From: Sphingobacterium nematocida
GTDB taxonomy: Bacteria; Bacteroidota; Bacteroidia; Sphingobacteriales; Sphingobacteriaceae
Direction of reading: 5' to 3'
Length of the DNA stretch: 64,000 nt
Assembly: GCF_900168125.1 (NCBI RefSeq)
Contig: NZ_FUZF01000016.1
Span: 62,001 to 126,000 of the forward strand
A program made the position numbers and the translations under genes. This document shows, piece after piece, positions 1 through 64,000 of the stretch; positions within the stretch are counted from its first letter, which is position 1; each line of letters starts with the position of its first letter. Below the pieces are notes generated by a model that saw only the letters and a program-made list of their open reading frames with translations, made no database searches and was not told where the DNA came from.

Positions 1-59
1 CCATAATTAAAATTATAGATAGACTTGTCTTCTATTGCTTATAGCTGTGATATATTGTC

Positions 60-67
60 TAAATTTG
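60..67 (+). promoter_or_regulatory. Putative -7 promoter box of the LysR gene
   Basis: TAAATTTG matches the Bacteroidota -7 consensus TAnnTTTG. A TTG lies at 35-37, 22 bases upstream, which suits the -33 element. The ATG of the LysR gene follows 20 bases after the box. Seen in sequence; activity is inferred. Confidence 0.5.
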
Positions 68-87
68 TATCATAAATAGTATAGGAT

Positions 88-1008
88 ATGCGCTGGAACT
101 TAGAATGGTTACGAACTTTTAAGGCGATCTACGAGACAGGAACGTTGTCTGCCGCGGCACAGGAGCTCTTTATCTCTCAGCCGGGAGTAAGTTTGCACTT
201 AAATTCATTGGAATCTTTTACAGGGTACAAACTCTTTGACCGTTCGGCACGGAGAATGGTGCCGACGGAGAAGGGCAAGATTTTATATAACTATGTTTTG
301 GATCCATTGAAGAAAATGGAAAGCGCCGAACAGCATTTTCACAAAAGATCGCAGGATGAAAGAGTGACGATTAGTGTGGGCATGTGTTTTGAAACTTTTC
401 AATATACATTGGAAGAGCATATTGCCAATCTGCCTTTCAATCTAATTATCAGCTTCGGGGAATACCCTAAAATGCAGCACGATCTGGATAATGGGCTTCT
501 CGATTTGATTGTGACGCCGCAAAAGGGAACACAGCAGAATTTAGATTACAAGCCTTTCTCAAAGGAGCGTATCGTACTAATAGCCGGGGCCGATACCGAT
601 ACTGCGGAGGTCGAAGGGTTATTGGCCGACAACAAAATAAAAGAGGCCATTTCTGTATTAAAGCATCAACTCTGGTATAGCACGGCAGCGGATATGGAGC
701 ACTTGAAAAACTTTTGGTTAAAGCATTTTGGAGAACATCCTGATTTCAGCCCCAACTATATTGTGCCCAACATCAGTTCTATCGTACGTTGTCTGAGTGC
801 AGGATCCGGCTTTTCTGTCGTTCCTGACTTTTTGTGTGCAGAGGCTATTGCCGCAAGTAAGATTAAATTGATTTGGGCAGGCCAGCAGCCTCTGGAGAAT
901 ACGTTGTATTTTGGTACGCGTAAGAAAACAATCTATCAGAACGAGATTGAACAATTAGAGGAGTTGCTACAGGAAAGGTGGGAAGGGATAGACCTTAAGC
1001 AATCTTAG
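88..1008 (+). CDS. LysR-family transcriptional regulator
   Basis: This is a 306-residue DNA-binding regulator of the LysR family. The first ~60 residues form the winged helix-turn-helix, with the family pattern of an A-A-x-x-L-x-x-S-Q-P recognition helix (AAAQELFISQPGVS) and a downstream P-T-E-K-G segment. The remainder is the periplasmic-binding-like effector domain. Length is normal for the family. It precedes the ECF sigma/SusCD/cyanophycinase locus on the same strand with an 88-base gap, so it could control that locus, but the sigma gene has its own -7 box. LysR proteins more often control a divergent gene, which would lie left of the window. The ligand is unknown. Confidence 0.9.
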   Translation: MRWNLEWLRTFKAIYETGTLSAAAQELFISQPGVSLHLNSLESFTGYKLFDRSARRMVPTEKGKILYNYVLDPLKKMESAEQHFHKRSQDERVTISVGMCFETFQYTLEEHIANLPFNLIISFGEYPKMQHDLDNGLLDLIVTPQKGTQQNLDYKPFSKERIVLIAGADTDTAEVEGLLADNKIKEAISVLKHQLWYSTAADMEHLKNFWLKHFGEHPDFSPNYIVPNISSIVRCLSAGSGFSVVPDFLCAEAIAASKIKLIWAGQQPLENTLYFGTRKKTIYQNEIEQLEELLQERWEGIDLKQS

Positions 1009-1066
1009 CCTGCAGCATATGAGTTAATAAGCTTTTGATTCTTAACAGAAAGAACCTATCGTTTCT

Positions 1067-1074
1067 TATCTTTG
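1067..1074 (+). promoter_or_regulatory. Putative -7 promoter box of the ECF sigma gene
   Basis: TATCTTTG fits TAnnTTTG exactly and sits 22 bases before the sigma-factor ATG. No well-spaced TTTG -33 element is obvious. It suggests the sigma/FecR/SusCD locus has its own vegetative promoter. Confidence 0.5.
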
Positions 1075-1096
1075 CGTTTATCTATTCAGTTATAAT

Positions 1097-1660
1097 ATGG
1101 CTAAAGCAATGAACGACCCTTCTTTGATCGATAGGTTGGCGGCTGGTGATCAGCGTGCTTTTGCCGATTTTTACGACCATTATTGGCAGCCAATCTATAA
1201 TAAAGTGTACCGTAAGGTGCAACAGGTTGAAGCGGCGGAGGATATCGTTCATGATCTGTTTTTGAGCATCTGGAAAAATAGAAGCCGGATACATGAGGTC
1301 TTGAATATGTCTGCTTATCTGATGAGTGGGGCCCGATACTTAACATTTAAATACCTCGATAAAGAGAAGGATCAATATGTTGCTATTGATCATATAGAAC
1401 AGGTCTTACAAGAACCACCCTTAGAAGATCGACTTCACTACCGTTATATTCTCGACCTAATCCACGAGGAGATCGAGAATCTGCCCGAAAAATGCAAGCT
1501 TATATTTAAAGAAAGCCGGTATAACCACAAGACAATCGATGAGATAGCAATGGAGTATGGATTATCCAGAAGCACAGTTGAAAATCAAATCAATAAAGCA
1601 ATAAAACGAATTCGTTTGAAAACCAATGGATTCTATGCTTTTTTGAGTTTTTATTTATAA
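1097..1660 (+). CDS. ECF RNA polymerase sigma factor, FecI-like
   Basis: A 187-residue extracytoplasmic-function sigma factor. Region 2 covers residues ~15-80, with the D-I-V-H-D-L-F core-binding pattern. Region 4 covers ~125-175, with a helix-turn-helix around E-I-A-M-E-Y-G-L-S-R-S-T-V. The tail after region 4 is short and hydrophobic. The next gene is a FecR-type anti-sigma factor and then a SusC receptor with an N-terminal signalling (STN) domain. This is the classical trans-envelope relay, in which substrate binding at the receptor releases the sigma factor through FecR. Inference: it activates the downstream SusC/SusD/cyanophycinase operon. Confidence 0.93.
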   Translation: MAKAMNDPSLIDRLAAGDQRAFADFYDHYWQPIYNKVYRKVQQVEAAEDIVHDLFLSIWKNRSRIHEVLNMSAYLMSGARYLTFKYLDKEKDQYVAIDHIEQVLQEPPLEDRLHYRYILDLIHEEIENLPEKCKLIFKESRYNHKTIDEIAMEYGLSRSTVENQINKAIKRIRLKTNGFYAFLSFYL

Positions 1661-1732
1661 ATTTTGGTTTTGGCGTAGGTGCTGGTCTTATTTGGGAGCA
1701 CTATATAAGAAGGAACCAACGTAACACCCTAT

Positions 1733-2848
1733 ATGCCTCTTTCGGGAAAAAACAAAAATATAATTAAGACTTACTTTAAAGGGTTTGAAAGTAAGGAAGA
1801 GCTCTCTGAATTAAAACGTTGGTTTGACTCGGAAGACGGCGGCTTGTTGCCAGATAGGCGACAGCAAGAACAAAGTAAAGCCAAAATACGTACACGTTTA
1901 TTAGCCCATATTAAAAAAGAGAGTAGAAGTACTAAACAGCCCTATCTGCGACCGATACTCCGGATAGCCGCTGCGGTTACATTGCTAGTATCTGGGGCTT
2001 TAGGTTATTTTTACTATACAAACAACTATGTCTATAAGGAGCTGGATGAAGGTACGATAGCACAGATAATGCCTATACAGGACTCTGTTAGGTTGACCTT
2101 TGAAGATGGTAAGGTTGTGTTTATTTCATCGGAAGGGGGAGATCAAAAAATCGGTGATGCACAGGCCATTGTAGATGGCCAATTGGTCTATAATCATTCT
2201 TCAGATAGGATTGTCACTAATACAGTGAGTACGCCGAAAGGAAATATTTTTAAGATAAATCTTCCGGATGGCACAAACGTTTGGATGAATGCAAATAGTA
2301 ACCTTTCATTTCCTTCTAAGTTTCAGGGGGCAGAACGGGTGGTTCGGTTAAATGGAGAGGCTTATTTTGAAGTGGCAAAAAGTGATAAACAACCTTTTGT
2401 GGTGACTTTTGCAGATCAAAAGGTGAAAGTTCTCGGGACTCATTTTAACATCGCTGCATATGATGATGTACAGCGTACTACATTGATGGAGGGAAAGGTC
2501 CAACTGGAAAGAGGGAACAAGGTCGTGACACTAGCGCCGAATGAACAAGTCATTGTGGTAGGTGATAAGATACAGAAGAAATCCGTCGATGCCTCGGAAT
2601 ATGGAGTATGGAGGGATGGCTATTTTGTATTTCATAACGCTACACCAAATGAAATCATGCAACAACTGACCCAATGGTATGACCTCAAAATTAAACCAGA
2701 TGGTTCGGGATCGAAAGAACGATTCAGTGGCAAAATAAATAAAGAATTGGACCTGGCTAAGGTATTGGAAGTACTTGAAGCTGCCGATATTCATTTCAAG
2801 ATATCAGAAAATAAGCTGAAGCATAAAGAAATTGAACTTCGTGAATAG
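1733..2848 (+). CDS. FecR-family anti-sigma factor
   Basis: A 371-residue inner-membrane anti-sigma factor. A cytoplasmic N-terminal segment of ~75 residues would hold the ECF sigma factor. One transmembrane helix follows at ~80-101. The periplasmic FecR domain lies at ~160-265, with V-S-T-P-K-G and L-P-D-G-T-x-V-W-M-N-A motifs. A C-terminal DUF4974-like domain (~300-368) would contact the receptor's signalling domain. It lies 72 bases after the sigma gene and 40 before SusC, which supports a single regulatory unit. Confidence 0.93.
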   Translation: MPLSGKNKNIIKTYFKGFESKEELSELKRWFDSEDGGLLPDRRQQEQSKAKIRTRLLAHIKKESRSTKQPYLRPILRIAAAVTLLVSGALGYFYYTNNYVYKELDEGTIAQIMPIQDSVRLTFEDGKVVFISSEGGDQKIGDAQAIVDGQLVYNHSSDRIVTNTVSTPKGNIFKINLPDGTNVWMNANSNLSFPSKFQGAERVVRLNGEAYFEVAKSDKQPFVVTFADQKVKVLGTHFNIAAYDDVQRTTLMEGKVQLERGNKVVTLAPNEQVIVVGDKIQKKSVDASEYGVWRDGYFVFHNATPNEIMQQLTQWYDLKIKPDGSGSKERFSGKINKELDLAKVLEVLEAADIHFKISENKLKHKEIELRE

Positions 2849-2888
2849 TCTTTTTTAATCATATAATAAACGTAACTAACTTAACCTA

Positions 2889-5800
2889 ATGAAAAAGTAC
2901 ACTAAAGCTCGACCAAGAGAATTGGAATCGGGAGAGCCGTTGGCGACAACGGTGGGACAACAATGGCATTCGGACGAGAATTTATTAGGAAAATGCTATA
3001 AGTTGTTTTCTGTAAGAAGCAGTTGGAAAATACGTCTTTCTACTGTTTTGCTATCGACAGCTCTGCTTCAATTGCCAATGTCGATGTATGCTCAAAAAAT
3101 TACATTAAACCTAAAGGACGCGTCTATCAAGCAGATATTCCAACAAATGGAAAAGCAGTCTGGCTATAGTTTCTTTTATAAAGACGTAGACATCGCGAAT
3201 TTCAAAAAAAGAGGAGTGTCTTTTACGGATACTAATTTAAGCCAGGTGCTGGAGTCGATTTTGAGTCCTTATGGATTGGATTATGAGATCGTAAATAAGA
3301 CGGTAGTCATCAAGAGAACTGCTGCTCCGATTAAAGCGGACGTACAGCAAAAACAACAGTTTACGGGTGCCGTAGTGGATGAAGCCGGTAAACCTATCCT
3401 CGGGGCTTTGGTGGTCGTAAAAGGGACGAAAACCACGGTGTCTACAACAAGCGGAGGTGTGTTTTCTGTCGATGTGAAAGAAGGAGATGAATTGACAATA
3501 TCTCATATCTCTTATTTTTCTAAAACCGTTAAAGTAGGTGATGAGCCACTTAGAGTGGTGCTACAGGCGAATGACAATCTAATCGAGCAGGTCGTCATAA
3601 CAGGCTATACGGATTACAAAAAAGGGAAGAGTGCGAGTGCTACTTCGTCGGTACAGGCCAAGGATATAGGAGGTGTGCCCATGAGTTCGCTAGATCAGGT
3701 TCTTCAGGGTAAGGTACCCGGCATGACTGTGGTATCGAGTTCTGGACAACCCGGGCAGAGTGCATCGGTGGTAATTCGAGGTATTGGTTCTATCCGGGGG
3801 ACAACTACGCCGTTGTATGTGATGGACGGGGTTCCTATTGAAGGGGGCTACTTTCAGGCAATCAATCCAGAAGATATTGAAAATGTGAGTGTTTTAAAGG
3901 ATGCCTCGGCCAAAGCGCTTTATGGCTCCCGGGGATCAAATGGCGTAGTGGTAATAACGACAAAAAAAGGAAAAAGAGGACGTTTGAGTGTCAATTATAG
4001 CTCGCAATACGGCTTCTCCACGTTAACGAGAACAGCTTTTGAGATGATGGATTCCAAAGAGCGACTCCGCTTCGAGGAAGAGGTGGGCTTGGAGACAGGT
4101 CGGGATATAGGTCCTGGGTGGAGCCTCTCTCCAAGAAATCCAGATTATAATACCCAATCGGGAGCATGGCAAAAGGATGCCAAGCAGGCATTGGATAGTC
4201 TACGTAATATGGATACCGATTGGCGGGATCTTTTCTTTCAAGACGGACGTTTCATGGAACAACAATTCAGTTTGAGTGGGGGAAATGAAAATGTACAAAC
4301 CTATAATTCATTGAGCTTGTGGAATGAAGATGGTATCGTGAAAGAAACTGGGATGAATAGGTATTCTTTAAGAAGTAATACCAACATGAATTACGGTCGA
4401 TTTACGGCAGGTGTAAATCTTAGTCTAGGTTATTCCAACTCTCGCTTTACGTATAATGAAGGCGGCACAGGTGTTGGTTCACCAATGGCATCTGTCTATT
4501 ATGCGTTGCCTTACGAATATCCGTATACAGCCGATGGTGTATTTTATGCGACGGATACGGACCATCCGTTCTATGATACCCGGGAAGGTAGCCGGGGTAT
4601 TGATGTGTTGTATGGCACATCGGACAAGACAAACCAATTCAAAACAATTTTGGGATTGAATATGGCTTATGAAATCATGCCTGGTTTGAAAGTATCTACC
4701 CGTGCCGGAGTTGATTTTAGAAATTCCGAAGATCAGGTTTTTGTGAATCCCCTTTCCTATATAGGGCAGAATCAATTCGGGAAAAAGGGCTCTTTCGAAG
4801 AGGGCTACCGAAGAAATTTTAACCTGGTATCGACCACAGGATTGACATATAACAAGGCTATTGATTTACATGATTTTGAAGTATCGGGCTTCTTTGAGTA
4901 TATCCAGAGTAATTATAAAGCATTTGGTTATACAGGTTATGGACTGGATGACCGTCTTCCGGAATCGCCCAAAGCGATTGCGGTGAGCCCCGCTTTTCTT
5001 CCTGATTTGAATGGAAGTCGGGATGCGACCGCTCTATTATCTTATATGGGGGTCGGGCGCTATACCTATGATAATAAGTATACTATCACGGGGAGCTACC
5101 GTTATGATGGAGCCTCGCTGGCTTCGGTGCCCAGTAAAAATCGCTGGCATGGCTTTTACTCCTTTGGTGCCGCATGGGATGCAAAGCAAGAGGATTTTTT
5201 ACGTGAGAATGAATTTATACCAGTACTAAGGTTGCGAGCCAGCTACGGTCAGACAGCAAGTCCACTAAGCTCTAGTTTTAGCCATATGTCGCTGTTTTCT
5301 GTGAATACATCCTACGGAGGTCAACAAGGAATTCGACCCGCAAATCTGGTAAACCCCGATTCCGATTGGGAATATGTAAACGAGTTTAATACAGGCTTTG
5401 ATATTGGGCTTTTCCAGGGTCAACGATTAAACCTGACGGTTGATTTTTATAATAAAATCACCCGGAATATGTTTTTAGCACTACAACCCTCTGCGACAGC
5501 TGGAATGGGCACAGGGGTCACGATTCCGTTGAGTTCAGGAAGAATGGGGAATAAGGGTATCGAATTTGCGTTGAATGGGGATATTATAAAAAATAAGGAC
5601 ATTACCTGGAATGTAGGAGTTAATGGTGCGTATAACCAGAACAAAATATTGCGGGTCAGTGACGTATCGGATGAATTGATGGATGGTGATACACGGATTA
5701 TTAAGGTCGGGCTCCCTTATGGGACTTATTACGGGCCTAGGTGGGCAGGGGTGAATCCTGAAAATGGGGATGCACAATATTACAATAGCGATGGTTCGGT

Positions 5801-6323
5801 CACGAATGTCTACGATTCGGATGGGCAGTCGGTGCCGTTGTCTGCGAATATGTTTCCTAAGTTTACGGGAGGAATTACAACGAACTTCCGTTGGAAGGAT
5901 TTAAGCTTGAGTGCATTGCTGTCTTTTGTGTCTAACGTCGAGCGCTGGAATAATATCGATTTCTATATTGAGAATCAGGCCTACATGACGAGCAATCAGA
6001 GTAAACGAATGCTCTATGATCGTTGGAAAAAGCCAGGGGATGTCGCTGTGCTGCAGCGGATAGATGTGCCTCGTAATTTCACGTCCAAGGATATTCAGGA
6101 CGCTTCCTTTATGCGTCTGCGAAATCTGCAGTTGAATTATAGTATTCCGGTCGCGTTGTTTGGAAAGACCATCTTTAAATCGGCCAATATTTTTGTACAG
6201 GGCCAAAATCTGTTTACCTGGACGACTTGGCGTGGGTTGGATCCGGAAAATAACCGACAGTACGGGCGGTTTGAATATCCGAATGCCCGGAAATATACGG
6301 CAGGTGTCAATGTTAATTTTTAA
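2889..6323 (+). CDS. SusC/RagA-type TonB-dependent outer-membrane receptor with STN domain
   Basis: An 1144-residue outer-membrane importer. A long N-terminal extension (~1-50) precedes a signal sequence ending near M-Y-A-Q (~68). An STN signalling domain lies at ~70-150, a CarboxypepD_reg-like domain at ~157-230, and a TonB plug at ~240-360 with the S-x-x-D-Q-V-L-Q-G-K-V-P-G and Y-V-M-D-G-V-P motifs. The SusC beta-barrel fills the rest and ends in an aromatic residue (V-N-V-N-F). STN plus the neighbouring sigma/FecR genes indicates substrate-induced expression. SusC/SusD pairs import glycans or peptides too large for porins. The downstream hydrolases point to a peptide or polyamide substrate rather than a glycan. 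Confidence 0.95.
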   Translation: MKKYTKARPRELESGEPLATTVGQQWHSDENLLGKCYKLFSVRSSWKIRLSTVLLSTALLQLPMSMYAQKITLNLKDASIKQIFQQMEKQSGYSFFYKDVDIANFKKRGVSFTDTNLSQVLESILSPYGLDYEIVNKTVVIKRTAAPIKADVQQKQQFTGAVVDEAGKPILGALVVVKGTKTTVSTTSGGVFSVDVKEGDELTISHISYFSKTVKVGDEPLRVVLQANDNLIEQVVITGYTDYKKGKSASATSSVQAKDIGGVPMSSLDQVLQGKVPGMTVVSSSGQPGQSASVVIRGIGSIRGTTTPLYVMDGVPIEGGYFQAINPEDIENVSVLKDASAKALYGSRGSNGVVVITTKKGKRGRLSVNYSSQYGFSTLTRTAFEMMDSKERLRFEEEVGLETGRDIGPGWSLSPRNPDYNTQSGAWQKDAKQALDSLRNMDTDWRDLFFQDGRFMEQQFSLSGGNENVQTYNSLSLWNEDGIVKETGMNRYSLRSNTNMNYGRFTAGVNLSLGYSNSRFTYNEGGTGVGSPMASVYYALPYEYPYTADGVFYATDTDHPFYDTREGSRGIDVLYGTSDKTNQFKTILGLNMAYEIMPGLKVSTRAGVDFRNSEDQVFVNPLSYIGQNQFGKKGSFEEGYRRNFNLVSTTGLTYNKAIDLHDFEVSGFFEYIQSNYKAFGYTGYGLDDRLPESPKAIAVSPAFLPDLNGSRDATALLSYMGVGRYTYDNKYTITGSYRYDGASLASVPSKNRWHGFYSFGAAWDAKQEDFLRENEFIPVLRLRASYGQTASPLSSSFSHMSLFSVNTSYGGQQGIRPANLVNPDSDWEYVNEFNTGFDIGLFQGQRLNLTVDFYNKITRNMFLALQPSATAGMGTGVTIPLSSGRMGNKGIEFALNGDIIKNKDITWNVGVNGAYNQNKILRVSDVSDELMDGDTRIIKVGLPYGTYYGPRWAGVNPENGDAQYYNSDGSVTNVYDSDGQSVPLSANMFPKFTGGITTNFRWKDLSLSALLSFVSNVERWNNIDFYIENQAYMTSNQSKRMLYDRWKKPGDVAVLQRIDVPRNFTSKDIQDASFMRLRNLQLNYSIPVALFGKTIFKSANIFVQGQNLFTWTTWRGLDPENNRQYGRFEYPNARKYTAGVNVNF

Positions 6324-6361
6324 TCGGACTTTAACGAGTTCATGAGATAATTTAGAGCGTT

Positions 6362-7783
6362 ATGAATATCAAAAATATAATTGTTTTACTCGCATTGTCA
6401 GGCACTGTTTTACAGTCTTGCAACAAGCTGGATCTACCTCCGGTAGATCAGATCGATGCTAGCAAAGCATTTCGTAATCTGGAAGATGTAAATATGGGCG
6501 TTTTGGGAGCCTATGCAGCGCTGAATTCAGGCTGGATCGATGCGGTAGCTATTGTGGCTGATGAAGCGATGCTTCCGACGGAGAATACGGTGTCCAATAC
6601 CTCCTCGCACCGATGGATCTACGACTCGTCTTCGGGTTCCGTGACGTCTGCGTTTTATGACTTGTATATGCCTGTAGGCAGAGCCAACCTGGTACTGGAA
6701 GCGATTCCAAAATTGAGTATAGCCGCAGCGGAACAGAATCTTTTGAACCAATATCAAGCCGAATTACTGGCTTTACGGGCTTACAGTCATTTTGAGCTCT
6801 TGAGAGGCTATGCTTCGTCTTACGAGCCGAATGGAATGGGTATTCCCTATATGAAAAAGTATGAGGTTACTTACCCCGCTCGACAGTCGGTGCAGTCCAA
6901 TTTTGACGACATTTTTGCAGATCTAAAAACGGCTAAGGAGTTGATACCTGATGGTTTTAGTGGTAATAGCCGCATCACAAAGACTACCATATCGGCAATC
7001 CAGGCTCGCGTAGCCTTATATGCCAAAAAATGGGATGATGCGGTGACTTTTGCTTCAGAAGTAATAATGAAGGAACCACTGGCTCCAAAGAATGATTTTG
7101 GGAAGATATGGAGGGATGAAAGTCAAGCTGAGATTATCTGGAAATTGCCGCGTTTGATTGGTGAGTCCAGGGTTGGTGCTGCTTTCTATCGGGAGACAGG
7201 AGATATTGTGCTATATGCTCCTTCATTTAAGCTGATCGATCTATTTGGAAACTCCTTACAGCGTATGGATGATGTCCGCTTTGCAAGCTATATCAAATAC
7301 GATGCAAACCGCCCTATTGGAAAATCGCAGTATTCTGTCGAAAAATATACCGGTGGTAAAGCGGGTTACCGTGGCCTGGCAGATATCAAGCTGTTTCGAA
7401 CCGGTGAGATGTATCTAATACGTGCGGAGGCCGAGTTGGAGAAGCTGAATAATACAGGTGCTTTGTCGGCTGCGGCCAGAGATTTGAATGATTTGAGATC
7501 TTCCCGGATTTATAATTACATTGATCAGAGTTTTCTGGACAAACAAAGCTTGTTAAACGCTATTTATAACGAACGATTTAAAGAGCTTGCCTTTGAAGGA
7601 CATCGGTTTTTTGATCTAAAGCGTCGTGGCCTTCCTATAGAACGGACTACGCAGGACGCGATCAATACAGTGGGTGCTATAAAATTGGAACCCACGGCTG
7701 CTCAATATTGCTTCCCGATTCCGGCAGAGGAAATGAAGGTAAATAAGAATATGGAACAAAATCCAAATTATGGTGGTAAATAG
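6362..7783 (+). CDS. SusD/RagB-type substrate-binding lipoprotein
   Basis: A 473-residue surface lipoprotein that forms the lid of the upstream SusC. The signal peptide ends at a lipobox with lipidated Cys20 (L-Q-S-C-N). The body has the helical TPR-like SusD fold, and the C-terminal SusD motif Y-N-E-R-F-K-E-L-A-F-E-G-H-R-F-F-D-L-K-R is seen at ~395-420. It starts 38 bases after SusC ends. The gene ends 10 bases before the next ATG, so cotranscription with the first cyanophycinase is very likely. Confidence 0.95.
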   Translation: MNIKNIIVLLALSGTVLQSCNKLDLPPVDQIDASKAFRNLEDVNMGVLGAYAALNSGWIDAVAIVADEAMLPTENTVSNTSSHRWIYDSSSGSVTSAFYDLYMPVGRANLVLEAIPKLSIAAAEQNLLNQYQAELLALRAYSHFELLRGYASSYEPNGMGIPYMKKYEVTYPARQSVQSNFDDIFADLKTAKELIPDGFSGNSRITKTTISAIQARVALYAKKWDDAVTFASEVIMKEPLAPKNDFGKIWRDESQAEIIWKLPRLIGESRVGAAFYRETGDIVLYAPSFKLIDLFGNSLQRMDDVRFASYIKYDANRPIGKSQYSVEKYTGGKAGYRGLADIKLFRTGEMYLIRAEAELEKLNNTGALSAAARDLNDLRSSRIYNYIDQSFLDKQSLLNAIYNERFKELAFEGHRFFDLKRRGLPIERTTQDAINTVGAIKLEPTAAQYCFPIPAEEMKVNKNMEQNPNYGGK

Positions 7784-7793
7784 AAGGGGGATT

Positions 7794-8855
7794 ATGAAAA
7801 ATATTGGTTTTCTTGTTGTATTTGGTGCAATAGCGCTATTTACTTCTTGTCGGAAGGACAATACACCCAATCCGTTTGACCCGAATGCGCCCAAGCCGAC
7901 TAAACCTGTGGAGCGCCCGGCTTCGATAAATATTGTCGGAGATACCGCTGATGTGACTACCTCAACACAAGCGGGAGTCGTCATCATGGGTGGGGGAGCT
8001 GATGTGGATGCGGCCCTAAAGTGGATGATCGCCCGTAGTGGTGGCGGGGATGTTGTCGTGATTCGAGCGACAGGTACGGATGCTTATAACGCTTATATTA
8101 AAGGGTTGGGTACAGTCAATTCGGTGGAAACATTAAAAATAGACTCGCGCAAACTCGCTGATGATGCGAGGGTGGCACATATCATCCGGAATGCGGAGAT
8201 GCTCTTTATCGCAGGTGGGGATCAGGCGGATTATGTGGGGTACTGGAAAGGGACGAAAACGATGGCGGCTATTAATTACCTGCTGGCAGAGAAAAAAGTG
8301 CCAGTCGGAGGCACGAGTGCCGGCGCAGCTATTCTGGGTAACTACTATTTCAGTGCGGAAAGAGGTGGTGTGGAATCGGCTGATGCGTTGGCGAATCCTT
8401 ACGGCCAAAGAGTTAGTATAGGAAGAGATGATCTGCTGAAAGCTCCTTTCTTACAAAACGTAATCACGGATCAACATTTTACCCAACGTGACCGCCAAGG
8501 ACGATCTGCCGTGTTCTTAGGGCGTATCATGAAGGATTGGAATAAGACACCTTATGGTATTGCGGTAGATGAAAAGACAGCGGTCTGTATTGATGCGAAC
8601 GGAATGGCCGAAGTGTTAGGTACTAACAGGGCTTTTTTCTTAAAAACGGATGGTAGTAAGAAGGCGGAGGTATTTGAGGATGGCAAGCCTGTAACTTGGA
8701 ATAATGGAGGAAAGGCCATAGAAGTGACTGCAATAGCTGGAACAGCAACAAATAATAGATTTAATATGACCACATTTGAACCTGCTAGTACGGCAGGTTG
8801 GGAAAAATACTGGTGGTCAGTTGTAAATGGAAACTGGAGTCAGTCGGCTCGTTAA
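7794..8855 (+). CDS. Lipoprotein cyanophycinase (peptidase S51 family)
   Basis: A 353-residue serine hydrolase of the cyanophycinase/dipeptidase E family. I chose the ATG at 7794 rather than the in-frame codon at 7770, because it gives a clean lipoprotein signal with Cys19 (L-F-T-S-C) and avoids overlapping SusD. Family motifs are intact: G-G-D-Q at 141-144, nucleophile Ser175 in G-G-T-S-A-G-A, His228 in T-D-Q-H-F, and Glu260 in G-I-A-V-D-E. Cyanophycinases cleave the beta-aspartyl-arginine backbone of cyanophycin to beta-Asp-Arg dipeptides. The lipobox and position directly after SusD suggest an outer-membrane-anchored, possibly surface, enzyme. Other beta-aspartyl polymers or alpha-aspartyl peptides remain possible substrates. 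Confidence 0.88.
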   Translation: MKNIGFLVVFGAIALFTSCRKDNTPNPFDPNAPKPTKPVERPASINIVGDTADVTTSTQAGVVIMGGGADVDAALKWMIARSGGGDVVVIRATGTDAYNAYIKGLGTVNSVETLKIDSRKLADDARVAHIIRNAEMLFIAGGDQADYVGYWKGTKTMAAINYLLAEKKVPVGGTSAGAAILGNYYFSAERGGVESADALANPYGQRVSIGRDDLLKAPFLQNVITDQHFTQRDRQGRSAVFLGRIMKDWNKTPYGIAVDEKTAVCIDANGMAEVLGTNRAFFLKTDGSKKAEVFEDGKPVTWNNGGKAIEVTAIAGTATNNRFNMTTFEPASTAGWEKYWWSVVNGNWSQSAR

Positions 8856-8870
8856 ATAATAGGATCTGAG

Positions 8871-9920
8871 ATGAAGAATATTTTTAGAATTTTTTGTTTG
8901 GTGGGGGTAGCTAGTGCGGTATTGTCCTGTACTGATCAGGCGGTGAAAACAGACGAAACCAAGTATGTAATGGTGATTCATGGTGGGGCAGGTACAATCG
9001 AAAAGCAGCATATGACACCTGAAAAAGAGGCTGCCTATACGGCTGCGCTGACGGAGGCCCTACAAAGTGGTTATGATTTATTAAAAGAAGGTAAATCATC
9101 TATGGATGCGGTGCAGGCTGCTGTCAATGTAATGGAAAACTCGCCCCTCTTTAATGCTGGAAAAGGTGCGGTATTTACCAATGAGGGTAAGAATGAATTG
9201 GATGCCTCTATCATGGATGGTAAAACGCTAAAGGCAGGTGCGGTAGCTGGTGTCACGAATATAAAGAACCCGATCAATGCGGCTAGAGCTGTCATGGATA
9301 AGTCTGAGCACGTGATGATGGTCGGAAAGGGGGCGGAATTGTTTGCGGCATCCAATGGATGTGATACGGTGCCGGCTTCTTATTTCTTTACGCAAGAACG
9401 TTGGGATCAATTGCAACGTACGAAACGGGAGGAAGAGACCGGACGTGCTGCTTTCAATGATGTGGATATCCGTAAGAGCCGAATCTCTGGTGTAGCGGAT
9501 GCGGACAAAAAGTTTGGTACGGTAGGAGCTGTTGCGTTGGATAAAGATGGAAATCTTGCTGCAGGAACCTCGACCGGAGGTATGACCAACAAACGATACG
9601 GTCGTGTGGGTGATTCACCAATTATAGGAGCGGGTACGTATTGTAATAACTTGACTGCTGGTATATCCAGTACCGGCTGGGGCGAGTATTATATTCGAGA
9701 AGTTGCGGCCAATAGGGTGTCAGCACTTATTGAACTGAAGAAGCTGTCTATTGAGGATGCAACAAAGCAAGTGATCGATGAAATCGGTAAAATGGGAGGT
9801 GACGGGGGGATCATCGGCCTAGATAAATCGGGTAAGGTGGCTATGACATTTAATACCTCTGGTATGTATCGCGGTACGGTGGATGAAAATGGTAAAATAT
9901 CGGTTTATATCTATAAGTAA
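8871..9920 (+). CDS. Isoaspartyl peptidase / L-asparaginase (Ntn-hydrolase, lipoprotein)
   Basis: A 349-residue plant-type asparaginase/isoaspartyl peptidase. The signal peptide ends at lipobox Cys20 (V-L-S-C-T), so the enzyme is exported and lipid-anchored. The mature start carries V-I-H-G-G-A-G. The autocleavage nucleophile is Thr217 in F-G-T-V-G-A-V-A, and the substrate loop G-T-S-T-G-G-M-T-N-K and the G-D-S-P-I-I-G-A-G-T-Y sequence follow. The family hydrolyses beta-aspartyl dipeptides, the product of cyanophycinase. The gene sits between two cyanophycinases, 15 bases after the first, and its TAA overlaps the ATG of the second by one base. The pathway role (beta-Asp-Arg to Asp plus Arg) is inferred from this order. 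Confidence 0.92.
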   Translation: MKNIFRIFCLVGVASAVLSCTDQAVKTDETKYVMVIHGGAGTIEKQHMTPEKEAAYTAALTEALQSGYDLLKEGKSSMDAVQAAVNVMENSPLFNAGKGAVFTNEGKNELDASIMDGKTLKAGAVAGVTNIKNPINAARAVMDKSEHVMMVGKGAELFAASNGCDTVPASYFFTQERWDQLQRTKREEETGRAAFNDVDIRKSRISGVADADKKFGTVGAVALDKDGNLAAGTSTGGMTNKRYGRVGDSPIIGAGTYCNNLTAGISSTGWGEYYIREVAANRVSALIELKKLSIEDATKQVIDEIGKMGGDGGIIGLDKSGKVAMTFNTSGMYRGTVDENGKISVYIYK

Positions 9921-10756
9921 TGAAAGGAAATTTTAATATAAAATATAGTATGATGGTTGCTTTCCTGTTGTTGACAGGATGCATCTTTGGACAGTCTAAA
10001 GGGAGTCTCTTTATTATTGGAGGAGGGGACCGTTCGGACGCTCTGGTAAACACATTGGTGAAGACCGCTAATCTTAAGGCATCCGATTACATCGTCATCC
10101 TGCCTATGGCAACTAGTATTCCAGAGGAGTCTGTGGAGTTCATCAGTGGACAGTTGTTACAGCACTGCCAGAATCCAATTGCAAGTTTCAACTTTACACG
10201 GGCAGAAGCGAATGAAAGACAATCTTGGATAGATTCGGTGCAGCATGCACGGTTGATTTATATAACAGGTGGTGACCAAAATAAGTTTATGAATGTGGTC
10301 AAAGGGACGAAGCTTTATGATGCGTTGCATAAAGCCTATGCGCAGGGAGCGACTATTTCAGGGACAAGTGCAGGAGCGGCAGTAATGTCTGCGATTATGT
10401 TTACCGGAGAGGAGAAAGCCGGAGGAAGTTTTAAGGAGGTCAAAAAAAATAATGCAGAGACGGCTCAAGGGATGGGCTATCTGACGGATGCAATTATTGA
10501 TCAGCATTTTATCATAAGGAGCCGCTATAATAGGTTGCTGAGTGTCTTGGCGGATCACCCAGACAAGATGTTGATCGGAATAGATGAAGCGACTGCGATT
10601 ATCGTGAAGGGGAAAAAAGCGACTGTAGCAGGAGATAGTCAGGTGGTCGTGGTGTCGGCTCCTAAAAAATTGAAGGTGTTTGGTAAGGATAAGGTTTCGT
10701 TTGAAAACGCAGCATTCTCCCTTTTTTCAGAGGGACAGAGCTTTAATATAAGATAG
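9920..10756 (+). CDS. Second cyanophycinase (peptidase S51 family)
   Basis: A 278-residue cyanophycinase close in length to soluble CphB. G-G-D-Q lies at 117-120. The catalytic triad reads as Ser150 (G-T-S-A-G-A), His196 (I-D-Q-H-F) and Glu223 (G-I-D-E-A-T-A). The N-terminus is exported. It may be a lipoprotein through Cys21 (L-L-T-G-C) or be cut after F-G-Q by signal peptidase I, and the two cannot be separated by eye. Its start codon overlaps the stop of the isoaspartyl peptidase (TAATG), suggesting translational coupling. Two divergent cyanophycinases in one operon suggest separate locations or chain-length preferences. Confidence 0.88.
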   Translation: MKGNFNIKYSMMVAFLLLTGCIFGQSKGSLFIIGGGDRSDALVNTLVKTANLKASDYIVILPMATSIPEESVEFISGQLLQHCQNPIASFNFTRAEANERQSWIDSVQHARLIYITGGDQNKFMNVVKGTKLYDALHKAYAQGATISGTSAGAAVMSAIMFTGEEKAGGSFKEVKKNNAETAQGMGYLTDAIIDQHFIIRSRYNRLLSVLADHPDKMLIGIDEATAIIVKGKKATVAGDSQVVVVSAPKKLKVFGKDKVSFENAAFSLFSEGQSFNIR

Positions 10757-10793
10757 GATATCACGGTTGAACTAATAATATAACTTAAATATT

Positions 10794-11921
10794 ATGAACA
10801 TGTTGAAAAGAGTATTGCCTACACTGTTGGTTGTGCTGGTCACAATGGTAGGTTGTAAAGACAAAAAATACAACTTTGACGATCTAGGAGAGCCAGTGAA
10901 AAGTTTTTTTACTGTCAAGGGAACAGAGTTTAAAATTAACGAGGCTATTGAATTTGCTAATGGCTCCGAGAGCGCGGAAACCTATCTTTGGGATTTTGGT
11001 GATGGAACGAACTCTACGGAGAAAGCACCTTTAAAGACGTATACGGCTCCGGGAGTATATACTGTCAAGTTGAAAGCAGTAGGGCCAGGAGGAACGGGAA
11101 ACTATTCGGTAGACTTAGCAGTAATTGATCCGGATGCGGTCATTGATACGGATAAGGAACTCTATTTTATAGAATATGGAAGCAAATTGATACGTAAGGT
11201 GTCGCTTGTGCCAGGATCTGCAGCCGAAACGGTTATTAATATGACCGGTAAAGAAGGTCATGGCATGGCTTACGATGCGGTAAATGAAAAAATTTACTAC
11301 TGTGATTTCCAAAATTCAGGATCGGGTAAGGTGTGGCGTATGAATGCGGACGGCAGCAATGTGGAAGAGCTCCTTACAGGATTAGGTGCCCCTTATGGGG
11401 TGGCGATCAATCTTGTTGATAATAAGATGTATATAGCAGATGGTACAAATGTGTCACGTGCGAATCTGGATGGTAGTGGATATGAGAAGGAGTTTATCAA
11501 AGTAGTGGGGGGATCCATGCGGGCCATAGGTTTCAACAGTAAAACCGGATTTATCTACTATTATGATGTGAATGAAGAAAATCTACATGTAGCGAAGGCT
11601 GATGGAACAGGAGGAAGCATACTCATCGCAGGAGCTTATGGATATGGTATGTATGTCGATGAGATCAATGAGAAGATCTATTATGATGATCGGAATGCAG
11701 GAGGGCTTATGCGGGCTGATCTGAATGGCTCAGGCATTGTGAAAATAGCGACATTCTCTGGTAATAGAGGGGGCTCAGGTATGACAGTAGATCATACTGC
11801 GAATAAAATATATTGGGCGGAAACGAATAATGGAATTATCAAGAAGGCCAATCTAGATGGTACAGAAATCGAGACGGTGCTCTCGGGAGTCAATAATCCG
11901 AGAGGAATGTTTGTTAAATAA
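10794..11921 (+). CDS. PKD-domain / beta-propeller lipoprotein
   Basis: A 375-residue lipoprotein with Cys21 (M-V-G-C-K). A PKD domain at ~35-105 carries the typical Y-L-W-D-F-G-D-G and P-G-V-Y-T-V-K-L motifs. The rest (~120-375) is a six-bladed-type propeller with YWTD/LDL-receptor-B-like repeats such as K-I-Y-Y-C-D, K-M-Y-I-A-D-G, K-I-Y-Y-D-D and K-I-Y-W-A-E. No catalytic motif is visible. It is the last gene of the locus, 37 bases after the second cyanophycinase and just before a strong terminator. Many SusCD loci end with an accessory surface binding lipoprotein, so substrate binding is the likely role. Confidence 0.85.
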   Translation: MNMLKRVLPTLLVVLVTMVGCKDKKYNFDDLGEPVKSFFTVKGTEFKINEAIEFANGSESAETYLWDFGDGTNSTEKAPLKTYTAPGVYTVKLKAVGPGGTGNYSVDLAVIDPDAVIDTDKELYFIEYGSKLIRKVSLVPGSAAETVINMTGKEGHGMAYDAVNEKIYYCDFQNSGSGKVWRMNADGSNVEELLTGLGAPYGVAINLVDNKMYIADGTNVSRANLDGSGYEKEFIKVVGGSMRAIGFNSKTGFIYYYDVNEENLHVAKADGTGGSILIAGAYGYGMYVDEINEKIYYDDRNAGGLMRADLNGSGIVKIATFSGNRGGSGMTVDHTANKIYWAETNNGIIKKANLDGTEIETVLSGVNNPRGMFVK

Positions 11922-11944
11922 ATACGATGTGATTTTATAAATTG

Positions 11945-11971
11945 AGGGCTACCGACGGGTAGCCCTTTTTA
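11945..11971 (+). terminator. Rho-independent terminator closing the cyanophycinase locus
   Basis: A perfect 9-bp stem AGGGCTACC/GGTAGCCCT with a 4-base loop, followed by a T-tract. It lies 24 bases after the PKD/propeller gene. Confidence 0.9.
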
Positions 11972-12034
11972 TTTTTTTTATCTCGAATGATAATTCAGAA
12001 TATTGTTTATTTTTAGATTAAGAACAGTCCTATT

Positions 12035-12667
12035 ATGATGTCATTCCAAAGGAATCTACTGGCTTTGATTGCCCTATTAAGCTGGCTTGCAGTTATTGCT
12101 CAATTTTTTATCAGCATGGAGGCCTCTACTGTGGACACTGTTACACAGACGGTTCGCTTCTTCAGCTACTTTACGATATTGACGAATCTGATGGTTGCGG
12201 TTTACAGTACGAGCTTATGGTTGTCTCCCAAGAGATCGATAGCTGTGTTTTTTGCGAAAAGTACGGCATCAACAGCCGTAACCCTGTATATTCTGCTCGT
12301 AGGGCTCGTCTATAATCTGGTCTTGCGTGGCATATGGCAACCGCAGGGTATGGCTCGCGTGGTGGATGAGACGCTGCATTCGATAGTCCCGTTGTTGGTT
12401 TTGTGCCATTGGTGGTGTATACCGGATAAAGGGCTTCTGAAATGGAAGGATATTCTTGGCTGGCTGATCTATCCGTTTGTCTATCTCATATATACCTTGG
12501 CGCATGGAGCTATTTCTGGATTCTATCCTTATCCATTTGTAGATGTGGATGCGTTAGGATTGAGTAAGGTGTTGATAAATAGCTTTATTGTTGGTTTGGC
12601 TGTAGTTCTAATGGGCGTGATTTTGATTGGGATAGCGCGGTTTAAGGCTCAAAAAGGGTTTAAATAG
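12035..12667 (+). CDS. Pr6Pr-family integral membrane protein
   Basis: A 210-residue protein with about six transmembrane helices, matching the Pr6Pr family pattern. Recognisable segments are the F-F-S-Y-F-T-I-L-T-N-L second helix, the D-E-T-L-H-S-I-V-P segment and a W-L-I-Y-P-F-V-Y-L-I-Y-T region. The biochemical function of the family in bacteria is not known to me. It lies alone between the terminator of the cyanophycinase locus and the TlpA gene and has its own upstream gap. I infer no role in cyanophycin use. Confidence 0.8.
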   Translation: MMSFQRNLLALIALLSWLAVIAQFFISMEASTVDTVTQTVRFFSYFTILTNLMVAVYSTSLWLSPKRSIAVFFAKSTASTAVTLYILLVGLVYNLVLRGIWQPQGMARVVDETLHSIVPLLVLCHWWCIPDKGLLKWKDILGWLIYPFVYLIYTLAHGAISGFYPYPFVDVDALGLSKVLINSFIVGLAVVLMGVILIGIARFKAQKGFK

Positions 12668-12821
12668 AGCTTCCGATACTCGCGACATGCATTCTAAGCT
12701 GGGTGTAGTCATGTTTTTAAATGGAGCAGTAACGTAATTGATACGCGCATTAGTAGCAGGCAAATTTGAAAATATCTAATTTAGCTTCTGGTTACTATGT
12801 AATCAATTACTAAATTTTAAG

Positions 12822-13952
12822 ATGAACAGAACATTTTTAACAATGATGCTAGCCTTACCACTGACAGTGTTGGCACAGCAAGAGAGCTTTAAAATAGAGG
12901 CTCAGCTAAAAAAATCAAACGACAATGCAAAAGCGTATTTATCTTACCGTACCGGTAATGGTATGACGCAGGATAGCTCTGTTGTAAAGGGAGGCAAATT
13001 TTCCTTTGCAGGAACAGTAGAAGGTCCTACGCAGATGACGATTACTTACGCGCCGACAGGCACGTTGGATCGTCGTGCACAAAATGCGGATTCGTACAGT
13101 TTCTACATCGATAAGGGTACTGCAAAATTAGTGGCTACTGATTCGATAAAGAATGCAGCGATTTCAGGATCACCACTTAGTGTAGAGTACGCGCAATATG
13201 CGAAATCGCTAGAGCGCTCTACGCAAGGTTTGGCGGCTTTGGATAAAGAGTGGTATGGTGCTACAGATGAACAACGCAAAGATGGCAAGTTGGCTGAAAA
13301 ATTGAGAGGTATGGCAGGCCCATTGATGGAGGAGAAGGAACGGGCGCAGAAAGATTATTTAACTAAAAATCCGACCTCATATTTTGCATTGTTAGCATTA
13401 CAGGATCTTTCTGGTTCGCAGCTTGACGTCAATTTTGCTGAGCCGGCTTATAATAAATTGAGTGCTGAGGTAAAGAGTACGCCAGCGGGAACGGCATTTA
13501 GTAAACGTATTGTTGCTGCAAAGGCCACTGCAGTAGGTGCTATTGCTCCTGATTTTACACAAAATGATGTGAATGATAAGCCAGTGAAATTATCGGACTT
13601 CAGGGGAAAATATGTGTTGCTTGATTTTTGGGCATCATGGTGTGGTCCTTGCCGTCACGAAAATCCAAATGTAGTAGATGCATACCATAAGTTTAAAGAC
13701 AAAAACTTTACGGTATTGGGAGTTTCTTTGGATAATCCGGGTAAAAAAGATAATTGGTTGAAAGCTATCGCTGATGATAAATTGGAGTGGACAAATGTAA
13801 GTGATCTACAAGGATGGAAAAATGCGGCTTCAACTTTGTACGGTGTTCGTGGGATTCCTCAGAACTATTTGATCGGTCCTGATGGTAAAATTGTAGCAAG
13901 CAATTTGAGGGGCGAAGAGCTTCACAAGAAATTGGCAGAATTGTTAAAATAA
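12822..13952 (+). CDS. TlpA-like thioredoxin with N-terminal DUF4369 domain
   Basis: A 376-residue exported protein with a signal peptide cut near V-L-A-Q (~18). A beta-rich DUF4369-like domain (~22-115) is followed by a helical linker and a TlpA/AhpC-type thioredoxin domain (~240-376). The redox pair is C274-G-P-C277 in F-W-A-S-W-C-G-P-C. Such proteins keep periplasmic cysteines reduced or serve cytochrome maturation; the exact partner is unknown. It is preceded by 154 bases and followed by a terminator shared with the convergent response-regulator gene, so it looks monocistronic. Confidence 0.92.
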   Translation: MNRTFLTMMLALPLTVLAQQESFKIEAQLKKSNDNAKAYLSYRTGNGMTQDSSVVKGGKFSFAGTVEGPTQMTITYAPTGTLDRRAQNADSYSFYIDKGTAKLVATDSIKNAAISGSPLSVEYAQYAKSLERSTQGLAALDKEWYGATDEQRKDGKLAEKLRGMAGPLMEEKERAQKDYLTKNPTSYFALLALQDLSGSQLDVNFAEPAYNKLSAEVKSTPAGTAFSKRIVAAKATAVGAIAPDFTQNDVNDKPVKLSDFRGKYVLLDFWASWCGPCRHENPNVVDAYHKFKDKNFTVLGVSLDNPGKKDNWLKAIADDKLEWTNVSDLQGWKNAASTLYGVRGIPQNYLIGPDGKIVASNLRGEELHKKLAELLK

Positions 13953-13974
13953 GGAACTTGATTCCCGATGATAA

Positions 13975-14012
13975 AAAGAATAGGCTGGTCATATGATCAG
14001 CCTATTCTTTTT
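13975..14012. terminator. Bidirectional terminator between TlpA and response regulator genes
   Basis: The stem AAAGAATAGGCTG pairs with CAGCCTATTCTTT across a short AT-rich loop, with A- and T-tracts on both sides. It serves both convergent genes. Confidence 0.85.
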
Positions 14013-14028
14013 TAGCACCTAGGTATGT

Positions 14029-14424
14029 CTAGAAATATTCTTTAAGAAAGGGCGATTGCCTGATAGCGGTCAGGTTGTCTAAAAGTATGGGTTTGACAAG
14101 AAAATCGATAACCATCGGGTAGCTTTCTGCTCTTTTTCTGTCCTTCGGATCTATGGAGGACGTGATAATGACAACGAAAGTGTTCTTCGCACCCTGTTCA
14201 TGTAGCCTGTCTAGTACGTTCCAACCGTCTATTAGCGGCATATTGAGATCCAGGAAAACTAGAGTGGCCTCGGATGTACTTTGCCGGTCTTGCCACCATT
14301 GTAAAAACTGTGCGCCTTCATGAAGACAGATTGGAGAGTTGGAAATTGTAGCTTCTTTGAGCAGTATTTCCATTAGGAAATGAAATATTTTATCATCATC
14401 AACTATAGCGGTGGTTAGTTTCAT
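14029..14424 (-). CDS. Single-domain response regulator (CheY-like receiver)
   Basis: A 131-residue stand-alone receiver domain. The acidic pocket is D-D-D near residue 8-10, the phospho-acceptor Asp is in F-L-D-L-N-M-P (~60), the conserved Thr/Ser in I-I-T-S-S (~90) and Lys in F-L-V-K-P (~112). There is no output domain, so it must act by protein contact. It follows the PAS/HisKA gene by 16 bases on the same strand and is probably cotranscribed with it. A partner kinase with an ATPase domain is missing from this window. Confidence 0.92.
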   Translation of the reverse strand: MKLTTAIVDDDKIFHFLMEILLKEATISNSPICLHEGAQFLQWWQDRQSTSEATLVFLDLNMPLIDGWNVLDRLHEQGAKNTFVVIITSSIDPKDRKRAESYPMVIDFLVKPILLDNLTAIRQSPFLKEYF

Positions 14425-14440
14425 GGCTTATAATTACTTA

Positions 14441-15442
14441 TTATCTTAACATTTCTTCGGGGGCGGTCTTCCTTATAATATCATGAATCACTAAATCCAA
14501 TTCTTTGGCAGAGTGGTTAAGTGCATCAAGTAAGGTGGTTTCGGAAGGCCCCTCGTTATATTCTTGTTTCAAATGTTGTACAAGAGCGAGTATGCGTGCT
14601 AACGGAGCCCGGACGAGATGGGACTGTGCAAAGGCAATATCTCTCAGGTTATTGTGTTGATTTTCAATCTGGTCAATGTACGCAAGTTTCTCGGTGATGT
14701 CTTTGGCAACGCCCCGCATACCTACACAGATGTCTTCAACAATAATGGGTTTTCCAATCAATAAAAGCCACCGTTGATTGCCGTTGGCTGTGATAATGGA
14801 AAGTACGGTCTTGAACATTGTTTTGTTTTCGATCGCTTCGTCGACAGATTTGTAAAAACTTGCTTCTTCTTCTGCGCAATGATAAAATTGTCTAGCGGAC
14901 TCGATGCTGGGCTGAAAATCATGAGATATCTCTAGGATATCCTTAAAGCCCGTAGACCATTCCATTGTATTTTGTTCGCTATTCAACCACCAATTGCCGT
15001 ATTGTGCGGAAGTTTGAGATTCGTTATAAAGCTCTTCTTGTATGACTTGTTGCGTTACGTCGGTAAGTGACCGTACAATATATTCGATCCGCCCCTCGGT
15101 GTCGAATATGGGCAGGTGATGTATCTCATAATGTCTAATATCTAAAAAGGTAGTATGGCTATTGAGTGGGGATACGAGTTTTCGAACACCCAGATTTATC
15201 GCTTTTTTTTCCTTCAATACAGATTCAAAACTGTCTGACCATATGTCGGGATAGATATAAGGATTGATCGGGAAAAGTTCAAAAAACTCTTTTCCTTTCA
15301 TGTCTGCTATACTTAATGTGCAAAGTCTTGAGTACGCATCATTCGCATCAACGATTTCGAAGCCATTGTTATTGACCTTTAGGATAACAGACGGGCACGG
15401 AATTGATTTAAAGAATTGAATGTACTTAAAATTGCTCTCCAT
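14441..15442 (-). CDS. PAS-domain protein with HisKA-like helix but no ATPase domain
   Basis: A 333-residue cytoplasmic sensor. Two PAS folds are visible (~8-125 and ~140-255), the second ending in R-G-V-A-K-D-I-T-E-K. A dimerisation helix of HisKA type follows at ~262-330, with His275 in Q-S-H-L-V-R-A-P-L-A-R. The protein stops there, and the N, G1 and G2 boxes of the HATPase domain are absent. The reading frame ends cleanly just before the response regulator gene, with no trace of a lost ATPase. It cannot autophosphorylate alone. It may be a phosphotransfer or scaffold protein for the adjacent receiver, or a substrate of another kinase. Confidence 0.85.
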   Translation of the reverse strand: MESNFKYIQFFKSIPCPSVILKVNNNGFEIVDANDAYSRLCTLSIADMKGKEFFELFPINPYIYPDIWSDSFESVLKEKKAINLGVRKLVSPLNSHTTFLDIRHYEIHHLPIFDTEGRIEYIVRSLTDVTQQVIQEELYNESQTSAQYGNWWLNSEQNTMEWSTGFKDILEISHDFQPSIESARQFYHCAEEEASFYKSVDEAIENKTMFKTVLSIITANGNQRWLLLIGKPIIVEDICVGMRGVAKDITEKLAYIDQIENQHNNLRDIAFAQSHLVRAPLARILALVQHLKQEYNEGPSETTLLDALNHSAKELDLVIHDIIRKTAPEEMLR

Positions 15443-15781
15443 TCTAATTTCCAGTTAAAAAAAATACATCCCTTCTGCGTACGGATCAATTGATAATCAC
15501 TACAGGGGATACATAAATAAAGCAGATAAAGTAATCCTAGATCAGCCTAATGTTTTTCATAGTTGGTCCATTATTATGGACCTGTGGGATACCCACATAG
15601 AGAAGTAAAAATGACTTCTCGATAAAATGTAGTTAAATATAGGTGATTAAAGTGAAAATTAGCGACTCTTTTTGTGTTCTACGTGAAAAAAATGACAATC
15701 AAAGAGATAGATTTTGTTGGTATCCATGAAAAACAATAGCCTCTTTCGGTAGGAGAGAGGCTATTGTTTTTAGAATTGGAA
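15443..15781. other. Intergenic gap between aquaporin and PAS genes
   Basis: 339 bases with no plausible gene. The 5' side of the PAS gene (minus strand) and the 3' side of the aquaporin meet here. The only clear element is the terminator at 15729-15772. Confidence 0.7.
15729..15772 (-). terminator. Terminator of the aquaporin gene
   Basis: A long stem AAAACAATAGCCTCT pairs with AGAGGCTATTGTTTT around a ~10-base loop. It lies 10 bases beyond the aquaporin stop and has T-runs in both directions. Confidence 0.85.
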
Positions 15782-16501
15782 CTAAGCAGCGGTGCTGTTG
15801 TCATTTTTCTGAAGTAAGAATTTATAGATGATACCGGCTACAATGGCCCCCAATATAGGTGCTACCCAGAATAACCATAGCTGGGATAAAGCTTCACCTC
15901 CAACAAAAAGAGCCTGTGAAGTACTACGTGCTGGGTTGACCGATGTATTGGTGATCGGAATGGAGATCAAATGAATCAAAGTTAAAGCAAGACCGATGGC
16001 TATACCTGCAAATTTGCCGTTAGCCCATTTGTCGGTTGCTCCAAGAATGATGATCAAAAAGAATGCGGTAAGCAAAAACTCGGCTAAGAATGCGGCTACC
16101 ATGCTGTAGCTTCTACCGTGGTAGCCTGGCATGTCGTAAAAATTGGTAGCGAAAGCGCCAGGGCCCTCAGCAGAAAATGCGCCTGCACCATTTAGAATGG
16201 TATAAAGACAGGCCGCGGCTGCTACAGCGCCCAATAGCTGAGCGATGATATAAGGAATTAGTTCATTTGCAGAAAAACGCCCGCCTATCCATAAGCCCAC
16301 AGAGACTGCAGGGTTAAAGTGTCCTCCTGAAATGTGTCCGACCGCATAGGCCATAGTAAGGACAGTAAGACCGAAGGCTAGGGAAACACCTAATAAACCG
16401 ATCCCGATGTCGGGAACGCCTGCTGCGAAGACTGCACTACCACAGCCCCCGAAAACCAACCAAAATGTACCGAAAAACTCAGCGAATAATTTTTTTGTCA
16501 T
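15782..16501 (-). CDS. aqpZ: Aquaporin Z
   Basis: A 239-residue six-helix water channel of the inner membrane. Both NPA half-helix motifs are present: N63-P-A in G-G-H-F-N-P-A-V-S and N189-P-A-R in T-S-V-N-P-A-R-S. The selectivity filter reads Phe43, His177, Thr186 and Arg192, matching the narrow water-selective AqpZ type rather than a glycerol facilitator. Length is typical for AqpZ. It is monocistronic, with its own terminator and a 339-base upstream gap. Confidence 0.96.
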
Positions 16502-16840
16502 GATTTTAAGTTTTATAATTTTTGATTCATTAGTAGCTGTTTTTTAGCCAAATTTCTCTTAGTGCTATTTGAGAGGGTATTTTGGAAAAAAAACGTAAAC
16601 TAAAGTTATTAAAAAAATACCTAGATATACTGTAGGATTGCCTCTACAAAATTGAAGTGGTTTTGTGAAAGTGGTTTCTACGTGGCTCCAATGTTCTTTT
16701 TTATACGATCAGGAGAGGAATTTGCCTTCGATTAGGAATTTATTTTTTTACGATGGATTTATCGTTTGTCACAAAAACGATTGTTTTTTGTTGATACACA
16801 GGTGTTTTTATAGGTGCCGACCGCTAGGTCGACACCTGCT
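16502..16840. other. Intergenic gap upstream of aqpZ
   Basis: 339 AT-rich bases with no supported gene. A hairpin at 16812-16837 lies next to the end of the membrane-protein gene. I see no perfect TAnnTTTG box for aqpZ. Confidence 0.6.
16812..16837 (-). terminator. Hairpin after the sigma-associated membrane protein
   Basis: Arms of 11 bp (AGGTGCCGACC with GGTCGACACCT, one imperfect pair) and a 4-base loop lie 4 bases past the stop. There is no clean T-tract in the minus direction, so terminator function is uncertain. Confidence 0.4.
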
Positions 16841-17464
16841 TTAGTCTTCGTCCTTTTTCAATTCGTCTAGAACAGTTTTTATCTGTTTAGTATAAGGCGT
16901 ATAGAAGTATTTGGTCCAGGCTAATACACCTAAGGTAACTAGAATTGTGGTAATGAAGGCTATAAGTAGAAAGGCTTTTTTAAAAGAATCCGGTATGCTA
17001 GATAGGTCTTGTCCTTTTGCTAAAAGACGACTGTACGTATACACAGAAGCCCATACCAGCACGAAAGGAATCAATAGAAATCCGAAGGAATGATAGCGCT
17101 CAATATTTAGCTTGAATTCGTAATAGATCTCGTTGAGATTGTCTTTGGTATCTGCCGTATAATGGCTGATTCGTTTGTAAAATAACCGAAAAATGTTCAA
17201 ATAATATACAGAAACGATCAATACCACGGTATAGGCCGTATAATATATAAGGTAAGTGCTTGGATGTATTTCGAATAGTTGTGGAGCAAAAGCCATGAAT
17301 ATGATAGATGCTATCTGAAAGTACCATTCGGTTTTCATATTACGCTTTAGTTTGTCTAGGGGATGTTGAGCCTGGCGTAATTGTTTGATATGTGTCGGGA
17401 TATGTACATCCTGTGTCCCTTCAGCATTCCATGCTGATTTTAATTCATCAAGATTCATAATCAA
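16841..17464 (-). CDS. Membrane protein cotranscribed with ECF sigma factor
   Basis: A 207-residue protein with a ~45-residue cytoplasmic N-terminus (D-E-L-K-S-A-W near the start) and four predicted transmembrane helices at ~48-65, ~70-92, ~122-145 and ~163-187. Its first 17 bases overlap the end of the ECF sigma gene at 17448-17954, so translation is likely coupled. The overlap and the soluble N-terminus suggest an anti-sigma factor, but no zinc-binding HxxxCxxC or FecR motif is seen. The function is therefore an inference from context. Confidence 0.8.
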   Translation of the reverse strand: MIMNLDELKSAWNAEGTQDVHIPTHIKQLRQAQHPLDKLKRNMKTEWYFQIASIIFMAFAPQLFEIHPSTYLIYYTAYTVVLIVSVYYLNIFRLFYKRISHYTADTKDNLNEIYYEFKLNIERYHSFGFLLIPFVLVWASVYTYSRLLAKGQDLSSIPDSFKKAFLLIAFITTILVTLGVLAWTKYFYTPYTKQIKTVLDELKKDED

Positions 17465-17954
17465 ATGTCTTTATTATATGTTGTAATTTATCCTTTGTCC
17501 GGTTGAGCTTAACTCTTACATTGCCCTCGCTGATTCCTAATTGCGCTCCGGTATCCCGGTGGGAGAGTCCCTCCATAAAGTAAAAGATCAGTGCTTTCTC
17601 TACCGGATTGAGTTGTTGAACAGCGGTATAGAAGATCTCAAGCTGCTTATCTTTTTTGTTGTCGTACGATTCCGTTTCGGGCTCTTTAGCTTGCGAGTAA
17701 TCGTATCTGTCACTACGGCGTTTATCTTTCTTAAAGTAAGTAATTGCCGTATTAATAGCTACGCGATACATCCAGGTGGAAAAGGCAGCGTCTCCTTTGA
17801 AGTTGGAGTAGGATTTCCATAGCTGTGCGATGATTTCCTGATGGAGATCTTCTCGGTCTTCTTTGTTGTCCATATACATACGGGCGACTTTGTGAAGGAT
17901 GCCCTTATGCTCTTCCAGGCGATTCAGGAATAATTTTTCGTTTAATTGGTTCAC
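17448..17954 (-). CDS. ECF RNA polymerase sigma factor
   Basis: A 168-residue ECF sigma factor. Region 2 (~18-85) has R-E-D-L-H-Q-E-I-I-A-Q-L-W and F-S-T-W-M-Y-R-V-A-I-N-T-A motifs. Region 4 (~110-165) has L-N-P-V-E-K-A-L-I and a helix-turn-helix around G-L-S-H-R-D-T-G-A-Q-L-G-I-S-E-G-N-V. It differs from the FecI-type sigma factors in the two SusCD loci. It is followed by an overlapping membrane protein that may be its regulator. The divergent GLPGLI gene starts 340 bases away. Confidence 0.93.
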   Translation of the reverse strand: MNQLNEKLFLNRLEEHKGILHKVARMYMDNKEDREDLHQEIIAQLWKSYSNFKGDAAFSTWMYRVAINTAITYFKKDKRRSDRYDYSQAKEPETESYDNKKDKQLEIFYTAVQQLNPVEKALIFYFMEGLSHRDTGAQLGISEGNVRVKLNRTKDKLQHIIKTFDYES

Positions 17955-18293
17955 AGTCTCACAATAGTTATAGCGTGTAGTATGTTGCCTTGTCTATCCC
18001 AGGTCTGGCTGTAATTTGCGCACGAAAGGATGCTTTGCTTTTGCAGGTGTTCCTTCGCTCAAAAGAAATTATTACTTGTCTCATCATTACGTTTTTAAAT
18101 TAGTCCGTGAAGCTGTCTAAAAAGCCTTTCTACCATGTTATTTTTTTAAACTACGTCTGCTGTTTTTTCGTGTTCTGTACAGTAAGTCTGTTGTACCCAC
18201 GATTTGTTACAAAAAAATAATTATTTAGTAAAGGTGAATTAATAATTTGTTGATTACGAAAAAATCGTATATTTACTTTTAAACCGTAATTAT
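17955..18293. other. Divergent intergenic region between ECF sigma and GLPGLI genes
   Basis: 339 bases without a gene. On the plus strand a TTTG at 18246-18249 and TATATTTA at 18268-18275 (18-base spacer) form a plausible promoter for the GLPGLI gene. I see no clear box for the sigma gene. Confidence 0.55.
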
Positions 18294-19175
18294 ATGAGAA
18301 GAATTCTTATTTTTAGCTTCATGGCGCTAGGGGCTACACTATCTATGGCACAAGAGAAGCCTTTGGCAAAGGTGCATTATATCTTTAAACATGTGAACGA
18401 CACGACCCAACGAGATAAACACGTCAGGGACGAAGTCGTGACCTACCTGGGCGAAAAGGGGACCTATTATACCAGCTATTCTATGACTAGGATGCAGGAT
18501 GACGTCAAAAAACAGATTGATGATCCTGCGTTTGATGGGAACTTGACTATTTTACAGCGTACCTCCCCTGTCAGTGAGGCCTATATTATAGAGCCAGCAC
18601 AACTGAAAATCACAGAGATTGCTAAAGTGGCTTCGGACGAGTTTGTATTATCTGGGACTTATCCACAGCAGGATTGGGAGATATTGGACGAGTCCAAGGA
18701 GATTGGTGGATACAGCTGTCAAAAAGCAACAACGGATTTTAAGGGACGTCATTACATCGTATGGTTCACGACGGATATTCCTTTTCCTGGGGGACCATGG
18801 AAGTTACACGGTCTACCTGGTTTGATTCTATCTGCAAAAGATAGCAAAGGAGAGGTCGAGTTTGAATATGCCGGTTTTGATAAACTGGAAGCGGAGACTA
18901 CTATCCGGATAGCGCCTTCTGCAAAGGCAATTCCTTCTACGGCTGCGGAGGTTGAAAAGCTGGAAAAGGCGTTTAGGGAAAATCCGAGTGCTTATCTAAA
19001 TTCTCGTAGTAATGTGACTATAGGATCTTCAGGAAGCATGGTTGTTCGTTCTGGCTCTGGAAGTTCAAGCTCTTCGACCTTGGATACCTCAAAAATAAAA
19101 TCGATGAATATCAAGAAGGATGATAGTTATAAACCCTCGAAGACAACAAATAATCCGATTGAACTGACTCCTTAA
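18294..19175 (+). CDS. GLPGLI family exported protein
   Basis: A 293-residue periplasmic or outer-membrane-associated protein with a signal peptide cut after S-M-A-Q (~19). The family signature G-L-P-G-L-I is present in L-H-G-L-P-G-L-I-L. A W-F-T-T-D-I-P-F-P-G-G-P-W segment precedes it, also typical. The C-terminus is Ser/Gly rich. The molecular role of the family is unknown. Only 2 bases separate it from the following outer-membrane barrel gene, and this pairing recurs in Bacteroidota, so the two probably act together. Confidence 0.92.
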   Translation: MRRILIFSFMALGATLSMAQEKPLAKVHYIFKHVNDTTQRDKHVRDEVVTYLGEKGTYYTSYSMTRMQDDVKKQIDDPAFDGNLTILQRTSPVSEAYIIEPAQLKITEIAKVASDEFVLSGTYPQQDWEILDESKEIGGYSCQKATTDFKGRHYIVWFTTDIPFPGGPWKLHGLPGLILSAKDSKGEVEFEYAGFDKLEAETTIRIAPSAKAIPSTAAEVEKLEKAFRENPSAYLNSRSNVTIGSSGSMVVRSGSGSSSSSTLDTSKIKSMNIKKDDSYKPSKTTNNPIELTP

Positions 19176-19177
19176 GT

Positions 19178-21847
19178 ATGTTGATAAGACTAGCCGTTTT
19201 CTTCCTTTTTATAGGCACAGCTTTTGAAACTTTGGCGCAGCAATCTACTATCCAAGGGGTATTGGTCGATAAGAACTCGCAAGAACCACTGAAAGCTATT
19301 ACCGTATTACTTAAATCTTCGGAGCATAAGATAATTGCTTTTAAAGCATCGGATGCAGCGGGTAATTTCGTGTTATCCACGAGTAAAGATATAGCGGAAG
19401 CTTATCTTGAAATCAATCATCTTGGCTACAAAAAGAAGTCTGTCCCCTTGGGATCGATGCAGCGGGTGCGGATAGAGCTGGAGCAGGCGAACATACGCTT
19501 GGACGATGTTGATGTAAAGAGTAGACCTCGGGTACAGCGTATCGGTGATACGTTGGCTTATAATGTGTCGTCTTTTGCGAAGGAGGAAGATCGATCCATA
19601 GGGGATGTATTAAAGCGGATGCCCGGTGTAGAGGTCTCCGAATCGGGACAGATTAAATACCAAGGTAAGTCGATCTCTAATTTTTATATCGATGGAGACG
19701 ACCTTCTGGATGACCGCTACGCGATAGGCTCAAAAACAATTCCGCATAAAATGGTGCAGGATGTACAGGTGCTCAATAACCATGAGCATAAAAAGGTGCT
19801 TAAAAACAAACGATATACGGATGAGGTAGCGCTTAATCTCGTGATTAAAGATGACGCAAAGCTTAAGCTGACCGGTCAGGTAAAATTGGGGGGAGGATTG
19901 CCAAAGCAATACGATGGGGAGGTTAATACAATCTTATTCAATAAGAAGCATAAGCTTCTGAATGTATTGCAGGGGAATAATATCGGAAACGACCTAAGCG
20001 GTGGATTCTCCGGTTTTAATAAACAGACTGTTTTATCTAGTATGGGGACTTCTGCCGTGAATAACCTTCTATCTTTAGGAACAGTGGGAGCGCCTCCCTT
20101 GGGGAAATCGAATTATTTTATGAACAATTCGGTCGCGCTGGATGCAAATAATTTAGTGAACTTGAAAAAGGACTGGCAGTTAAAGTCGAACATTCAGCTG
20201 TTGCGGGATAGAAATACACTGGAATATGCTGGAAATACATCGTACAATACCGGAGAGAACGTTTATTCCTTTGATGAAAGACAGGCTACTTCCATTAAGG
20301 AATGGCTGGGGGCGGTAAGACTGAATATGAATAAGAATGCTTCTAATGCTTATATCAGTAATGCATTGTCGCTAGAGTACGAACAAGAGGATGGATCGGC
20401 CGATATCTATAGTAACAATGAGTTGATAAATGTAAGACGGGAACACGAGATTAAAGGGGTTTCGAATCAGTTGGAATATGTTCCTGTACTTAAGAATGGG
20501 GATATCATTCAGGTCAATTGGTATTTTAACTATGCGAATAAACCGCAGACACTGTCATTGAATCCAGGTGTTTTTCCAGACATTTTTAATACGGGAGTAC
20601 CGTATAATGAAACACTGCAACGGTTGAAGGTACCTACTCTTTTTACACAGGCGACTGTGGGTTATAGACTCCCAAAAGGAAGGATAGGACAGTATTATAG
20701 CGCTGGGTTGTCTATTGAAGATCAAAAGCTGAACTCTTCGATAGCCGTATCTACGGCCGGGAAGGTGGTTGATGTGGATATAGACTCTTCGCAAAATGAT
20801 ATGCATTGGCTCCGATCGTCGCTTTTCGTTCGTGCAGAATACGAATGGCGTATGAATCGATTTTCGTCCCGATTGTCGCTTCCATTGTCTTTGCAGCGGA
20901 CGGGTTATAGTGACCCATATTTTGGCCTGGACCAGACCCAAAACAAGCTGCTTTTTAATCCTGCATTTGACGCAAAGTATATCGTCGGGCGGGAGGATGA
21001 GCTTAGTTTTTCGTACCAAAGAGGGAATAGTTTTGGCAATATAGAAAATGTGTACCGTGGATTGATTCTACGAAATTATAGAACGTTGGCAAGTAATAGT
21101 GGTGGGATTAATGAAAATAGAAGTAATAATCTGGGATTGAACTATAAGCTTTCTAAGACAGTGAAGTTGTTGTTTGTAAATTTCGGGATAAACTACAGCA
21201 ACTCTTTATCCAGTACGATGCTATCCAATGAGATTAATGATGATATTACGCAGACAGAACTGATTGCTCAGGAAAACAAAGTTAACTCCTATAATGCGAG
21301 CCTTGGTGTGGATAAATATATATTTCCATTGGCGAGTACGGTTAAACTTGGTTTCAGTTGGAGCTTGATGGATTATAATCAACTTTTTAATAAGGAACTT
21401 CTTCCTTTTCAAAATATAGCCTATAACCTAAGCCCATCTATGGAGGCCCGGTTATGGAAATCGGTTAATTTATCGTATAGAAGTCAACTATCGTGGAACA
21501 CAACACGACAGCTGGAAGGATCTGATGGGTTGGATCGAAATACGTTTAGTTTATCGCAGAATATCGGCTTTCCTATTACACTGTATCGCTTATTTCATTT
21601 TAACATTAGCGCCCGTCATCTGTACACAAAGCAACCTGGACTGAAGGATATCAGTTATGTGTTTTTTGATACGTTTGTCCGGTACAGACATAAAAAGTGG
21701 AACACAGATTTTGAACTGAATCTTTCTAATATTGGGAATATTAAAAAGTTCGAAACCTATACTATTTCGGCAAATATGCAGGCACAGAACAGTTACGACT
21801 TGCGGGGAAGAATGGCTGTGCTGAGGGCCGTGTTTAATTTTAAATAG
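19178..21847 (+). CDS. Outer-membrane beta-barrel protein with carboxypeptidase-like regulatory domain
   Basis: An 889-residue protein with a signal peptide cut near T-L-A-Q (~22). An N-terminal CarboxypepD_reg-like beta-sandwich covers ~25-110. A degenerate plug-like part is at ~125-235, with I-G-D-T-L-A-Y-N-V and D-V-L-K-R-M-P-G-V-E-V motifs, and a large TonB-receptor-type barrel follows, ending in F-N-F-K. There is no SusD partner. The upstream GLPGLI gene is 2 bases away. The substrate is unknown; a role in export or envelope assembly is as plausible as uptake. Confidence 0.88.
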   Translation: MLIRLAVFFLFIGTAFETLAQQSTIQGVLVDKNSQEPLKAITVLLKSSEHKIIAFKASDAAGNFVLSTSKDIAEAYLEINHLGYKKKSVPLGSMQRVRIELEQANIRLDDVDVKSRPRVQRIGDTLAYNVSSFAKEEDRSIGDVLKRMPGVEVSESGQIKYQGKSISNFYIDGDDLLDDRYAIGSKTIPHKMVQDVQVLNNHEHKKVLKNKRYTDEVALNLVIKDDAKLKLTGQVKLGGGLPKQYDGEVNTILFNKKHKLLNVLQGNNIGNDLSGGFSGFNKQTVLSSMGTSAVNNLLSLGTVGAPPLGKSNYFMNNSVALDANNLVNLKKDWQLKSNIQLLRDRNTLEYAGNTSYNTGENVYSFDERQATSIKEWLGAVRLNMNKNASNAYISNALSLEYEQEDGSADIYSNNELINVRREHEIKGVSNQLEYVPVLKNGDIIQVNWYFNYANKPQTLSLNPGVFPDIFNTGVPYNETLQRLKVPTLFTQATVGYRLPKGRIGQYYSAGLSIEDQKLNSSIAVSTAGKVVDVDIDSSQNDMHWLRSSLFVRAEYEWRMNRFSSRLSLPLSLQRTGYSDPYFGLDQTQNKLLFNPAFDAKYIVGREDELSFSYQRGNSFGNIENVYRGLILRNYRTLASNSGGINENRSNNLGLNYKLSKTVKLLFVNFGINYSNSLSSTMLSNEINDDITQTELIAQENKVNSYNASLGVDKYIFPLASTVKLGFSWSLMDYNQLFNKELLPFQNIAYNLSPSMEARLWKSVNLSYRSQLSWNTTRQLEGSDGLDRNTFSLSQNIGFPITLYRLFHFNISARHLYTKQPGLKDISYVFFDTFVRYRHKKWNTDFELNLSNIGNIKKFETYTISANMQAQNSYDLRGRMAVLRAVFNFK

Positions 21848-21849
21848 CT

Positions 21850-22212
21850 TTATCCATTGTATTGTTGCCTATTGGTCAGTATTTGTTGCATGTGCCGGTT
21901 GGCCCAGTTGCTGATGGTATCGATCAATGGAAGGAGCTCCTGTCCTAATGCAGTCAGCCGGTACTCCACTCTGGGAGGGATGACAGGGTAAACTTCGCGC
22001 GAAATAAGACCATCGGCTTCCAGTTTACGTAGTGATACCGTCAACATTTTTTCGGAGATGTCGCCAATCTGCTTGTGAATCTCATTGAATCTCATGGTGC
22101 CTGTCTCTCCGAGAACCAAAATAACCAATATGGTCCATTTATCGGAAAGTCGATCGAGGACATTGCGTACAGGACAGGAGGTTGCATCTGAAAAATTATT
22201 CATACTTATCAA
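21850..22212 (-). CDS. HxlR-family transcriptional regulator
   Basis: A 120-residue winged-helix regulator. The N-terminal S-C-P-V-R-N-V-L-D-R-L-S-D-K-W motif carries the conserved cysteine used for redox or electrophile sensing in several relatives. L-R-K-L-E-A-D-G-L-I and R-V-E-Y-R-L-T form the wing. It is divergent from the NAD(P)-binding oxidoreductase at 22350, with 137 bases between, where an inverted repeat overlaps that gene's promoter. It likely represses the oxidoreductase, a common HxlR arrangement. Confidence 0.94.
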   Translation of the reverse strand: MISMNNFSDATSCPVRNVLDRLSDKWTILVILVLGETGTMRFNEIHKQIGDISEKMLTVSLRKLEADGLISREVYPVIPPRVEYRLTALGQELLPLIDTISNWANRHMQQILTNRQQYNG

Positions 22213-22300
22213 AAATTATTGTGCTGATAATCAGTAATGCTGACCTCTAGGTAAGTGAATTACGAAGAGTTAAGTTCTTGTATATCTATAGCTTACTTTT

Positions 22301-22308
22301 TACCTTTG
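22301..22308 (+). promoter_or_regulatory. Promoter of the oxidoreductase gene
   Basis: TACCTTTG matches TAnnTTTG, and a TTG at 22278-22280 lies 20 bases upstream. The ATG is 41 bases further on. Confidence 0.7.
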
Positions 22309-22325
22309 ACTTACCAAAAGTAAGT
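22309..22325. promoter_or_regulatory. Probable HxlR operator
   Basis: The inverted repeat ACTTAC-CAAAA-GTAAGT begins at the base right after the -7 box, so it covers the expected transcription start. A bound repressor would block initiation. Binding by the divergent HxlR protein is inferred. Confidence 0.6.
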
Positions 22326-22349
22326 ATAAAAAATTAAAATATAACAACT

Positions 22350-23213
22350 ATGTATTTAATAACAGGGGTAACAGGGCATTTAGGAAATGCTGCGGCAGAA
22401 GCTTTTTTGCAACAGGAGGGAGCAAGCAAACTAACGGTATTGAGTAGGAGTCATGAAAAAGCAAAATCATGGGCTGAAAGAGGAGTGGGGGTAAAAATTG
22501 GAGATTATAATGACTATAACTCCTTGGTTAATGCTTTTAAAGGCGTTGAAAAGCTTCTTTTTGTTTCTTCTAATGATTTGGAGAATAGGGAGTCACATCA
22601 TCGAAATGTGATCGCTGCTGCCAAGGCGGCCAAAGTAAATCATGTGATTTTTACAAGTTTTCAATACCAATCTACTGCTGAAGATTCGCCCAATGGGTTG
22701 ATGCCTGTTTATAAGGCTACGGAGGATCTGTTGATCGCAAGTGGCTTGACCTACACTATTCTACGCAATGGTATATATATGGATATGTTGCCTGATATTA
22801 TCGGTCCTGCTATCCGGGAAGGAAAAGTCCTCTTTGCCCCGGCGGGTGATACCCCCGTGGCCTTTACATCCCGTAACGACTTAGCGCAAGCGGCTGCAAA
22901 CGTATTAGTAAAGGATGGATTTGAGAATAGAATAATAGATCTGGTGAATGGTCAACGTGTTCGTTTTCAGGAGATCGCTGATCAATTGGGCGATGTTCTC
23001 AAATTGAAGATAACGTATTTGAATGTCTCGGATACAGAATACCAGCAGGCATTGCTCGATGCTGGTTTGCCGCCGATCGTTGTAGGTCTCTTTGTTGGAA
23101 TATTAAAAAGTATAAAGGCAGGAGAGTTTGATAAGACCGGAACGGATCTCGAAGCTATTTTAGGTAGAACTCCTTTACAGGTTAAAGACTTCCTTGAGGC
23201 GTATTATGCGTAG
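22350..23213 (+). CDS. NmrA-like NAD(P)-binding oxidoreductase (quinone oxidoreductase 2 type)
   Basis: A 287-residue atypical short-chain dehydrogenase. The N-terminal dinucleotide motif is G-V-T-G-H-L-G-N. No Y-x-x-x-K catalytic pair is evident, as expected for NmrA/QorB-like members. F-T-S-F-Q-Y and L-R-N-G-I-Y-M-D segments fit QorB-type proteins that reduce quinones with NADPH. Divergent HxlR and the promoter-overlapping operator suggest induction by quinones or other electrophiles. Its stop codon lies in a 50-bp palindrome shared with the convergent aldo/keto reductase gene. Confidence 0.88.
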   Translation: MYLITGVTGHLGNAAAEAFLQQEGASKLTVLSRSHEKAKSWAERGVGVKIGDYNDYNSLVNAFKGVEKLLFVSSNDLENRESHHRNVIAAAKAAKVNHVIFTSFQYQSTAEDSPNGLMPVYKATEDLLIASGLTYTILRNGIYMDMLPDIIGPAIREGKVLFAPAGDTPVAFTSRNDLAQAAANVLVKDGFENRIIDLVNGQRVRFQEIADQLGDVLKLKITYLNVSDTEYQQALLDAGLPPIVVGLFVGILKSIKAGEFDKTGTDLEAILGRTPLQVKDFLEAYYA

Positions 23214-23261
23214 CCTTTAAAAAAGACATCCCGATATATCGGGATGTCTTTTTTAAAGGCT
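23212..23261. terminator. 50-bp perfect palindrome, convergent terminator
   Basis: Two 25-base arms are exact reverse complements, with the core CATCCCGATATATCGGGATG and A/T tracts in both arms. The TAG stops of both flanking genes fall at the two ends of the palindrome. It acts as a bidirectional terminator. Confidence 0.9.
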
Positions 23262-24243
23262 AAATCTTGTCTAGCTCCTCGCGAATGAATTGTAATTCAT
23301 CCTGTGATAGATTAACCTGGATGGCTTTTGCATTTTCAATAGCCTGTGTTGCATTACGTGCTCCTGCCAAAACTACTGTAATAGCAGGCTGTAGGCTAGT
23401 CCATCGTAATACAAGTTGGGATAACGATGCTCGTTTCTCTTTGGCTAATGGTTCGATTTGATTTAGAAAAGACTTGGCCTTTTCCAGATCAAAGTTTTTG
23501 AAATATTGGTTACGATGATCTCCTTCTTGTAACGTGATGGTATTAAAGTATTTGCCTGTGAGCAATCCTCTTTCCATTGGGCTGTACGCAATAATGCTGA
23601 GGTTGTTGGCTTGGGCATAGGGTACTAGTTCTTGTTCTATGCCTCTGTTAAGCATGCTGTAAGGTACCTGATTGCTTACAACCCCTAAGGTATGACGCGC
23701 CTCTTTGACTTGATCTGTCGTATAGTTACTCACACCCGCTGCACGGATCTTGCCTTGTTGAATTAGTATTTCTAAGGCTTCCATCGTTTCGTCTATTGGT
23801 GTGGTGACATCGGGCCAGTGAATTTGCATCAGATCGATATAGTCTGTACCTAGCCTTTTCAGGCTGGCTTCGGTTTCTTTGATGACGCTTTCTTTGCCAG
23901 CATATTTGTAAATATCTATGGGAAGCCCTTCATTATTTTTGCTGTGCATAGCCAATATACCCTTGGGTTGCTCAAGGTCCCATCGCATACCGAATTTGGT
24001 AAGTAATTGTACTTTGTCACGGGGTATGCCTTTAATGGTTTCGCCAACGATCTCTTCGCTAACTCCCTGACCATATATCGGAGCCGTGTCAATGGAGGTA
24101 ACACCTTCGTGGTAGGATGCTTTAATGGCTTCGATGGCTTCTTTACGATCTGTACTGCCCCACATCCAGCCTCCGGCGGCCCAAGCCCCGAAAGTAATGA
24201 CGGATACGTCTATATCTGAGTTGCCTAATTTTCTGAATTCCAT
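23260..24243 (-). CDS. Aldo/keto reductase
   Basis: A 327-residue NADPH-dependent aldo/keto reductase with a TIM-barrel fold. Motifs in order are G-x-W-A-A-G-G near 22, D-T-A-P-I-Y-G (catalytic Asp and Tyr, ~52-58), L-L-T-K-F-G (catalytic Lys, ~82), the M-Q-I-H-W-P segment (His, ~142), and the G-A-R-N-A-T-Q coenzyme motif (~295). It resembles the YajO/general stress AKR group. The substrate cannot be told from sequence. It is convergent with the oxidoreductase and divergent from the MFS gene at 24362. Confidence 0.93.
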   Translation of the reverse strand: MEFRKLGNSDIDVSVITFGAWAAGGWMWGSTDRKEAIEAIKASYHEGVTSIDTAPIYGQGVSEEIVGETIKGIPRDKVQLLTKFGMRWDLEQPKGILAMHSKNNEGLPIDIYKYAGKESVIKETEASLKRLGTDYIDLMQIHWPDVTTPIDETMEALEILIQQGKIRAAGVSNYTTDQVKEARHTLGVVSNQVPYSMLNRGIEQELVPYAQANNLSIIAYSPMERGLLTGKYFNTITLQEGDHRNQYFKNFDLEKAKSFLNQIEPLAKEKRASLSQLVLRWTSLQPAITVVLAGARNATQAIENAKAIQVNLSQDELQFIREELDKI

Positions 24244-24336
24244 GTTTTTCTAGTAATTTGAGGTGTTGTGTGCATGATTATACCTATAAAGATAAACAAA
24301 ATGGGAAGTATCTTATTCTGTTTGTTTGATAAAGAG

Positions 24337-24344
24337 TACCTTTG
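24337..24344 (+). promoter_or_regulatory. Promoter -7 box of the DHA2 transporter gene
   Basis: TACCTTTG lies 17 bases before the ATG at 24362. Its position rules out the in-frame upstream codon at 24326 as the start. Confidence 0.6.
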
Positions 24345-24361
24345 CCGAAAATTTTCTGATA

Positions 24362-25738
24362 ATGCAGTTACGAAAGAACCTTATTTTAATAATAGCCTCT
24401 GTGGCCACTTTTGTGGAAGCTTTGGATATTGCGATTATAAATTTGACTATTCCATCTATCCAGGAGCAGTTTCACATTGGGGTAGAACAGGCCCAATGGC
24501 TACAGACTTTGTATGTCCTTCTTTTTGGAGGATTCTTGATCATAGGAGGAAGGATGTCGGATCAGAAGGGACGTAAGAAGGTCTTTCTTTGGGGAGGGGT
24601 GGTATTTATGCTAACCTCGCTGGGAGCAGGGCTGTCGACTTCTTTTGAATCATTGGCCATTTTTCGTGCTTTGCAGGGCTTAGGTGCCGCATTTATTATG
24701 CCCGCGTCTTCGTCCATTATAACAAACACCTTTAGGGAGACTCAGGAGCGTAATCGAGCGATCGGAGTTTTCAGCTCTTTCGCTGCAATAGGATCGGGGA
24801 GTGGTTTGTCCATAGGAGGGTTATTAAGTACGTACCTGAGTTGGCACTGGGTATTTTTGATCAATGTCCCTATTTTGGCCGTTACGCTTTTGCTGGCGTA
24901 CTTTTACATACCGAAGGACGAAGCTTCTGCGGATTCGCAACGTACGGATACCTTGTCCGGAATTTTGCTGGTGCTGGGGTTGCTAAGCCTTGCTTACGGT
25001 TCGCATCAATTGCCGGATTTTAAAGAGAACCCAACAGTCGTTATCGGTTCTATTTTGATAGGGCTCCTTTTGTTAGGGATCGTTATTTATAGGTTAAAGA
25101 CCGTATCAGAACCCTTGATAAAGCTCAGTTTATTTAACCATCCTTCTGTGGTGATTTCCAATTTGGTATTCTTTATTCAAGGAGCTTTCTTTATTGGCTT
25201 TTTATTCTTGATTTCTTTGATGTTACAAAGTGATATGGGGCATACAGCTGCCTCGGCAGGTCTGATGTTGGTTCCATTTAGTGTGCTTTCGGCACTTATT
25301 GCCAAATTCGTACTTCCGTCGGTCTCTAAGCGTGTTAATTCTGCTCAGATGGGCGTATTGGGTTGGTCTTTCTTGCTTGTAGGTGCGATTGTGTTGTGGG
25401 GAGCTCTTTATTTGGGTCATCCATTGACTTTGGTATTGATCGGTGCAGCCTGTATTTCGGGTGTTGGAATTACTTTTTGTTTTACAAGCATGGCTGTATT
25501 GAGTATACGTGATGTAGATCCTTCCAATTACGGCGTAGTTTCAAGCTTGACCAGTACCAGTTATTTTTTGGGTGGAGGTATCGGGCTGTCGTTTATGACA
25601 GTACTGAATGAGTTGCTTCCTTCAGAATGGGCCGTAGGTAACCTGAGTTTGGGACTCTTATTTTTGTACGCGCTTGCGAGTGTAGTTATATTAGTGTATA
25701 TATCGCGATCGGAGCAAAAGACAGCGATTGCTGCTTAA
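24362..25738 (+). CDS. MFS transporter, DHA2 (EmrB/QacA-like) family
   Basis: A 458-residue inner-membrane drug:H+ antiporter-type protein with about 14 helices. The start at 24362 was chosen because the promoter box lies just upstream. The L-D-x-A-I-I-N-L-T-I-P pattern (motif D1) is in helix 1, G-G-R-M-S-D-Q-K-G-R-K (motif A) in the loop after helix 2, and R-A-L-Q-G-L-G-A-A (motif B) in helix 4. It probably exports a toxic small molecule. Divergence from the aldo/keto reductase and the nearby HxlR gene suggest a detoxification neighbourhood. Confidence 0.93.
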   Translation: MQLRKNLILIIASVATFVEALDIAIINLTIPSIQEQFHIGVEQAQWLQTLYVLLFGGFLIIGGRMSDQKGRKKVFLWGGVVFMLTSLGAGLSTSFESLAIFRALQGLGAAFIMPASSSIITNTFRETQERNRAIGVFSSFAAIGSGSGLSIGGLLSTYLSWHWVFLINVPILAVTLLLAYFYIPKDEASADSQRTDTLSGILLVLGLLSLAYGSHQLPDFKENPTVVIGSILIGLLLLGIVIYRLKTVSEPLIKLSLFNHPSVVISNLVFFIQGAFFIGFLFLISLMLQSDMGHTAASAGLMLVPFSVLSALIAKFVLPSVSKRVNSAQMGVLGWSFLLVGAIVLWGALYLGHPLTLVLIGAACISGVGITFCFTSMAVLSIRDVDPSNYGVVSSLTSTSYFLGGGIGLSFMTVLNELLPSEWAVGNLSLGLLFLYALASVVILVYISRSEQKTAIAA

Positions 25739-25740
25739 AT

Positions 25741-25782
25741 AATCATCAAAAAAGCCGGTCTAGACCGGCTTTTTTGATGATT
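25741..25782. terminator. 42-bp perfect palindrome, convergent terminator
   Basis: Both 21-base arms are exact reverse complements around GCCGGTCTAGACCGGC, with A6 and T6 tracts. It lies between two convergent MFS genes. Confidence 0.9.
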
Positions 25783-25785
25783 TAA

Positions 25786-26979
25786 CTAGGCTTTTCGTCT
25801 AATGTTTGGCAAGAATCCGGTAACTATTCCGATAAGTGGTAGAAACGCACAGATGGAGAATACGTATTCAATGCTTGTGCGGTCGGCAAGCCAGCCTAAG
25901 ACGGCCGAACCTATGCCCCCCATTCCAAAAGCAAAACCGAAGAAAAGTCCGGCGATCATACCCACTTTGCCAGGGATAAGATCTGTGGCATAAACAAGGA
26001 TCGCAGAAAAAGCGGAAGAAATGATCAAACCGATAATACCAGCTAATACAACAGTCGGTAGCAGGCCTACATGGGGGAGCAATAATGTAAAAGGAGCAGC
26101 GCCCAATATAGATATCCAAATAATCAATTTACGCCCGTATTTGTCACCTAATGGACCACCTAAGATCGTTCCTGCTGCGACAGATGCTAAAAATACGAAT
26201 AGGTAGATCTGTGAATGTTGCACACTGACATGAAATTTTTCGATGAGATAGAACGTAAAGTAGCTCGTCATGGACGCCATGTAGAAGTATTTTGAAAAGA
26301 TGAGTACTAACAGAATAATAATGGAGATGATAACGGTGCGCTTTGGTAACGTCTGTTGTGGAGCTGTGTTTGTAACCCCACTTGCAGTGGATGTCTTAAC
26401 AATAATATTCTGCTGATACCAATTGCCGACGATAGTCAGTATAAACATCCCCAGTATAGCGAGTGTACCGAACCATCCGATATAGTTTTGCCCCATTGGT
26501 ATGACAATTAACGCGGCAAGTAAAGGTCCAATAGCACTACCGGTATTGCCCCCTACCTGAAAGATGGACTGAGCCAGTCCTTTGCGGCCACCAGAGGCAA
26601 GATGAGCTACGCGTGAGGCCTCGGGATGAAATACGGACGATCCAACGCCTAGGAGACTCACAGAAGTAAGAATAAGGTAAAAGTTGGAAGCATAGGCAAG
26701 ACATATTAATCCAGAAAGCGAAAAGATCATACCGATGGCTAATGATTTTGGATTTGGTTTCTTGTCGGTATACGCGCCTACAAAGGGCTGGAGAACCGAT
26801 GCTGTCAATTGAAAGATAAGTGTGATAATCCCAATTTGTGTAAAGGAAAGGCCATAATTTTCTTTGAGTAATGGATAGACGGAAGGAACTACCGATTGCA
26901 TCAGGTCATTGAGTAGATGCGAAAAGCTGATTGCAAATAGTATAGGATATACGGTTTTGTTTGCGGATAAAGTGGACAT
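25786..26979 (-). CDS. MFS transporter, fosmidomycin-resistance (Fsr) type
   Basis: A 397-residue, 12-helix major facilitator protein. An N-terminal S-H-L-L-N-D-L-M-Q-S segment, G-A-Y-T-D-K-K-P motif A, and G-S-S-V-F-H-P-E-A-S-R-V-A are characteristic of Fsr-like exporters. Its upstream region (26997-27013) holds an ATCAG-N5-CTGAT repeat that is also found before the adjacent GntR/FadR gene, so that regulator probably controls it. The substrate is unknown. The FadR-type regulator suggests an acidic or carbohydrate-derived ligand rather than an antibiotic. Confidence 0.9.
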   Translation of the reverse strand: MSTLSANKTVYPILFAISFSHLLNDLMQSVVPSVYPLLKENYGLSFTQIGIITLIFQLTASVLQPFVGAYTDKKPNPKSLAIGMIFSLSGLICLAYASNFYLILTSVSLLGVGSSVFHPEASRVAHLASGGRKGLAQSIFQVGGNTGSAIGPLLAALIVIPMGQNYIGWFGTLAILGMFILTIVGNWYQQNIIVKTSTASGVTNTAPQQTLPKRTVIISIIILLVLIFSKYFYMASMTSYFTFYLIEKFHVSVQHSQIYLFVFLASVAAGTILGGPLGDKYGRKLIIWISILGAAPFTLLLPHVGLLPTVVLAGIIGLIISSAFSAILVYATDLIPGKVGMIAGLFFGFAFGMGGIGSAVLGWLADRTSIEYVFSICAFLPLIGIVTGFLPNIRRKA

Positions 26980-26996
26980 AAGATAGTATAAGCAAA

Positions 26997-27013
26997 CATC
27001 AGGTCATCTGATG
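26997..27013. promoter_or_regulatory. Probable FadR-type operator before the Fsr-like gene
   Basis: ATCAG-N5-CTGAT inverted repeat, 18 bases before the transporter start on the minus strand. The 13-mer TCATCTGATGAAT recurs at 27692-27704 before the regulator gene. Confidence 0.6.
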
Positions 27014-27029
27014 AATTTGAGTAAAAAAA

Positions 27030-27680
27030 TTAAATTCTTCCAATTATTTTTGTTGCAATTCTTGTTGCTTTGATCGCGTCTTTAGCACTGATTGCTTGCA
27101 ACAGGTCTTCATGAATCTCTTGTGACTCGACAAATGTAGCTGTGTCGTTATAGAGAGTCAGGAAGAATTTGCTGACGTGTACGGACATTGTTTTGTAGAG
27201 CTCATGTAGAATGGTATTGCCACAGCTTTCTGCAACAGTGATGTGAAAGTCTACGTCTGCATGGATACAGTGCAGCATATCTCCTTTTTCGGCATACTGT
27301 TTTCGCTCTTCCAGCTTTCTTTTCATTTTCTGTAAATGCGCTTCCGTTCTGTTGATGGCAGCTTTCTCTACGATTTTTAATTCTAGCAATTGTCTCACCT
27401 CAAATATGTCTGCAAAGTCTGCGCGTTCGATCTTCTCGTCTAGAATATTATTGCTACTATGGCTGACAACAAAGGTTCCGAGGCCTTGCTGTACGTTTAC
27501 AAAGCCCAGTTGAGAGAGGTATTTGATCGCTTCACGGATAGTAGAGCGACCTACACCGAATTTTTGCATGAGCTCCGGTTCTGTAGGGAGCTTCTCGTTA
27601 ATCGCAAATGCACCCCGTTCAATACTGTGTTGAAGGCTGTCTGCGACCTCCTGTGCTAGGGATTTTTTCTGTATCATCAT
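27030..27680 (-). CDS. GntR-family regulator, FadR/FCD subfamily
   Basis: A 216-residue regulator. The N-terminal winged helix (~5-70) has the GntR pattern L-P-T-E-P-E-L-M-Q-K-F-G-V-G-R-S-T-I-R-E-A. A C-terminal all-helical FCD ligand domain (~85-210) has F-E-V-R-Q-L-L-E, D-V-D-F-H-I-T-V-A and S-x-E-I-H-E motifs, which supply metal- or ligand-binding residues. It lies 50 bases upstream of the transporter gene on the same strand. Matching operators before both genes suggest autoregulation and transporter control by one small-molecule signal. Confidence 0.94.
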   Translation of the reverse strand: MMIQKKSLAQEVADSLQHSIERGAFAINEKLPTEPELMQKFGVGRSTIREAIKYLSQLGFVNVQQGLGTFVVSHSSNNILDEKIERADFADIFEVRQLLELKIVEKAAINRTEAHLQKMKRKLEERKQYAEKGDMLHCIHADVDFHITVAESCGNTILHELYKTMSVHVSKFFLTLYNDTATFVESQEIHEDLLQAISAKDAIKATRIATKIIGRI

Positions 27681-27689
27681 AGCTCATCA

Positions 27690-27704
27690 TATCATCTGAT
27701 GAAT
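27690..27704. promoter_or_regulatory. Probable FadR-type operator before its own gene
   Basis: ATCAT-N5-CTGAT with the shared 13-mer TCATCTGATGAAT, 10-24 bases upstream of the regulator start. Autoregulation is inferred. Confidence 0.55.
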
Positions 27705-27769
27705 GCAAAGGTATAAAAATGAATCTTAAAACAAAATCGAATCGCCGATAGCTTTTCTAAATCTATTAT

Positions 27770-27985
27770 TTAGCTTTTGTTTTCATAATTATTGCTCGGG
27801 TGCGAATTGGAATCTTCTTGCGGCAAGTGCTTGTCATGAGCTTTTAACCCAAAGTTGAGGGCGCTCCAGCTCTGTCTGTATAAGATCTGTAGGAAGGCAA
27901 AAATCATGGCAGTAGACCAACCTATCAACATAATTCCGTTGACGGCTTCTAAACCGGCCAAAATGCGCCATTCCGAATTGATGAT
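27770..27985 (-). pseudogene. 3' remnant of an ion-channel (two-helix K+ channel type) gene
   Basis: The frame reads from a stop at 27986-27988, through S-E-W-R-I-L-A-G-L-E-A-V-N-G and I-G-W-S-T-A-M-I-F-A-F-L-Q, to a hydrophilic tail of ~30 residues. The G-L-E-A-V-N-G-I-M-L-I-G-W stretch resembles the last helix of small bacterial potassium-channel-like proteins. Only ~70 C-terminal residues exist. The 5' part is absent on the far side of the junction at ~27986, where different, plus-strand coding sequence begins. It marks the left edge of the island. The channel assignment is moderate; the truncation is clear. Confidence 0.6.
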
Positions 27986-28036
27986 TTATCGCCTCATGAA
28001 CTGGAAATTTATAAACGAGAGCTTGTTATAGATTAT

Positions 28037-28636
28037 TTGCTTCCTGCATTTGGAAGTTTGGTCAACTTCTTTGATGCCAAAATTAGCGACATAGTGGCCC
28101 GATGTCAACTTCAAAAAATGGTTAGAAATCAATACATGGAATCACCCGGAACAGCAATAACCGGGTTTTTATGGTTTTCTATAGAAGCGATGTGCCACAG
28201 TTATTTTTTCAATTCTCAAAAGAATATACCTTGTGGCACTTGTATATATAAGAAAAAGGAATTGATTTTTAACGGAAATAGTTTAATCAAAGGCTTAGAC
28301 CGCCAAGATTATGTCCAGATACTGGAAGATGGTTTTGTGCTTTCCATAGGATTCCCGGAGATATTGTCCCTGATGAATAAATATCGTGATTTTGATCAGG
28401 CAATCCGAGAGCTTACTTATCAACAAGGCGTATATTTCAGACAGCAGAATGCTTTTCGGGAACTACCATCACTGGAGCGTGTCAGAAAGCTCAAAGACGA
28501 ACATGCTGCATTTGTTGCTTGTGCTACACAGGAAGTTCAGGCCATCCATGCCCATTTGTCTGTTAAACAATATTACAACAAAATCAAGGAGTTAAAACAA
28601 GAGGTTGGTAATATTGCCGAAATAAATCGGCAATAG
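28037..28636 (+). CDS. Crp/Fnr-like cyclic-nucleotide-binding-fold protein, possibly 5' truncated
   Basis: A 199-residue reading frame from a TTG. The open frame continues upstream to the island junction without an ATG, so a few N-terminal residues may be lost. A cAMP-binding-type beta-roll is suggested at ~35-125: G-F-L-W-F, S-Y-F-F-N, I-L-E-D-G-F-V-L-S-I and the following E-I-L-S-L-M helix. The last ~60 residues are helical, with S-L-E-R-V-R-K-L and L-S-V-K-Q-Y-Y-N-K-I in place of a clear DNA-binding helix-turn-helix. It precedes MauE and a small secreted peptide gene and may regulate them. Assignment is by overall pattern only. Confidence 0.6.
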   Translation: MLPAFGSLVNFFDAKISDIVARCQLQKMVRNQYMESPGTAITGFLWFSIEAMCHSYFFNSQKNIPCGTCIYKKKELIFNGNSLIKGLDRQDYVQILEDGFVLSIGFPEILSLMNKYRDFDQAIRELTYQQGVYFRQQNAFRELPSLERVRKLKDEHAAFVACATQEVQAIHAHLSVKQYYNKIKELKQEVGNIAEINRQ

Positions 28637-28714
28637 TGCATGTTAAAATCGGCAATTTTTTCTAACACTGCCTTTCATTTCTAATCTACCTTTGAGTTAT
28701 TCAATCATCCCAAT

Positions 28715-29209
28715 ATGAATAACCAAATTGAAACAAAGCGTAGGCCTTTTAGCTTATCCATTTCTAAGCTGACGATTAACCGCAAGATTATTGTGGAAAT
28801 CATCCAGTGGGCATTTTTTCTGCTATTTCTCTATTCTGCTGGAGATAAAATTTTTGATTTTGAAAAATTCCAGCTAGAACTTAGTAAGTCCCCAATCATT
28901 ACGGACTTCTCTGAATATATAGCATACAGTTTGCCAATCACTGAAGCGATTATAGCAGTATTAGTCGTGATTCCTAGAACATCTTTCGTCGGTTTGCTGG
29001 CTTCATTTACGTTAATCGTTTTGTTCACAACTTACATATTTCTCATCATGAACTATACTGATGATATTCCCTGCAGCTGCAATGGAATTTTAGAAGGTGC
29101 CAGTTGGTCTCAACATTTAGTATTTAATGTGGTATTTGTACTGCTGGCGATAGTAGGTCTCTTTTTACAAGCTAATATAGATTCATATAAAATTAACCAA
29201 AAGTCTTAA
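28715..29209 (+). CDS. MauE/DoxX-family redox-associated membrane protein
   Basis: A 164-residue four-helix inner-membrane protein (helices ~30-48, 68-87, 92-113 and 135-155). The loop before the last helix carries the redox motif C-S-C-N-G-I-L. MauE-type proteins help form disulfides in exported partners. The next gene encodes a small secreted protein with two cysteines, a recurring arrangement in Bacteroidota. It lies 78 bases after the Crp-like gene and 83 before the small peptide gene. Confidence 0.85.
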   Translation: MNNQIETKRRPFSLSISKLTINRKIIVEIIQWAFFLLFLYSAGDKIFDFEKFQLELSKSPIITDFSEYIAYSLPITEAIIAVLVVIPRTSFVGLLASFTLIVLFTTYIFLIMNYTDDIPCSCNGILEGASWSQHLVFNVVFVLLAIVGLFLQANIDSYKINQKS

Positions 29210-29292
29210 AAATATTCGTTGCGCAACAGAATCAGGGGATGCCGAAAACCTGCGAACCATAGAGTAGGCACTTAAAATTAAATAACAAAATT

Positions 29293-29508
29293 ATGAAAAG
29301 ATTACTTTTCGCCGCCTTATTTGCGACTGTTGCAATAGGCGGAGCCTATGCACAGTATACCACTGTACAAGGTGGTACAACCAGTCAGTTTAATTGTAAC
29401 GGTGTCCTAGCTCCGCTATGTCGAGCATCTGCGCCCATCTATCAGGTTGGATCTTCTACCCCGGTTACCGATGATGCCATTTTAGATAGAACCAGAGTGA
29501 ACAACTGA
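29293..29508 (+). CDS. Small exported two-cysteine protein (DUF6520/NVEALA-like type)
   Basis: A 71-residue precursor with a signal peptide cut after A-Y-A-Q (~21). The mature ~50 residues hold two cysteines, in F-N-C-N-G and L-C-R-A. Such short peptides often sit beside MauE-like proteins in this phylum, and disulfide formation by MauE is a reasonable inference. No enzyme motif is present. Family names are given by resemblance only. Confidence 0.75.
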   Translation: MKRLLFAALFATVAIGGAYAQYTTVQGGTTSQFNCNGVLAPLCRASAPIYQVGSSTPVTDDAILDRTRVNN

Positions 29509-29593
29509 TCTAACCACTGAATTCAGAAAATCAGGATCACTATATATGATTGATTCTGATTTTCTAATACTAAATTAAATTCCTAATATCGTC

Positions 29594-29923
29594 ATGAGAA
29601 AACACATTCAAATTTTCTGCGTGCTATTTTGCATTGCGGTGTTATCGATTATAATACTTTATAAACTTTCTGGAAATAAGAAAGGGAATGGCTTTAATCG
29701 TGAATTTTCTCCGGATAAAGTGCAATTAGATAACGAGATGATTTTTGAAAATGACAATTATGCGTTTGTTTCTATAACCCCTGATCTTATCAGTCTGTAT
29801 AAATTTAAAGAGCCTTATGGGCTTTTGGAGATTTCTATGGATCTTAAAGAAAAGCACAAGCATACAATACCTTTTCTTGCAAAGACTGAAAAAACTGACG
29901 GAATGAATACCGTAGCGTTGTAA
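29594..29923 (+). pseudogene. N-terminal fragment of a membrane-anchored periplasmic protein, cut by the IS
   Basis: A 109-residue frame with one N-terminal transmembrane helix (~7-26), then a soluble beta-rich part with D-N-Y-A-F-V-S-I and Y-K-F-K-E-P-Y-G-L-L-E-I strands. The frame ends only 10 bases before the IS3 terminal repeat at 29934. The strand repeat looks like the start of a larger domain, possibly a propeller. I infer that the insertion removed the 3' part. The missing part is not seen after the IS, so a deletion accompanied or followed insertion. It could also be an intact short gene. Confidence 0.5.
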
Positions 29924-29993
29924 ATCGTCAGCATAATTTGGACACGATTGGTTAAAAACTAAGAGAGTGTTTTCCTAAAAAGATTTAACTTTA

Positions 29994-30353
29994 ATGATCA
30001 TGGGAAGACCAAAAAAAACAACCCCCGAAAACTTCATCAAGAATGTACGTCGCAGTACCCGAAGAATCTTCACCGCAGAGCAGAAAATTCTGATCGTGAT
30101 GGAAGCTTTACGCGCAGAAAACTCTATTGCCGAGATCTGTCGTAATCACAGCATTAACGAGTCTCAGTTCTACAAATGGAACAAGGAGTTTTTAGAGGCG
30201 GGAAAAAAGCGACTTGAAGGCGATGTTACCCGTGAGGCAACATCAGATGAGGTGGCCGAACTCCGAAAAGAAAATGCCCGGCTCAAAGAAATGGTTGCCG
30301 ATCTGGTACTACGTTACGATATCGTAAAAAAAAGCTTGGATCTGCTGGATTAA
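29994..30353 (+). CDS. IS3-family transposase OrfA
   Basis: A 119-residue helix-turn-helix protein of the IS3 OrfA class. The DNA-binding part (~20-65) reads R-R-I-F-T-A-E-Q-K and I-A-E-I-C-R-N-H-S-I-N-E-S-Q-F-Y-K-W. A leucine-zipper-like helix follows (~80-110). The A8 run at 30326-30333 lies near its end, in the A-AAA-AAA phase expected for -1 frameshifting into orfB, whose frame is open from that point. Confidence 0.93.
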   Translation: MIMGRPKKTTPENFIKNVRRSTRRIFTAEQKILIVMEALRAENSIAEICRNHSINESQFYKWNKEFLEAGKKRLEGDVTREATSDEVAELRKENARLKEMVADLVLRYDIVKKSLDLLD

Positions 30354-31356
30354 CGGATAAATACAAAAAGCATATGCGATTATCAGCAGGAGAAAAAATG
30401 GAGATTATTCAGACGGTTACCCGATCGGAGATTGGTGTGAAGCGTACTTTAAATGAATTCGGGATTCCTAAAAGTACATTTTACAGCTGGTATGATGGTA
30501 CCTAACAGACGGTTATGAGGGGTTAGAGCTGAAAAACAGAGACTCCAGACAACAGTGGAACAGTATTCCAGATCAGGTTAAAGAATTTGTTGTCGAGGTT
30601 GCCCTGGATAAGGTCGATCTGTCAGCACGCGAGCTAGCACATCACATTACAGATGAGCACCAGATTTTTATTTCAGAATCTTCAGTCTATCGAATCCTTA
30701 AAAACAAGGGACTGATCAGTGCGCCAAGCCATATTTTGATCAGTGCATCCGATGAGTTCAAGGATAAGACCAGTTTTGTGCATGAAATGTGGCAGACAGA
30801 TTTTACCTATTTCAGGATAAAAGGTTGGGGAGATTATTATTTGAGCACCATATTGGACGACTACAGCCGATACATTGTCCATTGGGAGCTTTGCACATCT
30901 ATGAAGCATGAAGATGTGATACGTAATGTGGATAAGGCGATAGAAAAGGCTAAGTTAAAAACGAAGGCTAAACCTAAGTTACTGTCCGACAATGGATCAT
31001 GTTATATCTCTAAGGAACTCGGGAAATACCTGACCGAAGAACTGGAAATGAAACAGGTGCATGGCAGACCGGCACATCCACAGACCCAGGGAAAAATCGA
31101 AAGATATCACAGGACAATGAAAAATGTGGTCAAATTGAACAATTATTATTCACCAGAAGAGCTAAAAGAATCGCTAGAAGAGTTTGTAAATAAATATAAT
31201 AACGAACGCTATCATGAGTCTTTAAAAAACCTGACACCAGCTGATGTATATTATGGTCGTGGAGAACTCATATTAAAACAAAGAGAAAGCCTAAAAAAAC
31301 TGGCCATTAATAACAGAAAAACAGAATATTTAAAACAAAAATTAATAGCTTTATAA
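30326..31356 (+). pseudogene. IS3-family transposase OrfB (integrase), frameshifted
   Basis: From the slippery site the -1 frame reads through an internal ATG at 30374 and ends at a TAA at 30503-30505, right after F-Y-S-W-Y-D-G. The rest continues in the next frame from ~30499 to 31356, with the DDE integrase core intact: Asp in W-Q-T-D-F, Asp in L-S-D-N-G-S and Glu in G-K-I-E-R-Y-H. The pattern fits loss of one base near 30499. The intact-looking 206-residue downstream frame has no proper start. Transposition is probably abolished unless a second frameshift occurs. Confidence 0.85.
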
Positions 31357-31426
31357 TCAGAAAACACTCCTTAGACATTTGTCCAAATTAGTTTGAAGAC
31401 ATACAGATATTTAAACCAATAAACAC

Positions 31427-31762
31427 ATGTTTCGTTTTAAAAGATTATCTCAATTATTTAAGTCAGGGAAGTATAGACTTAGCAATAGATGCGGAAGAGA
31501 TCATGCAACTATAATTTCTTTCAAAAAGAGAGATGATGGTTACATGTATGGAATGACAGTTGATTTTGCCACACGTACATTTTCTGTTTCCAGGTCATCC
31601 GCTATCGGTGAGTCTAAAAGGGAGTGCACTGCATATTTAAGTTATGATTTGCTCACAAAGGCTGGTAAGGAGATGGTGAAACTATATGATGATGGCAATC
31701 TTGAAGATGGCTACCTTGAATTTCAAATTTTTATGTATATAATTGGAAATTTATTTCTATAA
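31427..31762 (+). CDS. Hypothetical small protein, paralogue of the one at 47292
   Basis: A 111-residue basic protein. The middle (Y-G-M-T-V-D-F-A-T-R-T-F and S-V-S-R-S-S) and the following T-A-Y-L-S-Y-D-L-L-T-K-A-G-K segment closely match the 74-residue protein at 47292-47516. No signal peptide or known motif is visible. It starts 36 bases after the IS right end, and the following sigma gene starts 21 bases later. The two paralogues flank the second SusCD locus. Function not recognised. Confidence 0.65.
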   Translation: MFRFKRLSQLFKSGKYRLSNRCGRDHATIISFKKRDDGYMYGMTVDFATRTFSVSRSSAIGESKRECTAYLSYDLLTKAGKEMVKLYDDGNLEDGYLEFQIFMYIIGNLFL

Positions 31763-31783
31763 TATTATGGGGGGATCACAGGA

Positions 31784-32359
31784 ATGAAAGTTAATGTACT
31801 AAAGGCTGAAACAGAAGAGGTTTTGCTTCAAATGATCAAGGCAGGGGAATACCCTGCGTTTGATGAATTGTACGCTAGACATTTTCAGACCGTTTATGCC
31901 ATGGCCTATAATATTCTCCGGGATCACCAGCATAGTATGGATATCGTACAGGATATTTTTATTTGGTTTTGGGAACACCGTTCGCAATGGAACCTGGTTT
32001 CATGCCGTGGCTATCTTTTAACCGCTGTTAAGTTTAAAACCGCGAACTATTTTAGAGATAATAAGATAAAGGCCGCCGTCATCGCGGGCTTGGCTAAACA
32101 ACAAATGTCAATTGTTGATGAAAGTCTTTTGCTGGAAGTTCGTCAGCTTAATGATATTATCCTTTCAATAACCTCCGAATTGCCGGAACGCTGTCAGCAG
32201 ATTTTTAGAATGAGTCGTTTTGATCAATTGTCCAATCGGGAAATTGCTTCTAAACTTGGAATTACAGAGAAGGCAGTAGAAGGACAGATCACTTCCGCGC
32301 TAAAAAAGCTAAGAGAGAAACTCGGTAAAGGGCATGTTTTTATGTATTTTTTTATCTGA
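31784..32359 (+). CDS. ECF RNA polymerase sigma factor, FecI-like (island)
   Basis: A 191-residue ECF sigma factor. Region 2 (~20-90) has F-D-E-L-Y-A-R-H-F and D-I-V-Q-D-I-F-I-W-F-W. Region 4 (~125-180) has L-P-E-R-C-Q-Q-I-F and helix-turn-helix N-R-E-I-A-S-K-L-G-I-T-E-K-A-V. FecR and an STN-bearing SusC follow, so it is the regulator of the island's own SusCD locus. Sequence identity with the sigma factor at 1097 is low by eye, making cross-talk unlikely. Confidence 0.93.
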   Translation: MKVNVLKAETEEVLLQMIKAGEYPAFDELYARHFQTVYAMAYNILRDHQHSMDIVQDIFIWFWEHRSQWNLVSCRGYLLTAVKFKTANYFRDNKIKAAVIAGLAKQQMSIVDESLLLEVRQLNDIILSITSELPERCQQIFRMSRFDQLSNREIASKLGITEKAVEGQITSALKKLREKLGKGHVFMYFFI

Positions 32360-32454
32360 AAATCAATGTTTTAATAAAATGTTTCATTTTTATTTATTTT
32401 CGATCTAGGGGTAGAAGCTATTTATGTGCTTTACAATATATCAACCACTAGGAA

Positions 32455-33591
32455 ATGCAGGAAGAAGAATTTATTGATATTGCAAATAAGGTAGCTGATG
32501 GATCGGCAACCGATCAACAGAAGCAGCTATATTTATGCCACCTGGCTTCTTTCGCTAAAGAAAATCCAGAGTGGGAGAAACTAAATACAGATTTTAGGCA
32601 ACAGATAGAGGATATGGTGAGGGATAAAATCCGCACTCATGTTCTCCCGGAAACGATCCGAAAATCCACATTAATTAAACTTTGGCAGAGAATTGCTGGA
32701 GTAGCTGCGGCAATAGCCCTGATCGTTTTAAGCGTTTACTTCTTTAACAATGGCAATAATGCAATAAATAATGATCCGCAAATCGTAAATCAGGATGTGG
32801 CTCCTGGTTCATTTGGTGCCACCCTCACCCTTGCTAATGGTAAGACGATTAAATTATCGGATGCATCCAATGGTAAACTTGCTCAGGAAGCAGGGATAGC
32901 CATTGCCAAATCTGCAGATGGTCAATTGGAATATGAGATTAAAGGATCTGCTGACGATCCCAACAAAATTAATACGCTATCGACTGGCAAAGGAGAAACC
33001 TATAAGGTGCGTTTGCCGGACGGCTCCTTGGTATATCTAAACGCCGCATCAAGCTTGACTTATCCTGTTTCTTTAATTGAGCATGGGAAACGGAAAGTCA
33101 AACTTAGAGGTGAAGGTTATTTTGAAATTTCTAAGGATAAAGAACATCCTTTCGTAGTACAAACAGATAATCAGGAAGTGGAAGTATTAGGTACGCATTT
33201 CAATATCAATGCCTATGGGGATGAACCTGCTGTGAGGACTACCTTGCTGGAAGGACGTATAAGGGTAAATAAAAGCACTATCCTGTTCCCAGGGGAACAG
33301 GCAACATTAATAAACGGCAATTTAAAAGTATCCAAGGCTAATTTAGATGAAACAGTAGCCTGGAAAGAAGGAAGCTTTCAGTTTAACGAAGAAAAGATGG
33401 CCAGCATCGTGAGAAAACTTGAGCGTTGGTATGACGTGGAGATTGAATTGAGCGATAAGCTAGCGAACAAGGAGTTTTCGGGTAATATTTCCCGCAGCCG
33501 GAGCATAAGCCGCGTGCTTCGCATGATGGAAAAAACAAATGGCATTCAATTTAAAATTGAAGGAAGGAGGATAACGGCTATAGAAAAATAA
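32455..33591 (+). CDS. FecR-family anti-sigma factor (island)
   Basis: A 378-residue anti-sigma factor. The cytoplasmic N-terminus (~1-75) is followed by one transmembrane helix at ~80-98. The FecR domain (~175-270) has L-S-T-G-K-G-E-T-Y and L-P-D-G-S-L-V-Y-L-N-A. The DUF4974-like C-terminus covers ~300-375. It lies 95 bases after its sigma gene and 161 before SusC. The relay logic is the same as for the first locus. Confidence 0.93.
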   Translation: MQEEEFIDIANKVADGSATDQQKQLYLCHLASFAKENPEWEKLNTDFRQQIEDMVRDKIRTHVLPETIRKSTLIKLWQRIAGVAAAIALIVLSVYFFNNGNNAINNDPQIVNQDVAPGSFGATLTLANGKTIKLSDASNGKLAQEAGIAIAKSADGQLEYEIKGSADDPNKINTLSTGKGETYKVRLPDGSLVYLNAASSLTYPVSLIEHGKRKVKLRGEGYFEISKDKEHPFVVQTDNQEVEVLGTHFNINAYGDEPAVRTTLLEGRIRVNKSTILFPGEQATLINGNLKVSKANLDETVAWKEGSFQFNEEKMASIVRKLERWYDVEIELSDKLANKEFSGNISRSRSISRVLRMMEKTNGIQFKIEGRRITAIEK

Positions 33592-33752
33592 TTATACCCA
33601 ATTGTAAAAGACCTTCAAGTAAAAAAGGTCATACGGGTTGGCGCCCGGATGACCTGTAAGCTAGCTGGACAGAAAATATCAGATATCACCGGCCTAGTAC
33701 GATCCACCTTGACAAGTATTGCGTATTATGCCTTTAAACCAACTAAACTCAA

Positions 33753-36700
33753 ATGTACAAAGTTTTACAACAAAAACTATGGTACCCTTCAGGTGCTATA
33801 ATTAAATTACTGCTGATTATGAGGCTAACCACCATATTATTGATCACAGGTTTTTTACAGGTCAGCGCCACTACTTTTGCGCAGAAAATATCGTTGACTG
33901 AAAAGGACGCCTCGCTTACCACAGTGCTAAATCGCATCAAAGCGCAGACCGGTTATGACTTCTTCTACGAAAGTGTAAACATAAGGGAGCTAAAAACCAT
34001 TAATATTCAGGCTAGAAATGAAGAACTGAAAGATTTACTAGCACGAATTTTAAATCCTCAGAACCTGGATTTTGAGATTGATGACAACTCAATCATTATA
34101 AAAAGGAGAAGGAGCCCTTCCCCTCTAAATAAGCCTGTTGTACCTATCAATATCAACAGTTTTTCAGGTGTAGTGCGAGACACTGCAGGAAAGGAAATCG
34201 CAGGTGCAACAGTTAAGCTATCCCCCGGGAAACTCACTGAAATCACAAATCAAACAGGAACATTCGTCTTTAAAAACGTTCCATATGGTAACTATACGCT
34301 TTCGGTTACTTCTATAGGTTATCAGTCATTGGAGATGGCTATTGAAATCAACGCATCCACAGAGGCGTCTTTACTTGTGCTAGTGATGAAGGAGGCTGTT
34401 TTGGCATTAAGCAGCGTCACCATTAATACAGGTTACCAGCGTATCAAACCAGAGCAGAGTACCGGTGCCGTGGCACAGATCACCACCAGAGAATACGAAT
34501 CGCGCATCAGCACCAATTTCCTGGATGGTCTGGCCAACCGGCTTCCCGGCTTAATGATCAATAATGATGTTAATTTTACCAGCACAGATGCAAACGGTAA
34601 TACTACTTCCAAGAGCCTCTTCAATATCCGTGGTATTTCCACAATGTCGGCCAACCAAAATCCTTTAATTGTCGTGGACGGTTATCCCACTACCCTCACA
34701 CTGGATATGATAAACCCGAATGAAATTAAGTCTGTTACCATTCTGAAGGATGCTGCAGCAGCCACAGTTTATGGTGTTCGCGCATCTAACGGCGTAATTG
34801 TGATCGAAAGAAAACAGGCAAGCGTCGGCAAACCGCAGGTCGCTTTCCGTGCCACCGTGGGTTTTACACCCAAAGAGAACTACAGCCGCTATCGCTGGGA
34901 TCCCGATGCCTCCGCACTGATTGTGGCTTACCAGCGGGACATCTTTGCTACGAGCGTGGATTCTAATACCTATGCAGGCTTGTCGACACCTAACTGGAAA
35001 GGCGTTCAGTCACCTGTTTACTATACCGTAGCCCAGCAGGCAGGTAAAATCATTAACCAGGCACAGGCCGACGAAACATTTGCCAATTTGGGCAGCTACA
35101 ACAACACCAAAGATTACAGCCGTCTGTTCCTGCAAACAGCCGCTACCCAGACCTACAACATGAATGTGTCCGGTGGCAATGCCAATGCACTCTATTACAT
35201 TACCGCCAATTATACCGACAACCTGCAGCAGCAGAAAAATAACAATAATAACAATATCCTGCTTTCGGCCCGCAGCACGCTGAAGTTCTCCCAGCGTCTT
35301 TCCCTGGAGCTGACCACCGATTTCCAGGAACTGCGCGCTACTGCTGCGCCGGTACCGGATATCAACAGCATTTATCCGTATGAGCGTCTGCAGGATAAAT
35401 ATGGGAACCCAAGTCCTGTTGCGTTTAAGTCGGGAGTAAATCCTTATTATAATTCGGTACTTATGGACATGGGGCTGCGGGATTACCAGTATTATCCTTT
35501 GGTAGATATCGATCATATCAGCGACAAGACACATACCCTCAACAACCGTGTTACTGCTAACTTCGACTATAGGATCGGACATGGCTTTAATCTTACTTTC
35601 GGCGGTATCTATGAAACGTCCCGTACCGACCAGCGCCATTATGCCGATGAGCAATCGTCTGAAGTACACCAGTATGTTGATAACTATGCTACAAGGAATG
35701 CCAATGGCAGCCTGGTATTCAATATTCCCATAGGGGGTTATTTACAGCAGCAAACGGCTAAATCTTCCAGCTACACCCTGCGGACCCAGTTAAATTATAA
35801 CAAGTATTTTGGCAAAGACCATTCCATCAATGCCATTCTTGGCGCAGAGGTAAGAAATGAAAAGGATCAGATCGCTAACGCCGCATACTTTGGCTACGAC
35901 GACCAGAGCCTGTTACAACAACCGGTCAATTACGATATTTTGACTTCTGGGTTCATAAGTCCTTTTTTGGGAACAGGTCCGTTAGCTTACAGTCATTTAT
36001 TTGGTCAGACTTACCGGGAAGACCGGTATTTATCCGGCTTTTCCAATATCGTTTATTCCTTTCGCAATACATACTCGCTTACCGGCAGCTTGCGTATCGA
36101 CCAGTCCAATCTGTTCGGTACAAACCCAAAATACCGGTACAAGCCTTTATGGTCGGTAGGTGCTGCCTGGAATATCGATAAAGAAAACTTTATGCAGGAC
36201 GTTACCTGGGTGAAACAGCTGAAGCTGCGCTTAGCAAATGGCTTTAACGGCAATGTGGCCAAGCTGTCACTCCCACAGGCAATTGGCCAGTCCTACCTCA
36301 CCACAGGCACTGTTCCGGCATCTGCCGCCTTGCGATCGTATTCGCTTGCCAACAGCGGGCTGCGCTGGGAACAGACTAATAACTTCAATGCAGGGCTTGA
36401 TTACAGCATATTCAAAAATATTTATGGCTCAGTGGACTGGTATAACAAGCACAGCACGGATTTAGTAGCCAACGGTCTGATAGACCCGACCGCTGGTGCC
36501 AACTCTTCTATTATTAACACAGCAACCATTAACAATAAGGGGGTAGAGATCAGTCTGCGTGCCGACTGGCTCAGCATTCCTAAATTTAACTGGAATACGG
36601 GCTTTGTGCTTGCCCTTAATACCAGCAAGGTGCAAAAGACTTATCAGACAACAGCTGGAAACTTTGTAGACGTCAACAATAGTTACGGATATATAGCAGG

Positions 36701-37340
36701 TTATCCGGTAGGGGCGCTGTTTGCCTATCGCGATGCTGGGTTGGATAACAAAGGGTATGTTCAGGTAAAAGACCACCAGGGAAATGTATATACCTATGAA
36801 TCCGCTACAGTTGCGGATAGAAACTATAGGGATCCAAACTATATGGCATATGTGGGATCGTCTGTTCCTGCTGTCAATGCGGGAATGAGTAACAGGTTCG
36901 ATATCGGCAACTTCTATTTCTTTTGTATGATCAACTATTATGGCGGCTTTAAGGTGCGGGTACCACGTCCTAGCCCCGGCGATGTAAGGCCGCTGCCTGG
37001 TGCCGGCAGTTACTGGAAACAGCCCGGCGATGAGCAGCATACTGATGTCATATCTTTGGCTGCTTCCAGAACTCAGTGGACTAACGTTGTTTACAATAAC
37101 TTAGATAGTTATGTGGTCGATGGCGATTATATCACCCTGGCAGATCTTACGGCTTCCTATACCTTTAGCAACAACAAATTTTTTAAAAAAGTGGGCTTTA
37201 GCCATTTTGAGATTAAGCTGCAGGCGTCTAATTTATATACAGTAGGGTTTAACAAATACAATTACAGTATGGCCACGCGCAATTATTATAAGCCATATGT
37301 CACGCCTACCTATACCATCGGTCTATTTACCAACTTTTAA
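33753..37340 (+). CDS. SusC/RagA-type TonB-dependent receptor with STN domain (island)
   Basis: An 1195-residue outer-membrane importer. The start at 33753 fits the long M-Y-K-V-L type leader seen in relatives, with the signal helix at ~25-45 ending in T-F-A-Q. An STN domain (~47-110), CarboxypepD_reg-like domain (~135-215) and plug (~225-345, with L-V-D-G-Y and S-N-G-V-I-V-I motifs) precede the barrel, which ends in L-F-T-N-F. From ~34800 the codon use is visibly more GC-rich than the surrounding sigma/FecR genes, which suggests a mosaic origin. It is paired with the SusD gene 11 bases downstream. Confidence 0.95.
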   Translation: MYKVLQQKLWYPSGAIIKLLLIMRLTTILLITGFLQVSATTFAQKISLTEKDASLTTVLNRIKAQTGYDFFYESVNIRELKTINIQARNEELKDLLARILNPQNLDFEIDDNSIIIKRRRSPSPLNKPVVPININSFSGVVRDTAGKEIAGATVKLSPGKLTEITNQTGTFVFKNVPYGNYTLSVTSIGYQSLEMAIEINASTEASLLVLVMKEAVLALSSVTINTGYQRIKPEQSTGAVAQITTREYESRISTNFLDGLANRLPGLMINNDVNFTSTDANGNTTSKSLFNIRGISTMSANQNPLIVVDGYPTTLTLDMINPNEIKSVTILKDAAAATVYGVRASNGVIVIERKQASVGKPQVAFRATVGFTPKENYSRYRWDPDASALIVAYQRDIFATSVDSNTYAGLSTPNWKGVQSPVYYTVAQQAGKIINQAQADETFANLGSYNNTKDYSRLFLQTAATQTYNMNVSGGNANALYYITANYTDNLQQQKNNNNNNILLSARSTLKFSQRLSLELTTDFQELRATAAPVPDINSIYPYERLQDKYGNPSPVAFKSGVNPYYNSVLMDMGLRDYQYYPLVDIDHISDKTHTLNNRVTANFDYRIGHGFNLTFGGIYETSRTDQRHYADEQSSEVHQYVDNYATRNANGSLVFNIPIGGYLQQQTAKSSSYTLRTQLNYNKYFGKDHSINAILGAEVRNEKDQIANAAYFGYDDQSLLQQPVNYDILTSGFISPFLGTGPLAYSHLFGQTYREDRYLSGFSNIVYSFRNTYSLTGSLRIDQSNLFGTNPKYRYKPLWSVGAAWNIDKENFMQDVTWVKQLKLRLANGFNGNVAKLSLPQAIGQSYLTTGTVPASAALRSYSLANSGLRWEQTNNFNAGLDYSIFKNIYGSVDWYNKHSTDLVANGLIDPTAGANSSIINTATINNKGVEISLRADWLSIPKFNWNTGFVLALNTSKVQKTYQTTAGNFVDVNNSYGYIAGYPVGALFAYRDAGLDNKGYVQVKDHQGNVYTYESATVADRNYRDPNYMAYVGSSVPAVNAGMSNRFDIGNFYFFCMINYYGGFKVRVPRPSPGDVRPLPGAGSYWKQPGDEQHTDVISLAASRTQWTNVVYNNLDSYVVDGDYITLADLTASYTFSNNKFFKKVGFSHFEIKLQASNLYTVGFNKYNYSMATRNYYKPYVTPTYTIGLFTNF

Positions 37341-37351
37341 ACTGTACAACC

Positions 37352-38713
37352 ATGAGATACAATCCTAAATATATTTTTTGGGCCATGGCCCTTTGTATAA
37401 CGGCCCTCACTGCCTGCAATAAGTACCTGGATATAACACCCAAAGGTTATACGCTGCTGACCACAGTGACCAATTATGACCAGTGGCTGAATGATTACGA
37501 TGCCCTGGGCCTGAGTCATGCGCCGCTCTCGCTTAACCTGCTGGGCGACAACGTAGATCAGTCGGCCATACCGGTGCCAGCTACGGATGTTAATGACCTG
37601 ATCTATACCTGGGCGCCCCAGTATGCTAGAGATCAATCCACGTTACCAACATTCTGGGGACAGCACTATAGTGTTATTAATAAATACAATACCGTGCTGG
37701 CAGGCATAGATGAGGCCACAGGAGGCACGAATCAGCAAAAGGCGAGCTTGAAGGCCGAAGCGCTGCTTGGGCGTGCCTTTGAATACTGGTACCTGGTGAA
37801 TGAATACGGGCCGGTATATGATCCTGCAACTGCAGATAGGGACCTGGCCGTACCCTTTGTTACCTCGAACGATGTAGCCCAGGCCACCCCGCCCCGGAGC
37901 ACGGTAAAAGAAATATACGACCGCATCATCTCAGACATCAATGCGGCACTTCCCAACCTGCCCGCTAATAACAGTAGCGCCCCCTGGCGCGGCTCGTCAG
38001 CTGCTGCCTACAGCGTGCTGGCAAGGATCTTTTTTTATTCCGGTGATTACACTGGTGCCGCAAAAAATGCGCAACTGGCGCTGGATAATGGCAGAGCCAC
38101 CATGCTTGACTTTAAAACGTTTAATTTGTACAGTTATGCCACAGTTTTCTTGCCCGATGCCATATACTGGCGGGGAAATGGTGTTTTCCAAGAAATCCTG
38201 CCCAGCTTCTTTAGCGCTTATGATCCCAGAGATCTGCGTAAACAGCTATGGTATTTTAGCCAGGGCGATGCCAGGGGAAAAACTTCGTTTTCCCCGGCGT
38301 TTGTTGCAAAATCTTTCACTTATACAAACTTCGGTACTTCTGTACAGGAAATGAAACTGATCATTGCCGAAGCCGCAGTGCGTAAGGGAGAGTTAGCCAT
38401 TGCTTTGCAGCAGGTAAATGACATACGGGCAGCCCGCTTTCCGTCCCCTTACCAGAAACTGATATCGAGTGACCAAGAAACGGTACTAAACTGGGTCCTG
38501 CGGGAAAGAGGCTTTGAAATGCCTTCTAGCGGACTGCGCTGGTTTGATATGCGCAGATTGGACAAGGAGGGCAAAATGCCAGCAGTAAACCGGTACGATG
38601 CCAAGAATAATATCATTGCCACCCTGCCGCCGCACAGTCCGAGATATACCCTGCAGATTCCCCAGCGTGTACTGCTGAACAACCCAGGCATGCCGCAAAA
38701 TCCAGGGGAATAG
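37352..38713 (+). CDS. SusD/RagB-type substrate-binding lipoprotein (island)
   Basis: A 453-residue lipoprotein with a lipobox Cys near residue 22 (L-T-A-C-N-K). SusD-like helical repeats follow, with L-G-R-A-F-E-Y-W-Y-L-V-N-E-Y-G and the C-terminal W-V-L-R-E-R-G-F-E-M motif before F-D-M-R-R-L. It begins 11 bases after SusC and forms the lid of that transporter. Like SusC it is more GC-rich than its neighbours. The substrate is not evident; the neighbouring peptidases hint at peptides. Confidence 0.95.
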   Translation: MRYNPKYIFWAMALCITALTACNKYLDITPKGYTLLTTVTNYDQWLNDYDALGLSHAPLSLNLLGDNVDQSAIPVPATDVNDLIYTWAPQYARDQSTLPTFWGQHYSVINKYNTVLAGIDEATGGTNQQKASLKAEALLGRAFEYWYLVNEYGPVYDPATADRDLAVPFVTSNDVAQATPPRSTVKEIYDRIISDINAALPNLPANNSSAPWRGSSAAAYSVLARIFFYSGDYTGAAKNAQLALDNGRATMLDFKTFNLYSYATVFLPDAIYWRGNGVFQEILPSFFSAYDPRDLRKQLWYFSQGDARGKTSFSPAFVAKSFTYTNFGTSVQEMKLIIAEAAVRKGELAIALQQVNDIRAARFPSPYQKLISSDQETVLNWVLRERGFEMPSSGLRWFDMRRLDKEGKMPAVNRYDAKNNIIATLPPHSPRYTLQIPQRVLLNNPGMPQNPGE

Positions 38714-38755
38714 AGAATAAATGACGTAATATTTGATCAATAAAAAGATAAAATC

Positions 38756-39682
38756 ATGAAAAAGACATACGGATTTTTATATTGCTGCATTATGCTGCTG
38801 CTGGCAGCCTGCAGCAAGGACAGGCCGGTGGTACCTGTATTGCCGACAGATGGTATATCCATACAGGGACTAGACCTATCGGATACACTGGAAAGGCGGG
38901 CCGAGATCCTTCGGGACCAGGTGACCATTATAGGGTTGAAAGCTTTGTCCAAAAGCGTTGTTGCTTCGGGGGTCGATGTTACATTTGGGGTTGATACTTC
39001 AAAGATGGAAAGCTACCGCGCCAAATATGGCAATGCAACTGTTTTGCCATCTACAGCTTTTTATTTCTATAAACCTGACTGCCGAATCCCGGCTGGAAGT
39101 ACGGTATCCGATTCCGCGAAGCTTAACCTTGTAAAGCAAACAAGCCTGAACCCCTATACCACTTATGTACTGCCCGTTACCATCCGGTCGGTGAATGGCC
39201 GGGAAGAGGGCATTGCGCCCGGACAGGTACTGTACCTGGTTATCAAAACCGGCAAGAGCCGCTTTAACCTGACGGTCGTGAGCTTTTCATCTGAGACCTT
39301 ACCGGGCAATGGTGTAAGTAATGTAGTGGATGGACTTCCGAACAGCTATTGGTCTTCAAGTCTCGGACTTGATATGCCTCAGTATTTTACTGTTGATTTT
39401 GGCACAGCGACCCCCTTTAGTGCTATCAGCTACCAATATCCGATTCGTAACGTCCTCATCGGAGCATATCCTACCCAGATCAAGATCGAATTAAGCACCG
39501 ACGGTACTACCTGGACAGATAAAGGGACTTTCAATCAGGCTAACCCACCTGCGCAGGCAGTCCAGATCATTCCTGTTTCAAATACTACGGCGCGATATAT
39601 GCGCTTTACCGTGCTTGCTGCTCAACCTGTATTTGGATCTCGTCAAGGAGTTTTTATCTCAGATTTAACCCTGGTGCCCTAA
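38756..39682 (+). CDS. Lipoprotein with DUF1735-like and discoidin (F5/8 type C) domains
   Basis: A 308-residue lipoprotein with a lipobox Cys at ~20 (L-A-A-C-S-K). The N-terminal half (~30-165) resembles DUF1735, the immunoglobulin-like domain of BT_3987-type proteins. The C-terminal half (~170-308) is a discoidin-like jelly roll, with Y-W-S-S-S, Q-Y-F-T-V-D-F-G and A-R-Y-M-R-F-T-V motifs. Discoidin domains bind glycans or other surface ligands. It is 42 bases after SusD and probably acts as an extra surface binding protein. Confidence 0.88.
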   Translation: MKKTYGFLYCCIMLLLAACSKDRPVVPVLPTDGISIQGLDLSDTLERRAEILRDQVTIIGLKALSKSVVASGVDVTFGVDTSKMESYRAKYGNATVLPSTAFYFYKPDCRIPAGSTVSDSAKLNLVKQTSLNPYTTYVLPVTIRSVNGREEGIAPGQVLYLVIKTGKSRFNLTVVSFSSETLPGNGVSNVVDGLPNSYWSSSLGLDMPQYFTVDFGTATPFSAISYQYPIRNVLIGAYPTQIKIELSTDGTTWTDKGTFNQANPPAQAVQIIPVSNTTARYMRFTVLAAQPVFGSRQGVFISDLTLVP

Positions 39683-39774
39683 GTCGAAATACTCAAAATG
39701 GATACCGTACCCGGTTAGGAGTAACCGATTGGAACAACGACGGTAAACGGAACCTATTGGTAAATAAAAAATAG
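39682..39774 (+). pseudogene. Relic of an FG-GAP/VCBS-repeat protein
   Basis: After the discoidin gene stop, another frame reads Q-N-G-Y-R-T-R-L-G-V-T-D-W-N-N-D-G-K-R and then N-L-L-V-N-K-K before a TAG. D-W-N-N-D-G-K matches the calcium-binding D-x-N-x-D-G loop of FG-GAP/VCBS propeller repeats. The frame has no start and is only ~30 codons long, so it is a leftover of a deleted gene. Confidence 0.5.
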
Positions 39775-39780
39775 ATAGTT

Positions 39781-41142
39781 ATGAGAATAAAAACAATATT
39801 GCTTGCAATACTAATATTAGCAAGTTTGACCGGAAATAGTAAAGTTGCATTTACACCACCAAAGAGTTGGTTGAAAATCTTGTTTGTCGGGTACGATCCG
39901 GCACAAGCGATGCCTACATCGGTTAGGAAAATTCCGGGTAACATGACGAAGGAAGGGTTTGAGCGAGAATATCCGATTAGGATGCCTGCTTTTAAAGCCC
40001 TGTTAAGTGAATATTTTGCAGAGGTCAAAACCATCGACTGTAGAGACTGGAAACCTTCAGATTCTGATCCTTATGATGTGACAATTTTTGATTTTCCCAC
40101 TAAAATAATAGAACCGGTAACGGAAGGTGTTAAATACCTTCCTGCCGATTTTTCAAAACCAGTAGTCTTTATTTCACATACTGCACCGCAAATGGGCACT
40201 CCCATTGGACTTAAGTTCGAGTGGCTTTGTTTATGCCTAGATGCTGATGCCCACCATCTAAACCGCAAACACTCCATTTTTAAAGGTCCACTTGAGAAAG
40301 TGAAGCCAACGATGGTAATGAAACCAACACCAGAGGGAGTCTATCACTATGCTTCAGGTGATAATGTTCCAAAACAAATTCCCATGTGGAGAGTAGACCA
40401 AAAGGGTTACATCGAGGATAAAGATGCAAGGATAGGTTTGGTATCCAGGGGCGATCGGTTTACCGACTCGCCTGATACTGAATTAATTTCTAGCGGGGTA
40501 AATACGAAAGATGTCAACGCAGTTGCCTTGGGACGCCATGGTAATTTTTTTCTTTGGGGATTTGGGGCCTCTCCGGCCGGGATGACAGAGGAAGGAAAAA
40601 AAGTTTTTGTAAACGTAGTAGCTTACATGAGTAAATTTGATAAAAAAACTCCTATTGCACGAAAGCTTAACGATAGAGCAGCCACTACTGACTATTTTAA
40701 AGAGATGCAGAGCATGGTTAAGCGGATGTATGAAACTTCGACCGCTAAAAAGGATGGAAAGCCTGTTCCAACGTGGGATGAATACCTCAAAAACCAAAAA
40801 GGTTTTTTCACTCGATTTGGTACCGACTCAGCCAACTACCAATATTTAAAAGACAATATAGACTACATGTATTGTGATCCGAAGGGCTTTTATTCGGCCG
40901 TAATTGATGAAGAGGCCAAAATAATAGGAGTTCCTAATCACGATCTTCGCTTTTTAGAAACCTGTATTAAGATGTTTAAACAGAATGATCGTCCAGAATT
41001 AGCGCTGAAGATGTTAAAGAAATATACCGCTGAAAATTTTGATGACGCTGATAAATGGCAGAGTTGGTACACGAATAATAAAAAGAGATTGTTCTTTACC
41101 GAAGCGCCATATAAATTTATAGTTAATACCTATAACCAATGA
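39781..41142 (+). CDS. Exported ThuA/GATase1-like-domain protein of unknown function
   Basis: A 453-residue exported protein with a short hydrophobic leader (~5-18). Residues ~28-290 look like a ThuA/class I glutamine-amidotransferase-like fold: K-I-L-F-V-G-Y-D-P, V-T-I-F-D-F-P, P-V-V-F-I-S-H-T-A, and later G-N-F-F-L-W-G-F-G-A-S-P and F-V-N-V-V-A-Y. The remaining ~150 residues are helical. The GATase cysteine nucleophile is not evident at the expected elbow. It overlaps the DsbD-N-like gene by 4 bases (ATGA), so the two are coupled. Assignment is moderate. Confidence 0.65.
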   Translation: MRIKTILLAILILASLTGNSKVAFTPPKSWLKILFVGYDPAQAMPTSVRKIPGNMTKEGFEREYPIRMPAFKALLSEYFAEVKTIDCRDWKPSDSDPYDVTIFDFPTKIIEPVTEGVKYLPADFSKPVVFISHTAPQMGTPIGLKFEWLCLCLDADAHHLNRKHSIFKGPLEKVKPTMVMKPTPEGVYHYASGDNVPKQIPMWRVDQKGYIEDKDARIGLVSRGDRFTDSPDTELISSGVNTKDVNAVALGRHGNFFLWGFGASPAGMTEEGKKVFVNVVAYMSKFDKKTPIARKLNDRAATTDYFKEMQSMVKRMYETSTAKKDGKPVPTWDEYLKNQKGFFTRFGTDSANYQYLKDNIDYMYCDPKGFYSAVIDEEAKIIGVPNHDLRFLETCIKMFKQNDRPELALKMLKKYTAENFDDADKWQSWYTNNKKRLFFTEAPYKFIVNTYNQ

Positions 41143-41651
41143 AATTAGTATTGCTTACAGTTCTTATGTTGACACTAAATACGTGTTTAGTAAATGCCCA
41201 GCGGGTATCAACTTTCGATGAGGATATTACCAGCTTCTCTAAAAGTATTATATGTAAAGCTCCGGATCAACAATTCCCCGTTAGTGTAGAAGCGAGGTTA
41301 ATCAGTGATAGTCGGAGTGATAGTGTTGCTGTTGTCGTGAAAGTGAAAATTGCAGATGGGTGGCATATTTACGAGTTTGTTCCAGAAAATATGCCTTATC
41401 TTACCACAGAGTATATCCTCGATGTAGATAACAATATCACTAAAGCGGGTATTTGGCAAAAGAGCGAGGCTATTGAATCTCCAGCCGAGAAGGGAGTAAT
41501 GTTCTATGAAAATGAGGCAATCTTCATTCATAAACTTAAAAAATCATCTCCGACAGCTAAAGGCCAAGTGAATACAGGCCTATATTATCAATGCTGTAAC
41601 CTGTTCCAATGTATGCCGCCTGTGGAAAAGGCAATTAAATTAAATTATTAA
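41139..41651 (+). CDS. Exported DsbD N-terminal-domain-like protein
   Basis: A 170-residue secreted protein with a signal peptide cut near V-N-A-Q (~21). The domain resembles the periplasmic alpha domain of DsbD: I-A-D-G-W-H-I-Y near the middle and the terminal Y-Y-Q-C-C-N-L-F-Q-C-M-P-P-V-E-K. The Q-C-x(n)-C-x-P-P arrangement is the redox-active pair of that domain. There are no transmembrane or C-terminal thioredoxin domains. It overlaps the ThuA-like gene by 4 bases and lies near TlpA, pointing to a thiol-redox role in this locus. Confidence 0.75.
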   Translation: MKLVLLTVLMLTLNTCLVNAQRVSTFDEDITSFSKSIICKAPDQQFPVSVEARLISDSRSDSVAVVVKVKIADGWHIYEFVPENMPYLTTEYILDVDNNITKAGIWQKSEAIESPAEKGVMFYENEAIFIHKLKKSSPTAKGQVNTGLYYQCCNLFQCMPPVEKAIKLNY

Positions 41652-41664
41652 AAGATGTCCCAAC

Positions 41665-41987
41665 ATGTTAAAAAATAAATCTCTAATCGTCGCATTGGTG
41701 GCAGGGCTATTATTCAGTCTGCCTAGTTTCGCGCAAGAAATAAAAAAAACTAAAGAAATTGAGAAGATAATTGATAAAGTTATCGATCGTGTGTATCAAC
41801 ACCGCACCCAGAGGATCAGCAGATGAGATATTAAAACTTAAAGATGTGGTTACTGGAATTAATGGACATCCAATTAGCCAGCTACAACATTATAGTGAAC
41901 AAGTACTTTTCAGGCGATACGATAACGGTTGAACTGATACGGGATGGGAAGGAAATGCAAACTAAAAAATATACAGAGCTATGTTAA
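41665..41987 (+). pseudogene. Degraded exported PDZ-domain protein (HtrA-like C-terminus)
   Basis: An ATG at 41665 opens a clear signal peptide ending S-F-A-Q, but the frame stops at 41824-41826. A second frame then reads G-S-A-D-E-I-L-K-L-K-D-V-V-T-G-I-N-G-H-P-I-S, and a third reads K-Y-F-S-G-D-T-I-T-V-E-L-I-R-D-G-K-E. Together these are a PDZ domain core in the correct order, broken by two frameshifts. The residues between leader and PDZ are mostly missing. The last codons overlap the TlpA ATG at 41981, so an operon once ran through. Confidence 0.75.
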
Positions 41988-43135
41988 AAACATTAATTAC
42001 TGCTGCAATTGGTCTGTTGACCTTTTCAGCAAATGCACAGTATGGATTTTCAATAAAAGGAAACATTGCCAGTGCTACAAATGGACAAAAAGTAATGATC
42101 AGTTATGTTGAGGGTAACAAACAGGTCGTGGATTCGGCAATAGTAAAAAACAGAGGGTTTCTATTGAAAGGTATAATAAAAGATGTCGTAAGAGCACAAA
42201 TTACTTTGAAAGCGCTGAAAGAGGACAATGGACCTATGACTATGGAAATGATGATGGCTAGAGATGAACAGGACTTTTTTCTGGAAAATAAAACTTTTAG
42301 TGTTACTGGTTCAAATATGAAAACTGCTCTGATTGAAGGTGGTGCAGCGCAAGCGGATTATTTGAGGCTGAAGTCAGAATTAAAGCCACTTGAGGATAAG
42401 AGGAAGCCACTTAGTGAAAAAATAGGGCAGTATTTTAGAGCGAACAATGAAAAGGCAAGAAATGAACTTTCCCCGAAGCTAAGGGCTATACGGATGGATA
42501 TGACTAAAGTGGAAGATGCTTTTATTTATCAGCATCCAGATTCGTATGTAAGTCTCGATTTGATTGATGGTAGAAGTCGCGCTATCGATCCGAAAAGATT
42601 TGAGCCATTTTTTTATGCGCTTAGTCCGCGTATACAAAATTCAATAAAGGGAAAAGACCTGGCAGCACGTTTAAAAGTTATGGAAGCAACTGCAATTGGA
42701 AAACAGGCTATTCCACTTCAGAAAAAGGATATCAATGGGAAGGATGTGAATCTGGAAACTTTAAAAGGTAATTATGTCTTGCTTGATTTCTGGGGAAGCT
42801 GGTGTGGACCATGCCGTTCATCACACCCACATCTTAAAAAGCTTTATGCTAAATACAAAGCAGATGGTTTCGAAATTTTGGGCATTGCACATGAGCAGCG
42901 CCGGAGCATTGAGGAGAACCGTAAAGCATGGAAGGATGCCATTCAGGAAGATGACATTTCCTGGATACAGGTATTGAACAATGAAGGAATAGAGGCCTTT
43001 GACGCTGTTAAAGCTTATGGTGTAACTGCTTTTCCAACCAAGATTTTATTAGATAAGGAGGGGAAAATTATTGCTAGATATGTGGGGGGTGGTGTCGAAA
43101 TTGATGAGCAGTTGAAATCACTTTTTGGTAAATAA
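41981..43135 (+). CDS. TlpA-like thioredoxin with DUF4369-like domain (island)
   Basis: A 384-residue exported protein with a signal peptide cut near A-N-A-Q (~20). A DUF4369-like N-terminal domain (~22-125), a helical linker rich in Lys and Glu (~125-235), and a TlpA thioredoxin domain (~240-384) follow. The redox pair is C275-G-P-C278 in F-W-G-S-W-C-G-P-C. The architecture equals that of the gene at 12822, but the sequences are clearly different. Its ATG lies inside the end of the PDZ relic. It probably reduces disulfides in proteins of this locus or of the substrate. Confidence 0.92.
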   Translation: MLKTLITAAIGLLTFSANAQYGFSIKGNIASATNGQKVMISYVEGNKQVVDSAIVKNRGFLLKGIIKDVVRAQITLKALKEDNGPMTMEMMMARDEQDFFLENKTFSVTGSNMKTALIEGGAAQADYLRLKSELKPLEDKRKPLSEKIGQYFRANNEKARNELSPKLRAIRMDMTKVEDAFIYQHPDSYVSLDLIDGRSRAIDPKRFEPFFYALSPRIQNSIKGKDLAARLKVMEATAIGKQAIPLQKKDINGKDVNLETLKGNYVLLDFWGSWCGPCRSSHPHLKKLYAKYKADGFEILGIAHEQRRSIEENRKAWKDAIQEDDISWIQVLNNEGIEAFDAVKAYGVTAFPTKILLDKEGKIIARYVGGGVEIDEQLKSLFGK

Positions 43136-43138
43136 TTG

Positions 43139-43310
43139 TTACAAGGATTTTTAAAAAGCTGCCTGATGTTGTTAACAGTTGGTGTGGCCCATGCAAAAAA
43201 ATGGAACATTTAGGCATAGCACTCTTACTGACTATTCGACGTCAAAGCGTATGCAGCATACCTTAAAAGAGGTTTAGGCGTTTACCAAAGGAAATAAGAC
43301 CCTATTCGTA
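43139..43310 (+). pseudogene. Thioredoxin-like gene relic
   Basis: A frame without a start reads V-N-S-W-C-G-P-C-K-K-M-E-H (W-C-G-P-C codons at 43180-43194). Nearby in another frame is F-D-V-K-A-Y-A-A-Y-L-K. W-C-G-P-C-K-K-M is a typical thioredoxin active site. The fragments are too short and out of frame to make a protein, so a second thioredoxin gene next to TlpA has decayed. Confidence 0.6.
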
Positions 43311-43338
43311 AAAACGAAAATAGGTAGTTAATAAGCAG

Positions 43339-43370
43339 ACCAGGGCTAGCGGAAGCTGTCCTGGTTTATT
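43339..43370 (+). terminator. Possible terminator before the M16 peptidase pair
   Basis: ACCAGG pairs with CCTGGT, and inner GCT/AGC can extend the stem. A TTTATTTT tract follows. It may separate the M16 pair from the SusCD/TlpA unit. Confidence 0.4.
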
Positions 43371-43399
43371 TTGGAAGATTGAAATAAAACAAGTAAAAA

Positions 43400-44713
43400 A
43401 TGAGATATAAATTTTTAATGATTCTTTCGTTATCAGGAATATTCCTTCGCGCTGGTGCGCAGCAGGTAAAGTTTACTGAATACGACCTGGATAATGGCCT
43501 TCATGTCATTCTTCATCAGGATAAGACTGCGCCTGTTGTAGCCGTTTCGGTCATGTATCACGTCGGTTCGAAAGACGAAGATCCGACAAGGACTGGCTTT
43601 GCCCATTTCTTTGAGCACCTGCTATTTGAAGGTAGCCAGAACATGAAAAGAGGCGATTTTATGAAAATAGTGAGCAGTAACGGCGGACAGAATAATGCCA
43701 ATACTTCTCAGGACAGGACTTTCTACTACGAAGTTTTCCCTTCAAATCAGCTGGAGCTCGGGCTATGGCTGGAAAGTGAGCGCATGTTGCACCCAAAAAT
43801 TGATGAGGCAGGTGTTAAGACACAAAACGAGGTGGTTAAAGAAGAGAAACGCATGCTCACTGACAACAAGCCGTATGGTAAGTTTACTGAAAACATCTTC
43901 ACTCATTTATTTGAAGGGCATCCTTACAGCTGGCAGCCGATAGGTTCAATGGAACACCTGGATGCCGCAAAACTGGAAGAATTTATTGCCTTCTTTAAAA
44001 AGTATTATGCACCCAACAATGCCGTGCTGACAATCGCCGGAGACCTGGACATTGAAAAAACCAAAGCACTGGTTGCTAAATATTTTAATGAAGTGCCAAA
44101 AGGAGCTCCTGTCGTTAAGGGCACTTTCGCGTTAAAACCGGTGACCAAACAAATTGTGGATACGGTATATGATGCCAATATCCAAATTCCGGCGATATTT
44201 GCCGCCTACCGGGTTCCGGGAATGAAGAGCCGTGAAAACAAAGTGCTTGAAATGGTCAGTACCATTTTATCAGGTGGCGGAAGTTCAAGGCTGAGCACAA
44301 AAATGGTAGATGAAAAAAAGACGGCATTGCAGGTTTCGGCTTTTAATTATACTCTGGAAGACCATGGTGCTTACATTACGCTGGCACTACCCAATAACAA
44401 CACCCCTTTAAATGATCTTTTAACTGACATCGATGCGGAGGTTGTTCGCCTTCAGAATGACCTGATTAGTGAATCTGAGTTTAAGAAGCTGCAAAATCAA
44501 TTTGAGAATGGCTATGTAAGTGCCAACACAAAAATGATCGGACTGGCCGAGAATCTGGCCAATGGCTATACTTTCCACAATAAGAATACCAATGACCTGA
44601 ACGAACAGCTTGCGGTAATCAAATCAATCACTCCTGAAGAGATCAGAGCTGTAGCCAAAAAATACCTGAACAAGGATCAGCGTGTAGTACTTTATTACCT
44701 ACCAAAGAAATAG
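43400..44713 (+). CDS. M16-family zinc metallopeptidase, catalytic subunit
   Basis: A 437-residue exported insulinase/processing-peptidase-type protein with a signal peptide near R-A-G-A-Q (~20). The inverted zinc motif is intact as H69-F-F-E72-H73, with the distal Glu in K-T-Q-N-E-V-V-K-E-E, ~75 residues on. The C-terminal half repeats the M16 fold. The next gene, 2 bases away, is a second M16 protein without the zinc motif, and the two should form the active heterodimer. M16 enzymes cleave unfolded peptides of ~20-70 residues, so imported peptides or protein fragments are likely substrates. Confidence 0.94.
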   Translation: MRYKFLMILSLSGIFLRAGAQQVKFTEYDLDNGLHVILHQDKTAPVVAVSVMYHVGSKDEDPTRTGFAHFFEHLLFEGSQNMKRGDFMKIVSSNGGQNNANTSQDRTFYYEVFPSNQLELGLWLESERMLHPKIDEAGVKTQNEVVKEEKRMLTDNKPYGKFTENIFTHLFEGHPYSWQPIGSMEHLDAAKLEEFIAFFKKYYAPNNAVLTIAGDLDIEKTKALVAKYFNEVPKGAPVVKGTFALKPVTKQIVDTVYDANIQIPAIFAAYRVPGMKSRENKVLEMVSTILSGGGSSRLSTKMVDEKKTALQVSAFNYTLEDHGAYITLALPNNNTPLNDLLTDIDAEVVRLQNDLISESEFKKLQNQFENGYVSANTKMIGLAENLANGYTFHNKNTNDLNEQLAVIKSITPEEIRAVAKKYLNKDQRVVLYYLPKK

Positions 44714-44715
44714 AC

Positions 44716-46128
44716 ATGAAGAAGATATTTATATTTGCTATAGCTGCTTTGTTCATTCAAGGCGCAGCAGCTCAGAAACTAGACAGGAGCCAAAAACCAA
44801 AACCCGGACCTGCACCGATCATCACATTTGCCGATCCTGTAATCTATAAATTACCCAATGGCATTACTATTCTGGTGGTTGAAAACCATAAGCTACCAAA
44901 GGTTTCCGCAAGTTTTAGCATTGATGCGGGGCCGATCACCGAAGGTGCAAAAGCCGGAGTGATAGGATTATTGGGCGGAATGCTCAATGAGGGGACGGTT
45001 ACAAAGACAAAAGCCCAGTTTGACGAAGCTGTTGATCAGATAGGTGCAGAAGTAAGCGTTTATGCCGGTGGAGGACAAGCCGCTGCGCTGACCCGGTATT
45101 TTAGTGATGCCTTTTTATTAATGGCAGATGCCCTGAGAAACCCGGCTTTTCCGCAAGCTTCATTTGATAAATTGAAATCACAAAGCCTTACCAATTTAAA
45201 ATCCAGCGAGCGCAGCGCAACCGCCATTTCCGGACGCGTCGTTAATGCACTTTCATTTGGACTAAACCATCCTTTAGGAGAATTTCAGACCGAACAAAGC
45301 ATCAATTCCATTGCCTTGGATGATGTTAAAGCTTCTTATAAAAAATACGTTACGCCATCGAGAGGATACCTGACTTTTGTCGGCGACATTAAACCAGAAG
45401 CCGCAAAGGCGCTGGCGATAAAAGCATTTGGCGACTGGAAGGGCGCCGTTCTGACTTTCCCTGTTTTGGCTAAAGTCAGCAACCCTGCCCAAACAGAGGT
45501 CAATGTGGTAGATGTCCCCAGCGCTGTCCAATCCGAGATCACAGTGACCAACCTTATAGATTTACCAATGAGCAGTCCGGACTATCATGCGGTATTGCTT
45601 GCCAATCAAATCCTGGGTGGTGGTGCAGATGCCAAGCTTTTTAGAAACCTGCGGGAAAAACATGGCTTTACTTACGGGGCTTATTCCAAAACTGGCTCAG
45701 GGCGCCTGCAGTCGAGGTTTAGTGCCACGGCCTCGGTAAGAAATGAAAAAGTAGACAGTGCTGTAGTCGAGTTTTTGAAAGAGATCAATGTGATGCGTAC
45801 GGAAGAAGTGAGCGCTGATGTGCTTCAAGATGCGAAGAACTTATATAATGGGTCTTTTGCCTTGGGGCTTGAAAATCCTGCCCGGGTAGCCGGTTTTGCC
45901 AGCAGCATTCTGATCAATAACCTGCCTAAAGATTTCTACCGGACTTATCTTCAGAAGTTGAATGGTGTCACCGCAGGTGATATCCTTCGTGTGAGCAAAA
46001 AATACTTCAGTCATGACAACACCAGAATCGTTGTAGTCGGTAAATCAGACCAGTTTGTGCCGGGATTGAAAAAAGCGGGCTTTATGGTTAAGTATTATAA
46101 TAACTATGCGATGCCTGTTGTTCGGTAA
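44716..46128 (+). CDS. M16-family peptidase, non-catalytic partner subunit
   Basis: A 470-residue exported M16-fold protein with a signal peptide cut near G-A-A-A-Q (~19). At the zinc-motif position it reads G-V-I-G-L-L-G-G-M-L-N-E-G-T, so H-x-x-E-H is absent. The C-terminal half keeps the L-R-E-K-H-G-F-T-Y-G-A-Y sequence, whose Arg and Tyr bind substrate in active M16 pairs. It begins 2 bases after the catalytic subunit. This is the standard active/inactive pair. Confidence 0.93.
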   Translation: MKKIFIFAIAALFIQGAAAQKLDRSQKPKPGPAPIITFADPVIYKLPNGITILVVENHKLPKVSASFSIDAGPITEGAKAGVIGLLGGMLNEGTVTKTKAQFDEAVDQIGAEVSVYAGGGQAAALTRYFSDAFLLMADALRNPAFPQASFDKLKSQSLTNLKSSERSATAISGRVVNALSFGLNHPLGEFQTEQSINSIALDDVKASYKKYVTPSRGYLTFVGDIKPEAAKALAIKAFGDWKGAVLTFPVLAKVSNPAQTEVNVVDVPSAVQSEITVTNLIDLPMSSPDYHAVLLANQILGGGADAKLFRNLREKHGFTYGAYSKTGSGRLQSRFSATASVRNEKVDSAVVEFLKEINVMRTEEVSADVLQDAKNLYNGSFALGLENPARVAGFASSILINNLPKDFYRTYLQKLNGVTAGDILRVSKKYFSHDNTRIVVVGKSDQFVPGLKKAGFMVKYYNNYAMPVVR

Positions 46129-46181
46129 CTTCTTTCTATTTGGTTACTCTCCAGTTTATTTATAAAACTTAAGCATTAATT

Positions 46182-46279
46182 AGAGGGCTGTCTCAATTTT
46201 GAAGTGACCCCAAAAGTTTGACAAAAACTTTTGGGGTTCACTATTTATGTCAAAACACACATTTGAGGAGAAAAGTTAA
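46182..46279 (+). mobile_element. Relic of an IS left end with truncated OrfA
   Basis: A hairpin with arms GTGACCCCAAAAGTTT and AAACTTTTGGGGTTCAC (one bulged base) is followed by an ATG at 46247 reading M-S-K-H-T-F-E-E-K-S and a stop. T-F-E-E-K near the start is typical of IS3-type OrfA proteins in this phylum. Nothing further of the element remains. Confidence 0.5.
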
Positions 46280-46907
46280 AATGAACGATTTAAATGGAAT
46301 AATACAAGTTAGCTAAGGCGGACGTAGCGTAAAGCAAAGTTTAATCCATACGGACAACTAAATAGTTAAGGGAATTTCAAAAAAGTGAAAAATACTGATA
46401 TTTCACCACCAAGGGAAAACTTCTGTTGTATTTTAGCTGAAATACGCTTTGCCGATGAAAATTGATTTTAAAAATGATAGGTTTAAAGGCTTGGAAGATG
46501 CTGCCTGTATGTTCCGCTAAAAATGTGGTCACTCCATTTCGGGGCAAACTGTACACCCTTTTGGCTGCCATGTGTGGTAGCGAATGCTATTACAACCAGG
46601 CCAAATATAATTAATTTCCAACAGGCGTGTTCTGTACCTGCCTCAATTCCAAGCCCCTGTGCTTCCTTGCGTTTTCCGATCACCAGCCCGATATAGCGAC
46701 AGATTATTGATCCCAAACTCCAAATCAGAGGTTGCAGAAAGCTGTTGCCTGGATGCATAAATATTCTTTCGTATAGGCCAAGATACACAACCACAGACGG
46801 CGTTCGCCCCCGCTTTGATACAAATCCTTATTCAGTTATTTTTGACATTTAAAAGCGCTGTAAATCAGCCAAGTGACCAGGTTAGGCACATAAGTGTACA
46901 CTTTGAG

Positions 46908-47042
46908 GGTTCTTCACTATTGGTGAAAACTATAATTTTGAATGTCGTCGGGTTCAGTAGTCTAGTTTTAAAGCGGCCTTTTGACGAATCATAATAACTA
47001 TTTAATACTGAGCGCTTAATTCTTCAACAATAGTGAAGAACC
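46908..47042. repeat. Inverted repeat pair, 15 bp perfect arms
   Basis: GGTTCTTCACTATTG at 46908-46922 is the exact reverse complement of CAATAGTGAAGAACC at 47028-47042, and similarity extends a few bases inwards. The 105 bases between have no gene. This is the layout of a small MITE-like or IS-end element. Confidence 0.6.
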
Positions 47043-47291
47043 ACTTTGAAGCGTATTGGATGTTCAGTGTTGTACAGAATTACTTGTCATAATGTCAGGA
47101 AATTGGATAACGCAAGGTTTTTAATTAACATCTTAGATTACCTTGATCTTGCTAATTTGGTATCTGAAGAGCCGATGTTTGAAGGGGAGTGATAGCAAAA
47201 AATACGGCCTGCAATGTTACTTATTTGTTACTTGTCAAGTGTAACTATTTGATAATTAGGGTTTAATTCTATTCCGGACATCTGGCAAGCC

Positions 47292-47516
47292 ATGACGATA
47301 GATTTTCCGACAAATACTTTCCTCGTTTCTAGGTCAAGTACCGTTAATGATGGTGAAAAAATCAATACAGCATATTTGCCATATAATATCCTGACAAGAG
47401 CAGGAAAAGCATTGGTTAAAAGATATGACGACTTTGACAGTCTTAAAGAAGGTGACCTGGAACAGTTCGACCAGATGTTAGCCGAGCTAATTGAAACCTA
47501 TCAGATTCGAGATTAA
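47292..47516 (+). CDS. Hypothetical small protein, paralogue of the one at 31427
   Basis: A 74-residue protein without a signal peptide. M-T-I-D-F-P-T-N-T-F-L-V-S-R-S-S and T-A-Y-L-P-Y-N-I-L-T-R-A-G-K-A-L-V-K-R-Y-D-D line up with the 111-residue protein at 31427-31762, which has ~40 extra N-terminal residues. The C-terminus is acidic and helical. Function not recognised. The matching N-terminal part is absent upstream, so this copy is shorter or begins at an internal Met. Confidence 0.6.
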   Translation: MTIDFPTNTFLVSRSSTVNDGEKINTAYLPYNILTRAGKALVKRYDDFDSLKEGDLEQFDQMLAELIETYQIRD

Positions 47517-47609
47517 CCGGATTTTAAGGTTTAGAATTACTATTTGACTGTTTTTCTACGATTGGCGGTGCCAGTTTCCATGAGGGAACGAATTTCATAT
47601 ATTTGATTT

Positions 47610-48032
47610 ATGAAGAAATTATTTGCCTCAAAAGACATTCGTATTCAGGAGATGGAAGACTTATATGGCGGAGGCATTAACATAGCCTATACCAGCAAAT
47701 TGCTCCAACTAAATGTACTGATCGAATTTTTTGGGGTATCGATTGAGGGTGATCCCTATGTTTATGAAGAGGTGGGAGTTTATGCCAGCATCTATGAAGA
47801 TGGTATTGTACATTCCTATGTTCTTTTTATAAGCGGAGAAACATTGGGGCCATTACCGACCTTTAGACTTATAGCCGATGCAGTCGATTTTATAGAAGCG
47901 TGTGATCAGTATGCCGTAAAAGAAGATTTGAAAGGGATTGCTATGTCTTATTCAGCCATTGACAGCAAAGTTTACCGAGGTTTGGGAGAACAAGAACGGC
48001 AAATGGCAGGTGAAGCGCGAAATGAGTTATGA
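47610..48032 (+). CDS. Hypothetical protein
   Basis: A 140-residue acidic cytoplasmic protein with no signal peptide, membrane helix or catalytic motif that I recognise. The middle is beta-rich (V-G-V-Y-A-S-I-Y-E-D-G and S-Y-V-L-F-I-S-G-E-T), and the C-terminal third is helical. Codon use is like the island neighbours. It lies between the small paralogue gene and the interrupted serine hydrolase. Confidence 0.6.
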   Translation: MKKLFASKDIRIQEMEDLYGGGINIAYTSKLLQLNVLIEFFGVSIEGDPYVYEEVGVYASIYEDGIVHSYVLFISGETLGPLPTFRLIADAVDFIEACDQYAVKEDLKGIAMSYSAIDSKVYRGLGEQERQMAGEARNEL

Positions 48033-48057
48033 CCACCGATAAATCGTCAATAGCCTT

Positions 48058-49203
48058 ATGAATAGCCTGATCAATCCTTATCCGTTTAAAAAGCGACGCA
48101 TAAACAGATACCTTAGTTTTATATTCCTGATCCCGGTCTTTTGCCTGAATAACCTGGAATGTGCCGGGTAGAGCCGGGCAGTAGCATCAGATAACCCGCT
48201 TATTTCCCGGCTGGATTCGCTGGTCGATAAAAGCGTTCAGCGGTATTTTCAGGATAAAAAAGCGGTGGGGCTTTCCATAGCCCTGGTGCAACACGGCAAA
48301 CCGTATTTTTACAATTACGGAGAGACAAAGGCCGGTAACGGGCAGCTTCCCGATAACAAGACTATCTATGAGATCGGGTCCATGACCAAATCATTTACCG
48401 GGATTATCCTGGCGCGGGCTATATTGGATAAAAAGATCAATCTGGAAGATGATATCAGGAAATATCTTAAAGGTTCTTATCCCAATTTAAGCTATAAAGG
48501 TACGCCCATACGTATTAAAGATCTGGCCAATCACACCTCAAGGATCACAAGGATATTTCCGAATATGTGGGAACGCCCCACCTATGATTCCCTTAATCCC
48601 TTGTCCAATTACTCCAGGCAGCTTTTGTACGAAGGACTGCATCAAATGAAGATGGATACGCTTCCCGGTAAAGTTTACGCTTACTCTAATATGGCAGTTG
48701 CTTTACTGGGTACGATACTGGAAGATGCTTACGGGCAGGATTACTTTTCGCTGGTGTCAAAAAACATCCTGAAACCTTACCGGATGAGGGATACCCGGAT
48801 CGACATCGCATCACTTCCGGACAGCTGTATCGCGTGGGCGCATAACCCGCAAAGACAGCCGATTCCGTTTTGGGATTTGGGAGAAGTACCGGCGATGGGT
48901 GCTTTAAGATCAACTACTGCTGACCTGGTCAACTATATCAACGCCAACAACGCTGAGACGAATCCGGCCATTAAGCTTTCCCATCAACGAACTTTTGGCA
49001 CCGCTCAGGAGGGTATGGGTCTGAACTGGTTTATCCACAGCACCTCAAATGGTTATCACGTATTGGAACATGGCGGCGGTACAGGCGGTTCCTGCAGTTC
49101 AATGGATTGTTTCCCGCAGCTTAACGCAGGGTTGGTGATCCTGACGAACAGCCTGGCTAATCGAAATGACCTGGAAAAAGAACTGGTCGCTATGTGTCTA
49201 TGA
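48058..49203 (+). pseudogene. Beta-lactamase-family serine hydrolase with an in-frame amber stop
   Basis: An ATG at 48058 opens a basic leader and hydrophobic helix (S-F-I-F-L-I-P-V-F-C-L), then a TAG at 48169-48171 interrupts the frame. The same frame continues without a gap into the hydrolase domain to 49203. Class C/penicillin-binding motifs are intact: S-x-x-K in G-S-M-T-K-S, Y-x-N in A-Y-S-N-M, and H-G-G-G-T-G. A GTG at 48265 could start a leaderless 312-residue protein, but it would not be exported. The family includes esterases, D-amino peptidases and beta-lactamases; the substrate is unknown. Confidence 0.85.
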
Positions 49204-49269
49204 ATTGATTAATTTGTTACTTATGCAACAAAGATTAGTATTTGAGGGCGTTAATTTTTTGAGCTTACT

Positions 49270-50490
49270 TCACACAGCCATCAGTTTTTGATCAAGCATA
49301 CTCATATCTCTGGCAATCTTGGTGTTTAAAATTTTAGAGTAGTGTTGTGTTGTTTTTAAATCCTTATGTCCGAGCATTTTTGAAACGCTTTCTATTGGCA
49401 CATCATTACTTAGGGTAACGGTGGTAGCAAAAGTATGCCGGGCAATGTGAAAAGTAAGTTCCTTTTGGATGCCGGATAAATCCGCAATTTCTTTCAGATA
49501 GCTATTCATCTTCTGGTTACTTAAAACCGGAAAAGCCATATCTAAATTTTCAGATACCGGATCGTCTGTGTATTTGTCAAGTAATGCTTGCGCCCCTGTC
49601 ATTAATGGAACGTGTGATGAGGTAAGGGTTTTCTCTCTGCTGGTAAAAATCCAATGGCGGCCATCATCACCTTTGCGGATTTCGGAACGCTTCAATTTTT
49701 TAACGTCTGCATAAGACAACCCTGTATAACAGCAAAAAAGAAATATATCCCTTACCTGTTCCAATCTTTTGACCCTATAGGATTTTTCGGTAATGCTTTT
49801 AAGTTCGTCTTTGGATAAAAACTCGCTGTCCTTCGCCTTAGCAGTATTTTTATAAAATAGAAACGGGTTTTCGGTAATCCACTTATGGGCAATACAGGAA
49901 TTAACGATCTTCCTCAAATGCTTCATGTATTTAGCAATAGACACACCGCTACATTTTGGGTCAGTTCTTAAATAGAAATCATATCCGGTGATAAAGGCGT
50001 AATCCAATTTCTTTACCTCAATGTCTGGCCTCTGATATGACTTTAGCATATAAGCGGACAGGTGCAACAATGAAGTATGATAACCTTTTAAAGTATTCGC
50101 TTTAAAGCCTTTACCGATTAACGCTTTCATTTTTTCGTTGTGGTCTTTAAAGATTTCAAGCAGAAATAGCTTTTTGTCGTCCTTATTTTGGTACTTGTTC
50201 ATCAGCGTTTCCGCTGTGACCTCCTGGTTATACTTTATAAATTCTGTATGGATGTCCTGTACTTTTCGTGCAATGGCATCAAGGTAGCCGTTCAGGGACT
50301 TTACAACTTCTGTATTTCCTTTAGCCCGGTTAGCACTGGATAACCATCCTTTAGGATCGCACATTCTTCCGCATGAGGCTTCTTTTGGTGTATCACCTGC
50401 AACAGTGATCCGCATGTAAATTGCCTTTTCGCCGCCTTTGTAGTTTTTTGGTTTCTTCAAAAAGAAATGAAGGGAATAATTCTGACTCAT
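49270..50490 (-). CDS. Tyrosine recombinase (phage-integrase family) of the island
   Basis: A 406-residue site-specific recombinase. Residues ~1-90 are the arm-binding region, ~105-205 the SAM-like core-binding domain, and ~225-400 the catalytic domain. H-I-A-R-H-T-F-A, L-G-H-K-D-L-K-T-T and the nucleophile Tyr in Q-H-Y-S-K-I are present. At box I it reads Y-T-G-L-S-Y-A-D, with Ser in place of the usual first catalytic Arg, a substitution known in Bacteroides conjugative-transposon integrases such as IntDOT. It is the rightmost gene of the island and faces away from tRNA-Glu, ~250 bp away. Confidence 0.94.
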   Translation of the reverse strand: MSQNYSLHFFLKKPKNYKGGEKAIYMRITVAGDTPKEASCGRMCDPKGWLSSANRAKGNTEVVKSLNGYLDAIARKVQDIHTEFIKYNQEVTAETLMNKYQNKDDKKLFLLEIFKDHNEKMKALIGKGFKANTLKGYHTSLLHLSAYMLKSYQRPDIEVKKLDYAFITGYDFYLRTDPKCSGVSIAKYMKHLRKIVNSCIAHKWITENPFLFYKNTAKAKDSEFLSKDELKSITEKSYRVKRLEQVRDIFLFCCYTGLSYADVKKLKRSEIRKGDDGRHWIFTSREKTLTSSHVPLMTGAQALLDKYTDDPVSENLDMAFPVLSNQKMNSYLKEIADLSGIQKELTFHIARHTFATTVTLSNDVPIESVSKMLGHKDLKTTQHYSKILNTKIARDMSMLDQKLMAV

Positions 50491-50736
50491 AATGACTCAT
50501 TTTAAGTTAACAAAACTAACAATGTCATCAATGGCAGTCAAGATGTTCGATTATAGAACTAGCTGTAATTCAATTCGTTGCACCTACAATAGTGAGTACC
50601 TATATCTCGTTGGGGTACTCACTGAATTACTCACCTAACTTATGCGAAATCATGGATATTTTGGTGTGTCTGTAAACAATAAAACCCTGCAAACATCTCA
50701 TTTGCAGGGTTTTATATGTTTTGACCTATGGTCAAG
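50491..50736. other. Probable right attachment region
   Basis: 246 bases between the integrase gene and tRNA-Glu, with no gene. They contain the short repeat GTGAGTACC...GGTACTCAC (50601-50609/50624-50632) and the tRNA terminator. The island end should lie here, but I could not find a matching direct repeat at the left junction near 27986. Confidence 0.45.
50681..50713 (-). terminator. Terminator downstream of tRNA-Glu
   Basis: A perfect 13-bp stem AAAACCCTGCAAA/TTTGCAGGGTTTT with a 7-base loop lies 23 bases after the tRNA 3' end on the minus strand. Confidence 0.8.
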
Positions 50737-50808
50737 TAGCCCGTAGGGGAATCGAACCCCTGTTTCCAGAATGAAAATCTGGCGTCCTAACCCCTAGACG
50801 AACGGGCC
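50737..50808 (-). tRNA. tRNA-Glu (anticodon UUC)
   Basis: A 72-base minus-strand cloverleaf. The acceptor arm GGCCCGT pairs with ACGGGCT (first pair G-U), with discriminator A. The anticodon arm reads CCAGATTTTCATTCTGG with TTC in the loop, and the T arm reads GGGGTTCGATTCCCC. CCA is not encoded. It stands alone, with its own terminator. Confidence 0.93.
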
Positions 50809-50906
50809 CTTTTGCTTTGGTGATGCAAATATAGACCCTTTTATCTATTCTCCAAAATATTTTTTACGCAAATATTGTAATGCATTGAAAGCTAAAATAT
50901 TATTTT

Positions 50907-52181
50907 TTAAATTAGGTCAAAGCCAATGTCTGTACGGAAGTATTTTCCTTGATAGAAGATCCTGCCTGCATCGGCTGTTGCTTGTTGAAGTGCGGAGAAT
51001 AAGTCATCTTGTAGTGTTGTAACTGCAATAACACGGCCTCCAGCTGTTACGACTTCGCTGTCGACAAGCTTTGTTCCAGCATGAAAAACGATAGATTCTT
51101 TTACATTTTCAATATTGCTGATTACCTTGCCATTTTCATAATCGCCAGGATATCCGCCAGAAACTAACATGACGGTTACAGCTGTTTTTGGACTCAAGGT
51201 GTAGGAGCGGTCTGCCAAATTGCCCTGGGCAACACCTTCTAATAGATCAACTAAATCGGACTCGATACGTGGAAGAACGGATTCAGTCTCGGGGTCGCCC
51301 ATACGCACATTATATTCGATAACATAAGGATCACCGCCTACATTCATCAATCCTATAAAAATGAATCCTTTATAAGGTATGTTGTCTTTCTTTAATCCAT
51401 CGACGGTCGGTTTTATAATTCGTTCTTCGACCTTAGCCAGAAATACTTCGTCGGCAAAAGGTACTGGAGAAATGGATCCCATACCCCCTGTGTTGAGACC
51501 TGTGTCTCCTTCGCCGATACGCTTGTAGTCTTTTGCAGATGGTAATACCTTGTATGAGTCTCCATCTGTCAATACGAATACAGAAAGCTCTATTCCTTTT
51601 AAGAACTCTTCAATCACCACGACAGAGCTGGCTTGTCCGAATTTGGCATCAGCAAGCATCGCTGTTAATTCGTTCTTGGCATCATCTAGTGTCTCGCAGA
51701 TCAAAACGCCCTTGCCAGCCGCTAGTCCATCAGCTTTCAGTACGATAGGAAGTTTTTGCGTCTCTAAGTAAGCGAGTCCTTCTGTCAGATTGGATAATTC
51801 AAACGACTTATACGCAGCCGTAGGAATATGGTGTCGAAACATAAATTCCTTGGAAAAATCTTTAGATCCTTCAAGTTGAGCGCCTAGCTTTTGAGGGCCT
51901 ATGACAGCAATATGTTGCAAGTCTTCTCTTTCTAAAAAGAAATCGTGGATACCTTTTACCAACGGCTCTTCTGGTCCCACAAGGATGAGGTTGATGTCGT
52001 TGGCTAGTGCAAATGTTGCTATTCCGTCGAAATCGGTGACCTTAAGATCAATGTTTTGACCGTATTGTCCAGTTCCAGCATTGCCGGGGGCAATATAAAG
52101 ATTGGTAAGTTTAGGGCTTTGTGCTATTTTATAGGCAAAGGCGGATTCGCGACCGCCAGATCCAACGATTAAGATATTCAT
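50907..52181 (-). CDS. purD: Phosphoribosylamine--glycine ligase
   Basis: A 424-residue GAR synthetase that joins glycine to phosphoribosylamine with ATP in purine synthesis. The N-terminal G-S-G-G-R-E-S-A-F motif, V-G-P-E-E-P-L-V (~72-79), the ATP-grasp segment K-A-D-G-L-A-A-G-K-G-V (~150), and N-V-R-M-G-D-P-E-T (~290) are intact. Length is normal. It is monocistronic. A TAAGTTTG box sits only 4 bases upstream of the ATG, so its mRNA may be leaderless. Confidence 0.97.
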   Translation of the reverse strand: MNILIVGSGGRESAFAYKIAQSPKLTNLYIAPGNAGTGQYGQNIDLKVTDFDGIATFALANDINLILVGPEEPLVKGIHDFFLEREDLQHIAVIGPQKLGAQLEGSKDFSKEFMFRHHIPTAAYKSFELSNLTEGLAYLETQKLPIVLKADGLAAGKGVLICETLDDAKNELTAMLADAKFGQASSVVVIEEFLKGIELSVFVLTDGDSYKVLPSAKDYKRIGEGDTGLNTGGMGSISPVPFADEVFLAKVEERIIKPTVDGLKKDNIPYKGFIFIGLMNVGGDPYVIEYNVRMGDPETESVLPRIESDLVDLLEGVAQGNLADRSYTLSPKTAVTVMLVSGGYPGDYENGKVISNIENVKESIVFHAGTKLVDSEVVTAGGRVIAVTTLQDDLFSALQQATADAGRIFYQGKYFRTDIGFDLI

Positions 52182-52185
52182 AGCA

Positions 52186-52193
52186 CAAACTTA
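52186..52193 (-). promoter_or_regulatory. Putative -7 box of purD
   Basis: Minus-strand TAAGTTTG ends 4 bases before the purD ATG. With normal spacing to the start point, transcription would begin at or very near the start codon. Confidence 0.45.
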
Positions 52194-52255
52194 GAGAAAT
52201 ATGCTTTAATTTTTGTTATCTTTCCTTAACAATTTAAAAATCAATTGAGACGACT

Positions 52256-54907
52256 ATGAGATTTCTTCTTATTCCTTTTTTACTGCTGTTGTGTTGTGGG
52301 GGTGTGTTTTCCCAAGGTATTCAAAAGGTTTTAGACGATATGGCTGTGTATAGCGGTAATAATCCGCAGGAGAAGTTATATCTGCACCTTGATAAATACG
52401 CGTATACGGCCGGAGAGACTGTCTGGTTTAAGGCGTATGCAACGATAGGGATACAGAATCTATTTTCTAATCATAGTGGTATAGCTTATGTGGAGCTAAT
52501 TGATGGAGCAAAGAAGGTGGTCAATTCCATGACGATACCTATGGTTATGGGGCTTGGTATGGGAGATTTTAAGCTTACAGACACTATTACTGAAGGCTCT
52601 TATCGCTTGCGGGCCTATACCAATTGGATGCGGAATGCGGATGAAAAATTCTTCTATGACCGCACGATTCAGGTGGCCAACGGTCGATCCGATAATATCA
52701 TAACTACGACCTCTGTGCGTAGCGGGGAGAAAAATAATATTTACGAGATTCAGCTAAAGAGTTTGACAGGGGTTCCTTTGGCAAAGAACCCGGTTCGATA
52801 TGAAGTGATATCAGATGGTAAATCTGTCGAACGAAAGCGGGGTAGTACCGATGAAAACGGAAATTTGACGGTCGAGTTAAGCAAGAAATATAGCAATGCC
52901 CATATCAAATTACGCTTTGATAATTTCGAGAAAATCCCTGTAAATAAGTTGTTAAAGATGCTGCCTCCGGAGGTGAAGAATGATGTGCAATTATTTCCAG
53001 AAGGAGGAAAGTTGCTGGAAAATAAAATTAACAACATAGCGGTTAAAGCGGTGAATCCGAAAGGGCTTGGGATTAAAACCAAAGTGATTTTCAAAGTAGG
53101 GGCAGATACGGCTGGTGTTGCGGAGACAAATGATCTTGGAATGGGGGTGACTTATCTTTTTGTTCAGCCCAATAGTGTATTCGATGTGCAGGCCGAATTT
53201 GAAGATGGTTCTAAGATGGAGTTGGTTATGCCGGAGGTCTATAAGACGGGCTACTCGATCGCAGTCAATAGTCAACATGAAAATAAGGTTTTTGCACAAC
53301 TCAATCTCTCGGAGGATTTGGTGAGCCAGAAGGATGTTTATTTTGTGGTACACTACTTGGGGGAAGTGGTTTTTGTGTCTAAGCAGAAACTGAGTAAAGA
53401 CGAGCTTGTGTTTTCGGTAGACAAAAAGGTTTTGCCATCAGGCGTGTTGACCATCAGTATATTGAATGATCAATTTTTGCCAATTGTAGAGCGGCCAATT
53501 TTTAATTATAATGATAAAGATGTTTTGCCGGTTGTCTTGCGTTTGAATAAGACGAGCTTTGCTACTCGGGATAAGGTGCAGGTTGACATGCAAATCGGAG
53601 CGGAGATGGATTCTATTCGTTTCGGCGCATTTTCAGCTGCCGTTGTCGATTTAACAAAAATTAAGGACAATCCTATGCTGGCGCCCAATATATTGTCGTC
53701 GTTGTTGTTGAGTGCGGATTTGAAAGGGTATATTGAAAATCCCGGATACTACTTTGATGGTACGGAGGGCAGGGTTCGAGAGGTCGATATGCTGATGCTG
53801 ACGCAGGGATGGCGAAATATCGACTGGGGCGTATTAGGGGAAGATGTAAAGCCGAAGTTTGAGGTTGAAAAATCACAGCGGATAAGTGGGTATACTAAAA
53901 AATTAGGACGTACCAAGCCAGAACCGCATGCCAAAGTACAATTGATCTCTACCAAAAATTATATGGACTTCGTGGATACGACATCGAATGAGGATGGGTA
54001 TTTTGTCTTCGATAACCTTTTATTCCCGGATAGTATTAAGTTTCTTATTTCAGCTAGAGACCAGAATAAAGGAAAGAACAATATAGATATTGTAATTAAT
54101 ACCCTTGAAAAGCCTGCTGTTGGGGACAATAGGAACTGGGCGGATGAACGTTGGGATGTGAATGCGGCTTATGTGGATCAAATTAATCTCTCCAAGCAGT
54201 TTTTTGCGGAATTGGAAAGTCGTGGCTTGATGGAGAAAGCTATCGCCATCGAGGAAGTGGTGGTGCGTGCAACGAAGAAAAAGAAGGTAGCAGAGAATTC
54301 GAGTAATCTTAATGGACCTGGAAATGCCGATCAGATAATTACAAGCGAGGAGCTCGAAACTTGTCCTACATTGGATATGTGTCTGTCGGGCCGTCTGCTG
54401 GGGGTGGTATTTAACGGAGGGATTCCTTATAACACGAGAGGAAATGTGCCGATGCAGGTCGTTTTGGATGGGATGTACATCGAAGCGGATCAATTGTCTA
54501 TGATTAATGTGAGTGACGTGGAAAGTGTAGAGGTGCTTCGAAACGCGAATTATACCTCAATATATGGAATGAATGGGGGTAATGGGTTGATTATTATTAC
54601 TTCAAAAACAGGTGCTTCGGCTATGCGTAGCTATGTTCCTAAAGGTATTCTGACGGTACAGCCTCAGGGATTGCATGTTAATAGGACATTTTATAAACCG
54701 GTTTATGATGCTGCGGATGGCGTACAGTTGAGTCGCGACCTTCGTACGACTATACATTGGGAACCAAGTCTTGTTGCGGATAAAGAAGGAAAGGCTTCGT
54801 TCAACTTTTTTACGTCGGATGGGAAAGGGAAATACCTTATGGTAATTGAAGGGCTTGATCTTACGGGTAGGATCTTGCGTAAGGTTATGGAATTGGAAGT
54901 GAAATAA
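52256..54907 (+). CDS. Exported MG2-like / TonB-plug-domain protein
   Basis: An 883-residue exported protein with a signal peptide cut near V-F-S-Q (~20). A macroglobulin MG2-like domain lies at ~35-130 (E-K-L-Y-L-H-L-D-K and Y-x-x-G-E-T-V-W-F-K-A), followed by several beta-sandwich domains. A TonB-receptor plug-like domain is near the C-terminus (~695-795: L-S-G-R-L-L-G-V and V-V-L-D-G-M). There is no beta-barrel, so it is not itself a receptor. Such proteins are common in Bacteroidota and their role is unclear. It stands divergent from purD. Confidence 0.85.
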   Translation: MRFLLIPFLLLLCCGGVFSQGIQKVLDDMAVYSGNNPQEKLYLHLDKYAYTAGETVWFKAYATIGIQNLFSNHSGIAYVELIDGAKKVVNSMTIPMVMGLGMGDFKLTDTITEGSYRLRAYTNWMRNADEKFFYDRTIQVANGRSDNIITTTSVRSGEKNNIYEIQLKSLTGVPLAKNPVRYEVISDGKSVERKRGSTDENGNLTVELSKKYSNAHIKLRFDNFEKIPVNKLLKMLPPEVKNDVQLFPEGGKLLENKINNIAVKAVNPKGLGIKTKVIFKVGADTAGVAETNDLGMGVTYLFVQPNSVFDVQAEFEDGSKMELVMPEVYKTGYSIAVNSQHENKVFAQLNLSEDLVSQKDVYFVVHYLGEVVFVSKQKLSKDELVFSVDKKVLPSGVLTISILNDQFLPIVERPIFNYNDKDVLPVVLRLNKTSFATRDKVQVDMQIGAEMDSIRFGAFSAAVVDLTKIKDNPMLAPNILSSLLLSADLKGYIENPGYYFDGTEGRVREVDMLMLTQGWRNIDWGVLGEDVKPKFEVEKSQRISGYTKKLGRTKPEPHAKVQLISTKNYMDFVDTTSNEDGYFVFDNLLFPDSIKFLISARDQNKGKNNIDIVINTLEKPAVGDNRNWADERWDVNAAYVDQINLSKQFFAELESRGLMEKAIAIEEVVVRATKKKKVAENSSNLNGPGNADQIITSEELETCPTLDMCLSGRLLGVVFNGGIPYNTRGNVPMQVVLDGMYIEADQLSMINVSDVESVEVLRNANYTSIYGMNGGNGLIIITSKTGASAMRSYVPKGILTVQPQGLHVNRTFYKPVYDAADGVQLSRDLRTTIHWEPSLVADKEGKASFNFFTSDGKGKYLMVIEGLDLTGRILRKVMELEVK

Positions 54908-54947
54908 TTATTTTTTTATCTTGTCATATTCAATTAGCAGAAAAACT

Positions 54948-55715
54948 ATGGATTATATACGTACAAAAAAGGAAGATCATATCTTACATGTTTTACTGGA
55001 TCGTGGTAAATCAAATGCGATGGATCTGAAGTTGGTCAATGAGTTGATAGATGTGTTGGAAGAGGCTGAGCAAGATCCATCTGTAGAGGGGTTAGTATTA
55101 TCCGGTAAGGAGGGGTTCTTCTCTTCGGGGTTAGACTTGATTACTCTTTTTGCTTACAATGAGGAAGAAATGCGTGAGTTTTGGGGTCGATTTATGGCTC
55201 TTCTTCAGCGGTTTGTCTCTTTTTCTAAACCAACTGTAGCAGCAATTACGGGGCACAGTCCAGCTGGTGGTTGTGTGATGGCGCTGTGCTGCGATTATCG
55301 GTTAATGGCGCAGGGTGATTATATTGTTGGGCTGAATGAAGTACCGGTGGGTATAGTTGTTCCTGAATCTATATTTACCCTTTACAGTTTTTGGTTAGGA
55401 CGAGGTTCTGCTTATCGTAATTTATTGGAGGGGCGGTTGTTCAAGCCAGAGGAAGCCCAAGCTGCGGGGTTGGTAGACGAGGTTGTTTCCTTTGACCGTA
55501 TTCAGACAGCGGCCATTAGGCTGTTAAAGATGGTAATGCAGTTTGAGAAAAATGCATGGCGTACGACTAAACTAAATTTGAGAGCTGAGCTTATCCGGGC
55601 TATGGAGCAGGATCAGAATGCGGCGGTGGAGCAGGTGTTGGAGCAGTGGTGGAAGCCGAGTACACGGGAGATTCTTAAAACAATTATTCACAATCTGACG
55701 CAGAAGAAATCGTAA
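54948..55715 (+). CDS. Enoyl-CoA hydratase/isomerase family protein
   Basis: A 255-residue crotonase-fold enzyme. I chose the ATG at 54948; the in-frame codon at 54921 is a TTG. The oxyanion-hole segments are G-K-E-G-F-F-S-S-G-L-D-L (~60-72) and G-H-S-P-A-G-G-C-V-M-A (~103-113). A catalytic Glu of hydratases is not obvious at the expected P-E-x-x-x-G helix, where P-E-S-I-F is seen, so isomerase or hydrolase activity is possible. It lies 27 bases before a dienoyl-CoA-reductase-like SDR gene, which points to fatty-acid oxidation. Confidence 0.88.
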   Translation: MDYIRTKKEDHILHVLLDRGKSNAMDLKLVNELIDVLEEAEQDPSVEGLVLSGKEGFFSSGLDLITLFAYNEEEMREFWGRFMALLQRFVSFSKPTVAAITGHSPAGGCVMALCCDYRLMAQGDYIVGLNEVPVGIVVPESIFTLYSFWLGRGSAYRNLLEGRLFKPEEAQAAGLVDEVVSFDRIQTAAIRLLKMVMQFEKNAWRTTKLNLRAELIRAMEQDQNAAVEQVLEQWWKPSTREILKTIIHNLTQKKS

Positions 55716-55742
55716 GTGAATCTGTAATTAAATAAAGATATT

Positions 55743-56613
55743 ATGGTACAAGGAGCTTTAAAAGAGGATGCCTTAAAAGGGAAGACCATTTTGGTAACCG
55801 GAGGGGGGACAGGTCTTGGCAAGGCGATGGCGACTTACTTCTCCGAACTGGGGGCCAATGTGATTATCTCAAGTCGTAAAATTGAGGTGCTAGAGGCTAC
55901 TGCACTTGAGATTAATAGTAAGACTGGAAATCCGGTTGTAGCCTTGGGTTGCGATATTCGGAATATTGATGAGGTGGGGCTGCTGCTGCAAAAGAGTATA
56001 GATCGATTTGGGAAGGTCGACGTGTTGGTTAATAATGCTGCTGGTAATTTCATATCACTTACAGAGCGACTTTCTGCTAATGCTTTTTCTACGATTATTG
56101 ATATTGTATTAAAGGGTACAGCAAACTGTACGTTGACCTTTGGAAAACATTGGATCAAAACTAAGCAGGCAGCGAACGTGTTGAATATTGTGACTACCTA
56201 TGCTTATACCGGATCGGGGTATGTGGTGCCTTCGGCTGTTGCAAAAGGTGGAGTGTTGACAATGACCCGCTCGTTGGCGGTTGAGTGGGGGAAGTATGGT
56301 ATCCGCCATAATGCCATAGCGCCGGGGCCTTTTCCAACGAAAGGCGCTTGGGATAGGCTGCTGCCGGGGGATCTAGCTGCCAAATTTGATTTTAAAAATA
56401 GAGTTCCATTAAGAAAGAGTAGGAGATCACCAAGAATTAGCTAATTTGGCCGCATTTTTGGTGTCGGACTTTGCGGGATTTATCAATGGGGAAGTGGTTA
56501 CCATAGATGGAGGAGAATGGTTGCAGGGTGCTGGGCAGATGAATGGAATGGAAGCCATTCCTGAGGAGATGTGGGACGTTATCGAAAGTACAATAAAGAA
56601 AAATAATAGATAG
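55743..56613 (+). pseudogene. 2,4-dienoyl-CoA reductase-like SDR, frameshifted
   Basis: The N-terminal 233-codon frame has the Rossmann motif G-G-G-T-G-L-G-K, N-N-A-A-G-N-F and A-K-G-G-V-L-T-M-T-R-S-L-A-V-E-W-G, then runs into unrelated residues and a stop at 56444. The true C-terminus continues in the +1 frame from ~56419: G-D-H-Q-E-L-A-N-L-A-A-F-L-V-S-D-F, then D-G-G-E-W, to 56613. One extra base near 56411-56418, in an A-rich run, explains it. A joined protein would be ~290 residues, normal for the family. It may be a real mutation or a sequence error. Confidence 0.88.
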
Positions 56614-56617
56614 TATC

Positions 56618-57253
56618 ATGTATAGAGTTTTAGGGGTTGTGATTTTGCTGTCGGCATTACTGACATCGTGTGGACAGCCTAATTCAAAAGAGCGTACAAC
56701 AAAGGATAGTGTTGAAATCGTGACACCAGTTACCGTTGAAGAGAAAAATGATCTTGCAGAGCTAGTAACTAGGTTTGTACGAGCCTATGCCAGTAAGGAT
56801 AACAATAAGGTTAATCGGCTTGTTCATCCTGAACTAGGAATTACAGTGATTTATCGTCCCGGAGCGTCTGATACTTTTGTTAAGCTGGATAGTATTGATT
56901 TTACGAAGCCTATGCCCGATTATTTTCCTTATTCAGAATTGAATAATGATTATATGCTGACCTTTGAGAAATTGCCGGAATTTGACTGCGGTACCGAGAA
57001 GTGGAACAAGCTTGGTTTTTTCTGTGATACGACGTCACATCCCAATCAATTGTCTAATATTGTAGCTTTTGAGAAGGAGTTTGATGAAGCGAAGTTTTCA
57101 GAAGAAGAACTGGATAAATTAGAAGTGGCCGAAGCCGAGAGCTTTCGCGTGATCGTGACCACTGCTACTCCCTTGGTGTTTCACGTGCGACGCTATAAAG
57201 GGGTGTGGTACGTGACGACTTTGGATCGTGCATATGCAGGCTGTGATGCCTAA
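56618..57253 (+). CDS. Hypothetical lipoprotein
   Basis: A 211-residue lipoprotein with Cys18 in L-L-T-S-C-G. The mature part starts with a Lys/Thr/Glu-rich linker, followed by a small alpha/beta domain: L-V-T-R-F-V-R-A-Y-A-S-K-D near 50, resembling the first helix of an NTF2-like fold, and V-R-R-Y-K-G-V-W-Y-V-T-T-L near the end. No enzyme motif is seen. It lies 5 bases after the SDR C-terminus and 52 before the phosphoglucomutase gene. Confidence 0.8.
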   Translation: MYRVLGVVILLSALLTSCGQPNSKERTTKDSVEIVTPVTVEEKNDLAELVTRFVRAYASKDNNKVNRLVHPELGITVIYRPGASDTFVKLDSIDFTKPMPDYFPYSELNNDYMLTFEKLPEFDCGTEKWNKLGFFCDTTSHPNQLSNIVAFEKEFDEAKFSEEELDKLEVAEAESFRVIVTTATPLVFHVRRYKGVWYVTTLDRAYAGCDA

Positions 57254-57305
57254 AACCGTGTTTTGGAGCGAATTGATAGAATAGAAATTTAGAAAATAGG
57301 ATATA

Positions 57306-59042
57306 ATGAATTTTGATAAAGAAACGCAAGGACGTATTAATGCCTGGATTTCGTCGGAGTATGATGAAGAAACCATAGGGAAGGTCCAGAAATTGATTGA
57401 CAATAATGAAGAAACTGAGTTGATCGATTCGTTTTATAAAGAGTTGGAGTTTGGTACAGGAGGGCTGCGTGGTATAATGGGGGTGGGCTCTAACCGGATA
57501 AATAAATATACCATAGGTAAGGCAACGCAAGGGTTGGCAAATTATCTTAAGAAACAGTTTCCGAGTCAGCAGATTAAGGTCGCTGTATCATACGATAGTC
57601 GAAATAACTCCCAGTCTTTAGGACACTTGGTAGCAGATGTTTTCTCTGCTAATGATATTCATGTCTTCCTGTTTGATGAGTTGCGTCCGACACCGATGTT
57701 ATCTTATGCCGTTCGCCACTATGCCTGTCAAGGCGGCGTGATGTTGACCGCTTCGCACAATCCGAAGGAATATAATGGTTATAAAGCGTATTGGAATGAT
57801 GGGGGGCAGCTTGTGGCGCCTCATGATAAGAATGTGATCACTGAGGTGAACGCTATACAGTCGGTTTCTGAAATCAAGTTTGAGAGGAATAACGCGAATG
57901 TAACATTGGTAACATCGGATTTTGATGCGCTTTACATTGCGGCAAATACCCGACTGAGTATACATCCAGAAGCTGTGCGTAACAATAGGGACTTAAAAAT
58001 CGTGTACTCGCCGATTCATGGTACGGGTATCACGGTTGTACCGGCGATGTTGAATGCTTGGGGTTTTGAAAATGTGTCTGTGGTAGAGGAGCAAAAGGAT
58101 CCTGATGGCAATTTCCCAACGGTAGTCTATCCTAATCCGGAGGAAGAGGATGCGATGTCTATGGCGATGCGAAAAGGAGAAGAGTTGGATGCGGATGTCG
58201 TCATGGCGACAGATCCGGATGCGGATCGAGTGGGCGTTGCCGTAAAAAATGCGGATGGACAGTTCCAGTTGTTGAATGGGAATCAAATCGGAAGCCTGTT
58301 AGCGTATTATGTGCTATCATCGAAAAAGGATAAGAAAGAGCTTAAAGCCAATGATTATGTGGTTAAGACCATCGTGACGACAAATCTGATAAGTGATATC
58401 AGTACTAGTTTCGGTGTCAAATGCTATGAAACATTGACCGGGTTTAAGTTTATCGGTGAGAAGATGACCGAGCTTTTAGGGCAAGAAAATTATCTGGTTG
58501 GTGGAGAAGAGAGTTATGGCTTTTTGGTTGGCGACCTAGTGCGTGATAAGGATGCGGTCAATTCCTGTGCATTTATCGCGGAAATGACGGCCTATTTCAA
58601 AGAACAAGGTAAGACCTTATTTGACGTGCTATTGGAGCTATATGTCAAATATGGCTTTTATCAAGAGAAGCTTATTTCATTGACGAAGAAAGGTAAAGCT
58701 GGTGCCGAAGAGATTCAAAAAATGATGGTGAGCCTTCGTCAGAATGCTCCGAGGTCGTTGGGTGGTGTGGCAGTAAGAGAGATACGGGATTATGAGCACC
58801 TACAGGCAGAAGATATTCCGACAGGTCGAATGGATAAAATAGATCTGCCGAAATCCGATGTGTTGCAGTTTATTACTGTGGATGGAGATGTTATCTCTGC
58901 TAGACCTTCAGGTACAGAACCAAAGATTAAGTTTTATTGTTCGGTTAGGGAGAGTCTATTGGATAGGTCTTCCTTTAAGAATGTCGCAGAACGCCTTGAG
59001 GAGAAAGTGGAACGTATTATGGCAGATATCGTAAAAGGGTAA
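57306..59042 (+). CDS. Phosphoglucomutase / phosphomannomutase (alpha-D-phosphohexomutase)
   Basis: A 578-residue cytoplasmic phosphohexomutase with the four-domain fold. The phosphoserine loop is T-A-S148-150-type T-A-S-H-N-P-K (catalytic Ser150). The metal loop is D-P-D-A-D-R-V (~300), the sugar-binding loop G-G-E-E-S-Y-G (~400), and the phosphate-binding loop R-P-S-G-T-E-P-K (~530). Length suits the PGM/PMM group that interconverts glucose-1- and glucose-6-phosphate. It overlaps closely with the Nudix gene (1-base gap), so they are cotranscribed. Confidence 0.95.
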   Translation: MNFDKETQGRINAWISSEYDEETIGKVQKLIDNNEETELIDSFYKELEFGTGGLRGIMGVGSNRINKYTIGKATQGLANYLKKQFPSQQIKVAVSYDSRNNSQSLGHLVADVFSANDIHVFLFDELRPTPMLSYAVRHYACQGGVMLTASHNPKEYNGYKAYWNDGGQLVAPHDKNVITEVNAIQSVSEIKFERNNANVTLVTSDFDALYIAANTRLSIHPEAVRNNRDLKIVYSPIHGTGITVVPAMLNAWGFENVSVVEEQKDPDGNFPTVVYPNPEEEDAMSMAMRKGEELDADVVMATDPDADRVGVAVKNADGQFQLLNGNQIGSLLAYYVLSSKKDKKELKANDYVVKTIVTTNLISDISTSFGVKCYETLTGFKFIGEKMTELLGQENYLVGGEESYGFLVGDLVRDKDAVNSCAFIAEMTAYFKEQGKTLFDVLLELYVKYGFYQEKLISLTKKGKAGAEEIQKMMVSLRQNAPRSLGGVAVREIRDYEHLQAEDIPTGRMDKIDLPKSDVLQFITVDGDVISARPSGTEPKIKFYCSVRESLLDRSSFKNVAERLEEKVERIMADIVKG

Positions 59043-59043
59043 T

Positions 59044-59586
59044 ATGGATAAGTGGAGGTTGTTAGATTCTCGGTATATTATTCAACGGCCTTGGGCCACT
59101 CTTCGGGTAGATAAATTGGAGTTGCCCAATGGGACAGTGAAGGACGAATATTATGTTTTGGAATATCCTACCTGGGTGAATATGATTGGTCTGACGGCGC
59201 ATGGAACATTGCTGTTTGTGAAGCAATATAGGCATGGAGCACATGAAATACTGGTTGAATTGCCAGCAGGAGTAGTGGAGGAAGGAGAAGATCCTGTGGA
59301 TGCGGCAAAACGAGAGATGTTAGAGGAGACGGGGTATGCATTTGACCGTATTGAATATGTGTGTGAATTGTACGCCAACCCTGCGACAAGTGGGAATTTG
59401 ACTTATACTTATCTCTTGCAGGGGGGTAAAAAGGTGCAGGAGCAGGAATTGGATGATTCCGAAGATATTGAAGTGATAGAGATGTCTATTGATGAAGCGA
59501 AAGACTTTCTCTTTTCGAATAAAATAGGGCAGGCGTTGCATAGTGCCGCCCTATTCTACACATTAAGAAAATTAAACCTTCTGTAA
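59044..59586 (+). CDS. Nudix hydrolase (ADP-ribose pyrophosphatase-like)
   Basis: A 180-residue Nudix hydrolase. The Nudix box is complete in G-V-V-E-E-G-E-D-P followed by A-K-R-E-M-L-E-E-T-G-Y. The upstream K-Q-Y-R-H-G and E-L-P-A-G-V-V segments are typical of ADP-ribose/ADP-sugar pyrophosphatases. It starts one base after the phosphoglucomutase stop. A role in nucleotide-sugar turnover beside the mutase is plausible but not shown by sequence. Confidence 0.92.
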   Translation: MDKWRLLDSRYIIQRPWATLRVDKLELPNGTVKDEYYVLEYPTWVNMIGLTAHGTLLFVKQYRHGAHEILVELPAGVVEEGEDPVDAAKREMLEETGYAFDRIEYVCELYANPATSGNLTYTYLLQGGKKVQEQELDDSEDIEVIEMSIDEAKDFLFSNKIGQALHSAALFYTLRKLNLL

Positions 59587-59673
59587 GGGAGGTGTTTTAG
59601 GCACGGTAGGACTTATTCAGCGGTTTTTATGCGGACATAGGAACTGTTTTCCGAATAATTTGTTGTATTTTTT

Positions 59674-59681
59674 TAACTTTG
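59674..59681 (+). promoter_or_regulatory. Putative -7 box directly before the gene at 59686
   Basis: TAACTTTG ends 4 bases before the ATG, so transcription would begin at about the start codon. A correctly spaced -33 TTTG is not evident. Confidence 0.45.
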
Positions 59682-59685
59682 CCAA

Positions 59686-60999
59686 ATGGCAAGAGAGATA
59701 TTCGAAACAAAGCGAAAGGCGTTAAAAATAAATCTAGATGCAGCAATCTACGGCACTTTTGCAGAGATTGGCGCTGGACAGGAAGTAGCTCGTAATTTTT
59801 TTGAGGCGGGAGCGGCTTCTGGTACAATCGCAAAAACCATGTCTGCATATGATATGGCTTTTAGTGATGCGATTTATGGTGTAGAAGAGTCGGGGAGGTA
59901 TGTGAGTCGCGCGCGTCTTACGAAAATGTTGTCGCATGAGTTCAATTTGTTGACCGAACGTCTGCATATGGAAAAATATGACAACAAGCGTTTCTTTGCT
60001 TTTGCGGATACCGTAACAACACTGAATTTTACAAAGACAAACGATCCACATGGTTGGTTGGGAATTCGGTTTCAAAGCGAAGTGGACGGACCTACCAATG
60101 ATATTATTATTCACGTACGTTTGTTGGATAGTGACAACCGTCTGCAATCGAAAGTGCTGGGTATACTGGGGGTTAACCTTGTGTTTGCTGCCTACTACTA
60201 TTCACACGATCCTCAGGTCATGATCGAGTCGCTGGTAGACAATCTTTCTGTCGGTTCGGTGGAGATTGACCTGGTCAAGGTGAGCGGTCCTGTCTTTGAA
60301 AGTGCCAATGAGCGCCTTTTAAACTTATACCTTATTGCCAAAGGTTTTGCGAATGCGGCTATCTTCAGACCGGATGGTCGAGCTGCGCAAATCAAAGATT
60401 TCCTATACAAAAAGGATATTATTGTATTAAGGACAAAGTATCGGCAAAAGTCATTGCCCAACTTTGATCTGTTTAACCTCGCTGTCGAGCAATTTAAAAA
60501 GAATACCCTGGCCGATCCAGAAAACACTGTAGTACTGATCGAGGTGTTGATGGGGAATGTGCTTGACGAAGATCTTGATTTGACCAGCGAAGATTTGCAG
60601 TATTTTGCACAGCGTGCAGAAGAGCTCTGTTCCACAGGAAACAACATTATGGTTTCTAATTTCAGACGGAATAACCATCTCGCAGAGTTTGTAAAGACAT
60701 TTAAGCCTCGTAATGTCGGTATCGCTACCAACGTTTCGAACTTGCGTAATATCTTTAACTCGGACAATTATAATAAAGAAAATTATACCAACGAACTGCT
60801 TTCGTATATATCTGGAATGTTTAGTAAGAACGTGAAGCTCTATGCCTATCCTTATCTCAACAAGAAAGAGAATAAGATTATAACGACAAAAAATCTTAAG
60901 GTATCTGATGAAGCAAAACCCTTGTACGATTTCCTGATCCAGAACCACTATATCATCGATATTGAAAATTACGATGAGAAGTATGTGAAAACAGTGTAA
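59686..60999 (+). CDS. Conserved protein of unknown function
   Basis: A 437-residue cytoplasmic protein without signal peptide or membrane helices. The N-terminus carries F-E-T-K-R-K-A-L and G-T-F-A-E-I-G-A-G-Q-E-V-A-R-N-F-F, and the centre has I-I-I-H-V-R-L-L-D and L-G-I-L-G-V-N-L-V-F-A. I do not recognise a catalytic family. Glycine-rich F-A-E-I-G-A-G-Q could bind a nucleotide, but this is speculation. The start is fixed by the family-like M-A-R-E-I-F-E-T-K beginning and by a -7 box just upstream. It is followed by bshC. Confidence 0.75.
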   Translation: MAREIFETKRKALKINLDAAIYGTFAEIGAGQEVARNFFEAGAASGTIAKTMSAYDMAFSDAIYGVEESGRYVSRARLTKMLSHEFNLLTERLHMEKYDNKRFFAFADTVTTLNFTKTNDPHGWLGIRFQSEVDGPTNDIIIHVRLLDSDNRLQSKVLGILGVNLVFAAYYYSHDPQVMIESLVDNLSVGSVEIDLVKVSGPVFESANERLLNLYLIAKGFANAAIFRPDGRAAQIKDFLYKKDIIVLRTKYRQKSLPNFDLFNLAVEQFKKNTLADPENTVVLIEVLMGNVLDEDLDLTSEDLQYFAQRAEELCSTGNNIMVSNFRRNNHLAEFVKTFKPRNVGIATNVSNLRNIFNSDNYNKENYTNELLSYISGMFSKNVKLYAYPYLNKKENKIITTKNLKVSDEAKPLYDFLIQNHYIIDIENYDEKYVKTV

Positions 61000-61090
61000 T
61001 TGTCAAATATTCGCTATAATTTAGGTTTGGCATTTGCCTTTTTGTAAAAAGGTGTAACTTGTCTGTTCGAAAGATAACATTTTCTAGTAA

Positions 61091-62680
61091 ATGAAGGCAA
61101 CCTATATCGATTACAAAGACACGAACAGCTTTTCGAAGACACTGCTGGCGTATTTAGCCGGTGAAGATAATCTAGCGTCATTCTATGGCAATAAGCCGGA
61201 TATGGCCGGGTTTGCGGCACAGATTCGTTTAAAGGAATCCTTTGCTCATAGAAAGGTATTGGTGGAGTCACTGCGGTCTTCGTATTCCGGATTGTTGGAA
61301 GATGCTATCGAGGTGGAGCAAAATATTAAACAGCTTGCCGAAAAGAATACCTACACGGTCACGACCGGACACCAGTTAAACATTTTTACGGGGCCGCTGT
61401 ATTTTATTTTTAAAATTGCGACAGCGATCCGTCTCGCGAAAGATTTAAAAGAAAAATTTCCTGGAAATAATTTTGTGCCTGTGTATTGGATGGCTACAGA
61501 GGACCATGATTTTGAAGAGATCAATAATACGCGGGTCTATGGCAAAAAGATCGTATGGGATGTTCCTAAGATTTCGGGTACAGGGCGTATGGATACCAGT
61601 TCCATGGGGGAGGTCGTGCGACAGTATTGTGGGATGTTGGGGCTTTCTGAAAATTCAACGCGATTGACCGCTATTGTCGAAGAGGCTTATTTGAAGGGGA
61701 GAAACCTAGCTGATGCGACCCGTGTATTGGTGCATGAGCTTTTTAAGTCTTATGGCCTTGTTATTGTAGATGCCGATAGAAGAGTGTTGAAAAAGCTGTA
61801 TGCGCCTATTATTGAGGATGATATTCTGCACGAGAAAAGTTTTGCCGCAATTTCCAAAACCTCTGCGCTGCTCGAAGAAGAGGGATATACCGCCCAGGTG
61901 TATGCTAGACCGTGTAACTTTTTCTATTTGACCGACGAGTTTAGGGAGCGGATTGAGAAGAATGCAGATGGTAATTATGAAGTCTTACATCAAGGGGTGG
62001 TCTTTACGCCTGAAGAGTTAAAGCTTGAAATCGACCAATATCCTGAACGATTCAGCCCTAACGTGGTAATGAGACCTTTGTATCAAGAGGTGATATTGCC
62101 CAATCTCGCTTACATAGGTGGTGGAGCAGAGATTGTGTACTGGCTTCAGCTTAAGGCAAATTTCGATCAATACAACATTCCTTTTCCTATCCTAATACCT
62201 CGTAATTCGGCATTGATAACCGAGGATAATATCGTAGGTAAAATATATAGGCTGGACCTAACCTTTAAAAGTGTCTTTAAGTCTACTGTAGCGTTACAGA
62301 ACGAGTATGTCAGGAGGCATACCACACATCGTCTACATCTCAAGGACGAATGGATGGAACTGAATGCCATTTTTGGAAAGATAAAACTACGTACGCATAA
62401 GATAGACCCGAGCCTGGGTCCTAGTACCGAAGCTGTCAAGGCGCGACTTAAGAAAGCAATTAATAGCTTGGAGAAGAAGCTTCTGAAGGCAGATAAGCGT
62501 AATCATCAGGACGCGGTGTTGCAGATCGAACGGATCAAGGAGAAGCTTTTTCCGGGCGGTGGACTGCAAGAGCGAACAGAGAATTTTGCGGTACTATATG
62601 TCAAATATGGGGATGACCTTATTGAGGACTTGGTGAAGCATTTTGATCCCCTAGCCTTTAAGTTTACGATTTTGTATTAG
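61091..62680 (+). CDS. bshC: Putative bacillithiol synthase (cysteine ligase) BshC
   Basis: A 529-residue protein of the BshC family, which adds cysteine to glucosaminyl-malate in the last step of bacillithiol synthesis. Recognised segments are T-T-G-H-Q-L-N-I-F-T-G-P (~93-104), P-V-Y-W-M-A-T-E-D-H-D-F-E-E-I (~133-147) and A-Y-I-G-G-G-A-E-I-V-Y-W (~335-347). A long coiled-coil lies near 440-500. Length matches the family. It implies the organism uses bacillithiol as its low-molecular-weight thiol. bshA and bshB are not in this window. Confidence 0.93.
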   Translation: MKATYIDYKDTNSFSKTLLAYLAGEDNLASFYGNKPDMAGFAAQIRLKESFAHRKVLVESLRSSYSGLLEDAIEVEQNIKQLAEKNTYTVTTGHQLNIFTGPLYFIFKIATAIRLAKDLKEKFPGNNFVPVYWMATEDHDFEEINNTRVYGKKIVWDVPKISGTGRMDTSSMGEVVRQYCGMLGLSENSTRLTAIVEEAYLKGRNLADATRVLVHELFKSYGLVIVDADRRVLKKLYAPIIEDDILHEKSFAAISKTSALLEEEGYTAQVYARPCNFFYLTDEFRERIEKNADGNYEVLHQGVVFTPEELKLEIDQYPERFSPNVVMRPLYQEVILPNLAYIGGGAEIVYWLQLKANFDQYNIPFPILIPRNSALITEDNIVGKIYRLDLTFKSVFKSTVALQNEYVRRHTTHRLHLKDEWMELNAIFGKIKLRTHKIDPSLGPSTEAVKARLKKAINSLEKKLLKADKRNHQDAVLQIERIKEKLFPGGGLQERTENFAVLYVKYGDDLIEDLVKHFDPLAFKFTILY

Positions 62681-62971
62681 TAGTAAAGTATACAGACCGA
62701 TAATATAGTATGTTGTGTTAAATCTCGCTATGTGAAAGGTTTTGGTTGTTTACTTATTTTATTGATACGAAATCGCTCTTTTATTTGCTTTTTGAATAAA
62801 AATTTGCGCAATCGATTGATGTTATTATAAAAGTTTCTGCTTGTAGGACTCCTCCAAAAAAGTCTTATAAAATACGTATCTTTGCACATCGAAAAACAAA
62901 CCATTTATGAGGAATAAATAAATTGTTTGTCAAAGAGTTAATTACATATAGTCCTTGCAATTGTAAAGCAA
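62681..62971 (+). promoter_or_regulatory. Leader region of gcvP
   Basis: 291 bases without a gene. The box TATCTTTG at 62877-62884 matches the -7 consensus. A hairpin at 62896-62930 (ACAAACCATTTAT with ATAAATTGTTTGT, one mismatch) lies early in the expected transcript. I see no glycine-riboswitch core. Confidence 0.55.
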
Positions 62972-64000
62972 ATGAGTAACGTATATTACCAAGAAAAATT
63001 CCAAGACCGTCACAATGGTCCTCGTGCCGCACAAGTAGAAGAAATGTTGGGTTTCTTAGGTGTGGGTTCGCTAGATGAGTTGATTGAACAAACCGTTCCA
63101 GCTCAAATCCGTGCAAAAAAAGCATTAAATCTTCCAGCCGCTTTAGGTGAGGTGGCCTACTTGGAAAAAGTAGCGCAGATTGCTGAAAAGAACAAGGTAT
63201 TCAAATCGTACATTGGTCAAGGGTACTTTGATGTAATCCTTCCGGGAGTGATCCAGCGTAATGTTTTCGAAAATCCAGGATGGTACACGCAGTATACGCC
63301 TTATCAAGCAGAGATTGCACAAGGACGTTTACAGGCATTGCTTAACTTCCAGACTGTTGTTTGCGACTTTACAGGATTAGAAATCGCGAATGCATCTTTA
63401 TTGGATGAGGCTACGGCTGCCGCAGAAGGTATGTTTATGTTGTACAGTGCGCGTAAGAACAAAGATGCGCATGCGTTTTTGGTTTCACCAAATGTATACC
63501 CACAAACGCTGGATGTATTACAGACGCGAGCAGTGCCATTTGGTGTAGAGATCCGTGTCGCTGATATCAATGAAGCAAATCTTTCCGATGATGTGTTTGC
63601 TGCATTTATCCAATACCCTGCGGCAGATGGAACAGTTGCAGATTATAAGAACTTTACAGCGGCAGCTCATGCTAAGAATATTACAGTCTGTGTCGCTGCA
63701 GATTTAATGTCTCTGGCGTTATTGACGCCTCCAGGCGAATGGGGAGCTGATGTTGTTGTGGGTAACTCGCAACGCTTCGGTGTACCGATGGGCTTCGGTG
63801 GACCGCATGCTGCTTTCTTTGCAACGAAAGATGCCTATAAGCGCAATATTCCTGGCCGTATCATTGGTGTCACTTCTGATTCAAACGGTGAATATGCACT
63901 TCGTATGGCTTTGCAAACACGTGAACAACATATCCGTCGTGACAAAGCATCTTCTAATATCTGTACAGCACAGGCGTTGTTGGCTATTATGGCTTCGTTC
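62972..64000 (+). CDS. gcvP: Glycine dehydrogenase (decarboxylating), glycine cleavage P protein, partial
   Basis: The reading frame is open from the ATG at 62972 to the window end, 343 codons of an expected ~960. The N-terminal half-domain of P protein is recognisable: F-Q-D-R-H-N-G-P near 10-17, S-Y-I-G-Q-G-Y at ~76, [16 protein letters not shown] at ~105-120 and [13 protein letters not shown]. The PLP lysine lies beyond the window. The enzyme decarboxylates glycine and loads the lipoylated H protein. It is truncated only by the window edge. Confidence 0.96.

Follow-up and report, generated by a model that had tools for sequence, protein, structure and literature searches.

In this study, we analyzed a SusCD locus of Sphingobacterium nematocida in a window of 64,000 nucleotides (the whole stretch of DNA under analysis; contig NZ_FUZF01000016.1, positions 62,001 to 126,000), which runs from a sigma factor gene to a pair of M16 peptidase genes followed by a terminator-like hairpin (Table 1). 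The genes that an earlier note had named were all present exactly where it had placed them, according to the list of open reading frames and, for most of them, Pfam. Downstream of SusD, the coding strand has no strong terminator other than this hairpin, and the stretch from SusD through the second M16 gene contains none. No match to a Bacteroidota-type promoter consensus was found within the locus.

Table 1. Features of the locus and of the insertion around it, in window coordinates.
Feature	Position	Strand	Basis or remark
Genomic island, whole insertion	27983..50734	.	471 bp between flanks in L308 of closest relative G072
IS3-type transposase genes (putative), left of locus	29994..31356	+	ORFs read by eye
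ECF sigma factor	31784..32359	+	Sigma70_r2/r4_2 (Pfam); also heads related loci
FecR anti-sigma factor	32455..33591	+	FecR, FecR_C (Pfam)
SusC-type TonB-dependent transporter	33753..37340	+	STN, CarboxypepD_reg, Plug and beta-barrel (Pfam); TIGR04056 455 bits
SusD-type lipoprotein lid	37352..38713	+	SusD-like_3, SusD_RagB (Pfam)
Discoidin surface lipoprotein	38756..39682	+	BT_3987-like_N and F5/8 type C (Pfam)
ThuA-like exported protein	39781..41142	+	Predicted-fold comparison
Stand-alone DsbD N-terminal domain protein	41139..41651	+	DsbD_N 7.5e-8 (Pfam)
PDZ gene relic, frameshifted	41644..41987	+	Three reading frames; pieces match PDZ_2 at 1.1e-8
TlpA-type periplasmic thiol-disulfide reductase	41981..43135	+	DUF4369 and redoxin/AhpC-TSA (Pfam); ResA/TlpA models
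Relic: dead 3' end of DsbD gene (thioredoxin domain)	43132..43294	+	Protein and DNA alignment, P. panaciterrae L142/L143
M16 peptidase, catalytic subunit	43400..44713	+	M16 and M16_C (Pfam); HFFEH at residue 69
M16 non-catalytic subunit	44716..46128	+	M16 and M16_C (Pfam), without HxxEH
Intrinsic terminator-like hairpin, 14 pairs	46206..46238	+	Just 3' of M16 pair
Tyrosine integrase of island (putative)	49270..50490	-	ORF beside tRNA-Glu, read by eye
tRNA-Glu	50736-50808		Adjoins island end

The locus lies within an insertion of 22.75 kb adjoining tRNA-Glu, as revealed by comparison with the closest relative (G072, DNA 90-92%), in which the sequences flanking the insertion, up to 27982 and from 50735, frame an empty site. 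The description of the region as an island in the earlier note was thus borne out, with the empty site in G072 and with tRNA-Glu and the integrase at the edge. No flanking att direct repeat was found with 3 mismatches allowed or by a repeat search, and such a repeat may be short or decayed. A different SusCD occupies the same spot in G054 and G085.

The closest relatives of SusC were 47-58% identical, and the core of SusC, SusD and discoidin gene was recovered in 15 orthologous loci by a neighbourhood survey of retrieved genome regions. The discoidin gene followed SusD in 13 of them, 14 went on with thiol reductases of the TlpA type, and one had an M16 peptidase gene in addition. The best solved relatives of SusC and SusD were 8ypt/8ypu, while RagA, RagB and BT2264 were also detectable as sequence relatives. 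The ORF behind the discoidin gene had no Pfam match; its low-confidence model (mean pLDDT 64) best matched ThuA-like structures (1t0b, Z 11.2; 4jqs, Z 10.8), and the fold assignment of its C-terminal half was dropped since model confidence there was too low. Its homologues are located in other SusCD operons, sometimes fused to DsbD_N, and a DsbD_N gene also follows the ThuA-like gene in L099-L102, which indicates that the pair derives from other SusCD operons. No homologue of the PDZ relic was found in the retrieved loci.

The TlpA protein, whose signal peptide was read by eye, contains only two cysteines, 275 and 278, both held in an intact WCGPC motif, and its orthologues (49-62% identical) occur in SusCD-TlpA-Trx operons of Pedobacter. 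Neither M16 subunit contains cysteine, SusC has one and SusD none after the lipobox, and these counts rule out that TlpA services disulfides of the M16 pair or of SusCD. With no cysteine pair in the transporter or the peptidase, the reductase therefore needs another client. Behind TlpA, what the earlier note had read as a thioredoxin relic is indeed a dead gene piece with a thioredoxin domain, yet not a thioredoxin gene of its own: its end (43235-43294) aligned with the C-terminus of the DsbD of Pedobacter panaciterrae and the DNA homology continued towards the M16 gene, and it is therefore what remains of the 3' end of a dead DsbD gene. In P. panaciterrae an intact DsbD (DsbD_TM and Thioredoxin_7) lies directly upstream of the orthologous M16 pair. 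The 367-aa thioredoxin gene of ThuA-type operons was rejected as the source of this piece, since no alignment was obtained there.

The M16 peptidase is split into two intact chains of 437 and 470 aa, and by length comparison the non-catalytic subunit is without the C-terminal extension of ~220 aa found in most core Pedobacter copies. Among solved structures, the catalytic subunit was most similar to the heterodimeric M16 zinc peptidase 3amj (E 1e-51), which shares the organisation of an active and an inactive subunit. In the pair of this locus, HxxEH is kept in one subunit and lost in the other. The pair is of Pedobacter type with up to 93% identity, a value reached by the catalytic subunit against the P. 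ginsengisoli copy, and the core Pedobacter copy sits away from SusCD. An origin within the genus was rejected, the best same-genus match being 49% (one species) and otherwise at most 35% among the 89 other species searched; these identities indicate that the pair came from Pedobacter. Against four Pedobacter copies the dN/dS ratio was ~0.03-0.05, which shows that purifying selection on the pair has been strong; since dS was saturated, this estimate holds for the long term only.

Taken together, sequence comparison identifies the locus as a horizontally acquired mosaic within the insertion, composed of a SusCD-discoidin core, ThuA-like and DsbD_N genes from other SusCD operons and an M16 pair of Pedobacter type. 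A single conserved system of many parts was rejected, as no retrieved relative carried the full set and the modules came from different loci. Combinations of SusCD, TlpA and M16 were seen in at least five further settings, including ones with unrelated SusCDs, and M16 occurred in them both as a split pair and as a single chain. Non-orthologous parts formed SusCD-TlpA-M16 pair in P. steynii (L120) and SusCD-TlpA-TlpA-Trx-M16 pair in P. westerhofensis (L139/L208); SusCD-TlpA-M16-M16 with single-chain M16, followed by PALP-DsbD_N-DsbD, was found in L209, and SusD-TlpA-M16 again in L198 and L199. In L215/L222 the orthologous SusC-SusD-discoidin core was followed by three TlpA genes, a met-zincin, DsbD_N and M16, and the genome of the window itself has SusCD-DUF4843-PKD-M16-TlpA-TlpA (L246) and SusCD-M16 (L251). 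For the DUF4843 and PKD_2 lipoproteins, no sequence match was obtained among subunits of known structure, for instance those of the BT2261-64 complex. The linkage of SusCD, TlpA and M16 described in the earlier note recurs elsewhere, but among the 15 orthologous SusCD loci it was seen in a single case.

Such a mosaic might also consist of unrelated modules that gathered next to one another in a hotspot for islands, with the M16 pair serving general clean-up of envelope peptides and having no tie to SusCD. The nearest relatives of each module in different contexts, the different SusCDs at the same spot in G054 and G085, the dead PDZ and DsbD genes and the absence of M16 from 14 of the 15 orthologous loci are all consistent with this explanation. 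However, M16 genes lie repeatedly right behind SusD or TlpA on the same strand, in non-orthologous forms and above chance in the genome of the window, where three of eight M16 loci are within 5 kb of SusD (p 0.005 when the window is counted and 0.04 when it is left out), and we consider mere hitch-hiking rather unlikely.

The thiol reductase marks a larger group of operons. In the same genome, 24 of 25 DUF4369-TlpA genes lay at most 9 kb downstream of a same-strand SusD (8.5% expected, p ~5e-25), and TlpA-bearing operons made up 39 of the 98 SusD operons, with the order sigma, FecR, SusC, SusD, lipoproteins where present, and TlpA. The window version of these SusCD-TlpA operons of Sphingobacteriaceae adds the M16 pair and the ThuA/DsbD_N insert. 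Counted per gene, peptidases showed no significant enrichment in operons with TlpA over those without (7/55 vs 2/30, p 0.48). Discoidin domains are frequently glycan-binding, and the locus could accordingly serve the utilisation of a glycan or glycoconjugate, bound by SusCD and the discoidin protein, with TlpA and the peptidases as accessories. The discoidin part showed weak sequence matches to sialidase and GH31 modules, and F5/8C and BT_3987-like domains are likewise present in SusCD operons that lack TlpA and are rich in enzymes. Nevertheless, in contrast to a polysaccharide utilisation locus, no carbohydrate-active family was found by Pfam among the genes of the locus, none was recognised in the orthologous loci read, and carbohydrate families were absent from the 55 other genes listed in TlpA-bearing operons, compared with 8 of 30 sampled in TlpA-free ones (p 1e-4). 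A glycan cargo thus appears improbable.

Systems that couple import to proteolysis are known from other receptors. The enterobacterial Fus system ties a TonB-dependent receptor to a periplasmic M16 peptidase for ferredoxin import, and among such systems, which include FusA-FusC and YddB-PqqL, the tie between receptor and M16 is sporadic across homologues; the survey of protease-associated import reports Proteobacteria only (PMC6793856, PMC6071955). The window locus resembles Fus in having an M16 gene close to the receptor genes and in its redox enzymes, which sometimes occur in Fus clusters. It differs in its receptor, a SusC/RagA protein (TIGR04056) with a SusD lid, SusC being distant from FusA (PMC6793856), in its split M16 pair instead of a single chain of the FusC/PqqL type, in the lack of a recognisable FusB-like TonB gene, and in having thiol reductases as opposed to cytochrome c peroxidase. 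The Fus parallel drawn in the earlier note consequently holds for the linkage of receptor and M16 gene and fails for a FusA-like receptor and a single-chain M16; the locus is best read, by analogy, as a Bacteroidota counterpart of proteobacterial ferredoxin import that may work like protease-associated import systems and is not a member of them. RagAB and BT2263-64, cited as oligopeptide SusCD importers in PMC7782687, share the architecture of SusC and SusD. The nearest solved relative of SusC and SusD here is 8ypt/8ypu, and the window operon adds TlpA, ThuA-like, DsbD_N and M16 genes.

The DsbD_N gene, the DsbD relic and TlpA within one stretch also suggest envelope redox and quality control, in which periplasmic proteins are repaired or degraded, or cofactor acquisition, in which iron or haem is freed from an imported protein. 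Redox enzymes have been reported beside Fus-like receptors, where reduction was suggested to release the iron cofactor (PMC6793856). Yet no iron or haem gene was recognised in the locus, and SusCD with sigma and FecR does not fit simple quality control, so that either role seems decidedly improbable. Split M16 pairs are leader peptidases of some lanthipeptides, and the pair might mature or destroy a RiPP or bacteriocin entering through SusCD. A related topic is treated in PMC8960859. Neither the window nor the loci of relatives showed a recognisable precursor or modification gene, however, and we regard this role as extremely improbable.

The earlier note had proposed that the locus imports a disulfide-containing peptide or small protein, reduces it and cleaves it, and this was partly supported. 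Import and cutting of a peptide or small protein stand as the likeliest reading, which we hold at about even odds; that this cargo bears disulfides is what we infer. The operon would then represent protease-associated import in which SusCD takes the place of the classical TonB receptor. In favour of this reading count the recurrence of SusCD, TlpA and M16 with non-orthologous parts, the placement of TlpA and M16 genes behind SusD above chance, the lack of carbohydrate enzymes in the sampled TlpA-bearing operons, the position of the terminator behind the M16 pair, the strong selection on that pair, the cysteine counts, and the published precedents for receptors tied to M16 and for oligopeptide SusCDs. 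First, SusCD and the discoidin lipoprotein would capture an oligopeptide, a peptide conjugate or a small protein for passage through SusC, and signalling from the STN domain through FecR to the sigma factor would raise expression. Second, TlpA in the periplasm, supplied by a DsbD encoded at another site in the genome because the local one is dead, would reduce the cargo's disulfides and thereby allow the cargo to unfold. Third, by analogy with solved M16 peptidases, the heterodimer would enclose short unfolded chains and cut them into fragments for uptake, a step probably added recently to an older SusCD-TlpA operon.

As counterpoints to the import reading, the operon may be decaying, its PDZ and DsbD genes being dead; the core of the 15 orthologous SusCD loci normally lives without M16; the M16 core copy in Pedobacter sits without SusCD; peptidases show no significant excess in the operons with TlpA; and discoidin domains are frequently glycan-binding.

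In the literature searched, nothing relevant turned up about SusCD combined with TlpA or M16, about DUF4843 or about 8YPT/8YPU. SusCD systems have mostly been read as sugar importers. We tentatively suggest, as a possibility and no firmer, that Sphingobacteriaceae possess a second large SusCD class (~40% in this genome), marked by TlpA and without carbohydrate enzymes, for redox-coupled and sometimes protease-coupled import of disulfide-bearing peptides or small proteins, with M16 peptidases as mobile plug-in modules. If the TlpA-bearing class does import and reduce such cargo, a large share of these Bacteroidota SusCDs would have been assigned the wrong nutrient, and protease-associated import, so far reported for Proteobacteria, would have arisen again on a different receptor.

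Every gene that the earlier note had listed for the SusCD locus was recovered by ORF reading and Pfam searches, each at its assigned position and all on a single strand. Intergenic gaps are short as far as DsbD_N (SusC-SusD, 11 bp; SusD-lipoprotein, 42 bp; lipoprotein-ThuA, 98 bp), the ThuA-like and DsbD_N genes overlap, and two wider gaps, DsbD_N-TlpA (329 bp) and TlpA-M16 (264 bp), are each occupied by a dead gene. Only one strong hairpin of terminator type occurs along the coding strand, directly 3' of the M16 pair; the remaining two plus-strand matches fall within SusD. Lipoboxes on SusD and the discoidin protein, and signal peptides on TlpA, DsbD_N, the ThuA-like protein and both M16 subunits, were read by eye, and from these all products other than the regulators appear to be exported.

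Features of the window discussed in the text
Feature	Position	Strand	Remark
TlpA-type SusCD operon	1097-13952		sigma-FecR-SusC-SusD-S51 peptidase-Asparaginase_2-S51-PKD/DUF5050 lipoprotein-membrane protein-TlpA
Island	27983-50734		
SusCD locus	31784-46128	+	sigma to M16 pair
M16, catalytic	43400-44713	+	
M16, non-catalytic	44716-46128	+	
Terminator-like hairpin	46206-46238	+	
Serine hydrolase	48265-49203		class-C beta-lactamase-like, by eye; in island beside integrase
Integrase	49270-50490	-	
tRNA-Glu	50736-50808		

In G072, the closest relative in hand (purD 96% identical), the flanks ending at 27982 and resuming at 50735 are separated by just 471 bp; the island is thus a 22.75-kb insertion at a hotspot, its integrase adjoining the tRNA. 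Two further relatives (L310, L313) carry a different SusC-SusD pair at this tRNA-Glu/purD spot, an exchange hotspot for SusCD cassettes. A search for an att repeat of the island recovered none.

We examined 15 orthologous SusC loci (47-58%; seven from the same genus and eight assigned to Pedobacter, since G355 matches the P. ginsengisoli record). The discoidin lipoprotein was present in 13, and in 14 the operon went on with between one and three genes of TlpA or thioredoxin type; a single locus (L215/L222) added DUF4953 (a met-zincin peptidase), DsbD_N and an M16 of the single-chain form. Judged from these gene orders, the thiol-reductase partnership of the SusCD-discoidin core is ancestral and the M16 partnership occasional, yet the latter arose at least two times on this core. 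The ThuA-like gene had seven other homologues in 5 of 149 genomes (49-69% over the first aligned piece), all within other SusCD operons and one fused with DsbD_N as a single protein; its N-terminal part is modelled, at low confidence, with a ThuA-like fold of the glutamine-amidotransferase type. Relatives of the window TlpA (49-62%) lie in Pedobacter operons of the order sigma-FecR-SusC-SusD-TlpA-(TlpA)-thioredoxin.

The closest relatives of the M16 pair are also from Pedobacter, most at 78-93%; among the 89 further species searched in the host genus, one had a 49% relative and the remainder were at or below 35%. A tree built on the two subunits joined together places the window inside a group, fully supported, that also holds P. 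ginsengisoli, P. steynii and the two copies of P. panaciterrae. The core copies of Pedobacter occupy a common syntenic place adjoining a gene read as pgi, and most have a non-catalytic subunit of ~693 aa, versus ~471 aa in mobile copies; the C-terminal extension of ~220 aa (L121, L126, L127 and others) looks LolA-like by eye and is absent from mobile copies. The mobile copy of P. steynii stands behind SusCD-TlpA and that of P. westerhofensis behind SusCD-TlpA-TlpA-thioredoxin; of the two in P. panaciterrae, copy a comes after DsbD_N-DsbD and copy b after a region containing SusCD and ABC genes. The P. ginsengisoli copy is solitary. M16 dN/dS was 0.03-0.05, with dS saturated.

One of the two dead genes, the PDZ relic, matched PDZ_2. 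The other, taken earlier for a thioredoxin relic, is indeed a remnant, but of a DsbD gene, of which the 3' end is left: DNA homology with P. panaciterrae L142 (PALP-DsbD_N-DsbD-M16-M16; DsbD 564 aa, DsbD_TM plus Thioredoxin_7) starts within this end and continues through intergenic DNA toward the M16 gene. The second P. panaciterrae copy (L143) retains the same stub. The shared DNA indicates that the M16 pair moved together with a DsbD, which was later destroyed in the window. Elsewhere in the S. nematocida genome, DsbD_TM matches persist at contig ends. The PALP (cysteine-synthase family)-DsbD_N-DsbD block adjoins M16 genes in two unrelated settings (L142, L209), hinting that cysteine or sulfur is drawn from imported peptides.

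Genes downstream of 98 SusD genes of S. nematocida were surveyed for likely cargo. TlpA was present in 39 operons; the window locus was scored TlpA-free because its dead PDZ gene creates a gap of >300 bp. TlpA-bearing operons encoded peptidases (S51, Asparaginase_2, M19, M16, met-zincin and aspartyl), and of the 25 families listed out of 30 none was a carbohydrate family, whereas TlpA-free operons encoded sulfatases, glycosidases and phosphoesterases (of 30 genes sampled, eight were counted as related to carbohydrates, and two, M60 and M16, as peptidases). The carbohydrate gene shortage was significant (p 1e-4) and the peptidase excess was not (p 0.48). Median SusD length was 474 aa in TlpA-type versus 529 aa in TlpA-free operons. 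DUF4843 (11) and PKD_2 (11) lipoproteins between SusD and TlpA form a repeated operon type (L246, L249, L277, L259, L248, L245, L258, L244, L233, L278), for which no paper was found. The TlpA-type operon at the start of the window, with two cyanophycinase-family peptidases and an isoaspartyl-type peptidase, suggests use of cyanophycin or beta-aspartyl peptides and adds support for a peptide role of such operons.

The M16 subunits contain no cysteine, SusC and the discoidin protein one each, and SusD none past its lipobox; the ThuA-like and DsbD_N proteins contain cysteine. The TlpA client must thus lie elsewhere, in the cargo or in the latter two proteins, imported cargo being the simpler reading.

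Of the 25 DUF4369-TlpA genes in the S. nematocida genome, 24 have a same-strand SusD ≤9 kb upstream (expected 8.5%), and three of the eight M16 loci have one ≤5 kb upstream (expected 4.9%; p 0.005, or 0.04 when the window is left out). Among fetched loci other than the window, M16 immediately follows SusD or TlpA genes in L120, L139/L208, L209/L197, L198, L199, L222 and the host's L246 and L251; since L197-L199 may be mutual orthologues and L251 lacks TlpA, five independent SusCD-TlpA-M16 settings are left. The SusCs of L120, L139, L209 and the host loci share just ~24-30% identity with the window's two. Fus clusters were argued from the same kind of evidence, a sporadic but repeated tie (PMC6793856). 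The window assembly itself is a recent mosaic with two genes dead. The earlier note's list of parts is correct, and SusCD-TlpA-M16 coupling finds support as a genomic theme that recurs; a disulfide-containing cargo is an inference. The locus would function like a protease-associated import system with a different receptor type, and it does not belong to the Fus family.
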